In this document: positions 1 through 27,513 of the stretch, piece by piece
How positions within the stretch are numbered: the stretch's first letter is position 1
Layout: every line of letters starts with the position of its first letter
Source of the DNA: a virus
Virus record (IMG/VR): IMGVR_UViG_3300049215_000852
Span: 1-27,513 of that record
Direction: 5' to 3' (one strand)
Length of the DNA stretch: 27,513 nucleotides
Notes under the pieces: model-generated
Database searches by the model: none
Told to the model about the DNA's origin: nothing
Seen by the model: the letters and a program-made list of their open reading frames with translations, nothing else
Position numbers and translations under genes: made by a program

Positions 1-6
1 GCAACC

Positions 7-534
7 ATGGCAACAGCCAACCAACGCTTCGTCGTCCACACCAATGCGGACCTTATCGGCGCCACAGTGCAGGCGGCCGGCGCTCTCGAGGCCGTCGATG
101 CTTCCGCGTCGAACGAGATGGTGAAGGGCGGAAATGTCACGACGGCCGGACTTCTCACCGTCGATCCGTCGGCCGACGGATACACCAAGCACGGTGCGGC
201 CACGATCACGTTGACCAGCACGACGCCTGTCACCGTCGACCTCACGAACCTCGCATCCAACACGGCTTCGTCGACGGGCGATTTGAGCTTCGCGACGTGG
301 AACCGTCTTACGTTCGAGGTCAAAGGCGCCGGCAACGTCACGATCGCGCCGGGCGGCTCCAATCCCGCGAACGGCATCGCGTCGGGCACCACGCCGACGA
401 TCCCGGTCCTCTCGGGCGGCTTCTATGCCAAGGATGACGGCGCCGCCGGCAACAGCGTCGACTCGAGCCACAAGACGATCACGATCACGCCCACGGCAAA
501 TACCACCGTCTACATGACCGTCAGTGGCGCGTGA
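7..534 (+). CDS. Hypothetical beta-rich phage protein upstream of portal
   Basis: A 175-residue protein, acidic and very rich in Thr, Ser, Gly, Ala and Val, with alternating hydrophobic/polar stretches typical of beta-sandwich virion proteins. I see no cysteine, membrane segment or catalytic motif. It ends 6 bases before the portal start and reads in the same direction, so it belongs to the head operon. The C-terminal style (repeated T-I-T-P-T, ending V-S-G-A) resembles the small protein at 5394-5771, but I would not call them homologues without an alignment. A decoration or capsid-associated protein is possible. The family is not recognised. The ATG at 7 is the first codon available, and the upstream ribosome binding region is outside the window. 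Confidence 0.7.
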   Translation: MATANQRFVVHTNADLIGATVQAAGALEAVDASASNEMVKGGNVTTAGLLTVDPSADGYTKHGAATITLTSTTPVTVDLTNLASNTASSTGDLSFATWNRLTFEVKGAGNVTIAPGGSNPANGIASGTTPTIPVLSGGFYAKDDGAAGNSVDSSHKTITITPTANTTVYMTVSGA

Positions 535-540
535 TCGATC

Positions 541-1890
541 GTGGATTATTTCGCCTCTTTGAAATCTGACGGGCGAGCCCTCACCCAAGAGTCGGCCGCG
601 GCCGGCCCGGGTGAGAGCCGCTCGATGATCGCCGGGATGGGGGCGTTCCTGCCCCCGCCCGTCATGAGCGGGATCTCCGTCACGCCGGAGACGGCGCTCA
701 CGTTCACCGCGTATTTCGCGGGCGTCAACAACCTCTCGACCGACATCGCCTCTCTGCCACTCGAGGTTTGGAAAACAGGCCGCAGCGGTCGAAAGCGGGT
801 CCCCACCGATCCGCGCTATGACATCGTCTATTGCGAGCCGAACGAGGACACGACCTCCATTCGGTTCCGAACCGCCCAGATGGGACACGTGATCTCGTGG
901 GGCAATTCGTATTCGGAAATCGAACGATGGGGCAACGGCGATCCCGCCGCGTTGCATCTCCTCTCGCCCAAGCCTCAAGACACCCGTCCCGTTCGCAGTC
1001 GCAGCGGCAAGCTCTTTTTCCTCACCGAGGGAGGCCGCGGCCCCACGCTTCGCGCCGAGGATGTCCTCCACGTCGCCGGCATGGGATGGGACGGCATGGT
1101 CGGTTACTCAGTCGTCGCAATGGGCCGTCAAGCCATCGGCCTTGGCATCGCCGCAGAGCAGTTCGGCGCGAGCTTCTTTGGCAACGGGTCGACCCCGCGC
1201 GGCGTGCTCGAGAAAGACGGCAAGCTCAGCTCCGAAGCAATGGAGCGGCTCCGGGAAAACTGGGAACGCGTCCATCAGGGCACGGTCAATGCGAATCGCA
1301 TCGCGATCCTCGAGGAGGGGCTCAAGTGGAAGGCGACCGACGTCCCGCCAGAGGATGCGCAGTTTCTCGAGACGCGCAAGTTCCAGGTCCTCGAGATTGC
1401 GCGGTTGCTGAACATGCCTCCGAACAAGCTGGGTGACTACTCGGAAAGTCACCTCGCGAACCTCGAAGAGGCCAACCTCGATTACCTCAACTGCACGCTT
1501 CGTCCCTGGCTGATCGCCGTTGAGCAGGAATACAACCGCAAGCTTTTCAGTCGCGACGAACGGCGCAGGGGCCTTCACGTCCGGCACGATCGATCCGAGC
1601 TCATGCGCGGCAATACCCAGTCACGCACGATGCGCAATCAAGCGATGCGCAACGGCGGCGCCCTCAACTCCGACGAGTGGCGAGAAGACGAGGGAATGAA
1701 CCCGTTGGCCGACGGCCGCGGCAAGGTCTACGTGATGCAGGGCCAGTATCGCCCCATCGACCAGCTCGGCGACGGCAGCCCTTCGCCCGCGCTTCCGGCC
1801 CCAGCGTCCAACCCGACAAGCGCACTCCCCGACCAAAACCCTCCCGCGGAGAAAGACGGCGATGAATCCAGACTTGCTCCCGAGCTATGA
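541..1890 (+). CDS. Phage portal protein (HK97 family)
   Basis: The 449-residue portal subunit forms the dodecameric ring at the capsid vertex through which DNA is packaged and to which the tail attaches. The sequence has the family's N-terminal pattern at about residues 45-80 (V-T-P-E-T-A-L then a helix ending in A-S-L-P-L-E-V-W). The central clip/wing segment includes R-A-E-D-V-L-H-V-A-G, and the stem region has P-P-E-D-A-Q-F-L-E followed by I-A-R-L-L-N-M-P-P. The C-terminal tail is Pro/Ala-rich, as is usual. Length fits HK97 gp3-like portals. The GTG start at 541 is 6 bases after the preceding stop. An ATG at 625 is a weaker alternative. The last 29 bases overlap the protease start, which suggests translational coupling. 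Confidence 0.94.
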   Translation: MDYFASLKSDGRALTQESAAAGPGESRSMIAGMGAFLPPPVMSGISVTPETALTFTAYFAGVNNLSTDIASLPLEVWKTGRSGRKRVPTDPRYDIVYCEPNEDTTSIRFRTAQMGHVISWGNSYSEIERWGNGDPAALHLLSPKPQDTRPVRSRSGKLFFLTEGGRGPTLRAEDVLHVAGMGWDGMVGYSVVAMGRQAIGLGIAAEQFGASFFGNGSTPRGVLEKDGKLSSEAMERLRENWERVHQGTVNANRIAILEEGLKWKATDVPPEDAQFLETRKFQVLEIARLLNMPPNKLGDYSESHLANLEEANLDYLNCTLRPWLIAVEQEYNRKLFSRDERRRGLHVRHDRSELMRGNTQSRTMRNQAMRNGGALNSDEWREDEGMNPLADGRGKVYVMQGQYRPIDQLGDGSPSPALPAPASNPTSALPDQNPPAEKDGDESRLAPEL

Positions 1891-2476
1891 GACGCGCTCA
1901 GGCGTCGGCGACGTCCGAATGGAGACGTTCGACGGCAAGCCGCAGATCCACGGCTATGCGGCCGTCTTCAACTCGCGCTCGCAGATCCTCTACACGCCCA
2001 AGGGCAGTCCCTTCGTTGAGATCATCAGGCCCGGGGCCTTCGCGCGTTCGCTAGGCGAGGCCGACGTCCGTTGTTTGCTCAACCACGATCCCAATCAACT
2101 TCTCGGCCGTCGCGGCGCGGGCACTCTCAACCTGATCGAAGACACCCGCGGGCTCCTTTACACGAACGATCCGCCCAACAACTCCGTCGGCCGCGACGCA
2201 ACCGAATGGCTCCAACGCGGCGATATCACCGGATCGAGTTTCAGCTTTGCCGCGGTGGACGAGGATTGGTCGCTCGGCGATGACGGCCTGGCCGTCCGCG
2301 AGCTCCGCGAGGTCCATCTTTTCGACGTCGGGCCCGTGGCGTTCCCGGCATACCTGGAAGCGTCCGCGGCGTACCGCTCATACGAGCGCAAATTCCACCC
2401 GGCGCCCGTGCAGACGTTCCCCACAGACGAACAACGGAACCTCCTGTTGAGGCTCCGGTTGGCAGAGCTCCGTTGA
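1862..2476 (+). CDS. HK97 family prohead protease
   Basis: A 204-residue serine protease (peptidase S78-like) that trims scaffold or the capsid N-terminal delta domain during head maturation. Visible hallmarks are the early G-Y-A-A-V-F-N strand (residues 31-37), the F-V-E-I-I-R-P-G-A-F block (51-60), the catalytic-type histidine in L-L-N-H-D-P (H75), and the serine motif G-S-S-F-S-F (S126 is the likely nucleophile). The later E-V-H-L-F-D-V-G-P-V-A-F-P-A-Y segment is typical of the fold. It starts inside the end of the portal gene with ATG at 1862, preceded by a GGAGA-type site. It sits directly before the capsid gene, the standard order. Confidence 0.94.
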   Translation: MNPDLLPSYETRSGVGDVRMETFDGKPQIHGYAAVFNSRSQILYTPKGSPFVEIIRPGAFARSLGEADVRCLLNHDPNQLLGRRGAGTLNLIEDTRGLLYTNDPPNNSVGRDATEWLQRGDITGSSFSFAAVDEDWSLGDDGLAVRELREVHLFDVGPVAFPAYLEASAAYRSYERKFHPAPVQTFPTDEQRNLLLRLRLAELR

Positions 2477-2519
2477 CGCCTCTTCTGAGGCCCGTTTCCA
2501 CCCACGAAAGGTGCACCCG

Positions 2520-3839
2520 ATGAAAGTGTCAGAACTGCGCAAGAAGCGGGCCGAGAGAGCCGCAGAGGCCCGCCGTATCGTCGAGCTCGCGATCAGTGAG
2601 AATCGCGACAACAGCCCCGAAGAGCGCGCGTCGATCGACCGCATCATGGCCGACCTCGTCGAATACGATCGCCGGATCGCCGTGCTCGAGCGAGTCGAAG
2701 ACGTCGAGAGTGACAGCGAGACCCGGAGCGGTCGGCGCACGTCTCCCCCGGGCACCGATCCGCTCGAGGACACGGACCACGAGTACTCCCTTCTCCGCGC
2801 CTATCGGTGCATCATCGGGCTCGAGCGCGGCGGGCTCGAGGCCGAAGTGAGCCAGGAAATTTCCGTCCGATCGGGCAGGAAGCCCCAGGGCCTTTACGTC
2901 CCGTGGAACCTCCACAGTCGCTCTCAGCGCAAGATCGCGATGGAGCGACGGAGCTTGAACACCGGCTCCGGCGCCGGCTCGGTCGCGAACGTGCTCGGCA
3001 CCGAGCTCATTGAGCTCTTGCGCAACAAGATGGTCCTCACGCCGCTCGGCGCCCGCGTGATGACCGATATGGAAGGCGGGACGTTCTCCCTTCCGAAGCA
3101 GACGGCAACCACCACGGCCTACTGGGTCGCGGAAGGTAACACGCCGTCCGGATCCAACTTGACCATCAATCAGGTCACGTGGACGCCGAAGACGGTCGGC
3201 GCGTTTACCGACCTGACTCGCAAGTTCATGCTCCAAACGAACCAGTCGGCCGAGGCCCTCGCTCGTGACGACCTCACGCGCATGTTGGCGATCGAAGTCG
3301 ATCGAGTCGGTATCAACGGCTCGGGCCAGAACAACCAACCGCTCGGAATCCTTCAGGATTCCAACGTGACCGTCATCACGCTCGGCACCAACGGGGCGAT
3401 TCCCACGTGGGCCGCGGTGGTCAACATGGAGAAGAGCGTCGCGCAGGCCAACGCCGAATTCGGCAAGCTCGGGTATCTCTCGAGCAACGGCGGCCGCGCG
3501 ATCATGAAGCAGACGCCAAAGGTCGGGTCGACCTTCCCGGTGTTCTTGTGGGAAGACGACAACAACGGCGAAGGCCGCGTGAACGCTCGCCGTGCTCTGG
3601 CGAGCGAACAGGTGCCCTCGAACCTCACCAAGGGAAGCTCGAGCGGCATTTGCACCGCGATTCTCTACGGGAACTGGGATAGCGCCACCTATGCGTTCTG
3701 GGGCGGCGTCGACGTCCTCGTAGACCCGTACACCGGCAGCAACGCGGGAACCGTTCGGTTCGTCACCCTTCAGGATGCCGACTTCCAGCTCCGTTACGAC
3801 CAGTCCTTCGTGAAGATCGTCGACGCGTTGATGCAGTGA
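2520..3839 (+). CDS. Major capsid protein (HK97 gp5 family)
   Basis: The capsid shell protein, 439 residues from the ATG at 2520. An in-frame GTG at 2511 would add three residues, but the ribosome binding site AAAGGTG sits at 2507-2513 with proper spacing to the ATG. Residues 1 to about 85 are charged and helix-forming (E-L-R-K-K-R-A-E-R), consistent with a delta-like scaffold domain that the upstream protease could remove. After residue 150 the HK97 pattern appears: L-G-T-E-L-I-E-L-L-R-N-K followed by a conserved strand region (G-G-T-F-S-L-P-K) and A-Y-W-V-A-E-G. The C-terminal half ends with a strand-rich F-V-T-L-Q-D-A-D-F-Q segment. A small 5-bp hairpin lies at 2478-2491 in the gap before it. 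Confidence 0.94.
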   Translation: MKVSELRKKRAERAAEARRIVELAISENRDNSPEERASIDRIMADLVEYDRRIAVLERVEDVESDSETRSGRRTSPPGTDPLEDTDHEYSLLRAYRCIIGLERGGLEAEVSQEISVRSGRKPQGLYVPWNLHSRSQRKIAMERRSLNTGSGAGSVANVLGTELIELLRNKMVLTPLGARVMTDMEGGTFSLPKQTATTTAYWVAEGNTPSGSNLTINQVTWTPKTVGAFTDLTRKFMLQTNQSAEALARDDLTRMLAIEVDRVGINGSGQNNQPLGILQDSNVTVITLGTNGAIPTWAAVVNMEKSVAQANAEFGKLGYLSSNGGRAIMKQTPKVGSTFPVFLWEDDNNGEGRVNARRALASEQVPSNLTKGSSSGICTAILYGNWDSATYAFWGGVDVLVDPYTGSNAGTVRFVTLQDADFQLRYDQSFVKIVDALMQ

Positions 3840-3844
3840 TCCGC

Positions 3845-3860
3845 GGGCGCTCCGGCGCCC
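3845..3860 (+). terminator. GC-rich hairpin just after the capsid gene
   Basis: A perfect 6-bp stem GGGCGC/GCGCCC closes a TCCG tetraloop 5 bases after the capsid stop codon. No clean U-tract follows (only GGTTT and CTTTCT), so strong intrinsic termination is unlikely. A partial terminator or mRNA stabiliser that keeps capsid transcript high relative to downstream genes is my inference. Confidence 0.4.
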
Positions 3861-3901
3861 ACGGTTTGCGCTTTCTCGCCCGATCGATTAGGAGTTCTCC
3901 G

Positions 3902-4171
3902 ATGCAGGAAAAGAAACCGGCGCCAACGATGCGCGTGCGCTTCCTCATCCCGGCGCTCGTGCTCGTCGAAAGTTTCGACGCCGGCGTCGTGGCCGACATC
4001 GACGACAACGTTGCGCGGCGCCTCATTGCCAACAAGCACGCGGTCGCGTCGTTCGACAACCCGGGAATCCCGGCCCGCGACGAGCTCGCGGCCGCGGAGC
4101 CCGCGGCCGATCAAGCCCCCGAAACTCGCGTCGTTCCCGTCCCCGAGCGCAAAGCGACGAAGCGAAAATAA
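3902..4171 (+). CDS. Small head-module protein
   Basis: An 89-residue protein between capsid and connector. The start is the ATG at 3902, supported by AGGAG 7 bases upstream. An earlier in-frame GTG at 3836 would overlap the capsid stop and lacks a binding site. The pattern M-R-V-R-F-L-I-P-A followed by an acidic stretch and A-R-R-L-I-A-N-K-H-A-V resembles the short proteins commonly found at this position in siphovirus head operons (a beta-strand pair plus an R-x-L-I-x-x-G-like helix). The C-terminal third is Ala/Pro/Glu-rich and ends in K-A-T-K-R-K, probably disordered. Function unknown, and a role in head or connector assembly is inferred from position only. Confidence 0.75.
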   Translation: MQEKKPAPTMRVRFLIPALVLVESFDAGVVADIDDNVARRLIANKHAVASFDNPGIPARDELAAAEPAADQAPETRVVPVPERKATKRK

Positions 4172-4174
4172 CGC

Positions 4175-5032
4175 GTGGGCGTCGTCGTTCAGGTTACCTC
4201 AGAAGCGTCGACCGTCCTCACCGGGACGCTCACGTTCGGATCGGCGGTCGTCACGGGTCTCTCGTCGACGGCCGCGCTCGTCGTCGGTCAGTTCGTTCAG
4301 GGGACGGGCGTCCCGTCCGATACGCTCGTCTCCTCGATCGACTCGCCGACGCAAGTCACTCTCACGAGCAATGCGCAGGCGAACGGCGCAACGTCGCTCT
4401 CGTTCATGCAAGAGCCCGTCACGCTCGCCCGCGCGAAATCACAGCTCCGGGTCGATATCACCGATGATGATGTCCTCATCGCGTACAAGCTCTCGGCAGC
4501 GCGGCGCGTGTGTGAGACATACGTCAAGCGTGCGTTCCTCCCGACGGTATTTACCGCGTTCTGGGATTCGTTCCCGTTCGGCGGCGGCTATTACAACCGA
4601 ATGCTCCGGCAGTTTTACGGCGCGTTCCCAGGCGCCTCGGGCGCCACGTTCCCCGGGTTCCTGCCTACCAACACGGGCATCATTCAACTGCCGCGTGCCG
4701 ATCTCCGGTCCGTCGGGTCGATCAACTATCTCGATTCGAACGGCAATCCGCAGACGCTTGACCCGAGTAACTACGTCGTCGAGACCGGCGCGCCAGGTCG
4801 GATCGGTCCCTCGGTCGGGAAGATTTGGCCGGTGACTTATCCGGAGATCGCCGCGGTCAACGTCGTGTTCACCGCGGGTTATTCCTCAGTCCAGGCGGTT
4901 CCTTCATGCGCCGGAGAAGCGATTCTTTTGCTTCTCACGCACATGTACGAGAACCGCGGGGAGCAATCCGTCGAGATGCCGGCCGCGATCGCGGCACTGC
5001 TCTCCCCGCTCGACTGGGGCGGCTACGCGTGA
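4175..5032 (+). CDS. Head-tail connector protein (gp6 / phiE125 gp8-like) with N-terminal extension
   Basis: A 285-residue connector (adaptor) expected to form a ring under the portal. The connector domain runs from about residue 80 to 285: L-A-R-A-K-S-Q-L-R-V then D-D-D-V-L-I-A-Y-K-L-S-A-A-R, Y-V-K-R-A-F-L-P (helical core), then the strand region I-I-Q-L-P-R-A-D-L-R-S-V and a C-terminal helix with L-L-L-L-T-H-M-Y-E-N-R-G-E. Residues 1-78 are extra: a beta-rich segment of the type G-S-A-V-V-T-G-L-S-S-T-A, G-Q-F-V-Q-G-T-G-V-P, seen elsewhere in phage surface and fibre proteins. GTG start at 4175, three bases after the preceding stop. The stop overlaps the next gene's GTG. Confidence 0.85.
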   Translation: MGVVVQVTSEASTVLTGTLTFGSAVVTGLSSTAALVVGQFVQGTGVPSDTLVSSIDSPTQVTLTSNAQANGATSLSFMQEPVTLARAKSQLRVDITDDDVLIAYKLSAARRVCETYVKRAFLPTVFTAFWDSFPFGGGYYNRMLRQFYGAFPGASGATFPGFLPTNTGIIQLPRADLRSVGSINYLDSNGNPQTLDPSNYVVETGAPGRIGPSVGKIWPVTYPEIAAVNVVFTAGYSSVQAVPSCAGEAILLLLTHMYENRGEQSVEMPAAIAALLSPLDWGGYA

Positions 5033-5397
5033 GTCTGGAATACGGCAAGGTCAATGCCGGCCGGCTGCGTCACCGGGTCACGCTTCAGCAGCTCCCCGCG
5101 AATCGAACGCCGTCGCCGAGGGGGCAGCTACCGAGCAATTGGGCAACGGTCGCGACCTTTTGGGCCGACGTTGCCCCATTACAGGGCCGAGAGCTCAGTA
5201 ACGCGCAGCAGATCAAGGCCACCGTCACGCACCGGCTCACGATGCGCTGGCCCGGCAGCTCGCTCACCATCACGCCGTCGATGCGGTTCACGTGGGGCTC
5301 GCGGATCTTCAACATCGTCGCCGTGCTCAACGCCGACGAGCGAAACCGAAGGCTCGACATCATCGCCGAAGAGCAGAAAGTGCCACCGGGAACATGA
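5029..5397 (+). CDS. Phage head closure protein (SPP1 gp16-like)
   Basis: A 122-residue head-tail joining protein of the family that closes the connector channel. Seen: A-G-R-L-R-H-R-V-T-L-Q at residues 8-18 (the typical G-x-L-R-x-R-V opening), W-A-D-V-A-P-L-Q-G-R-E in the middle, H-R-L-T-M-R-W, and F-x-W-G-S-R-I-F-N-I-V-A-V-L-N near the end followed by R-R-L-D-I-I-A-E-E. This order is diagnostic of the family. The GTG at 5029 overlaps the connector stop (GTGA), and its own stop overlaps the next ATG (ATGA), so the three genes are translationally coupled. A longer in-frame reading from 4825 is rejected because it runs inside the connector gene. Confidence 0.9.
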   Translation: MSLEYGKVNAGRLRHRVTLQQLPANRTPSPRGQLPSNWATVATFWADVAPLQGRELSNAQQIKATVTHRLTMRWPGSSLTITPSMRFTWGSRIFNIVAVLNADERNRRLDIIAEEQKVPPGT

Positions 5398-5771
5398 GCA
5401 TCGTCTTCACAGCGACAACCACCCTTAACGCCAACGGCCTCGACTCGCTCACGGGCCAGGTCCAGGACTCGGGTTCGACTTACCTCAAGATCGACAAGAC
5501 GATTGCGGGCGGTGTCACCGACGGCGCGCAAGGCATCAGCTTCAACGGCGCGACGCTCAAGGCAATCATCCTCGTCGCCAACCAGAACCTCACGATCAAG
5601 GTCAACAGCACGGGTTCTCCGTTCGCGACCATCAACCTTTTGGCGAATGTGCCGTACCGGTGGAGCGCGGCGGAAGGCTATTTCGCCAACCCGCTCAACG
5701 TCTCGGTTACCGAGTTCTACGCCACAACCGGATCCGTGACCACGCGGCTTCAAGGTCGCGTGCTCAATTAA
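5394..5771 (+). CDS. Small beta-rich virion protein, unknown
   Basis: A 125-residue protein starting at the ATG that overlaps the head closure stop. It is rich in Thr, Asn, Gly and Val with alternating strands (L-T-I-K-V-N-S-T-G, A-T-I-N-L-L-A-N-V-P-Y-R-W) and has no cysteine or membrane helix. The composition is that of a small jelly-roll or Ig-like virion component. It lies between the head closure protein and the beta-helix tail spike, so a decoration protein or a spike-anchoring protein are both possible. Family not recognised. Coding is well supported by tight overlap and position. Confidence 0.72.
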   Translation: MSIVFTATTTLNANGLDSLTGQVQDSGSTYLKIDKTIAGGVTDGAQGISFNGATLKAIILVANQNLTIKVNSTGSPFATINLLANVPYRWSAAEGYFANPLNVSVTEFYATTGSVTTRLQGRVLN

Positions 5772-5786
5772 CGATAGGTATAGCCC

Positions 5787-8700
5787 ATGCCCAAGTCGGT
5801 CTATCTCAGTAACACGACCGGTTACAACGGCTATGGCGCCGCGTCGGACTCGAACAACGGCCTTTCGCCGTCCGCGCCGGTGGCGACCGGTGCGCACGCC
5901 GTGACGCTCCTCAGCGCGGGCGATACGCTCGTGCTCAACAACACGACCACGCCGTATCAGATCGACGACGGTTCGGGCAACGGGCTCAACCTCGGCAGCA
6001 TCGGCGTCACGGTTACCGGCGACCCGAATTTCGTCAACCCCGGCGACAAGACGACGTGGGCCATCATTCAAGGCACGGGCGGCTCGAACCGGCTGGTGAA
6101 TCTCAACGGCATCACGGTTCCCGTCGTGCTTCAATACGTCGCGCTCGACGGCCAGAACGCCGGCTATGACCTCATCCAACCGCACAACGTTTCGGCTGGC
6201 CTCACGTGCGATCACGTCTGGTTCAAGAATGTCACGGGGCGCAACTGCATCGCGGCCCCGTCGGGCACGGGCAACGTCATCGCCATCACGAATTGCCAGT
6301 TCGATAGCACCGTGACGAAGCTCATCGCGACGAACAACTCCTATGCGAGCTTGACGATCTCCGGGTGCACGGCGAGCGGAAACTCCGGCGAGCTCCTCTC
6401 CCAGTTCCCGGGCAACGGTAACACCGTCACGTCACTCACGATCTCCAACAACAGCTTCACGTCGTTCACCGGCTACCCGTTCCATCTCAAGGGCGGCACG
6501 ATCACGTCGTTCAGTTGCACCTTCAACACGTTCAATAACAGCTATGGGGGCGTGTTCGTCGACTTCGCCGCGCCGATCACGTTCACGCACTTTCATTTCG
6601 ACAGCAACACGAACACCGGCACGTCGACACAGCCCATGCTCTATGCGTGGAATTTCACGTGCACCGATGGCTCGATCAGCAACAACACGGCCAGTTGTTC
6701 GGCGGGCGGCGTGCTTGTCCGCGCCGAGCTCGCGTCCGGTATCACAATGAGCGGCAACTCGCTCACGGTCCCCTTGGGCGTCACTGCCGACGCGGCCTAT
6801 CTCGGGCCCATCGGTACTAACTGGACGATCAGCGGCAACACGTTCACGATCCTCACCGCGAGCTCGATTCACGGGCTCCTCATCGGCAGCGACGGCTACC
6901 TTACCGACTTCAATAACTCGGGCGGGTCGATCACCAATCAGAACCTTTTCGACGTGAGCGGCAACTCGTTCCTGGCGCAGCAGGTAACCACCTCGGCGCT
7001 CACTCAGTCGTCGCGATCGTCCAACGTGCTCGCGATCCAACTCCAGCTCGCAAAGCACGGCAACCCGACGGGCGCCGTCACGGTTGCGTTCTACACGAAC
7101 AGCGCTGGGGCCCCGGGCACACTGATCGGAACCGCGACCACGACAATCGGCGCGTCGTCGCTCACCACGTCGCTACAGCCTTTCGAGTTCTATTTCAACA
7201 CGCCGGCCAACCTGCCCGCGGCGACCACGGAAATCATCTCGGTCACCGTGACGGGAGGCGCCGTCGACTCGAATAACTATTTCATCGTAGGCCGGAACGC
7301 GACCACGACGGGCGGCATCTACTCGACCGCGAGCACGCTCAACGGCAGTTACACCGCGCAGAGCTCCAACGCGCTTCTCTACCTCAGCCGATTGGGCACG
7401 GTCCCGACGGGACTCGTCGTGAAGAACAACGTTGTCCAGGCCACCGAGACCGGGACTACGACCGTTCACGGAATCCTGGCCGGCTCGATCACGGCCGGGA
7501 CGTTCGACAGCAACCGAGTCAAAGACACGAGCCTGTGTATCTGCGTCAAGGATTCGGCGAATCTCGAGGTCAAAAACAATATCCTCGCAACCAACTATTC
7601 CAGCCAAGCGCCCATTCAGGACAAGGGCTCGAGAGCGTGCACGTACGAGAACAACTCGATCTCCAACACGTCGGGCGCAAGCTCCGCGTGCGTGATGTTC
7701 GAGCCCGATGGCAACCTCGGCGTGAACGCGTGGGTTGCCGACTCCACGACGATCGTCCAGAACAACGCGATCCGCGGCTCCGCGTCGAGCGGCGTCGGGT
7801 ACATCTACTTGTTCCTCGCCAACACGCTCGGCACGTCGCCCACGCCCACGATCCGCACCAACGGCATCGACAACCGAGCCAACGTCACGATTCAGTCGCC
7901 CAGCTACGCCACGTGGGCGGCATGGACCGGCGCGGGCTTTGACGCCGGGAGCTTCAATTCCGACTTGCTCCTCACCAACGACACCAACCCGTACCTCCCG
8001 GCCGATTTCGTCCCCACGCTCTCGAGCCCGCTCCTGTTCGCCGGACGGAACAACATCACGTCCGTGCCGGTTGACTTCAACGGCACGGAGCGCAATGCGA
8101 ACGGCGATATCGGGGCGGTCGTCTATGCCGCGGCAACCAACGACATCGTTTGCCGGGTCAATTCCATGCCGGGCGGCGGCTTCGCGTACGCGCTCCTCTC
8201 GACCGTCAACGGCGGCCAGATGGAGAACCTCTCGACCCGTGCCACCGAGGTCTACGCGTCGGCCAATTACCCGAAGTATGCCGTGACGCTCAAACAGCAG
8301 GGGAGCGGCCCGCGCTGGGTCGGCTCGACTCCCTACTGGATCCAGCAGAGCTTTCTGAATCAGGATTGCCGGTACACGTCGGTCTCGGCCGGTACGATCT
8401 CCGAGGCAGACCACTCGGCCGACGATCCGACGATCGCCACCAAGGTCTGGTGGAGTGGCACCGGCCAGTATGTCCCGCCGCAGACCGATTCGTCGGGACG
8501 GCCGCAATCGAACATGGTTCAGTGCGGCGGGTCGGCCGTCGCGGCCGGCGCGATCCCCAACGCCGCGGCCGGCGCCGCGAACGGCATCCCGATCAACGGC
8601 ACGAACACCGGGCCCGTGTCGTGGTCGGGCGGCTGGACGATCACCAACTCCACCGGCCACGCGCTCGCGCTCAGCTCGACGGGGGGCAATGGCGACGGCC

Positions 8701-9350
8701 TCCACGCGACGGCCAATGGCACCGGCTCCGGCCTCTCCGGCACGGGCGGACTCACCGGCCACGGCATCCTGGCGACCGGCGGCGCCACGAGCGGCAGCGG
8801 CTTCAAGGGCGTCGCGCCGACGAGCGGCTCGGGCGCCAGCTTCACCGGCGCGGGTACGTTCCACGGCCTCCATTTGATCGCCGGCGCAACGGGCAATGGC
8901 CTGACGATCGTCGCCGGGTCGACGAGCGGCCTCGGCGTCGCGATCACGACCACGAGCGGCGACGGCGTCTCGATCCTCCCCACCAACGGCAACGCCGTTA
9001 CCGCGGCCGGCCAGGGCGTCAACAAGAGCGGCGCCGTCTTCACCGGGGGCAGCGGCACCGGGACCGGCATCGTGGGCAACATCTCCGGCAACATCGCCGG
9101 CACGGTCACCGTGGGCGGCTACGCGAGCAATCAGGACCCCGCGACTCTCGTGTGGGCCGGCCAGGGCGTCAACGGCCTCACCTATTCGGTCCTCATGCGA
9201 GCGATCGCCGCGGAGGCCCTTGGCAACGTCGTCGAGACGACCGACGGCACCGCGACGTCGATCTACGACGCGGGGGACACCAACAACAGCAACCCGGCTC
9301 GGATCACCTCGGCCCAAACCGCGACCACGCGCACGGTCACGCTCCACTGA
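5787..9350 (+). CDS. Large tail spike/fibre with parallel beta-helix and glycine-rich C-terminal repeats
   Basis: A 1187-residue surface protein. Residues 1-60 have the D-S-N-N-G-L-S-P-S-A-P motif that opens many right-handed beta-helix proteins. Helix rungs with N-N-S-F, S-G-N-S-L, S-G-N-T-F and V-S-G-N-S-F follow to about residue 395. Residues about 408-535 form an inserted beta-sandwich (L-A-I-Q-L-Q-L-A-K to N-A-L-L-Y-L-S-R-L-G), like a carbohydrate-binding jelly roll. A second rung series (V-V-K-N-N-V-V, V-K-N-N-I-L-A, Y-E-N-N-S-I) runs to about 750. Residues about 955-1110 are a Gly/Ser/Thr-rich repeat (G-H-G-I-L, G-S-G-F, G-N-G-L-T-I spaced 8-12 residues), as in triple-stranded fibre shafts. 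It probably binds or degrades host surface polysaccharide. No catalytic residues can be assigned. Its place inside the connector module is unusual. Confidence 0.8.
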   Translation: MPKSVYLSNTTGYNGYGAASDSNNGLSPSAPVATGAHAVTLLSAGDTLVLNNTTTPYQIDDGSGNGLNLGSIGVTVTGDPNFVNPGDKTTWAIIQGTGGSNRLVNLNGITVPVVLQYVALDGQNAGYDLIQPHNVSAGLTCDHVWFKNVTGRNCIAAPSGTGNVIAITNCQFDSTVTKLIATNNSYASLTISGCTASGNSGELLSQFPGNGNTVTSLTISNNSFTSFTGYPFHLKGGTITSFSCTFNTFNNSYGGVFVDFAAPITFTHFHFDSNTNTGTSTQPMLYAWNFTCTDGSISNNTASCSAGGVLVRAELASGITMSGNSLTVPLGVTADAAYLGPIGTNWTISGNTFTILTASSIHGLLIGSDGYLTDFNNSGGSITNQNLFDVSGNSFLAQQVTTSALTQSSRSSNVLAIQLQLAKHGNPTGAVTVAFYTNSAGAPGTLIGTATTTIGASSLTTSLQPFEFYFNTPANLPAATTEIISVTVTGGAVDSNNYFIVGRNATTTGGIYSTASTLNGSYTAQSSNALLYLSRLGTVPTGLVVKNNVVQATETGTTTVHGILAGSITAGTFDSNRVKDTSLCICVKDSANLEVKNNILATNYSSQAPIQDKGSRACTYENNSISNTSGASSACVMFEPDGNLGVNAWVADSTTIVQNNAIRGSASSGVGYIYLFLANTLGTSPTPTIRTNGIDNRANVTIQSPSYATWAAWTGAGFDAGSFNSDLLLTNDTNPYLPADFVPTLSSPLLFAGRNNITSVPVDFNGTERNANGDIGAVVYAAATNDIVCRVNSMPGGGFAYALLSTVNGGQMENLSTRATEVYASANYPKYAVTLKQQGSGPRWVGSTPYWIQQSFLNQDCRYTSVSAGTISEADHSADDPTIATKVWWSGTGQYVPPQTDSSGRPQSNMVQCGGSAVAAGAIPNAAAGAANGIPINGTNTGPVSWSGGWTITNSTGHALALSSTGGNGDGLHATANGTGSGLSGTGGLTGHGILATGGATSGSGFKGVAPTSGSGASFTGAGTFHGLHLIAGATGNGLTIVAGSTSGLGVAITTTSGDGVSILPTNGNAVTAAGQGVNKSGAVFTGGSGTGTGIVGNISGNIAGTVTVGGYASNQDPATLVWAGQGVNGLTYSVLMRAIAAEALGNVVETTDGTATSIYDAGDTNNSNPARITSAQTATTRTVTLH

Positions 9351-9871
9351 TGGGATACGAGCGCAGCTTTCGCCGGTTCAGCGTTTGGCTCCGCGCGTAT
9401 TTCGTTCCGTCCACCGTCGCGCCCCCGAAGCAATCGGAGTTCGAAATCTCGCTCTTCACGGGCCTCACGCGTTGCCGTGCGATCAACGCGATAGTCGGAA
9501 CCAATATCTTCCCGTTCAACGTCCCCGAGGTCGTCACGGCCCCGTCGCTCACGTACCAAATCCTCGGCCTCCCGCGGGAGATGCAGCTCGACGGCCCCAG
9601 CGGCATCGCTCGCGCCATGGTGCGCCTGATCGCCCGTTCGCGATCCGAGACCGGCGCCGACGACGTCAAAACGATCCGCACGGCCCTCCGGCTCATGCTC
9701 ACACCGCAACCGGAGATCGTCCCTCGGCCGTTCTTCGGTACCGCGATCCACGGCGCGATCTTTTTGAACGAGGCCGACGCCTACGAGGAGCCGGCCGACA
9801 GCAGCGACCTCGGCACCCACATGTGCGTTTGCGACTTCGCCTTTCGATACGCCGAATCCAACGGAGCTTGA
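9350..9871 (+). CDS. Tail completion protein, DUF3168-like
   Basis: A 173-residue protein whose ATG overlaps the tail spike stop (TGATG). The middle follows the DUF3168/lambda gpU-gp17-like pattern: A-I-V-G-T-N-I-F-P-F-N-V-P, then S-L-T-Y-Q-I-L and L-D-G-P-S-G-I-A-R-A-M-V-R-L-I-A-R-S, then a helix D-V-K-T-I-R-T-A-L-R-L-M-L. Proteins of this type cap the tail tube end facing the head. The position directly before the tail tube genes agrees. The C-terminal part after residue 125 is acidic. Assignment rests on pattern recognition and position, not on a profile search. Confidence 0.7.
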   Translation: MGYERSFRRFSVWLRAYFVPSTVAPPKQSEFEISLFTGLTRCRAINAIVGTNIFPFNVPEVVTAPSLTYQILGLPREMQLDGPSGIARAMVRLIARSRSETGADDVKTIRTALRLMLTPQPEIVPRPFFGTAIHGAIFLNEADAYEEPADSSDLGTHMCVCDFAFRYAESNGA

Positions 9872-9874
9872 GCC

Positions 9875-10297
9875 ATGGCCGTCAAAAACCCCGGCTTGGG
9901 GACAATCCTTCAACTCTCGATCAGCTCGACTTACACCAACGTCGCGCAGCGCGTCTCGCTCGACGGGCCCGAGCTCGCGGTCGGTACCGCCAACACGACC
10001 GACCTCGACGGCACCGTGGAAACCTATCGCCCCACGCTCCCCGACTCCGGCGAGCTCAGCGGCACGCTTTACTACGATCCCCAGGACAGCACACATAGCG
10101 CGCTCTTCTCCGCGGTCACGGCCCCGTCGCAAACGCTCAACTTGTGGAAACTCAAGTTCACCGATGCCGCGGCATCGATCCTCGCGTTCTCGGGGATCCT
10201 CACCAAGTTCAAGCCCACCGGCATGACGAAGGACGGCAACCTCAGCGCTGACTTTTCCATCAAGGTCAGCGGCACGCCGGTTATGACCCACAGTTAA
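9875..10297 (+). CDS. Tail tube protein, copy 1
   Basis: The 140-residue major tail protein that polymerises in rings to form the DNA channel of a non-contractile tail. It has the short tube-protein plan: N-terminal arm with L-Q-L-S-I-S, a loop with V-S-L-D-G-P-E-L, then D-S-G-E-L-S-G-T-L-Y-Y-D-P, W-K-L-K-F-T-D, and a final strand pair with F-K-P-T-G-M and F-S-I-K-V-S-G. It starts 4 bases after the tail completion stop with GGAGCTTGAG in front. About 85% of positions match the next gene, counted by eye. It is two residues shorter in the loop after Y-Y-D-P-Q. Confidence 0.87.
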   Translation: MAVKNPGLGTILQLSISSTYTNVAQRVSLDGPELAVGTANTTDLDGTVETYRPTLPDSGELSGTLYYDPQDSTHSALFSAVTAPSQTLNLWKLKFTDAAASILAFSGILTKFKPTGMTKDGNLSADFSIKVSGTPVMTHS

Positions 10298-10342
10298 CCC
10301 TCGCCCCTCTCACACTCTCATCCCACAACTCGGGAGCTCACG

Positions 10343-10771
10343 ATGGCCGTCAAAAACCCCGGCTTGGGGACCGTTCTACAGCTCAAGATCAGCATGACGT
10401 ACACCCCGGTGTCTCAGCGCGTCTCGCTCGACGGCCCCGAGCTCGCGGTGGGCACCGCGAACACGACCGACCTCGACGGCACCGTGGAGACCTACCGGCC
10501 CACGATCCCCGACAGCGGCGAGCTCAGCGGCACGCTCTATTACGACCCGCAAGAGGCGAGCACGACTCACTCGACGATGTTCACCGCGATCACCGCACCG
10601 TCGCAAACGTTGAACCTCTGGAAGCTCATCTTCACCGACTCGGTTGCGTCGACCCTCTCATTCTCGGGCATCCTCACGAAGTTCAAGCCCACGGGCATGA
10701 CGAAGGATGGCAACCTCAGCGCTGACTTCACTATCAAAGTCAGCGGCTCGCCGGTCATGACCCACACGTGA
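10343..10771 (+). CDS. Tail tube protein, copy 2
   Basis: A 142-residue paralogue of the preceding gene. Differences cluster in the N-terminal arm (residues 11-24, e.g. S to K and N to P) and in the loop after Y-Y-D-P-Q, where this copy has two more residues. The central block V-S-L-D-G-P-E-L to V-E-T-Y-R-P-T is identical. Both reading frames are intact and conserved to the last residues, so neither copy looks decayed. GGGAG at 10331-10335 precedes the ATG. The two may assemble into a mixed tube, or serve as major tube and tail terminator/initiator variants. This is inference, and the downstream chaperone and tape measure genes could serve either copy. Confidence 0.87.
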   Translation: MAVKNPGLGTVLQLKISMTYTPVSQRVSLDGPELAVGTANTTDLDGTVETYRPTIPDSGELSGTLYYDPQEASTTHSTMFTAITAPSQTLNLWKLIFTDSVASTLSFSGILTKFKPTGMTKDGNLSADFTIKVSGSPVMTHT

Positions 10772-10851
10772 GATCGCGCCGCGGTCGCGCAGCTTCCGTC
10801 CGTCCCCGATCGATTCGCGAACGTTTAATCACCCTTCAGGGCTCGATCCCC

Positions 10852-11220
10852 ATGCTCTCCCGCGAACAGATTTTCGCCGCGCCCGATATCAAGACGGAAA
10901 AGGTCGACGTCCCCGAATGGGGCGGCCACGTGTTCGTGCGCGTGATGAACGGTTACGAGCGCCAGGCGTTCGAGGAGAAGCAACAGGAGCTCAAGCTCCA
11001 CAGCTTCCGCGAGCGGCTCGCCGTCACGGCCATTTGCGACGAGTCGGGCAAGCTCCTCTTCACCCCGGCCGACGTCGAAGCGCTCCGCGCCAAGAGTAGC
11101 GGCGTGCTCACGCGCATTGCCGACGTCGTCTTGAAACTCAACGGCATCGGCCCCTCGGCCGTCGAAGCCGCGGAAAAAAACTCCGAGAGCACCCGCTCCG
11201 ACTCTTCTGTTTCAAGCTAG
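10852..11220 (+). CDS. Tail assembly chaperone, G-type product
   Basis: A 122-residue product from the ATG at 10852. An upstream in-frame GTG at 10768 overlaps the tube gene stop and gives an unlikely Arg-rich leader. It matches the lambda gpG role: an acidic/helical protein between tail tube and tape measure that coats the tape measure during assembly. Seen: W-G-G-H-V-F-V-R-V-M near residue 24, then a helical stretch L-R-A-K-S-S-G-V-L-T-R-I-A-D-V-V-L-K-L-N-G near the end, as in phage tail chaperones. The reading frame passes a slippery A-AAA-AAC at 11175-11181 and stops at TAG 11218-11220. It is expected to be the major product, with a minority shifting frame. Confidence 0.82.
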   Translation: MLSREQIFAAPDIKTEKVDVPEWGGHVFVRVMNGYERQAFEEKQQELKLHSFRERLAVTAICDESGKLLFTPADVEALRAKSSGVLTRIADVVLKLNGIGPSAVEAAEKNSESTRSDSSVSS

Positions 11221-11516
11221 CGCTCCGGCTCGGGTGCACCGTTAAAGAGCTCCTCACGCGCCTCGACTCGGCCGAGTTAACCGAGTGGATCGCGTTCGAC
11301 TCGATCGAGCATCTCCCCGACGAGTTTTGGTGCGCGGCCATGCTAGCGCAAACGATGGCCAACGCATGGTCGACCAAGGGGGGTTACAAGATCGCCGATT
11401 TCCTCCCCCACAAGGGGACCGGCGATGACTCGGACGTCCAACCGGCCGAGGTCGGACTCAGCTACGCGCACGCGTTAATGTCCATCATGAGCGCGCGAGA
11501 GAAACACGATGGCTGA
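10852..11516 (+). CDS. Tail assembly chaperone GT fusion by -1 frameshift (join 10852..11181, 11181..11516)
   Basis: A slip at the heptamer gives a predicted 221-residue fusion. The second part, read in the -1 frame from 11181 to the TGA at 11514-11516, contains L-R-L-G-C-T-V-K-E-L-L-T-R-L followed by A-E-L-T-E-W-I-A-F and, later, Y-K-I-A-D-F-L-P. That is the characteristic lambda gpT/minor tail assembly pattern. The T frame has no good start codon of its own near its beginning and would be unread without the shift. Its stop overlaps the tape measure start at 11509, so the fusion, tape measure and tail tube are in the classical order. The protein homology makes this much stronger than a slippery heptamer alone. 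Confidence 0.85.
11175..11237 (+). promoter_or_regulatory. Programmed -1 ribosomal frameshift signal
   Basis: The slippery heptamer A-AAA-AAC at 11175-11181 is in the correct frame (GAA AAA AAC) within a run of seven A. Seven bases later a perfect 7-bp stem can form between GCACCCG (11189-11195) and CGGGTGC (11231-11237), with a 35-base loop containing the 0-frame stop codon. Spacing is in the usual stimulatory range. An alternative 5-bp pairing CCGAG/CTCGG shares the 3' arm. Confidence 0.8.
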
Positions 11517-13782
11517 TATCTCGGCCGCAATCGGCGAGCTCGCCCTCACCGCGGCGAGCGCGAAGATTGCGCTTGATGCCTTCGACCACTCCGCGCGCGG
11601 CGCGAACAGCGACCTTCGCCAGCTCGACTCCTCCATCGAGCGGCTCACGTCGGCGATGCGCGACCTCCAAAGCTCGATCAACGTCGCGCACCAGGCCGGC
11701 CCGAGCTCGAGCAGCTCGAGCACCGCGAAGGAGAGCGCGGAGAACAGCCAGGCGATTGCCCAGGTCGCCGCGAGCATCTCCAACGCCGCGGGCCCGCTCC
11801 AACGCCTCGGCGCGACGATGGTCGGCATGGTGAACCAGGTCGGCGGCACCATCACCACGCTCGCGCGCCGAATTGACGCGTCGATGAAATTCGACACCTC
11901 CATCACTGCGCTCGACAAGCTCCGGGAGTCCGCCTCGAACAACTTCCGAAAGATGCTCATCGACGCGGGCAAAGCCGCACTCGCGATCCAGAACTACTTC
12001 TCCAGCTCGGGCGACGTCGCCCGCCACAGCCTGATGCAGCTCACCGGATCCAACTTCGGGCCCGCGGTCTCGTCGGCGCTGACGCTCAACCGCGCCGTGG
12101 GCGCGATCCGCCCGACCACCGTCTCCGCAACGGGCGCCGTCGTCGCGTTCGGCCGGCAGCTCTTGATTGCGCTCGGCGTGTTCGGCGTGGCGTTCAAGGT
12201 CGTTCAGTTCTTCCACACGGCCATTGGCGAAGCGAGCGCGTTCTCCGAAACGATCGACAAGGTAAACACCGTCTTTGGCGCCGCGGCCGGCACGATCCTT
12301 TCGCAGTCCGACGCGATGGCCGCGAAGTTCGGAATCGCCAAGCGCGAATTCTCGGACGCGGCGGCGTCGATCGGTGAGATGGGCCTGGCCGCGCGCATGA
12401 GCCAAAAGGATGCGGCGGCATTCGGCGTCCAATTCGCCAAGCTCGCGGCCGACTTCGCCTCCCAGGACAACTTGAGCTTCGAAGAGGCGGCGGCAAAGCT
12501 CCGCTCCGCGCTCGCCGGCGAGAGCGAACCTCTTCGACGTTACGGCGTGCTCATCGACGAGGATACGGTCAAGCTCTACGCCTACGCGTCGGGCCTCGCG
12601 AAGGCCGGCCACGAGCTCACCAACAGCCAGAAAGTGCAAGCCCGCGCGGCGCTGATCATGCAGGGCCTCTCGCGCGTGCAAGGCGACCTCGAGCGAACGT
12701 CCGGATCCGCCGCGAACCAGTTCCGCCGCGCAGGGGGCGGACTCACCAACTTCGCGCAGATCGTCGGCTCACTCCTCTTGCCCGCGGTCAAGCAAGCGCT
12801 CGCCAGCTTCAACGAGCTCCTCGCGACGACGATTGAGGTTTTTGAAAACAACAAGGGCACCTTCGCCGGTTGGGCCGGGAACATCGCCGAGGCGTTCGAT
12901 ACGGTCGCCATGGTCGCCCGCAACTTCGGCGACGTGTGGGAGATCGTCAAGCTCACCGCGATCGAGAAGCTCTCGAACGTCATGGCCTACCTGGAGTCGT
13001 TCCGCGACTCGCTCGGCATCATCGGCTCTTGGATCAAAGACAACTGGATGGAGATCCTGGCCAACGCGTTCAACGACATTGGCCAGTATTTTCTGAACCT
13101 CGGTTTCAACGCCACCAAGCTCTACGTGGCGCTCAAGGACCTCTTCGCCGGCAAGGGCTTCAACTTCGACTGGACGCCGTTGCTCACCAACTTCAAGACG
13201 GTGGCAATGGAGCTCCCCGAGTTGATGAAGCCGGCGACGGTCTCCATGGAAGAGGGGATCGATGCGGCCATGGCGCGCATCGCCGAGCGGGAGGCCAAGC
13301 TCGCGGCCCAGCTCAAGGCCAACGCCGAGAAGTCGGCGGGCGGCGCCGGCTCCGGTGCGGCCGCGGCATCCGAGCGATTGCTCGAGCTCTCCAAAAAGGT
13401 CAAAGAGTACATCGACGATGCAAAAACACCCCTGGATAAGTTCCAGGAGAAGATTAAGGACCTTCAGGAAATGCGCGCGGCCAAGCTGATCGACGATGCG
13501 ACGTTCAACAAGGTCGCCGGCGGCGCGGCGCAGGAATTCGCTCGCGACTCCAACGAAGGCCGGAAACCCTACGCCGGCGCCCTCACCGCCAACTCCCGCG
13601 AGGCCCGGAGCGCGATCCTCGAGCATCGCATGGCCGGCGATCGCGACCCGGTGAAACAGGTCGAAAAAGCGATCCGCGAACAGACCGCGATTCAGAAAGA
13701 GCAGCTCGTCGGAATCAAGCGGCTCAGCGACATCCTCGGAAGCAAAGAGAAAACTGAGAAAGAGCTCGGCCTCCCCCTCTAA
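11509..13782 (+). CDS. Tail tape measure protein
   Basis: A 757-residue protein that sets tail length and is extruded during DNA ejection. The N-terminal 130 residues are helical with a Ser/Ala-rich linker. A hydrophobic segment lies at about 210-235 (L-L-I-A-L-G-V-F-G-V-A-F). Residues about 285-425 carry the tape-measure core (A-A-S-I-G-E-M-G-L, S-F-E-E-A-A-A-K-L-R-S-A-L-A-G-E, Q-F-R-R-A-G-G-G-L). The rest is coiled-coil-like and charged. With the rule of about 0.15 nm per residue, the tail would be near 110 nm, short to medium for a siphovirus. The ATG at 11509 overlaps the chaperone T stop, and the stop overlaps the next gene's ATG. Confidence 0.92.
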   Translation: MADISAAIGELALTAASAKIALDAFDHSARGANSDLRQLDSSIERLTSAMRDLQSSINVAHQAGPSSSSSSTAKESAENSQAIAQVAASISNAAGPLQRLGATMVGMVNQVGGTITTLARRIDASMKFDTSITALDKLRESASNNFRKMLIDAGKAALAIQNYFSSSGDVARHSLMQLTGSNFGPAVSSALTLNRAVGAIRPTTVSATGAVVAFGRQLLIALGVFGVAFKVVQFFHTAIGEASAFSETIDKVNTVFGAAAGTILSQSDAMAAKFGIAKREFSDAAASIGEMGLAARMSQKDAAAFGVQFAKLAADFASQDNLSFEEAAAKLRSALAGESEPLRRYGVLIDEDTVKLYAYASGLAKAGHELTNSQKVQARAALIMQGLSRVQGDLERTSGSAANQFRRAGGGLTNFAQIVGSLLLPAVKQALASFNELLATTIEVFENNKGTFAGWAGNIAEAFDTVAMVARNFGDVWEIVKLTAIEKLSNVMAYLESFRDSLGIIGSWIKDNWMEILANAFNDIGQYFLNLGFNATKLYVALKDLFAGKGFNFDWTPLLTNFKTVAMELPELMKPATVSMEEGIDAAMARIAEREAKLAAQLKANAEKSAGGAGSGAAAASERLLELSKKVKEYIDDAKTPLDKFQEKIKDLQEMRAAKLIDDATFNKVAGGAAQEFARDSNEGRKPYAGALTANSREARSAILEHRMAGDRDPVKQVEKAIREQTAIQKEQLVGIKRLSDILGSKEKTEKELGLPL

Positions 13783-14681
13783 TGCCCATCACCGTCATCC
13801 CGCAAAAGAACGGCTCGCGCTACTCAGTACGGCGAGACTGGACGCGCACGTACAAGCGCACGTGGAAGTGCGTTGTCACCGACGCGTTCGGCAATGCGAG
13901 CGGCAAGGATATCCCGCAGACGATCGCCAATAGCCTCCCCGTCGGCCTCGGCGATTTCTACACCAATAGCGACGATAGCGAGTTCGATGGCGGGAGTTTC
14001 TGTTGCCAGATCGACGTCGATCCGGAGGGAGCTACGGACGGCGCCTCGTGGATCGCGGTCGCGACCTATGAGCCATACGACCCGGTTCAATTCCCGGAAA
14101 ACCCACTCCTGACCCCGCTCGAGATCGAAGGCGGCTTCAATCCCTACGAAACCATCATCGACCGCGACCAGACCGGGGCCGCGGTCGTCAACAGTACCGG
14201 CGATCCCTTCGACCCCCCGCTAACCTCCGAGGATCCGCGGCCAAGCCTCACCATCGTGCGCAATGAGGCCACGATCGATTGGGGCTTGCTCTACATGTAC
14301 CGCAACGCGGTCAATAGCGACTTCTTTTGGGGCGCGCCCCCAACGTATGTGAAGGTCTCTCGCATCGCCCCCAAGCGCATGTGGAACCAATACCTTGCCA
14401 ACTTCGGAATCACCCCGGGCGGCTTCTATTGGAGCGTCACGTACGAATTCCAGTTCAACCCGCAAGGCTGGCATGCGTTCGTTCTCGATCAGGGCATGCG
14501 CAAGCTCGTGATGGGCAAGCCGCAACAAATCGCCTTCAACGGGATCCCGATCACCAGCCCGGCCTTGCTCGACGGCGCGGGCGGAGTACTCCCCGCCTCG
14601 GGCACGCCCGTGTTCAAAGAGTTCATCATCTATCCCGAGCTCGCGTTCGAAATCTTCAACCTCAACAACCCGGGCCCATGA
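13782..14681 (+). CDS. Tail tip module protein, unknown
   Basis: A 299-residue protein whose ATG overlaps the tape measure stop. Position directly after the tape measure is where distal tail (Dit-like) or tail hub proteins are encoded, but I do not recognise the sequence as one. It is rich in aromatic residues and Pro (R-D-W-T-R-T-Y-K-R-T-W-K-C near the start, V-T-Y-E-F-Q-F-N-P-Q-G-W-H-A-F near residue 220), with a strand-rich C-terminal half ending in L-A-F-E-I-F-N-L-N. No membrane segment. Cysteines C31, C73 and C74 are visible in the N-terminal third. A structural tail tip or baseplate role is inferred from position and composition. Confidence 0.75.
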   Translation: MPITVIPQKNGSRYSVRRDWTRTYKRTWKCVVTDAFGNASGKDIPQTIANSLPVGLGDFYTNSDDSEFDGGSFCCQIDVDPEGATDGASWIAVATYEPYDPVQFPENPLLTPLEIEGGFNPYETIIDRDQTGAAVVNSTGDPFDPPLTSEDPRPSLTIVRNEATIDWGLLYMYRNAVNSDFFWGAPPTYVKVSRIAPKRMWNQYLANFGITPGGFYWSVTYEFQFNPQGWHAFVLDQGMRKLVMGKPQQIAFNGIPITSPALLDGAGGVLPASGTPVFKEFIIYPELAFEIFNLNNPGP

Positions 14682-15151
14682 TCCTCGCCCTCCTCTTCGT
14701 CGCCCTCGCCGTCCTCGGCTCGCCCCGATCGCCGGATCACCTCTTCGCGCTCGTCTCCGGCCTGGCCGCTCTCGCATCCCTCGGCGCAGCAATGGCCGGC
14801 TTCTCGCGCGGCGATGCCAACCGCATCGGCCGGAGCGTGCGCGACAGCGAGCACCGCAACAAGGGATGGTCGCCCGTCCGCCGCGGCCGTTTCCCCGCGG
14901 GCGGGATCCTCGTGTTCCCGGTCAAGCTCACTGAGGACCTCGACGCACTCTCGGGCACCACGCCCGGAACCGCCGAGGCGAACCCAGCGACGTACGATGA
15001 CGACACCAACACGTACGACGTCGACACGTCGACCACGGTCAACGTCAACTCGAATTACTCGTCGAGCGTCGACAGCGGCACGATGATTTGGGTCGTTGTG
15101 TGGGGCGGCGGCAATCCCTGGCTCCTCACCGACGATTGCCCGAGCTCATGA
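14678..15151 (+). CDS. Small tail-module protein with hydrophobic N-terminus
   Basis: A 157-residue protein if translation begins at the ATG overlapping the previous stop (ATGA at 14678). This form has two hydrophobic stretches in the first 42 residues (M-I-L-A-L-L-F-V-A-L-A-V-L and L-F-A-L-V-S-G-L-A-A-L-A-S-L). A start at ATG 14792 gives a soluble 119-residue form beginning M-A-G-F-S-R-G-D-A-N-R-I, which looks more like short proteins I associate with planctomycete prophages. The overlap favours the long form. The C-terminal half is Thr/Asp/Ser-rich with a final I-W-V-V-V-W-G-G-G strand. It could be a membrane-active or virion protein. It is the only holin-like candidate in the structural module, and that is weak. 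Confidence 0.65.
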   Translation: MILALLFVALAVLGSPRSPDHLFALVSGLAALASLGAAMAGFSRGDANRIGRSVRDSEHRNKGWSPVRRGRFPAGGILVFPVKLTEDLDALSGTTPGTAEANPATYDDDTNTYDVDTSTTVNVNSNYSSSVDSGTMIWVVVWGGGNPWLLTDDCPSS

Positions 15152-15858
15152 GAAAAAGCCCGGGCTGCAAATGTTGCTGCAAATGCGCCGTCACGCTCAC
15201 GATCGAGGGTTGCTACGCCAAGCCGTGCACCGGCGTTGCTTATACGATTTACGACCCCCGCGGCAACGTCGTCACGTCCGGCACGACGTCGAGCTCCGGC
15301 GAAGTGACGTTCACCGCGCGGAGGCCCGGCGCCTACAAGATCACCGCCTCCAAGTCGCGCTACGTCACGCTCACGAGCTTGACGTTTCTTACCCTCACCG
15401 CGCCATGCCCGTCGACGTCGATCCCGGTCGTCACTCTGACACCCGCGTCAGGCTACGCGTGCTCGCTCTGTTGCCCGGATCCGCTCAGCACGACGTTGCA
15501 CCTCACCGATTCGCTCGTCGGCGACGTCACGCTCACGTATGACGCCGTCGCCGGCTACTGGTCGGGCTCCGCCGTCTACGCGTTCCCGGGCCGGGATGTC
15601 CCGTTCCCATGCCCGCCCGCCGACGTGACGGTGTCCTACTCGTTTTCTAACCTCGGGACCGGTTGCGGCGTCGTGGCGTCCTTCCCGACGTCGGCCCCGT
15701 TCAACTGCCCCGACGACGTCGGCACGGGCGATATGGGCGTCTGCCGCATCTGGACGATTCTGGACCTCGGCGCCACGTTGACATGCTCGCCGTTCAGTTT
15801 CAGCGACACGGACGGAAACAACTGCTTCGGCGGCGCCACGATGACCCTGACCGAATGA
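15148..15858 (+). CDS. Cysteine-rich beta-domain phage protein
   Basis: A 236-residue protein starting at the ATG overlapping the previous stop. An upstream in-frame start at 15088 lies in the preceding gene and is rejected. It has 17 cysteines, seven in the first 26 residues, including a C-K-C-C-C-K-C cluster. Residues about 14-75 look like a carboxypeptidase-regulatory/Ig-like domain (V-T-L-T-I-E-G-C, Y-T-I-Y-D-P-R-G-N-V-V-T-S-G-T, G-E-V-T-F-T, P-G-A-Y-K-I-T-A-S-K). The rest is a second beta-rich region with paired cysteines (C-S-L-C-C, F-P-C-P-P). A tail tip adhesin or metal/disulphide-stabilised surface protein is plausible. No enzymatic motif. It ends 4 bases before the next start. Confidence 0.75.
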   Translation: MRKSPGCKCCCKCAVTLTIEGCYAKPCTGVAYTIYDPRGNVVTSGTTSSSGEVTFTARRPGAYKITASKSRYVTLTSLTFLTLTAPCPSTSIPVVTLTPASGYACSLCCPDPLSTTLHLTDSLVGDVTLTYDAVAGYWSGSAVYAFPGRDVPFPCPPADVTVSYSFSNLGTGCGVVASFPTSAPFNCPDDVGTGDMGVCRIWTILDLGATLTCSPFSFSDTDGNNCFGGATMTLTE

Positions 15859-15862
15859 CCGA

Positions 15863-16189
15863 ATGACCGACTTCCAGGCCCTCGAAATCGTGGTCGGCCG
15901 GACCGGTCACAAGCGGTACCGGCAGCTCGTCGACCCGACCCATCCGGATTACGACCATCGGTACCTCGAGCTCGTCCGCCAGCTCGCGGCCGGCCAGGTC
16001 CCCGCGCAGCCCGCGGACCCTCCCCGCGGCAGGGCCGTCGAGCGTATCCGCTTGATGCTCGCGTGCGAGCATCGCGGGCCTCTCCTCTCCCGCGGTTGCC
16101 AGGAGCGCCGGATGTGCTTCGCCCGTTCGGCACCGGTCACCTCCCGCGATTGCCTCGAATGCGTCTCGTCGCCGGCCGACGTTTCTTAA
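15863..16189 (+). CDS. Small putative zinc-binding protein at the end of the tail operon
   Basis: A 108-residue protein starting 4 bases after the preceding stop. An ATG at 15855 is closed by a stop two codons later. The N-terminal half is charged and helical with D-P-T-H-P-D-Y-D and an Arg/Pro linker. The C-terminal third has five cysteines (L-A-C-E-H-R-G, R-G-C-Q-E-R-R-M-C, R-D-C-L-E-C), consistent with a small zinc site. It is the last + strand gene of the structural block. I do not recognise a function. It could be structural or regulatory. Confidence 0.7.
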   Translation: MTDFQALEIVVGRTGHKRYRQLVDPTHPDYDHRYLELVRQLAAGQVPAQPADPPRGRAVERIRLMLACEHRGPLLSRGCQERRMCFARSAPVTSRDCLECVSSPADVS

Positions 16190-16531
16190 ACCGGCCCTGC
16201 GCGCGAAATCGGCCGTCCGGCGCCCCAGCTCGGCGGCGATCCGCGGCTCCCTCCCTCCCGGCGAGCGCCTAAAAAGACCCGGTCGCATCCAGCGACCGGG
16301 CCGGGAACACGGGGGCAACCAAAATTCGCCCCGTGCGGCCGATCCTATCGCGGGCCCCTGCCCCCGTCAAAGGCCCGTAATCGCCCCCAGGGCGTTCCCA
16401 GGGCCTTTCCGGCACCGTTTCCCCTGCCCGTCCCCCTCCCGCACGCCCCACGGGCCGTATAAACGCTCAGAGCCCGGCCCGCGGCAATGTCCGGACCGGG
16501 CCCCGGGCCCCTGCGCTCAGCTCGCCGTACA
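16190..16531. other. 342-bp GC-rich intergenic region between late genes and lysogeny cluster
   Basis: No convincing gene on either strand. It holds the terminator at 16272-16300, a short direct repeat (CCCAGGGCgtt / CCCAGGGCctt near 16387-16406) and several CCGG-rich self-complementary stretches near 16490-16510. The 6-bp inverted repeat CGTACA/TGTACG at 16526-16546 overlaps the end of the following minus-strand gene. It separates the convergent late + strand operon from the minus-strand genes. Confidence 0.6.
16272..16300 (-). terminator. Rho-independent terminator for the minus-strand gene pair
   Basis: A perfect 9-bp stem CCCGGTCGC/GCGACCGGG encloses a 5-base loop. Read on the minus strand it is followed by T-C-T-T-T-T-T, the U-tract of an intrinsic terminator. 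Read on the + strand it has no U-tract but could weakly stop late-operon transcripts arriving from the left. It lies about 230 bases after the stop of the minus-strand gene at 16532-16753. Confidence 0.85.
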
Positions 16532-16753
16532 CTAGGCTACTGTACGCCAGCGCTCCTCCACTCGATCGAGGACCTGGTCGGCCGCGGCCCTGGCCTGGTC
16601 GATCGACCCGCCGAGCTCGAACACCCGCGCAAGCCCCAGCATCAGCCCCCAATGCCCGTCAACGTTCCACGGCACGATGCTCACTTTGCGATCGTGGAAC
16701 CAGACCGACAACCCCACTCCAAACACAAACCGCTCGGGTACCCACTCGCGCAT
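16532..16753 (-). CDS. Small hypothetical protein, coupled to the upstream zinc-motif gene
   Basis: A 73-residue protein. Its ATG shares a base with the stop of the preceding minus-strand gene (TAATG), a strong sign of translational coupling and of real coding. Sequence features are an N-terminal strand region (F-V-F-G-V-G-L-S-V-W-F), G-H-W-G-L-M-L-G-L and a C-terminal amphipathic helix A-R-A-A-A-D-Q-V-L-D-R-V. No known family recognised. It lies in the lysogeny-side cluster, so a regulatory or accessory role is possible but only inferred. Confidence 0.65.
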   Translation of the reverse strand: MREWVPERFVFGVGLSVWFHDRKVSIVPWNVDGHWGLMLGLARVFELGGSIDQARAAADQVLDRVEERWRTVA

Positions 16754-17046
16754 TAGAGCAGCCTCCCGTTGCGTTCGCTTTTCCGCGGCACGGTCATATC
16801 ACCCGCAAGCGCTCGCATCGTCCGCGGCCCCTTCGCCACGTGGGCCCGGAATCGCTTCACGTTGCCGGGAGTGGCGAGCCACTCTTTGAACACGAACACG
16901 AACGCATCCCAGAGGCACGCGCTGCACAGCCCCGGCTCAACCCACTGGCACCCGCCGGGGCACGCCCGGTGATCGGTGCACCCACAAAACCGGCACACGT
17001 CCGGCCTGACTTTCGGCGCAGCTTTCGGCGCAGCTTTTTTCGCCAC
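16753..17046 (-). CDS. Small zinc-motif phage protein (C-x2-C ... C-x2-C)
   Basis: A 97-residue protein from a GTG at 17046-17044 with GGGGAG 6 bases upstream. The N-terminus is a K-A-A-P-K-A-A-P-K tail encoded by a 12-bp tandem DNA repeat (about 17011-17034). Residues 18-44 carry C-R-F-C-G-C-T-D-H-R-A-C-P-G-G-C then W-V-E-P-G-L-C-S-A-C, a cysteine/histidine motif often seen in small phage and prophage proteins of unknown function. A helical region follows (L-W-D-A-F-V-F-V-F-K-E-W-L). Probably zinc-binding. It is divergent from the gene at 17175, with a palindrome in the shared promoter region. Confidence 0.8.
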   Translation of the reverse strand: MAKKAAPKAAPKVRPDVCRFCGCTDHRACPGGCQWVEPGLCSACLWDAFVFVFKEWLATPGNVKRFRAHVAKGPRTMRALAGDMTVPRKSERNGRLL

Positions 17047-17120
17047 GACCCACTCCCCTTTCGGATTGGAGCAAGGCGATCGTCCGTTCTCGCCGAAACC
17101 AAAAACGGAACGCGGCTCAA

Positions 17121-17139
17121 CGGCCGAGGCACTCGGCCG
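17121..17139. promoter_or_regulatory. Palindromic operator candidate between divergent genes
   Basis: CGGCCGAG-gca-CTCGGCCG is a perfect 8-bp inverted repeat with a 3-base centre. It sits 36 bases upstream of the + strand start at 17175 and 75 bases upstream of the minus-strand start at 17046. Size and symmetry fit a dimeric repressor site. No poly-T follows, so a terminator is less likely. The binding protein is unknown. Confidence 0.5.
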
Positions 17140-17174
17140 AGCACGCGAGCAAACGACGCATTGAGGTAACGCGA

Positions 17175-17633
17175 ATGGAGACGAACGACGTGAAGGCCCG
17201 CACGGGTCGCCGTGCGGCCGGCCGAGACTTCGTCGAGGTTTTCGCCGGGCTCGAGGAATATGTGCGACAGGAGAAGTCGCGGCGACGGGCGGGCGGCAAC
17301 GACCTCGGCCAGCAAACGGAGCGGACGGCCAAGCAAACCCTGATGCTCACCGTGCGCGAGCGTCAACTCCTGGACGTCCACGCTCTCGGCTTCGGAGTCG
17401 ACCCCGCCCAACTTGTCGGTCACCTCCTGACCGCGTGTTGCAAGCGGTTTGTACTCCAGGACCGGGGGGGGAACGGCCCTGGAGTTGAATCGGCAAACGG
17501 GGAAAGCGTGGTTAACCTTTCCGGTGAAAATATCCCGATCCCGGAAACTATTCCGGCCCCGGAATCGATCACCGAGGCTCCCGCCCCAGAGCAGGGGAGG
17601 GGTCAATCGGGCCGGCGCGCGAAAGTCGCGTGA
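17175..17633 (+). CDS. Hypothetical protein in the lysogeny cluster, possible DNA-binding
   Basis: A 152-residue protein with GAGGT about 7 bases before the ATG. The N-terminal 50 residues are basic (R-R-A-A-G-R, K-S-R-R-R-A-G-G). Residues about 54-95 contain Q-T-L-M-L-T-V-R-E-R-Q-L-L followed by two predicted helices (P-A-Q-L-V-G-H-L-L-T-A-C-C-K-R), reminiscent of a strand-helix-helix (ribbon-helix-helix-like) fold, but this is not certain. The C-terminal 55 residues are Pro/Glu/Gly-rich and probably disordered. It is divergent from the zinc-motif gene and convergent with the integrase, overlapping that gene's end by 31 bases. Position suggests a phage regulator. Confidence 0.65.
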   Translation: METNDVKARTGRRAAGRDFVEVFAGLEEYVRQEKSRRRAGGNDLGQQTERTAKQTLMLTVRERQLLDVHALGFGVDPAQLVGHLLTACCKRFVLQDRGGNGPGVESANGESVVNLSGENIPIPETIPAPESITEAPAPEQGRGQSGRRAKVA

Positions 17634-18508
17634 GCCAGCTCCCGCGCCAGCAGCAACGGATCCGGGTGAAGGTACCGCTCCGTGGTCGTGATCGACCCAT
17701 GCCCGAGCGACGCGGACACGACCCAGAGCGGTACTCTCCACTCCGTGAGCGCGATCGTCGCGAACGAATGACGCAGCCCATGCCAGGTCACCCTTCCCAA
17801 CCCCGCCTCCGCGGCCGCGGCCTGTAGCTGTGTGAGCGGCCGTGAGCGATGGTCGCAATTGAGCCACGGCCCTTGCCGTCTGACTCCCGGAAACATCCAT
17901 TTGCAGCCCGTCTCGCGGAGCCACGGCTCGAGCATCTCGAGCAGCTCGTGGGGCACCGCGATCACGCGCGTACTTTTGGCCGTCTTCAACGGCCGTTCCC
18001 GCGGCACGATCCTTAGCAGCCTCGCGCCCGCGTCGAGGTCCTCGAGCCGGAGGCAAAGCGCCTCGGTGCGTCGTACTCCGGTATGCGCGATCACGGCCGT
18101 GAGCGCGTGGAGCCGTCTCCCCTTCCAGTCGCGGGCCCTCTCCCTCAGCGACTCGAGGAGCCGCGAGACCTCGTCCCACGTGAGCACGGGATTGCGGCTC
18201 ATCGGCACCGGCTTGGGCGCGATCCGTTTGAGCGACGGCATGCGCTCGAGGTATCCCTCGTCGACCGCATAGCGGCAGATCGTGCGAACGTAGTCGAGAT
18301 ACCCTCGCTTGCTGTTCGCATTGCAGCTCAGCGAATCGAGGTACCTCCGAACCTCGCGCGTGGTGAGATCGGCCGTCGAGGTCGGCTTGCAAGCCTCCTC
18401 GAATTCCCGAAGCACTTGGCGGAATTTGAGATACGAGGCGTTGGATTCCTTCCGCTCGTACAGGCGCAAAAGACCATCCCTGAACGCTTCGAAAGCAATA
18501 GCGTTCAT
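17603..18508 (-). CDS. Tyrosine recombinase/integrase of the left prophage
   Basis: A 301-residue site-specific recombinase. The N-terminal SAM-like core-binding domain covers about 1-100. The catalytic domain shows R146 (H-T-G-V-R-R-T-E), K175 (P-L-K-T-A-K-S), H243 and R246 (W-H-G-L-R-H-S-F), H270 (S-L-G-H-G-S-I) and the nucleophile Y279 (T-E-R-Y-L-H-P). All six positions are intact and length is complete, so it looks active. It starts 155 bases from the tRNA fragment and reads away from it. GGGAG lies 9 bases upstream of the ATG. The short form lacks an arm-binding domain of lambda type. It probably integrates the left prophage at the tRNA gene. Confidence 0.93.
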   Translation of the reverse strand: MNAIAFEAFRDGLLRLYERKESNASYLKFRQVLREFEEACKPTSTADLTTREVRRYLDSLSCNANSKRGYLDYVRTICRYAVDEGYLERMPSLKRIAPKPVPMSRNPVLTWDEVSRLLESLRERARDWKGRRLHALTAVIAHTGVRRTEALCLRLEDLDAGARLLRIVPRERPLKTAKSTRVIAVPHELLEMLEPWLRETGCKWMFPGVRRQGPWLNCDHRSRPLTQLQAAAAEAGLGRVTWHGLRHSFATIALTEWRVPLWVVSASLGHGSITTTERYLHPDPLLLARELAHATFARRPD

Positions 18509-18556
18509 GTGTACCCACTCCCGGATATGTGGATATGGCCTTGGGGAGGCGACATA

Positions 18557-18584
18557 AGGTTACCCTCTGGCCACATTGTGTCAA
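18557..18584 (-). promoter_or_regulatory. Candidate promoter for the minus-strand integrase
   Basis: Read on the minus strand, a perfect TTGACA (18584-18579) is followed after 16 bases by TAACCT (18562-18557), a poor match to TATAAT. The integrase ATG is about 49 bases further. A slightly more distant TTATGT is an alternative -10. Prediction from consensus only. Confidence 0.35.
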
Positions 18585-18662
18585 ATCTGTAAAGTACCGT
18601 AATATGCGCAAACATAAAGAGTTACGGGGTCTGTTCCATGTAATCATCCCATGGACATAGTT

Positions 18663-18704
18663 TTCGCAATGCTGAGGTTGAGGGTTCGATCCCCTTCCGC
18701 TCCA
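18663..18704 (+). other. tRNA-Ala(CGC) 3' fragment, attachment core (attL/attR)
   Basis: The fragment reads as anticodon loop TTCGCAA (18663-18669, anticodon CGC), 3' anticodon stem TGCTG, variable AGGTT, T-stem GAGGG, T-loop TTCGATC, T-stem CCCTT, acceptor CCGCTCC (18697-18703) and discriminator A at 18704. T at position 70 fits the G3-U70 alanine identity pair. The upstream bases do not complete the anticodon stem, and no GGGGCGG-like 5' acceptor is present, so this is only the 3' part. Two integrases flank it. This is the usual signature of integration into a tRNA gene with the core copied to the element boundary. Confidence 0.85.
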
Positions 18705-18813
18705 CTGGACCTAACTTGCGACAGGCATAGTAGTTAGCGTGCTGCCACCACGGTGGCCACGAGGGCACGGCGACTCCGAGAACCCGGTAGACTACCGGAT
18801 TGGAGTGCATTCC

Positions 18814-20022
18814 GTGTCCGCGCGTACACCGTCATATCGCCTGCACAAACCGTCGGGGTTGGCCGTCGTCACGTTGAACGGCGTCGACATCTATCTCGGC
18901 CGGCACGGCACCGAAGAGAGCCGGGCGGAATACGACCGCCGCATCGCCGAATGGCTGCTCAATGGGCGACAGTCTCGCCCCGCATCGCAGGCCGCGAGCG
19001 ACCTGGCGGTGAATGAACTGGTTGTCGCCTACCGAAAGTGGGCGGACCAGTATTACCGGACGCCGAGCGGACGACCGACGATCGAGCCAAAGAACATCCG
19101 GCTCGCGACCCGTCCCTTGCTCGACTTGTACGGACACTCGCTCGCCGCGTCGTTCGGTCCGCTGGCGTTGAAGTGCTGCCGCCAACGAATGATCGATGGC
19201 GACGTGTGCCGCTTGGAGGTCAACCGCAGGGTCGGGCGGATCGTCCGCATGTTCAGATGGGCGGTCGAGAACGAACTGGTCGCCCCGAGCGTGCTTCAAG
19301 GCTTGAGGGCGATCCAGCCATTGCACGCGGGGCGCAGCGCGGCGCGAGAAAGCGAGCCCGTCCGCCCCGTGCCCGATTGGGTCGTCGACGCGACGCTCCC
19401 GTTCCTGGCCCGCCAAGTCGCGGCGATGGTTGGGCTGCAAAAGCTGACCGGCATGCGGCCGGGCGAAGTGGTCGCGATGCGGATGTGTGACCTGGACATG
19501 AGCGGCCGGACGTGGGTCTACGCACCGCCGACGCACAAGACCCAGCACCTTGGAAAGCAACGCCATATTTTCATCGGTCCGAAGGCGCAAGCGGTCCTCC
19601 GGCCCTGGCTGCGAACCGACCTGACTGCGCCGCTGTTCAGCCCCGCCGAAGCGATGGCCGAGCGATGGGAGCGGCAACGGGCGACCCGCAAAACCAAGGT
19701 CCAACCGTCGCAACGGTCGCGGAAACGGCCCCGTCCCGAGAAGACGCCTGGCGAGTGCTACACGACCACGAGCTACCGGCGGGCGATCGCGGAAGGGGTC
19801 CGCAAGGCGAGCCGAGCGGCGAAGCGCGAGAGCCCGGACGCGCCCGACGTACCGGGGTGGCACCCCCACCAGTTAAGGCATAACGCAGCAACGTATTTGC
19901 GCCGCGAGTTCGGGATCGAGGTCGCGCGAACCGTGCTCGGTCACTCAGGTTTGGACGCGACACAGATTTATGCGGAAGCCGACTTGGAGAAGGCCCGAGC
20001 GGCGATGGATCGAGTTGGTTAG
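18814..20022 (+). CDS. Tyrosine recombinase/integrase of the right element (planctomycete type)
   Basis: A 402-residue integrase from the GTG at 18814, chosen because GGAG lies 8 bases upstream and the first residues then read P-S-Y-R-L-H-K-P-S-G, the typical opening of this group. A GTG at 18739 would add 25 unlikely residues. Catalytic residues in this numbering are R215 (L-T-G-M-R-P-G-E), K242, H352 and R355 (P-H-Q-L-R-H-N), H377 (V-L-G-H-S-G-L) and Y386 (Q-I-Y-A-E-A-D). Residues about 278-345 are a basic insertion (R-K-T-K-V-Q-P-S-Q) that I associate with planctomycete integrases. All catalytic positions are intact. It reads away from the tRNA core, divergent to the other integrase. Confidence 0.93.
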   Translation: MSARTPSYRLHKPSGLAVVTLNGVDIYLGRHGTEESRAEYDRRIAEWLLNGRQSRPASQAASDLAVNELVVAYRKWADQYYRTPSGRPTIEPKNIRLATRPLLDLYGHSLAASFGPLALKCCRQRMIDGDVCRLEVNRRVGRIVRMFRWAVENELVAPSVLQGLRAIQPLHAGRSAARESEPVRPVPDWVVDATLPFLARQVAAMVGLQKLTGMRPGEVVAMRMCDLDMSGRTWVYAPPTHKTQHLGKQRHIFIGPKAQAVLRPWLRTDLTAPLFSPAEAMAERWERQRATRKTKVQPSQRSRKRPRPEKTPGECYTTTSYRRAIAEGVRKASRAAKRESPDAPDVPGWHPHQLRHNAATYLRREFGIEVARTVLGHSGLDATQIYAEADLEKARAAMDRVG

Positions 20023-20063
20023 GATCGAACCCACGGGAACGGCCGCTGATCACGGCCGAAGGG

Positions 20064-20116
20064 TCCGGCAGACGTGGCGCCCCCTCTGACGTCACGCTCT
20101 GCCGGGCTCTGCCGGA
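20064..20116. promoter_or_regulatory. Operator-like repeats upstream of the winged-helix gene
   Basis: GCTCTGCCGG occurs twice in perfect 10-bp tandem (20096-20115). The inverse TCCGGCAGA lies at 20064-20072, matching TCTGCCGGA at 20108-20116. The last copy ends 20 bases before the ATG at 20136, in the promoter/leader zone. A hairpin with CGGCCG arms (20040-20058) just before may end integrase transcripts. Confidence 0.45.
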
Positions 20117-20135
20117 CTTTCAGAGGGAACCCTGC

Positions 20136-21074
20136 ATGCATGTCCGCGCGACGGACCCCGCCCGCCCCGAGAACACGCCCGACGTATCGGTTGACGGCCC
20201 AACCGAGGATGATCTCTTCGCCCGGCTGGCCAAGCTCGCCCCGCAGTTGGCGAAGCCCGTCTCGGCGTTGCCGGATCTACCGCGCCCCGAAGCGCCGCAA
20301 GCGAGCGAGCCGAGCGCACCGGAGCGTGAGCTTGCGCAACTGCTCAATGGCTCGTTCGAGGTGCTCGACCTGACCGCGAGAGTCGTGGACCGAGCGCGTA
20401 GCCCGTGGGGCGTCTCGCTCCCGCCGCGCCCCGCACTCCCACCGTGCGCCGGGCTCGAACACGAGTGGTCGCCGACGATCGGTTGGTGCTACGAGCTAAT
20501 GCGCTTGGCCGATGGGCGGTGGTTTGTCGGCGTGCGCCATCGTGGCCAGCGCGGCTTTCAGAAGCCTGAGCTGATCGACTGGCAGCACACCCGCCCGGCC
20601 AAGTTTTGGCAGGTCACGCCGAAGGGCGCAATTGAGTTCTGCGCCGAATTCGGGATCATGCCCCCGGACGACCTGCTTGCCCTATTCGCGGGACCCGAGC
20701 GACCCGCCGAGCAATCGGCGGAAGCCGCTCACACGAACGGCAAGCCAGCGAGCCCGCCCGCCGCGAGCATAATCTCCCCCCGATGGGACCGAGAGCGGCG
20801 AACGCTTACGTTCGACGGGCGAGAGCACAAGCTGTTCGCTCGCGAAGCGCCTACGCAGTTCATGCTGCTAGACGCGTTCGAGGTGCAAGGCTGGCCGCGG
20901 TCGGTCCCGAACCCGTACCCTTCGGACGATGAAGGCGACCGGTTGGCACAAACACGCCGGGACCTGAACGCCGCGTTGTCGGCTGCCGGCTGCCCCATTC
21001 GCGTCGGGCGGGACAATCAACAAGCGACGTGGCGCAAGTCGCAAGTCCCCGATCCTCCCGCGACTTGCGACTAA
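20136..21074 (+). CDS. Winged-helix-like putative regulator
   Basis: A 312-residue protein with AGAGGGAA about 7 bases before the ATG. Residues 1-90 are acidic and Pro/Ala-rich. Residues about 108-185 form a compact aromatic domain (E-H-E-W-S-P-T-I-G-W-C-Y-E-L, G-R-W-F-V-G-V-R-H-R-G). Residues about 215-300 follow a pattern common in planctomycete proteins: P-R-W-D-R-E-R-R-T-L-T-F-D-G, then A-P-T-Q-F-M-L-L-D-A-F, G-W-P-R-S-V-P-N-P, then A-Q-T-R-R-D-L-N-A-A-L and a final strand pair, which looks like a winged helix. Placed between integrase and replication genes, it may control the element's switch. An 11-bp inverted repeat overlaps its stop codon. Confidence 0.7.
   Translation: MHVRATDPARPENTPDVSVDGPTEDDLFARLAKLAPQLAKPVSALPDLPRPEAPQASEPSAPERELAQLLNGSFEVLDLTARVVDRARSPWGVSLPPRPALPPCAGLEHEWSPTIGWCYELMRLADGRWFVGVRHRGQRGFQKPELIDWQHTRPAKFWQVTPKGAIEFCAEFGIMPPDDLLALFAGPERPAEQSAEAAHTNGKPASPPAASIISPRWDRERRTLTFDGREHKLFAREAPTQFMLLDAFEVQGWPRSVPNPYPSDDEGDRLAQTRRDLNAALSAAGCPIRVGRDNQQATWRKSQVPDPPATCD
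21037..21072. repeat. 11-bp perfect inverted repeat at the end of the winged-helix gene
   Basis: AGTCGCAAGTC (21037-21047) pairs perfectly with GACTTGCGACT (21062-21072), with a 14-base spacer, overlapping the last codons. The left arm also contains a short direct repeat CGCAAGT. No U-tract follows, so a protein binding site or mRNA end structure is as likely as a terminator. Confidence 0.6.
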
Positions 21075-21110
21075 CTCCCGCGCAACTCCCGTATCTCCCG
21101 CGCAACTCCC
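21075..21110 (+). repeat. Two 16-bp direct repeats with 20-bp period
   Basis: CTCCCGCGCAACTCCC is present at 21075-21090 and again at 21095-21110, exactly two helical turns apart, directly after the stop of the winged-helix gene and about 90 bases before the DUF1580-like start. Each unit also begins and ends with CTCCC. It is a candidate binding site on one DNA face for a regulator or excisionase. Confidence 0.6.
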
Positions 21111-21197
21111 TTCGACGCATTCCGCCCGCGTTGAGTAGGACCGATCCATCGCATTCGAGTGCCGCGCAGTGCGGCGAGCAACGCGATGGGAGGTCCC

Positions 21198-21518
21198 GTG
21201 ATCACGATCGCAGACGAGCGCGTCTTCCCGTTGGGCGACATGCCCGACCACGTTCCGCACGGACGGGGCGGAAAGCGGCGACACCCGTCGACTGGTTTCC
21301 GCTGGGCAAAACACGGTCACCGCGGCATCCGCCTAGAAACGATCCGGATTGGCGGAACATTATGTACATCCGTTGAAGCGTTGCAGCGGTTCTTTGAGCG
21401 GCTGAGCGCGACCGACGGCCCGGCCCCGGCATCGTCCACCCCCGCCCGTCGTTCGCCCGCCTGCCGGGCGAAAGACATCGCGACAGCCGACGCCGAACTG
21501 AAAAAGCTGGGGGTGTGA
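21198..21518 (+). CDS. DUF1580-like small protein, possible excisionase/regulator
   Basis: A 106-residue protein. The GTG at 21198 is preferred because GGGAGG lies 4 bases upstream. The ATG at 21186 would place that site inside the gene. Residues 1-70 follow the DUF1580 plan known from planctomycetes: V-F-P-L-G-D (helix), R-G-G-K-R-R-H-P-S-T, F-R-W-A-K-H-G-H-R-G-I-R-L-E-T, then G-G-T-L-C-T-S-V-E-A-L-Q-R-F. This has the shape of a MerR/excisionase-like helix-turn-helix. The C-terminal tail is Pro/Ala-rich. It ends 4 bases before the primase gene. A role like AlpA/Xis in switching excision or replication is inferred. Confidence 0.8.
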   Translation: MITIADERVFPLGDMPDHVPHGRGGKRRHPSTGFRWAKHGHRGIRLETIRIGGTLCTSVEALQRFFERLSATDGPAPASSTPARRSPACRAKDIATADAELKKLGV

Positions 21519-21521
21519 CGC

Positions 21522-24089
21522 ATGACCGCGTGCAACGGCCGGCCGTTCCCACCTGTGCCGCCGCCCGCCACGGATGACGCACTGGCGACAGCGAGCTGGG
21601 CGTTGGCTTGCGGCTTGTGGCCGGTCCCAATCACCCCGATCGATGACTCCACGGCGAACAGCCCGGGCAAGCAGCCGATCGGCAAGGCGTGGGGTGCGGA
21701 GCGGCCGAGCGAATCGTCGCTCACGACGACGTTCCGTCGGAATCCGGGCGCTGGAGTGGGCCTGGTGCTTGGCGCGGCTGGGCTGGTCATCGACCTGGAC
21801 GTGGACGACCCGGCGGAAGCCGAAGCGACGCTCGCCCGACTGTTCCCCGGCGGCATCCCCGCGACGATGGGATGGCAGGCGAATAAGGGCGGCCACATGT
21901 TGTTTCGCTATGACCCGCGTCTGGCTGGGTTGGGCGCGATCGTCAAGGGAGTCCGGGACGGCGCGACCGGCAAGGTGGGCGGCAACCCGTGGTATCTCGG
22001 GATCGAACTGCGTCTGGGCGCGGAGCCGGGCGAGTCCAAACAGCTACAGAGCGTGGCCCCGCCTAGCCTGAAGGCCGATGGTTCGCCCCGCGCGTGGAAC
22101 GGTTCCGCCGAGATCATGCCGTTGCCCGAGTCGGTATTCGCCGATTTGGAGAAACACGGGCGCGAGCGGGTGAAGCCGCCAGCGCGCACGGGGACCGCCA
22201 GCACGCGCCATCAGCGACCCACGAGCGTTGGCGCCACAAGCTATGCCCGCGCGGCACTCAATCGCGAGGTGGAAGCCGTCGCGGCCGCGCCCAATGGATC
22301 GCGCAATGGGACGTTGAACAGTGCCGCGTTCTCGCTCGGGCAACTGGTCGGAGCGAACGCCCTGGACCTGGGCGACGTCGAGAGCGCCCTGACCGACGCG
22401 GCTCGCTCGGCGGGCCTGACCGACGCCGAGACCGCAGCGACGCTCGCGAGCGGGCTGTCCGCTGGTTTGGCGTCGCCGCGCGACCTGGCAGGGATCGGAG
22501 CGCGATCGAGGAACGGGCACGCGCCCCACGATGGGCACGCCCGGAATGGGCCGACGGAAAGTAACGGAGCGGACAGCGAGCGCCCGGAGATCGTCGTCAG
22601 TGAAGCCGCCAACGATCCGCATCGGCTCGCCCGGCTCTTTCTCGCTGCCCAGTGCAGCCACCCCGATGGGCTCACGCTGCGGTCTTGGCGGGGCGAGTGG
22701 GTCGAGTGGCAAGGGTCTTACCGACCCGTTCCGGCCGGGGACCTGCGCGCACGGCTCGCGGCGGTCGTCAAGGCCGAGTTCGACCGGCTCAATGTGAGCG
22801 AGACCGCGATCTGGGAGCGCGCGGGGGACGACAAGCTGAAACCGCGTCCGACGGCTTACAAGGTGACGCGGAGCCTGATCGCCGACACACTCCAGGCGCT
22901 GGCGAGCATCACGCTCGTTCCGAGCGCGACCGATCAACCCGTCTGGCTGGACGGCGAATCGCGATTCCCCACCGCCGAGGTCCTCGTGGCACCGAACGCG
23001 ATCATCCACCTGCCGACGTGGGTCGAGCGGCGCCCCGAAGCGGCGATCATGCCGCCGACGCCCCGCTTCTTTGCCCCGAGCATGCTGGATTATGAGTTCG
23101 ACCTGAACGCGCTGGAACCAACCGAGTGGTTGCGGTTTCTCGGTGCCCGCCCGATCACTTCGGCAAGCAGGGTGCGCTATCAGCTATGGTCCGATCCTGA
23201 AGACGTCGATTGCATCAACACGTTGCAGGAGTTCTTCGGCTATTGCTTATTGCCCGACACCCGGCAACAGAAGATTCTCGGGCTTTTCGGTCCGAAGCGG
23301 TCCGGAAAAGGGACGGTCGCGCGCGTGCTGGCCGCGCTCGTAGGGCAAGCGAACGTCGCGAACCCGACGCTGTCGAGTCTCGGGACGAATTTCGGGCTGG
23401 CACCGCTGCTCGCCAAACTGGTCGCGATCATTACGGACGCTCGCTTGAGCGGTCGGAGCGACGTCGCCCAAGTAGTCGAGTCCCTGCTCTCGATAAGCGG
23501 CGAAGACAGCAGGACGGTCGACCGGAAGCACCTGCCGCCGATCACGGTCAAGCTGCCGGTCCGGTTCGTCGTCATCGCGAACGAACTGCCCCGCATCGCC
23601 GACGCTTCGGGCGCCCTGGCGGGGCGCATGCTCATCCTGCCGATGAGCCGAAGCTTCTTCGGTCAGGAGGACCCCACTCTCACCGACGTTTTCTTGACCG
23701 AACTGCCAGGGGTTTTGTTGTGGGCGATCGAGGGATGGCGTCGACTCCGTGAGCGCGGTTACTTCGTCCAACCCAAGGCCGGTAAGTCGCTGGTTGAGAC
23801 GTTCGAGGAGATGTCGAGCCCCATCGGTAGCTTTGTCGCCGAGTGCTGCAAGGTCGAGCCCGACGCTTCGGTGCTCGTGGACGACCTGTTCCGTTCCTGG
23901 AAAACGTGGTGCGAGCGCCGGAACCGCAAGGACGCGGGCGACATCGCTCTGTTCGGGCGGAACCTGCGATCCGTGCTGCCGGCCCTGCAAACCAAGTCGG
24001 TGCGCGGCCGTGACGGCTGGGCGCGGGAGTTCCGGGGCATCCGGGAGCGAGAGCCGGGCGAGACCCCCGACGGGGTGGCGAGCCAATGA
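21522..24089 (+). CDS. Primase-polymerase / SF3 helicase replication protein
   Basis: An 855-residue replication initiator. The N-terminal archaeo-eukaryotic prim-pol domain (about 20-205) includes K-Q-P-I-G-K-A-W, the metal-binding pair in V-I-D-L-D-V-D-D (D91, D93), N-K-G-G-H-M-L-F with H125, and an S-V-A-P-P-S motif. Residues about 210-560 form a linker and D5_N-like region. The C-terminal superfamily 3 helicase has Walker A G-P-K-R-S-G-K-G-T (590-598), A-I-I-T-D-A-R-L as Walker B-like, and R-F-V-V-I-A-N-E-L-P-R followed by L-A-G-R-M-L-I-L-P (sensor and arginine finger region). This is the P4-alpha/phage-plasmid primase architecture. It should start and drive replication at the adjacent iteron origin. 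Confidence 0.93.
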   Translation: MTACNGRPFPPVPPPATDDALATASWALACGLWPVPITPIDDSTANSPGKQPIGKAWGAERPSESSLTTTFRRNPGAGVGLVLGAAGLVIDLDVDDPAEAEATLARLFPGGIPATMGWQANKGGHMLFRYDPRLAGLGAIVKGVRDGATGKVGGNPWYLGIELRLGAEPGESKQLQSVAPPSLKADGSPRAWNGSAEIMPLPESVFADLEKHGRERVKPPARTGTASTRHQRPTSVGATSYARAALNREVEAVAAAPNGSRNGTLNSAAFSLGQLVGANALDLGDVESALTDAARSAGLTDAETAATLASGLSAGLASPRDLAGIGARSRNGHAPHDGHARNGPTESNGADSERPEIVVSEAANDPHRLARLFLAAQCSHPDGLTLRSWRGEWVEWQGSYRPVPAGDLRARLAAVVKAEFDRLNVSETAIWERAGDDKLKPRPTAYKVTRSLIADTLQALASITLVPSATDQPVWLDGESRFPTAEVLVAPNAIIHLPTWVERRPEAAIMPPTPRFFAPSMLDYEFDLNALEPTEWLRFLGARPITSASRVRYQLWSDPEDVDCINTLQEFFGYCLLPDTRQQKILGLFGPKRSGKGTVARVLAALVGQANVANPTLSSLGTNFGLAPLLAKLVAIITDARLSGRSDVAQVVESLLSISGEDSRTVDRKHLPPITVKLPVRFVVIANELPRIADASGALAGRMLILPMSRSFFGQEDPTLTDVFLTELPGVLLWAIEGWRRLRERGYFVQPKAGKSLVETFEEMSSPIGSFVAECCKVEPDASVLVDDLFRSWKTWCERRNRKDAGDIALFGRNLRSVLPALQTKSVRGRDGWAREFRGIREREPGETPDGVASQ

Positions 24090-24092
24090 TCG

Positions 24093-24466
24093 TGTGGCGC
24101 GACGTGGCGCGGTGTGGCGCGATGGAATCAGCCTCCCGCCACGACGCAAGTCGTTACCGCTGACCAGCAAAAGACGCCTGTGGCGCGGTGTGGCGCGATG
24201 TTTCTTACTTATTGCATGAAGCAGGAAACAAGAAAGTAGTGAACAAAAAGAATGAGCGCAAATCGTATGGACTGCAAAGAGGTGGGATCGCGCCACACGC
24301 GCCACAACAGCGCTCCGCAATGGGGGCCGCGATGGCTGGCCGAAGCGAGCCGGGTGCCTGTTTTTCAGGCTCAAACACCACACGAGCCCGTGGGCGACTC
24401 GCCCGTGGCGGGGTCGGCCGACATCGCGCCACACATCGCGCCACAACTGGGCGACATCGCGCCACA
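24093..24466. repeat. Iteron arrays in opposite orientation around an AT-rich island, candidate origin of replication
   Basis: The unit is TGTGGCGCGATG. Direct copies: 24093-24102, 24104-24112, 24113-24124 (perfect), 24179-24188 and 24189-24200 (perfect), often 10 bp apart. Inverted copies (CATCGCGCCACA): 24286-24297 (11 of 12), 24298-24306 (partial), 24422-24433, 24434-24445 and 24455-24466 (all perfect). Between the two arrays, at about 24199-24280, is an unusually A/T-rich stretch with short A- and T-runs. The primase-helicase gene ends just before it. Iterons flanking an AT-rich unwinding element next to the initiator gene is classical origin layout. Part of the right array is coding (D-I-A-P-H-I-A-P-Q). 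Confidence 0.78.
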
Positions 24467-24749
24467 ACTGAGCCCCGAGCGCCGGCCGTGGCCCCCGCGC
24501 GACGAACAGCTCGCCGACTGGCCCGCCCCGTGGCGTGAAGCGTGGGGAAGGCGCACGAACGAGCTGATCGACCAAGGGCGCGATTGGCGGTCCGCCGAGT
24601 CGGCCGCGTTCGCCGAGATGCTCGCGAGGATCGAAGCCGGCGACCCGTCCCCTGAGCCCTTGCGCGAGCCCGTCGCCGACGTTCCTGAGCCCACCCCAAG
24701 CTGGTCAACGCTGCCCTTACGATTCGGAGGTGGCGAACGTGTGGCGTAA
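24252..24749 (+). CDS. Hypothetical protein overlapping the right iteron array
   Basis: A 165-residue frame. The N-terminal half contains residues translated from the iterons (D-I-A-P-H-I-A-P-Q-L-G-D-I-A-P-Q-L) and looks low in structure. The C-terminal half has P-W-R-E-A-W-G-R-R-T-N-E-L, R-D-W-R-S-A-E-S-A-A-F-A-E-M-L, an amphipathic pattern I have seen in short planctomycete mobile-element proteins. The ATG at 24252 has no clear binding site and lies in the AT-rich part, so the true start may be further in. It overlaps the next gene by 11 bases. Function unknown. Confidence 0.55.
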   Translation: MSANRMDCKEVGSRHTRHNSAPQWGPRWLAEASRVPVFQAQTPHEPVGDSPVAGSADIAPHIAPQLGDIAPQLSPERRPWPPRDEQLADWPAPWREAWGRRTNELIDQGRDWRSAESAAFAEMLARIEAGDPSPEPLREPVADVPEPTPSWSTLPLRFGGGERVA

Positions 24750-25158
24750 TCCTCGCTATCCACAACCCGAGCCCCCGCGCCCGGCCGCCGAGAGCGGCGA
24801 GCGCCTTTTGACGATCGAACGCGGTCGCGACACCGAGTTCCGCGTTTGCCTGTCGACGTTCCAGGGCAAGCCGTACGTCAGCTTGCGCGTCTGGCAACTC
24901 GACCCCGACTCGGGCGAATGGTGGCCAGTGAAGGGCAAGGGTTGCAGCGTCCGGCTGAGCGAAGCCGCGCGGCTCGCGGACGCGCTCCGCGCGGTCGCGG
25001 AAGACCGACCGCGCAACCTGAGTGAACCAAGCGCGACTCGCTCGCCATTGAGTGCCCGACGTCCGAAGGCAGCGCCAGCGAGCCCCCCGCCGCGGAGCTG
25101 GGCAGCCAATCTTCCGGCGGGACCGACGTCCGCCGCAGAGTTCAGCGAGTTCGATTGA
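24739..25158 (+). CDS. PC4/p15-like single-strand DNA-binding protein
   Basis: A 139-residue protein from the GTG at 24739, with GGAGG at 24726-24730 spaced 8 bases. A GTG at 24730 overlaps that site and is rejected. Residues about 20-85 have the PC4/transcriptional coactivator p15 pattern: E-F-R-V-C-L-S-T-F-Q-G-K-P-Y-V-S-L-R-V-W, then P-D-S-G-E-W-W-P-V-K-G-K-G-C-S-V and a C-terminal helix E-A-A-R-L-A-D-A-L. This fold binds single-stranded DNA as a dimer. The rest is Pro/Ala/Ser-rich. Next to the origin and primase-helicase it may act as a replication ssDNA-binding protein or transcription modulator. Confidence 0.75.
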   Translation: MWRNPRYPQPEPPRPAAESGERLLTIERGRDTEFRVCLSTFQGKPYVSLRVWQLDPDSGEWWPVKGKGCSVRLSEAARLADALRAVAEDRPRNLSEPSATRSPLSARRPKAAPASPPPRSWAANLPAGPTSAAEFSEFD

Positions 25159-25215
25159 CGTTCAGTATGCAAACGATTCACACGAACTGACGAACCCAAA
25201 CCCGAGGAACCGATC

Positions 25216-25539
25216 ATGATTCAGAGACCAATCCCGAGCATGCCGTCCCGCCCGGACCCCTCGCTGAGCGAGGTGAGCCGCGAGCTGCAATCGCTGGCAC
25301 CGAGACTCCAAGAAATGGCCGCGCTCGCTGACACGCGGGCCGCGAACTACGAGCATCGTGGGAAGCACGGCGACGCTCGCCAAGCCCGTGTCGACGCTGA
25401 GGCTTGTCGACGTGCCGCGGAGCAGGTCCCGAATCGCCGGCTCGAAATGAGCAGGGCCGACCGCCGATCTTCCGACCTGATGGCGGTGGTCGGGCCGTTG
25501 CTCGCCCGACAACGCGACGGCGAGATCATGTTCGTTTGA
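25216..25539 (+). CDS. Small helical hypothetical protein
   Basis: A 107-residue protein with GAGGAA before the ATG. Residues about 16-75 are predicted helical with heptad-like spacing (E-V-S-R-E-L-Q-S-L, R-L-Q-E-M-A-A-L-A, A-R-V-D-A-E-A-C-R-R-A-A-E-Q), so a coiled coil or helical hairpin is likely. No cysteine pair or membrane segment. The 57-base leader before it is less GC-rich and could hold a promoter. Not recognised. Confidence 0.68.
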   Translation: MIQRPIPSMPSRPDPSLSEVSRELQSLAPRLQEMAALADTRAANYEHRGKHGDARQARVDAEACRRAAEQVPNRRLEMSRADRRSSDLMAVVGPLLARQRDGEIMFV

Positions 25540-25565
25540 TGACCCACCCACTTGGAGGCTTCACC

Positions 25566-25760
25566 ATGACCGACCGCACACCGCGCGAGATTCTGCGGGG
25601 TCCGACCGCCCTGAGTCTCGGGCAAGAGTTTCGCCTGCCCGGCGCGCGCCCTTCATCGGAGGGCGCTCCGCGGCGCGACGATCAAGGCCGAATCGCACTG
25701 GCCGATGGCGGGACGATGAAGTTGTCCGGCCCGTCCGAGCGACTGCTTCGCCCCAGTTGA
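25566..25760 (+). CDS. Very small hypothetical protein
   Basis: A 64-residue protein with GGAGG about 8 bases before the ATG at 25566, an almost ideal site that decides this start over longer upstream readings. Composition is polar and Gly/Arg/Pro-rich (T-P-R-E-I-L-R-G-P-T, E-F-R-L-P-G-A-R-P), with no obvious domain. It lies 26 bases after one gene and 10 before the next, in the same operon. Function unknown. Confidence 0.62.
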   Translation: MTDRTPREILRGPTALSLGQEFRLPGARPSSEGAPRRDDQGRIALADGGTMKLSGPSERLLRPS

Positions 25761-25770
25761 GGGAGCCCGC

Positions 25771-26022
25771 ATGGACCCGCACGACGCAGTGTTCAACATC
25801 GTGGTTTGCCGCTGTGTGCCTGCCGTCTTGCGCGCGATCGATGAGCACGACGCGGACGATCGCGCGGACATGCTCTTGCGAGCGTCGCGGTTGATGTTCG
25901 ACGCCGGTTCGTACCTGCTCGGACTGGCCCGGGACCCGCTCGACGACCTGGTGGCCGACGACGCTCCCAATCGCCACCGCCGCCAATTGGGAAAGCGACC
26001 CCGCCGGCCAAAAACGAGGTGA
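25771..26022 (+). CDS. Small hypothetical protein upstream of terS
   Basis: An 83-residue protein with GAGGGAG before the ATG. The first 55 residues are helical (V-P-A-V-L-R-A-I-D-E-H-D-A-D-D-R, M-L-L-R-A-S-R-L-M-F-D-A-G), and the last 15 are strongly basic (R-H-R-R-Q-L-G-K-R-P-R-R-P-K), suggesting nucleic acid contact. It touches the next gene. An accessory packaging or regulatory factor is possible by position only. Confidence 0.65.
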   Translation: MDPHDAVFNIVVCRCVPAVLRAIDEHDADDRADMLLRASRLMFDAGSYLLGLARDPLDDLVADDAPNRHRRQLGKRPRRPKTR

Positions 26023-26024
26023 TC

Positions 26025-26552
26025 GTGGACCCAGAGCTGACGCTCAAGGAACGGCGGTTCGTGGAGTGCTACCTTGGCGAGGCGAGGGGCTGCGCGAGCC
26101 TCGCCGCGAGAATGGCGGGTTACAAGAACGACCACCCCACTGGGTCGCGCCTGCTACGAAAACCTACAGTTCGCGCGGCGATCGCGAGCGAGTTGGACGA
26201 CGCCGCGATGAGCGCCAAAGAGTGCTTGGCGAGGCTCTCCGACGTCGCGCGTGGCGACCTGACTGACTTCCTCGACCTTAGCGGTGATGGGCCGCCCGTG
26301 GTCGACATCAGGAAGGCCCGAAAGCGAGGCCGGTCCCATCTGCTGAAACGGCTAGCCGTAGGCAAGGACGGAGTGCGGCTCGAGCTTCACGACCCTCTCG
26401 CCGCGCTCGCCCTACTTGCACGATTTCATAGGTTGACCGTCGACGCGAGAGAGGAGCCCGTCGATATGGGCAAGGCTCTTGAGCGAGCCCACGAGATCGT
26501 GGCCCGCCGCCGAGCCGAGCGGAACGAATCTCCAACCCACGAACCAAGGTGA
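26025..26552 (+). CDS. Terminase small subunit
   Basis: A 175-residue DNA-recognition subunit of a packaging terminase. The GTG at 26025 has GAGG 5 bases in front. A GTG at 26019 that overlaps the previous stop adds two residues. Residues 1-45 carry the family's helix-turn-helix: L-T-L-K-E-R-R-F-V-E-C-Y-L, A-A-R-M-A-G-Y, S-R-L-L-R-K-P-T-V-R-A-A-I. After it come A-K-E-C-L-A-R-L-S-D-V-A-R-G-D-L-T-D-F, typical of this group, and a C-terminal V-R-L-E-L-H-D-P-L-A-A-L-A-L-L-A-R-F-H segment. No large subunit is seen within the window. In satellites of the PICI type such a protein redirects helper packaging. In a prophage it would precede terL. Confidence 0.88.
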   Translation: MDPELTLKERRFVECYLGEARGCASLAARMAGYKNDHPTGSRLLRKPTVRAAIASELDDAAMSAKECLARLSDVARGDLTDFLDLSGDGPPVVDIRKARKRGRSHLLKRLAVGKDGVRLELHDPLAALALLARFHRLTVDAREEPVDMGKALERAHEIVARRRAERNESPTHEPR

Positions 26553-26556
26553 ACCC

Positions 26557-26682
26557 ATGCCGAAGAACATATCGATCAAGCGACTCACCAACATCCCAGC
26601 GCCTCCGATGCCCAAGCGCGCCGGATCGGCACCAAAGCCGGGGAAGACCACGCCCGGCAAACCCGCCAAGCGGGGTCGGTGA
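26557..26682 (+). CDS. 41-residue basic proline-rich protein
   Basis: The ATG at 26557 follows the terminase stop by four bases with AAGGTGA in front. The product is basic (about ten Lys/Arg), Pro-rich (I-P-A-P-P-M-P-K-R, K-P-G-K-T-T-P-G-K) and surely unstructured. The good binding site and operon position support coding, but no function can be given. It may be a short DNA/RNA-binding tail or only a translated leader. Confidence 0.55.
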   Translation: MPKNISIKRLTNIPAPPMPKRAGSAPKPGKTTPGKPAKRGR

Positions 26683-26745
26683 CGACCCGGCCGTGCGCCC
26701 GTGCTCGTGAGCCACCGATGACCGACCGCCCTGGGATCGCCGACC

Positions 26746-27513
26746 ATGTCCACTGTCACGGCCAACGACGCGGTTGCGGGGCTGCTCGACGTTCTCGCCC
26801 GCGGGCCGGTGCTCGTGCGCGTCGACGCGTTGGCCGGGCTGCTCGACGTGGCCGAGTTTGACGTCGAGCAGATCGTGGCTGAGGCGGTCGAGCGCGGCGT
26901 GGCCGAACTGTGGTCAGAAGCCCCGCCCGGACCGTGCGTGGTGCTCTCGACCAACGAAGCGAACGGGCGCAACCTCGTGATCGTCTCGCCCGCCGACGAC
27001 CCGGCCGCGGGGCGATGGCGCCGGGCCGATGAGTGGGTCCGCGAGCCGCGAGGACGACGCGAGCGAAGGCGGAAGCACAAGGAAACCCCCACCGAAGGGT
27101 TGGACGAGGTCGTCGACCCGCGCGCCCCCGGGCATCTCGAACTGCTCGAACTGCTCGAACTGGCTGAGACTGCGCGACTCGCCGCGCAGGATCGGGGCCG
27201 CCGCGCGTCGCGGGAACGCACGCTCGATGCGCTGGCCAAATCCGTGCTGACGCTGATCGGCTTGCGGCACGCGTGGTCAGCCCGCCCAAGGAAGCCGGGC
27301 GAGCCCTGTCCCGGCTGCGGTGGGCGACCGCTCGCGGTCTGGGAAGTCTGCCTGGACCTGTGGTGCGGCCGCGCCGGGTTCGACCATTTGCTCGGGCCGC
27401 TGCCGCGCGTACGGACCGCGTTGCCGACCCCGGACGGGCTGGCCGGCGGGAAGGGGCGGGCGAGCGGCAAGGCGAAGAGTAACGGCAAGGCGAGCCGACA
27501 CACGCCCCGCTGA
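26746..27513 (+). CDS. Hypothetical protein with helical repeats and a C-terminal cysteine motif
   Basis: A 255-residue protein ending exactly at the window edge. Residues 1-60 are helical with a repeated L-L-D-V (A-G-L-L-D-V-L-A, A-G-L-L-D-V-A-E), which may be a winged-helix-like start. Residues about 98-115 are very basic. Residues 127-137 repeat H-L-E-L-L-E-L-L-E-L-A. Residues about 182-208 carry C-P-G-C-G-G-R-P-L followed by C-L-D-L-W-C-G, consistent with a zinc ribbon. The C-terminal 25 residues are Gly/Lys/Ser-rich. It follows terS in the operon. A packaging-module or regulatory role is possible. I do not recognise the family. Confidence 0.6.
   Translation: MSTVTANDAVAGLLDVLARGPVLVRVDALAGLLDVAEFDVEQIVAEAVERGVAELWSEAPPGPCVVLSTNEANGRNLVIVSPADDPAAGRWRRADEWVREPRGRRERRRKHKETPTEGLDEVVDPRAPGHLELLELLELAETARLAAQDRGRRASRERTLDALAKSVLTLIGLRHAWSARPRKPGEPCPGCGGRPLAVWEVCLDLWCGRAGFDHLLGPLPRVRTALPTPDGLAGGKGRASGKAKSNGKASRHTPR

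Follow-up and report, generated by a model that had tools for sequence, protein, structure and literature searches.

How does the 3' half of a tRNA gene come to lie, without its 5' half, between two integrase genes in the genome of a virus? The contig that raises this question is the IMG/VR record IMGVR_UViG_3300049215_000852, a virus contig of 27513 bases, all of which were analysed (hereafter, the window). A sequence-only reading had proposed that two elements are integrated in tandem at a tRNA-Ala(CGC) gene, with the complete gene to the left of the window, beyond a prophage, and a further copy of the core to the right of the second element. We think it very probable that the locus does consist of two mobile elements that share the 3' end of a single planctomycete tRNA-Ala(CGC) and follow one another head to tail; the proposal is supported, short of proof, by the placement of the integrases, by mapped relatives and by a change of composition. 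The junction is made up as follows.

17603 to 18508, minus strand: int1, tyrosine integrase at the attR end of the left prophage (PF00589, PHROG 1), reading away from the core
18663 to 18704, plus strand: att core, common to both elements and their meeting point; matches the last 42 nt of tRNA-Ala(CGC) exactly, the 5' half of the tRNA being absent
18705 to 18813, plus strand: left end of the right element, with CCTAAC...GTTAG and CCGGTAGACTACCGG motifs
18814 to 20022, plus strand: int2, tyrosine integrase of the right element (PF00589), reading away from the core

The fragment had been described as a tRNA 3' part with U70 present and no 5' half, and this description holds. It lies inside 18509-18813, spans the anticodon loop to the discriminator, and agrees in all of its 42 nt with the 3' terminus of complete tRNA-Ala(CGC) genes, as a fragment displaced to the junction of a tandem integration should; U70 is read from the sequence (the 3' acceptor strand is CCGCTCC, and the complete genes start with GGGGCGG). 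ARAGORN finds no tRNA in the window, an Rfam scan of 16-21 kb gave nothing above the gathering score, and the DNA that precedes the fragment is no continuation of the tRNA. An exact 40-nt query of the genome_contigs collection returned 13 stretches, whose record titles are planctomycete except for one labelled 'bacterium'; 11 are complete tRNA-Ala(CGC) genes and both of the others are fragments without a 5' half, like that of the window. A 25-nt query of IMG/VR gave nine stretches, one complete tRNA and eight fragments. Among 45 genomes from the order to which Tautonia sociabilis (G003) belongs, taken to be Isosphaerales, the core is found in 34 (with at most 3 mismatches) and the reversed pattern in none, so that the matches are not due to chance. 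More than one copy is present in nine of the 34 core-bearing genomes, which makes tRNA-Ala(CGC) a busy integration site in Planctomycetota. At one locus (L049), where the core occupies 10463-10504 on the minus strand, the DNA about 30-60 nt to its 3' side looks by eye like the 3' end of a second tRNA.

The two flanking integrases had been called intact and divergent, and on this point too we agree: both match PF00589 (E-values 4e-21 and 6e-14), both keep the R, HxxR, LGH and Y motifs, and they read away from the fragment on either side. The int2 reading frame opens at 18739, and the GTG at 18814 agrees with the start in its relatives. The two enzymes share only 28% identity over 68 aa and are nearly unrelated. 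Relatives of int1, 33-40% identical, hold the same position beside tRNA-Ala fragments. In all, int1 relatives were found at seven loci (G002, G007, G008, G009, G011, G411, G423), where they are 5' of the fragment and read away from it. Int2 is 59-61% identical to integrases that adjoin an intact tRNA-Ala(CGC) in Paludisphaera soli and in genome G431, and a complete tRNA (many isoacceptors are represented) stands immediately upstream, on the same strand, in 17 of the 20 int2 relatives fetched; int2 is a member of a planctomycete integrase family seated just downstream of a tRNA. Each half of the window has in this way its own integrase, with motifs intact and placed as in single elements, and it is because each sits where its own family sits, at the end of its own element, that the tandem reading gains support. 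A search of IMG/VR by peptide patterns confirmed no relative of int1 or int2, and INPHARED held no match to int2; int1 matched 34 INPHARED records, all below 60% identity (25-31% among the matches listed). A search of 392 genomes of the phylum with int1 at E<=1e-20 returned none, the int1-carrying genomes having been found via the core sequence and the portal, not via this search.

To what kind of element does int1 belong? The left half (1-18.7 kb) has portal, protease, major head, adaptor and tail genes in order, together with an integrase, as is expected of a tailed temperate phage, TerL itself being off the window.

7 to 534, plus strand: g7, a small gene that lies between TerL and portal in relatives; homologues 38-45% identical in G438, G411 (two contigs) and G423
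541 to 1890, plus strand: portal protein (PHROG 12, E 3e-103; PF04860)
1862 to 2476, plus strand: head maturation protease (PHROG 80)
2511 to 3839, plus strand: major head protein (PHROG 617)
4175 to 5032, plus strand: head-tail adaptor (PHROG 442)
9875 to 10297, plus strand: major tail protein, copy 1 (PHROG 158)
10343 to 10771, plus strand: major tail protein, copy 2 (PHROG 158), adjacent to copy 1, with 83-85% DNA identity
10768 to 11220, plus strand: tail assembly chaperone (PHROG 344)
11509 to 13782, plus strand: probable tape measure protein (PHROG 28918, of unknown function; the name comes from its position and its relatives)
13782 to 14681, plus strand: conserved gene after the tape measure, with homologues at the same place in relatives
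15088 to 15858, plus strand: conserved tail-distal gene before int1, with homologues in G411, G423, G430 and G432

A tape measure homologue is present in 9 of the 11 regions compared. The complete prophage of G438 (about 34 kb, at tRNA-Asp, ending int1-attR) has 11 genes that match genes of the window with their order kept, and the same layout, with int1 on the opposite strand beside attR, recurs in G411:C227 at tRNA-Ala(CGC), in G440 at tRNA-Thr and in G432 at tRNA-Arg. These int1-type prophages (G438:C4, G411:C227, G440:C1, G432:C117) are like the left half in running from TerL and g7 through portal and tape measure to an int1 on the opposite strand and attR, g7 being recognised among the four in G438 and G411 only; the window differs from them in holding the right 18.7 kb only, without attL, early genes and TerL. 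The distance from g7 to attR is 18.3 kb in G438, compared with 18.7 kb in the window. TerL lies directly ahead of g7 in G438, G411 and G423, and from this adjacency and the distances from g7 to the tRNA in G438 and G411, about 16 kb more of prophage is to be expected on the left. We infer that the left element is siphovirus-like. Among its tail genes there is an ORF of 1187 aa (5787-9350) with no PHROG match and no homologue in the relatives examined, perhaps a variable fibre.

The right half is of another kind, and it resembles a satellite-like island more than another full prophage.

20136 to 21074, plus strand: g20136, of unknown function, between int2 and the DUF1580 gene; a 36% identical homologue (93 aa) at the same place in G431
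21159 to 21518, plus strand: DUF1580 protein (PF07618, E 2e-13); homologues after int2 in P. soli c115, G431 and G440
21522 to 24089, plus strand: primase-polymerase/helicase-like replication protein (PF09250, PF19263, PHROG 1156)
26019 to 26552, plus strand: terminase small subunit, TerS (PF03592, PHROG 51); homologues in the P. soli c115 and G431 islands
26746 to 27513, plus strand: g26746, of unknown function, its stop codon being the last base of the record

Just to the right of the core, 105 nt of non-coding flank align to the left ends of int2 islands with scores of 43-49 (17 for shuffled sequence; reached by 0 of 1000 shuffles). One of these islands is complete, that of G431, with 13.7 kb (G431:C1 5963117-5976767, L172/L173) and a 42/42 core at its far end. 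Its order is tRNA-Ala(CGC), int2 (61%), g20136, DUF1580, DNA polymerase A, TerS, DUF5681, type IIG R-M, attR; two TerS-like genes lie on opposite strands, and the gene near attR looks, from its sequence, like a type IIG restriction-modification enzyme. When ten ORFs or ORF parts of this island were compared with PHROGs, they gave DNA polymerase, TerS (at two places) and unknowns, and no head or tail protein. In P. soli c115 the order tRNA, int2, DUF1580, PolA, TerS is found at the same tRNA-Ala(CGC) (NZ_JAALJI010000024.1 from 56312). The window is like both islands in its succession of tRNA 3' end, int2, DUF1580, replication gene and TerS and in the conserved left-end flank, and shares g20136 with that of G431; it differs in having a primase-polymerase where the islands have DNA polymerase A and in that no DUF5681 gene was seen after TerS, the right end of the element being outside the window. 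The next core follows TerS after 4.0 kb in the G431 island and after 8.1 kb in that of P. soli, and these distances would place the next core about 3-7 kb beyond the window. For g26746 there was no family match and no relative in the 392 genomes. Just past the primase gene, at 24094-24200 and 24416-24466, lie GTGGCGCGATGT-like repeat units in both orientations, which are possible origin iterons.

As the Islander paper describes it, a tRNA-targeting tyrosine integrase recombines the element's copy of the tRNA 3' end with the gene, leaving one complete tRNA and a fragment at the far end (PMC4383910); two such integrations in series give exactly the junction seen. The left element would be a tailed prophage with int1 at its attR end and the right one a satellite-like island that opens with int2, followed by the DUF1580 protein, the primase-helicase and TerS, and the 42-nt fragment would be a hybrid att, bordered 5' by the prophage's right end and 3' by the island's left end. 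Recombination within the tRNA 3' end that they share would have brought in each element, rebuilding or displacing that end, and each integrase would excise its own element between the cores that flank it. To judge from the relatives, the intact tRNA is to be expected some 16 kb leftward of the window and a third core some 3-7 kb rightward of it, on the sides where the sequence-only reading would have them.

Could the window instead be a single phage? It would be a temperate phage, circular or circularly permuted and about 29-30 kb long; its only attP would have a tyrosine integrase on either side, and the contig would have been opened in or near TerL. We consider this improbable, even if several observations speak for it. 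The window begins just past the place where TerL is expected and ends after TerS, as would a circle cut at TerL; the order int2, primase, TerS, [TerL], g7, portal, tail is a normal order of phage modules, and no module is repeated between the left and right halves. In addition, a primase of the right type precedes head genes of the left type within one phage in both G406 and G427, the P. soli c57 prophage combines an integrase of int2 type with the head-tail genes of the left half, and int1-type phages can contain a second tyrosine-recombinase-like gene. ORFs of this last sort (187-423 aa) are present in the early region of G411:C227 (35157), G423:C182 (33115) and G432:C117 (27485), where they lie mid-genome, away from att and not beside attL. 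The placement of integrases in 12 elements with both att ends mapped goes against a single phage, the integrase being at attL in seven, at attR in four, at neither end in one (G429) and at both in none; in G431, which is part of this set, integrases were checked by tblastn with int1 and int2 only. (The tRNA-Leu of G406 was dropped from the mapped elements, having only three shared 14-mers.) The order int2, g20136, DUF1580, TerS is moreover that of a complete island without a recognised head or tail gene.

Composition tells against the single phage as well, changing abruptly at the fragment. The tetranucleotide correlation of the right half with two parts of the left half is 0.18 and 0.03, whereas these two parts correlate with each other at 0.60; the 33 within-prophage pairs that served as control, from seven complete prophages, have a minimum of 0.37 and a mean of 0.68, so that the right half is outside their range. 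A Markov model trained outside 15-21.5 kb puts the change point at 18917-18941, within about 250 nt of the fragment. The Markov contrast (0.044 and 0.032) exceeds most, not all, of the 33 controls (maximum 0.071), and it is G429, with this value of 0.071, that keeps it inside the control range. Finally, the record ends exactly at the stop codon of g26746, as do none of 18 other complete virus records, which suggests that it was trimmed before non-viral sequence on the right, and not before TerL. Comparison of the flanks does not count for either reading: the 5' flank of the window does not resemble the right ends of int2 islands (three comparisons), nor does the calibrator P. soli c57, of similar divergence; with the right end of the G002 int1-type prophage it has a weak similarity (2 of 500 shuffles; five ends tested).

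An assembly artefact, in which the attR of a prophage and the left end of an island from different cells were joined through the 42-nt core of a chimeric metagenome contig, is a slimmer prospect still: the two halves do differ in composition, and in G408 and G416 contigs break off at cores or close to them, so that the repeat does trouble assemblers, but usual read and final k-mer lengths exceed 42 nt, which makes a join without spanning reads unlikely, the other assemblies have breaks at the core rather than joins, and true stacking is present in P. soli.

We return to the two elements in tandem, which have counterparts in known systems. Tandem tRNA islands are a recognised category: in the Islander account, 3919 islands include 125 tandems of two or more (PMC4383910). 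As these are described there, the window is like them in having a displaced tRNA 3' fragment between the elements, each with its own properly placed integrase; it differs in that the one core is flanked by integrases of different families (int1 marking a right end, int2 a left end), that the host is a planctomycete, and that the outer ends are outside the window. The right element also recalls the PICIs, as portrayed in PMC6092414, in its left-end integrase, replication module and terS, and in a size of about 12-15 kb; PICIs have no structural or lytic genes; the right element is cut off by the end of the window, and in its complete relative, G431, no structural genes were recognised among the ORFs compared. 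PICIs are also induced by and packaged with a helper phage, and have an integrase, a replication module and a regulator in conserved order; int2, DUF1580 and primase are present here, the DUF1580 protein being at most a candidate for the regulator. PICIs are, however, characterised in that paper by an att site never used by prophages, and here int1-type prophages share tRNA-Ala(CGC). For this reason (prophages at this site are found in G002, G411 and G423) we do not call the right element a PICI.

A different proposal, which we make tentatively and hold to be rather doubtful, is that the right element and its relatives are phage satellites of Planctomycetota, with a small terminase of their own, with a restriction system in one case, and sharing their tRNA att with prophages of the kind that adjoins the right element here, possibly their helper. 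If so, satellite and phage would, through the shared site, depend on each other in excision and transfer, and the right element would point the way to phage satellites in this phylum. No description of satellites of Planctomycetota was found in open-licence PMC papers, and DUF1580 is mentioned in none of these; a satellite-like island that carries a terminase and shares its att with prophages in Planctomycetota is, we think, a mildly new aspect.

Both kinds of element are known at this tRNA from other genomes, left-type prophage in G411 and right-type islands in G431 and P. soli. In G002, G411 and G423 the prophages seated at the tRNA-Ala(CGC) 3' end are of the int1 type and have head-tail genes; no recognised integrase is found within 3 kb downstream of the full tRNA in these three, the full tRNA of G002 and G423 being on another contig than the prophage. 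The stack of P. soli (L043-L044, 56238-80142) has cores at 56270, 73022 and 80101: the first fragment is 16.7 kb from the tRNA, and beyond it comes the left end of a further int2 element, in which the integrase gene is interrupted past its start. The stacking of elements at tRNA genes, long known elsewhere, thus occurs also in Planctomycetota, a little-studied phylum. The contigs of G408 (four core copies) and G416 (three) that end at or near tRNA-Ala(CGC) cores (L209-L215) suggest further multi-element stacks that short reads failed to resolve.

Follow-up and report, generated by a model that had tools for sequence, protein, structure and literature searches.

Phage satellites have been described mainly in Proteobacteria and Firmicutes. 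Elements of the PICI/SaPI type possess an integrase gene, a replication module and a Terminase_2 terminase small subunit gene (terS) and have no capsid gene; P4 is without terS and carries genes of the sid/psu type. In the Vibrionaceae, the phage-inducible chromosomal minimalist islands (PICMI) have been described, and their SatelliteFinder model includes AlpA (PF05930/PF12728), a primase with DUF5906 (PF19263) or DUF3987 and a site beside fis (PMC10803314). Cyanobacterial and actinobacterial satellite types are recent additions (PMC11389934). Our literature search found no paper mentioning phage satellites together with planctomycetes.

The DNA analyzed here, hereafter the window, is a stretch of 27,513 nucleotides that makes up an entire IMG/VR record, neither end of which can be read further (Table 1). 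Its placement in a planctomycete by the initial annotation was supported: the primase, intR and the DUF1580 protein encoded in its right part all have their closest relatives in Planctomycetota. No near-identical contig was found in scans of viral and genome collections, and single-sequence pattern scans of viral contigs identified no close relatives of terS, intR or intL.

Table 1. Features of the window, with positions counted from its first base.
Feature	Position	Strand	Remarks
Prophage A (left element), cut by contig edge	541..14681	+	PHROG matches; relatives in G219:C32 and G219:C5, both with terL shortly before the portal
Portal	541-1890	+	PHROG
Protease	1862-2476	+	PHROG
HK97-type capsid	2511-3839	+	PHROG
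Adaptor	4175-5032	+	PHROG
Two tandem major tail protein copies	9875-10771	+	PHROG
Tail chaperone	10768-11220	+	PHROG
Putative tape measure	11509-13782	+	
intL, XerC/D-like tyrosine recombinase	17603..18508	-	PF00589, E 4e-21
Attachment core, tRNA 3' part (T-arm and acceptor strand) without 5' half	18660..18704	+	Left limit approximate
intR-side arm, three inverted repeats	18711..18798	.	18711-18737; 18744-18757; IR3 CCGGTAGACTACCGG 18784-18798
intR, tyrosine integrase of element B	18739..20022	+	PF00589, E 6e-14; phrog_1; start probably GTG 18814
312-aa ORF	20136..21074	+	Matches no family
DUF1580 protein	21159..21518	+	PF07618, E 2e-13
Prim-Pol/DUF5906 primase-helicase, 855 aa	21522..24089	+	PF09250, E 4e-16; PF19263, E 1.2e-13; phrog_1156, E 1e-50
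Iteron cluster	24094..24466	.	Nine TGTGGCGCGATG-like units, both orientations, directly behind primase
PC4/p15-like gene	24730..25158	+	PF02229, E 4e-6; phrog_4053
terS, Terminase_2 type	26019..26552	+	PF03592, E 8e-17; phrog_51, E 1.5e-22
255-aa ORF	26746..27513	+	Positive codon score; rival minus-strand ORF negative; stop is the last triplet

The right part of the window, from 18.66 to 27.5 kb (element B), has the order tRNA 3'-end core, intR, 312-aa ORF, DUF1580, primase-helicase, iterons, PC4-like gene, terS and 255-aa ORF, with small ORFs between the PC4-like gene and terS. The initial annotation had recognized a satellite-type gene list in this order, and the integrase, primase-helicase, iterons and terS were indeed found, with matches to Pfam and PHROG families. 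The reported lack of virion genes also stood, as Pfam and PHROG gave no match to terL, portal, capsid or tail families from 18.7 to 27.5 kb, and tblastn with the terL queries used gave no match anywhere in the window. The regulator and excisionase-like genes of the same list are present as ORFs, but their roles are putative: the 312-aa ORF as a regulator is a guess, and no function is known for the DUF1580 family. The DUF1580 protein, whose gene adjoins intR also in G223, G273 and G219, is possibly an excisionase-like DNA-binding protein; it matched PF07618 only, and no right-hand ORF matched AlpA (PF05930/PF12728). Residues 341-849 of the primase-helicase are 49% identical to a homologue of planctomycete G380. 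In the iteron cluster, which is likely a replication origin, the top 9-mer was seen 14 times, compared to at most 6 times in shuffled sequences. The closest PDB chain to the terS protein is 3zqp.

Compared to the described satellites, element B resembles PICMI in its PF00589 integrase, its DUF5906 primase and the absence of virion genes from its visible part, but differs from them in lacking an AlpA match, in having a tRNA 3' core rather than fis, in belonging to a different phylum, and in its extra terS and PC4-like genes. With PICI/SaPI it has in common int, a replication module, a Terminase_2 terS and the absence of a capsid gene from its visible part, whereas no recognized PICI regulator is found in B and its right end is outside the record. 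Like P4-type elements, B has int, a primase-helicase and the putative iteron origin, and its relatives bear defence cargo; unlike them, it has terS and a Prim-Pol domain, and no sid/psu-type genes were seen. The likeness extends to temperate phages of other planctomycetes (G223:C51, L215 of 38 kb, and L216) that have intR and a related primase, a tRNA target (G223 and L216) and DUF1580 (G223 and L215). These phages, however, run from the intR-primase start into terL and portal genes, which, where typed, are of the phrog_38 and phrog_21 types, whereas the window breaks off soon after terS.

The left part of the window contains prophage A, which had been credited with a complete head-tail set. 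This holds apart from the terminase: genes for the portal, protease, capsid, adaptor, major tail protein and chaperone were identified, neither terS nor terL is seen, and the terminase genes of prophage A must sit beyond base 1. Its nearest structural relative is in G219:C32, where a PF03354-type terL lies directly upstream of the portal gene. The two major tail protein copies (9875-10297 and 10343-10771) have 83-85% DNA identity. A gene for a protein of 1187 aa with the look of a beta-helix tail spike is found at 5787-9350, between the head-tail adaptor and major tail protein genes, which is an odd location for a tail spike. Rightwards of the tape measure, further genes are followed by intL on the minus strand, which is probably prophage A's own integrase. 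The intL-type family is ubiquitous in planctomycetes (377 of 392 genomes); given this distribution and a reversed copy in G273, the idea that intL and intR face inward at the ends of the relatives was dropped.

The right part was initially regarded as an element different from prophage A. Our results agree: judged from sequence, the window very probably contains two elements in tandem at one tRNA 3' site, for which the one-sided arm sites and a precedent in G219:C5 are the main arguments. The relatives of intR sit directly downstream of tRNA genes, and the window fits this tRNA-targeting family, which we define by a core from a tRNA 3' end that is separated from intR by inverted repeats. The arm layout after the tRNA is alike in G371, G273, G375, G223, G364, G219 and L216. 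In three mapped elements, tRNA 3' repeats of 42-47 nt are found at both ends: 47 nt and exact around a 38.6-kb element at tRNA-Ala in G371, 42 nt with one mismatch around a 29.4-kb element at tRNA-Gly in G273, and 44 nt and exact around a 3.3-kb element at tRNA-Ala in G375. In all three, the intR-side palindrome recurs, identical or closely related, ~120 nt to the left of the far core, which also has a TTGCAATC motif nearby on its left. ARAGORN detected no full tRNA at the core of the window. The core had been described as common to both elements; the tRNA 3' piece is seen, but its sequence, GAGGGTTCGATCCCCTTCCGCTCCA, has one copy in the window, and we infer the sharing.

By reference to the three mapped elements, a single phage would have intR arm sites flanking the core on both sides, and in the window they were found on the right only. 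The IR3 palindrome occurs once in the window, on the intR side, while the DNA left of the core has no 8-mer in common with the right side and no TTGCAATC motif. Thus, the left DNA is unlike the other intR arm, in a comparison based on three mapped elements whose palindromes are all of the GCGCGGTG type, unlike the GGTAG..CTACC type of the window; no two-ended case was found for the GGTAG-type palindromes (window, G223, G364 and G219). In G219:C5, tRNA-Gln and a 22.9-kb phage are followed by 27 nt that repeat the tRNA end, and these by intR and DUF1580. This phage matches the left part of the window in its portal, its protease, the start of its capsid, its tail protein, its tape measure and the gene after that; it also possesses an integrase and, at either end, arm sites (TGGGGACAAGTT) of its own. 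G219:C5 is a direct precedent for a tandem in which a head-tail phage and an intR element occupy one tRNA.

Our initial hypothesis, which came from the order of the ends, was that the window is one circular temperate phage opened at terL, with attP at its center and its ends joined through terS-terL-portal. The contig ends would then be adjacent in the canonical order terS-(terL)-portal, the modules are complementary (replication and terS on the right, head and tail on the left), the missing gene is exactly terL, and in G219:C32 terL lies directly upstream of a related portal gene. The absence left of the core of the palindrome and motif that are present in 3 of 3 mapped intR elements, together with the tandem of the same two kinds of element in G219:C5, made us disfavor this hypothesis, and the two integrases and a record end on a stop codon also count against a circular phage, which we now consider improbable. 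Composition separates none of these models: the GC content is ~64-65% in the left part vs. ~67-68% in the right part and tetranucleotide correlations are low across the whole window, but the drop in codon score begins near 15.9 kb, not at the attachment core.

With two tandem elements as the preferred reading, the nature of B can be judged from its relatives, which split into those with terL and portal genes and those without virion genes. The initial annotation had called for a comparison with other planctomycetes; the intR-primase start did recur there, although in G223, L215 and L216 it leads into virion genes, as described above. In some intR phages, terL is 91-93% identical across contigs whose portals are only 62-64% identical (L143, L213 and L215), which suggests exchange or strong conservation of terL. 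In G273 and G371, none of the subset of genes scanned with Pfam matched a terL, portal, capsid or tail family; the cargo consists of McrBC, Mrr, an SNF2/PLD helicase and a type IIG restriction-modification (RM) system in G273 and a type I RM system in G371. The G273 element (G273:C1; L204, L153) also holds intR, a primase and a ParB-methyltransferase. On the evidence of their gene content, planctomycetes do harbor intR elements without a capsid. At the terS position, both G273 and G371 have a gene that matches terS profiles weakly (best E ~1e-5 to 1e-4) and falls outside the terS family of the window. The closest homologue of the window's terS by tblastn among the loci examined is in G116:C49 (L322; 34% identity), in which primase and terS are followed by HsdM and HsdS (type I RM) and a helicase; terL was not found on this contig, which stops before any integrase could show. 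Planctomycete Terminase_2 genes are rare, with 12 of 392 genomes above the cut-off, and adjoin other terL families or none.

The right edge of the record also bears on the nature of B. A frame of 263 open codons closes with its stop codon on the final base, 27513. Among 213 sampled IMG/VR record ends, stop-codon ends of frames of at least 200 codons were observed 5 times vs. 0.17 expected, ~30-fold, and start-codon ends 4 times vs. 1.07 expected. About 11% of the sampled ends coincide exactly with a boundary, start or stop, of an ORF that is at least 80 aa long, and many IMG/VR records therefore seem to be cut at genes rather than at natural contig ends. Given the enrichment of final-base stops, position 27513 of this unlabelled record would be a gene-boundary cut made by a provirus caller, probably since the following genes looked non-viral.

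Such a cut tips the balance toward a B without capsid genes. We therefore favor, at about an even chance, the assignment of B to the capsid-less branch represented by G273 and G371, and its designation as a satellite is plausible from its genes. Against this stand the use of the same intR and primase by the terL- and portal-bearing prophages G223:C51, L215 and L216 and the fit of the contig ends to the gene order of one phage. These prophages also favor B as an ordinary second intR prophage in tandem with A, with its virion genes beyond 27513. An apparent gene-boundary cut just ahead of a terL operon would, however, be strange, and tblastn found no window-like Terminase_2 terS in G223:C51, L215 or L216, whose typed terL and portal genes are of the types given above; a second prophage appears rather unlikely. 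Decay of B, as a prophage that has lost its virion genes and is no longer mobile, has parallels in the 3.3-kb element of G375 (G375:C74; L151/L307), where a truncated intR remnant lies between the perfect core repeats, and in a lone Terminase_2 gene that adjoins a host-like gene in G201:C2, but intR, primase and terS of B are intact frames with family matches and the iterons are well kept, which makes decay the least probable of these explanations. G375:C74 also carries a second intR element, at tRNA-Asp, ~8 kb away.

In the reading that we favor, intR would recombine an attP bearing the tRNA 3' end, replication would be initiated by the primase-helicase at the iterons downstream of its gene, and terS would steer packaging into phage-made particles. 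In the capsid-less branch, defence or other cargo comes after the replication module, and attR closes the element; the attR of B is outside the record, and its visible content ends at 27513. The terS of B is of the Terminase_2 type and the terL of A-type phages is of the PF03354 type in the two relatives typed, so that nothing points to packaging systems of B and A that match. The role of helper that the initial annotation gave to A found no support. One tRNA site is commonly used by unrelated elements.

We tentatively propose, with somewhat less than even confidence, a planctomycete family of capsid-less, tRNA-integrating, terS-carrying satellites that have Prim-Pol/DUF5906 primases and exchangeable anti-phage cargo. 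Such satellites would have their integrases in common with complete phages of their hosts and would settle beside HK97-type prophages, in tandem at a common tRNA; the window would be one case. A tRNA-bound family with both capsid-bearing branches and capsid-less defence branches, if true, would allow the origin of satellites from phages to be studied directly, and it would mean that some of the anti-phage defence of planctomycetes resides on mobile elements.

Follow-up and report, generated by a model that had tools for sequence, protein, structure and literature searches.

A two-armed iteron array directly 3' of a primase-helicase gene: a probable phage replication origin with conserved geometry and variable repeat words

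The stretch of DNA analysed here, the 27,513-bp IMG/VR record IMGVR_UViG_3300049215_000852 (in the following, the window), contains a repeat array that is very probably the replication origin of the phage. Judged from its sequence, it would be an initiator-iteron origin of the P4/PICI type that is doubled as a dyad and placed directly 3' of its own initiator gene. This type of origin is known already from P4 and PICIs and the interesting part is the conserved geometry: by sequence comparison, the same layout with different repeat words recurs in dozens of unrelated phages. The features of the region are listed below.

21522..24089, plus strand: primase-helicase initiator gene, 855 aa, with Prim-Pol, DUF5906/D5-type SF3 helicase and C-terminal winged-helix domain
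23775..24047, plus strand: coding region of the predicted C-terminal winged-helix DNA-binding domain (residues ~752-842)
24093..24101, plus strand: iteron 1, left triplet, TGTGGCGCG
24103..24111, plus strand: iteron 2, left triplet, CGTGGCGCG
24113..24121, plus strand: iteron 3, left triplet, TGTGGCGCG
24135..24143, minus strand: iteron 4, single inverted copy of the left arm, CGTGGCGGG, within 2 bp of the inverted-repeat position in P4
24179..24187, plus strand: iteron 5, left inner doublet, TGTGGCGCG
24189..24197, plus strand: iteron 6, left inner doublet, TGTGGCGCG
24200..24283, no strand: AT-rich island (38% GC), proposed melting region
24289..24297, minus strand: iteron 7, right inner doublet, TGTGGCGCG
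24298..24306, minus strand: iteron 8, right inner doublet, TGTGGCGCG
24404..24412, plus strand: iteron 9, single inverted copy of the right arm, CGTGGCGGG, as iteron 4
24425..24433, minus strand: iteron 10, right outer group
24437..24445, minus strand: iteron 11, right outer group
24458..24466, minus strand: iteron 12, right outer group
24252..24749, plus strand: predicted ORF, 165 aa, covering part of the AT island and the whole right arm

The ten copies, five in each direction, that had been described in the initial annotation were all found (forward iterons at 24093, 24103, 24113, 24179 and 24189, reverse iterons at 24289, 24298, 24425, 24437 and 24458), but the true total is 12 sites, one inverted copy having been missed in each arm. 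These two extra copies, at 24135-24143 (minus) and 24404-24412 (plus), are opposed to their own arm and are both exactly CGTGGCGGG, giving six sites per arm in the pattern >>> < >> (AT island) << > <<<. With a third CGTGGCGGG at 21564, this word occurs three times in the record against 0.94 expected; the word alone is not significant and it is their position that sets the copies at 24135 and 24404 apart. The unit TGTGGCGCG is present in nine exact copies in the 27,513-bp record and all of them are confined to 24093-24466, whereas shuffled records contained 0.85 copies on average and never more than three (100 shuffles). The tenth copy, at 24103, is the CGTGGCGCG variant. No second repeat cluster was seen elsewhere in the record, all exact repeats being located within 24093-24466, and the exact double-iteron pattern (a 22-mer) gave no match in viral contigs.

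The array begins 4 bp after the primase-helicase gene, the stop codon of which ends at 24089, in agreement with the claim that it directly follows this gene. The spacing of 10 bp that had been noted holds for the left arm but not for the right, where it is 9 bp and then 12 and 21 bp. Similarly, the symmetry is correct for the order of sites, which is the same in both arms, but not for the distances, the right outer group being ~62 bp farther out than its left counterpart (close to six helical turns). From the neighbouring triplet copy to the inverted copy the distance is 22 bp in the left arm (24113 to 24135); in the right arm the inverted copy and the outer group are 21 bp apart (24404 to 24425). 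The island at 24200-24283 has a GC content of 38% compared to roughly 65% for the record, and the GC minimum of the record falls here with windows of both 60 and 80 bp, which bears out the AT-rich 80-bp core in GC-rich DNA that had been pointed out. The cumulative GC skew curve was roughly flat from ~18.5 kb onward with no clear turn at 24.2 kb, and this neither supports nor refutes an origin. For the ORF at 24252-24749 no family was found and there was no homologue among the fetched loci.

The initiator matches PF09250 (E 4e-16), PF19263 (E 1e-13) and the DNA primase family PHROG 1156 (E 1e-50), and a profile built from its relatives matches the SaPI5 primase-helicase 7ola (E 4e-30) as well as P4 alpha. 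In an AlphaFold2 model of the last 400 residues (mean pLDDT 87.6) the C-terminal domain was predicted with pLDDT mostly >90 as helix-helix-strand-helix-helix-strand-strand. The best fold match of the model was again 7ola (Z 27.6, 323 residues), and with a model range of 21-391 this match extends into the C-terminal domain; the next matches were poxvirus D5/E5 and ASFV PrimPol. The crystal structure of the P4 origin-binding domain (1KA8) was absent among the listed fold matches, which counts neither for nor against a relationship. Profile and model together place the protein among SF3 initiators related to P4 alpha and SaPI PriRep. Because the model also matches 9im3, a head-to-head double hexamer of MPXV E5 (Z 17.9), a double hexamer is plausible for the initiator of the window.

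Relatives of the primase were collected from IMG/VR, from GTDB genomes and from 392 genomes of the phylum of a Planctomycetaceae MAG (the best relative in the last set being 49% identical over residues 341-849), and 94 non-redundant loci had enough sequence past the stop codon. When an array was defined as a significantly repeated 8-mer in the 500 bp at the stop codon, it was found at the initiator gene in 44/94 relatives compared to 1/273 control windows from the same loci. This is a lower bound since four loci (L119, L126, L127 and L128) fail the 8-mer test yet show facing repeats by eye. The iteron words are mostly unrelated among the relatives (e.g. GGTCAGGG, GCGTTCCA, TGTCGGAG, TTGTCCCA, GTGCTGCC and TGTAATGA), and the usual distance between neighbouring iterons on the same strand is 9, 10 or 11 bp. 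By the 8-mer test, roughly half of the non-redundant relatives had no array, in some cases due to a too strict test and in others perhaps because the layout is truly absent. The initial annotation had named related initiators without the repeats as one observation that would speak against an origin; this is mostly not what was found, but L112 and many distant relatives do lack a detectable array. Up to a distance of 900 bp no array is visible in L112, which was the closest relative found (~49% identity in the helicase half); this locus may belong to a decayed prophage, or its origin may be located elsewhere.

The arrangement of sites was compared with that of satellite phage P4. In the NCBI record of P4 the type-1 origin repeats are located at 9310, 9320 and 9331 (minus), 9353 (plus), and 9396 and 9406 (minus), so that the ori arm consists of three copies in the same direction, one inverted and two in the same direction, at offsets -96, -86, -75, -53, -10 and 0. 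The left arm in the window has offsets -96, -86, -76, -55, -10 and 0, all six within 2 bp of P4, while the right arm has the same order but not the P4 spacing, being stretched by ~62 bp. Since the P4 template was drawn from outside the present data, it could be used as an independent test. When it was scanned as two mirrored arms with 2-bp slack, z>4 was obtained for 37/95 origin regions (the 94 relatives plus phage Sfi21) compared to 1/138 control regions. Over the 45 array loci the summed score of the P4 template was 2800, compared to 2390 ± 64 with a maximum of 2619 for 200 random templates, and it fell to 2718 when the inverted site was made direct. Allowing at most one mismatch per site and a position within 3 bp of the P4 arm, all six sites were present in 14/45 arrays and at least five in 21/45, whereas with shuffled gap order, with or without strands, the maxima were 1 and 6, respectively (500 trials). 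The arms were assessed through the layout around the gap and through the count for either arm; both arms are clear in L088, L027, L034 and L138, and in a subgroup with GGTCAGGG-like words the odd site of the right arm points the opposite way.

The fit to the template extends to named phages and satellites, with z values of 11.6 for the satellite Javan605, 10.5 for Lactococcus proPhi7, 6.6 for Streptococcus thermophilus phage P7151 and 4.0-4.8 for Sfi21, likewise a phage of S. thermophilus. Bacillus rho14, which has facing GTTACTT doublets, reached 3.2, and Lactobacillus phage A2, which is off the P4 spacing, 1.9. Among cultured phages with related primases, the template does not fit PHTowN, Troll4, PTXU04, Mischief19 and two Vibrio phages. 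Salmonella phage 9NA (z 4.7) was not counted, its best-scoring position being without obvious iterons by eye. We propose one sequence-independent layout rule for Prim-Pol/D5-type initiators, which we regard as having about the same chance of being right as of being wrong: in phages, satellites and perhaps archaeal plasmids, an AT island would be flanked by two mirror-image arms, each with six sites in the 3-1-2 order at fixed distances and each serving as the template of one hexamer, and the word would drift or be exchanged along with the DNA-binding domain in a ~500-bp cassette. No description of such a six-plus-six rule was found in the literature searched, which covered few subscription papers.

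The same geometry bears on the idea that the repeats are operators through which the initiator or another phage regulator controls the downstream genes, with replication starting elsewhere. The array is indeed located between two co-directional genes, and iterons of plasmids are often used for autoregulation as well. However, the mirrored arms centre on the most AT-rich stretch of the record, the P4-origin geometry is present, and other phages have annotated origins at the equivalent place, which makes a purely regulatory array improbable; a dual role as operator and origin is possible. The claim of a replication origin made in the initial annotation is thus supported by the array beside the initiator genes of relatives, by the P4-like spacing of the left arm and by the phage records with an annotated origin (Sfi21 and A2), which have an array at the same place.

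A DNA stem-loop origin, as proposed for the Sulfolobus plasmid pRN1, in which the repeats matter only by pairing, has an even lower probability. The inner doublets can pair as a ~20-bp stem (single-strand folding z -3.9), and in pRN1 the integrity of the stem is needed (PMC4234260), but any inverted iteron doublets yield such a stem, and one hairpin leaves unexplained the outer triplets and the single inverted copies, the spacing of which is nevertheless kept across unrelated words. Furthermore, in P4 the ori arm stands alone, with no mirrored arm next to it. According to the published description, pRN1 needs a stem-loop 3' of its replication gene and has no iterons (PMC4234260). Counted from the stop codon, the stem in its sequence (L155, ~50-155 bases past the replication gene) has TGTCCA at positions 56 and 65 and TGGACA at positions 135 and 144; these are two facing doublets with a 9-bp spacing and an AT-rich gap between them. 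The putative pRN1 origin thus resembles the window in being located just 3' of a Prim-Pol/SF3 gene and in having inverted doublets, and differs in that no outer triplets were seen by eye; the pRN1 stem-loop may itself consist of inverted iterons. The window was not assigned to a pRN1-type class of stem-loops without iterons, a stem being possible but iterons being present.

Further evidence for an initiator-iteron origin comes from the joint variation of iterons and the C-terminal domain. Across 44 loci the iteron distance was correlated with the C-terminal distance when helicase distance was held constant (partial Mantel r 0.23, permutation p = 0.002, the p-value being approximate since the loci share ancestry and are not phylogenetically independent), compared to r 0.05 for iteron versus helicase distance with the C-terminal distance held constant. 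Between L028 and L046 the helicases are 98% identical and the C-terminal domains 57%, the geometry is the same and the iteron words (CTGTGTCA and GCGTTCCA) are unrelated. The DNA identity of this pair is mostly 78-100% up to ~250 bp before the stop codon, 32-76% from there to ~250 bp after it and 90-96% from 300 to 750 bp after it. The opposite is seen for L028 and L030, in which domain and origin are nearly identical and the helicase DNA is less similar. In these three IMG/VR contigs a ~500-bp cassette of C-terminal domain and origin is thus swapped between near-identical phages, indicating that the DNA-binding domain and the origin move as one unit. A counter-case is L018 and L024, in which the C-terminal domains differ and the word is unchanged. 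Based on homology and on this natural exchange of domain plus iterons, we infer that the initiator binds the iterons through its C-terminal winged-helix domain.

That the array consists of integrase arm-type sites or a packaging (pac/cos) site has a very low probability and was rejected, because although the record carries tyrosine recombinase genes (17603-18508 and 18739-20022) and a terminase small subunit gene (26019-26552), and both kinds of protein use short repeats, the array abuts the primase gene and not these genes, tracks the primase gene in the relatives and has a word that follows the primase C-terminal domain.

The two recombinase genes (the first on the minus and the second on the plus strand) diverge, and the 230-bp gap between them, which could contain att or promoter sites, includes the record's second most AT-rich stretch (~18565-18680). 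Possibly one of the genes encodes the integrase and its neighbour a second recombinase. None of the ORFs scanned was recognised as a large terminase. End repeats, as would be expected of a complete circular genome, were not found in the record; its first letters are located just before an ATG and its last letters form a stop codon, so that it could be either a trimmed provirus or a fragment with a piece missing at the junction. Downstream of the origin region, the product of the gene at 24730-25158 has a PC4-like (p15 coactivator) domain; this fold is known to bind single-stranded DNA, and the protein could be a replication-associated single-stranded DNA-binding protein. Just upstream of the primase is a gene for a DUF1580 protein (21159-21518), a family that is mainly planctomycetal, which is in line with the planctomycete relatives of the primase. 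The adjacent genes 9875-10297 and 10343-10771 both match the major tail protein family PHROG 158 and are perhaps a duplication.

For the array as an origin, an activity that we infer from sequence comparison, the following mechanism could apply. The C-terminal winged-helix domain of the initiator would bind the iterons, and each arm, with its six sites facing almost the same side of the helix, would position one SF3 hexamer; that each arm takes up exactly one hexamer is a proposal to which we give an even chance. Two hexamers would assemble in opposite orientation, one per arm, melt the AT island, load onto opposite strands and start two forks, with primers made by the Prim-Pol domain. Bidirectional forks are suggested by the symmetry of the array and by analogy with the family.

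These findings would link the uncultured phage, which is of planctomycete type, to the well studied self-priming initiators, in which it is the geometry that is conserved and not the word. Origins would become predictable beside any such primase gene, the natural domain swaps provide material for mapping which residues read which word, and the layout makes it easy to test if six sites correspond to six subunits.

Compared to known systems, the P4 ori has the same 3-1-2 order of six repeats as the left arm of the window and is served by a homologous SF3 helicase, but its repeat word is unrelated, it has one arm located >2 kb from the alpha gene whereas the window has two facing arms beside the gene, and the alpha primase is of the Toprim type (PMC4234260) while that of the window is a Prim-Pol. 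In addition, P4 needs a separate crr and the window, without a second repeat cluster, is therefore not a P4 replicon in the strict sense. The crr repeats annotated in P4 (L142, 4291-4590) also open with a doublet, after which comes an inverted copy at a distance of 52 bp, and each crr half resembles part of an ori arm. Closer in position are Sfi21, with an annotated origin (34487-34784) that starts at the end of the primase gene, and A2, in which the annotated origin (32208-32717) is located directly at the end of the primase gene; both have inverted iterons around a long AT tract, as in the window, with different words. For the PICI/SaPI pri-rep-ori system, from which the best structural match of the initiator is derived (SaPI5 7ola), an AT-rich region beside the initiator gene is located between two sets of iterons, and plasmids need both to replicate (PMC6092414). 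Initiator plus ori sustain autonomous replication in SaPIbov1, SaPI1, EfCIV583 and EcCICFT073, and the layout was remarked to be common to no other known bacterial replicon (PMC6092414). In contrast to the PICI setting, the layout is found here in a tailed, planctomycete-type phage and also in numerous other phages and prophages, which suggests that an origin layout once thought private to PICIs is widespread.
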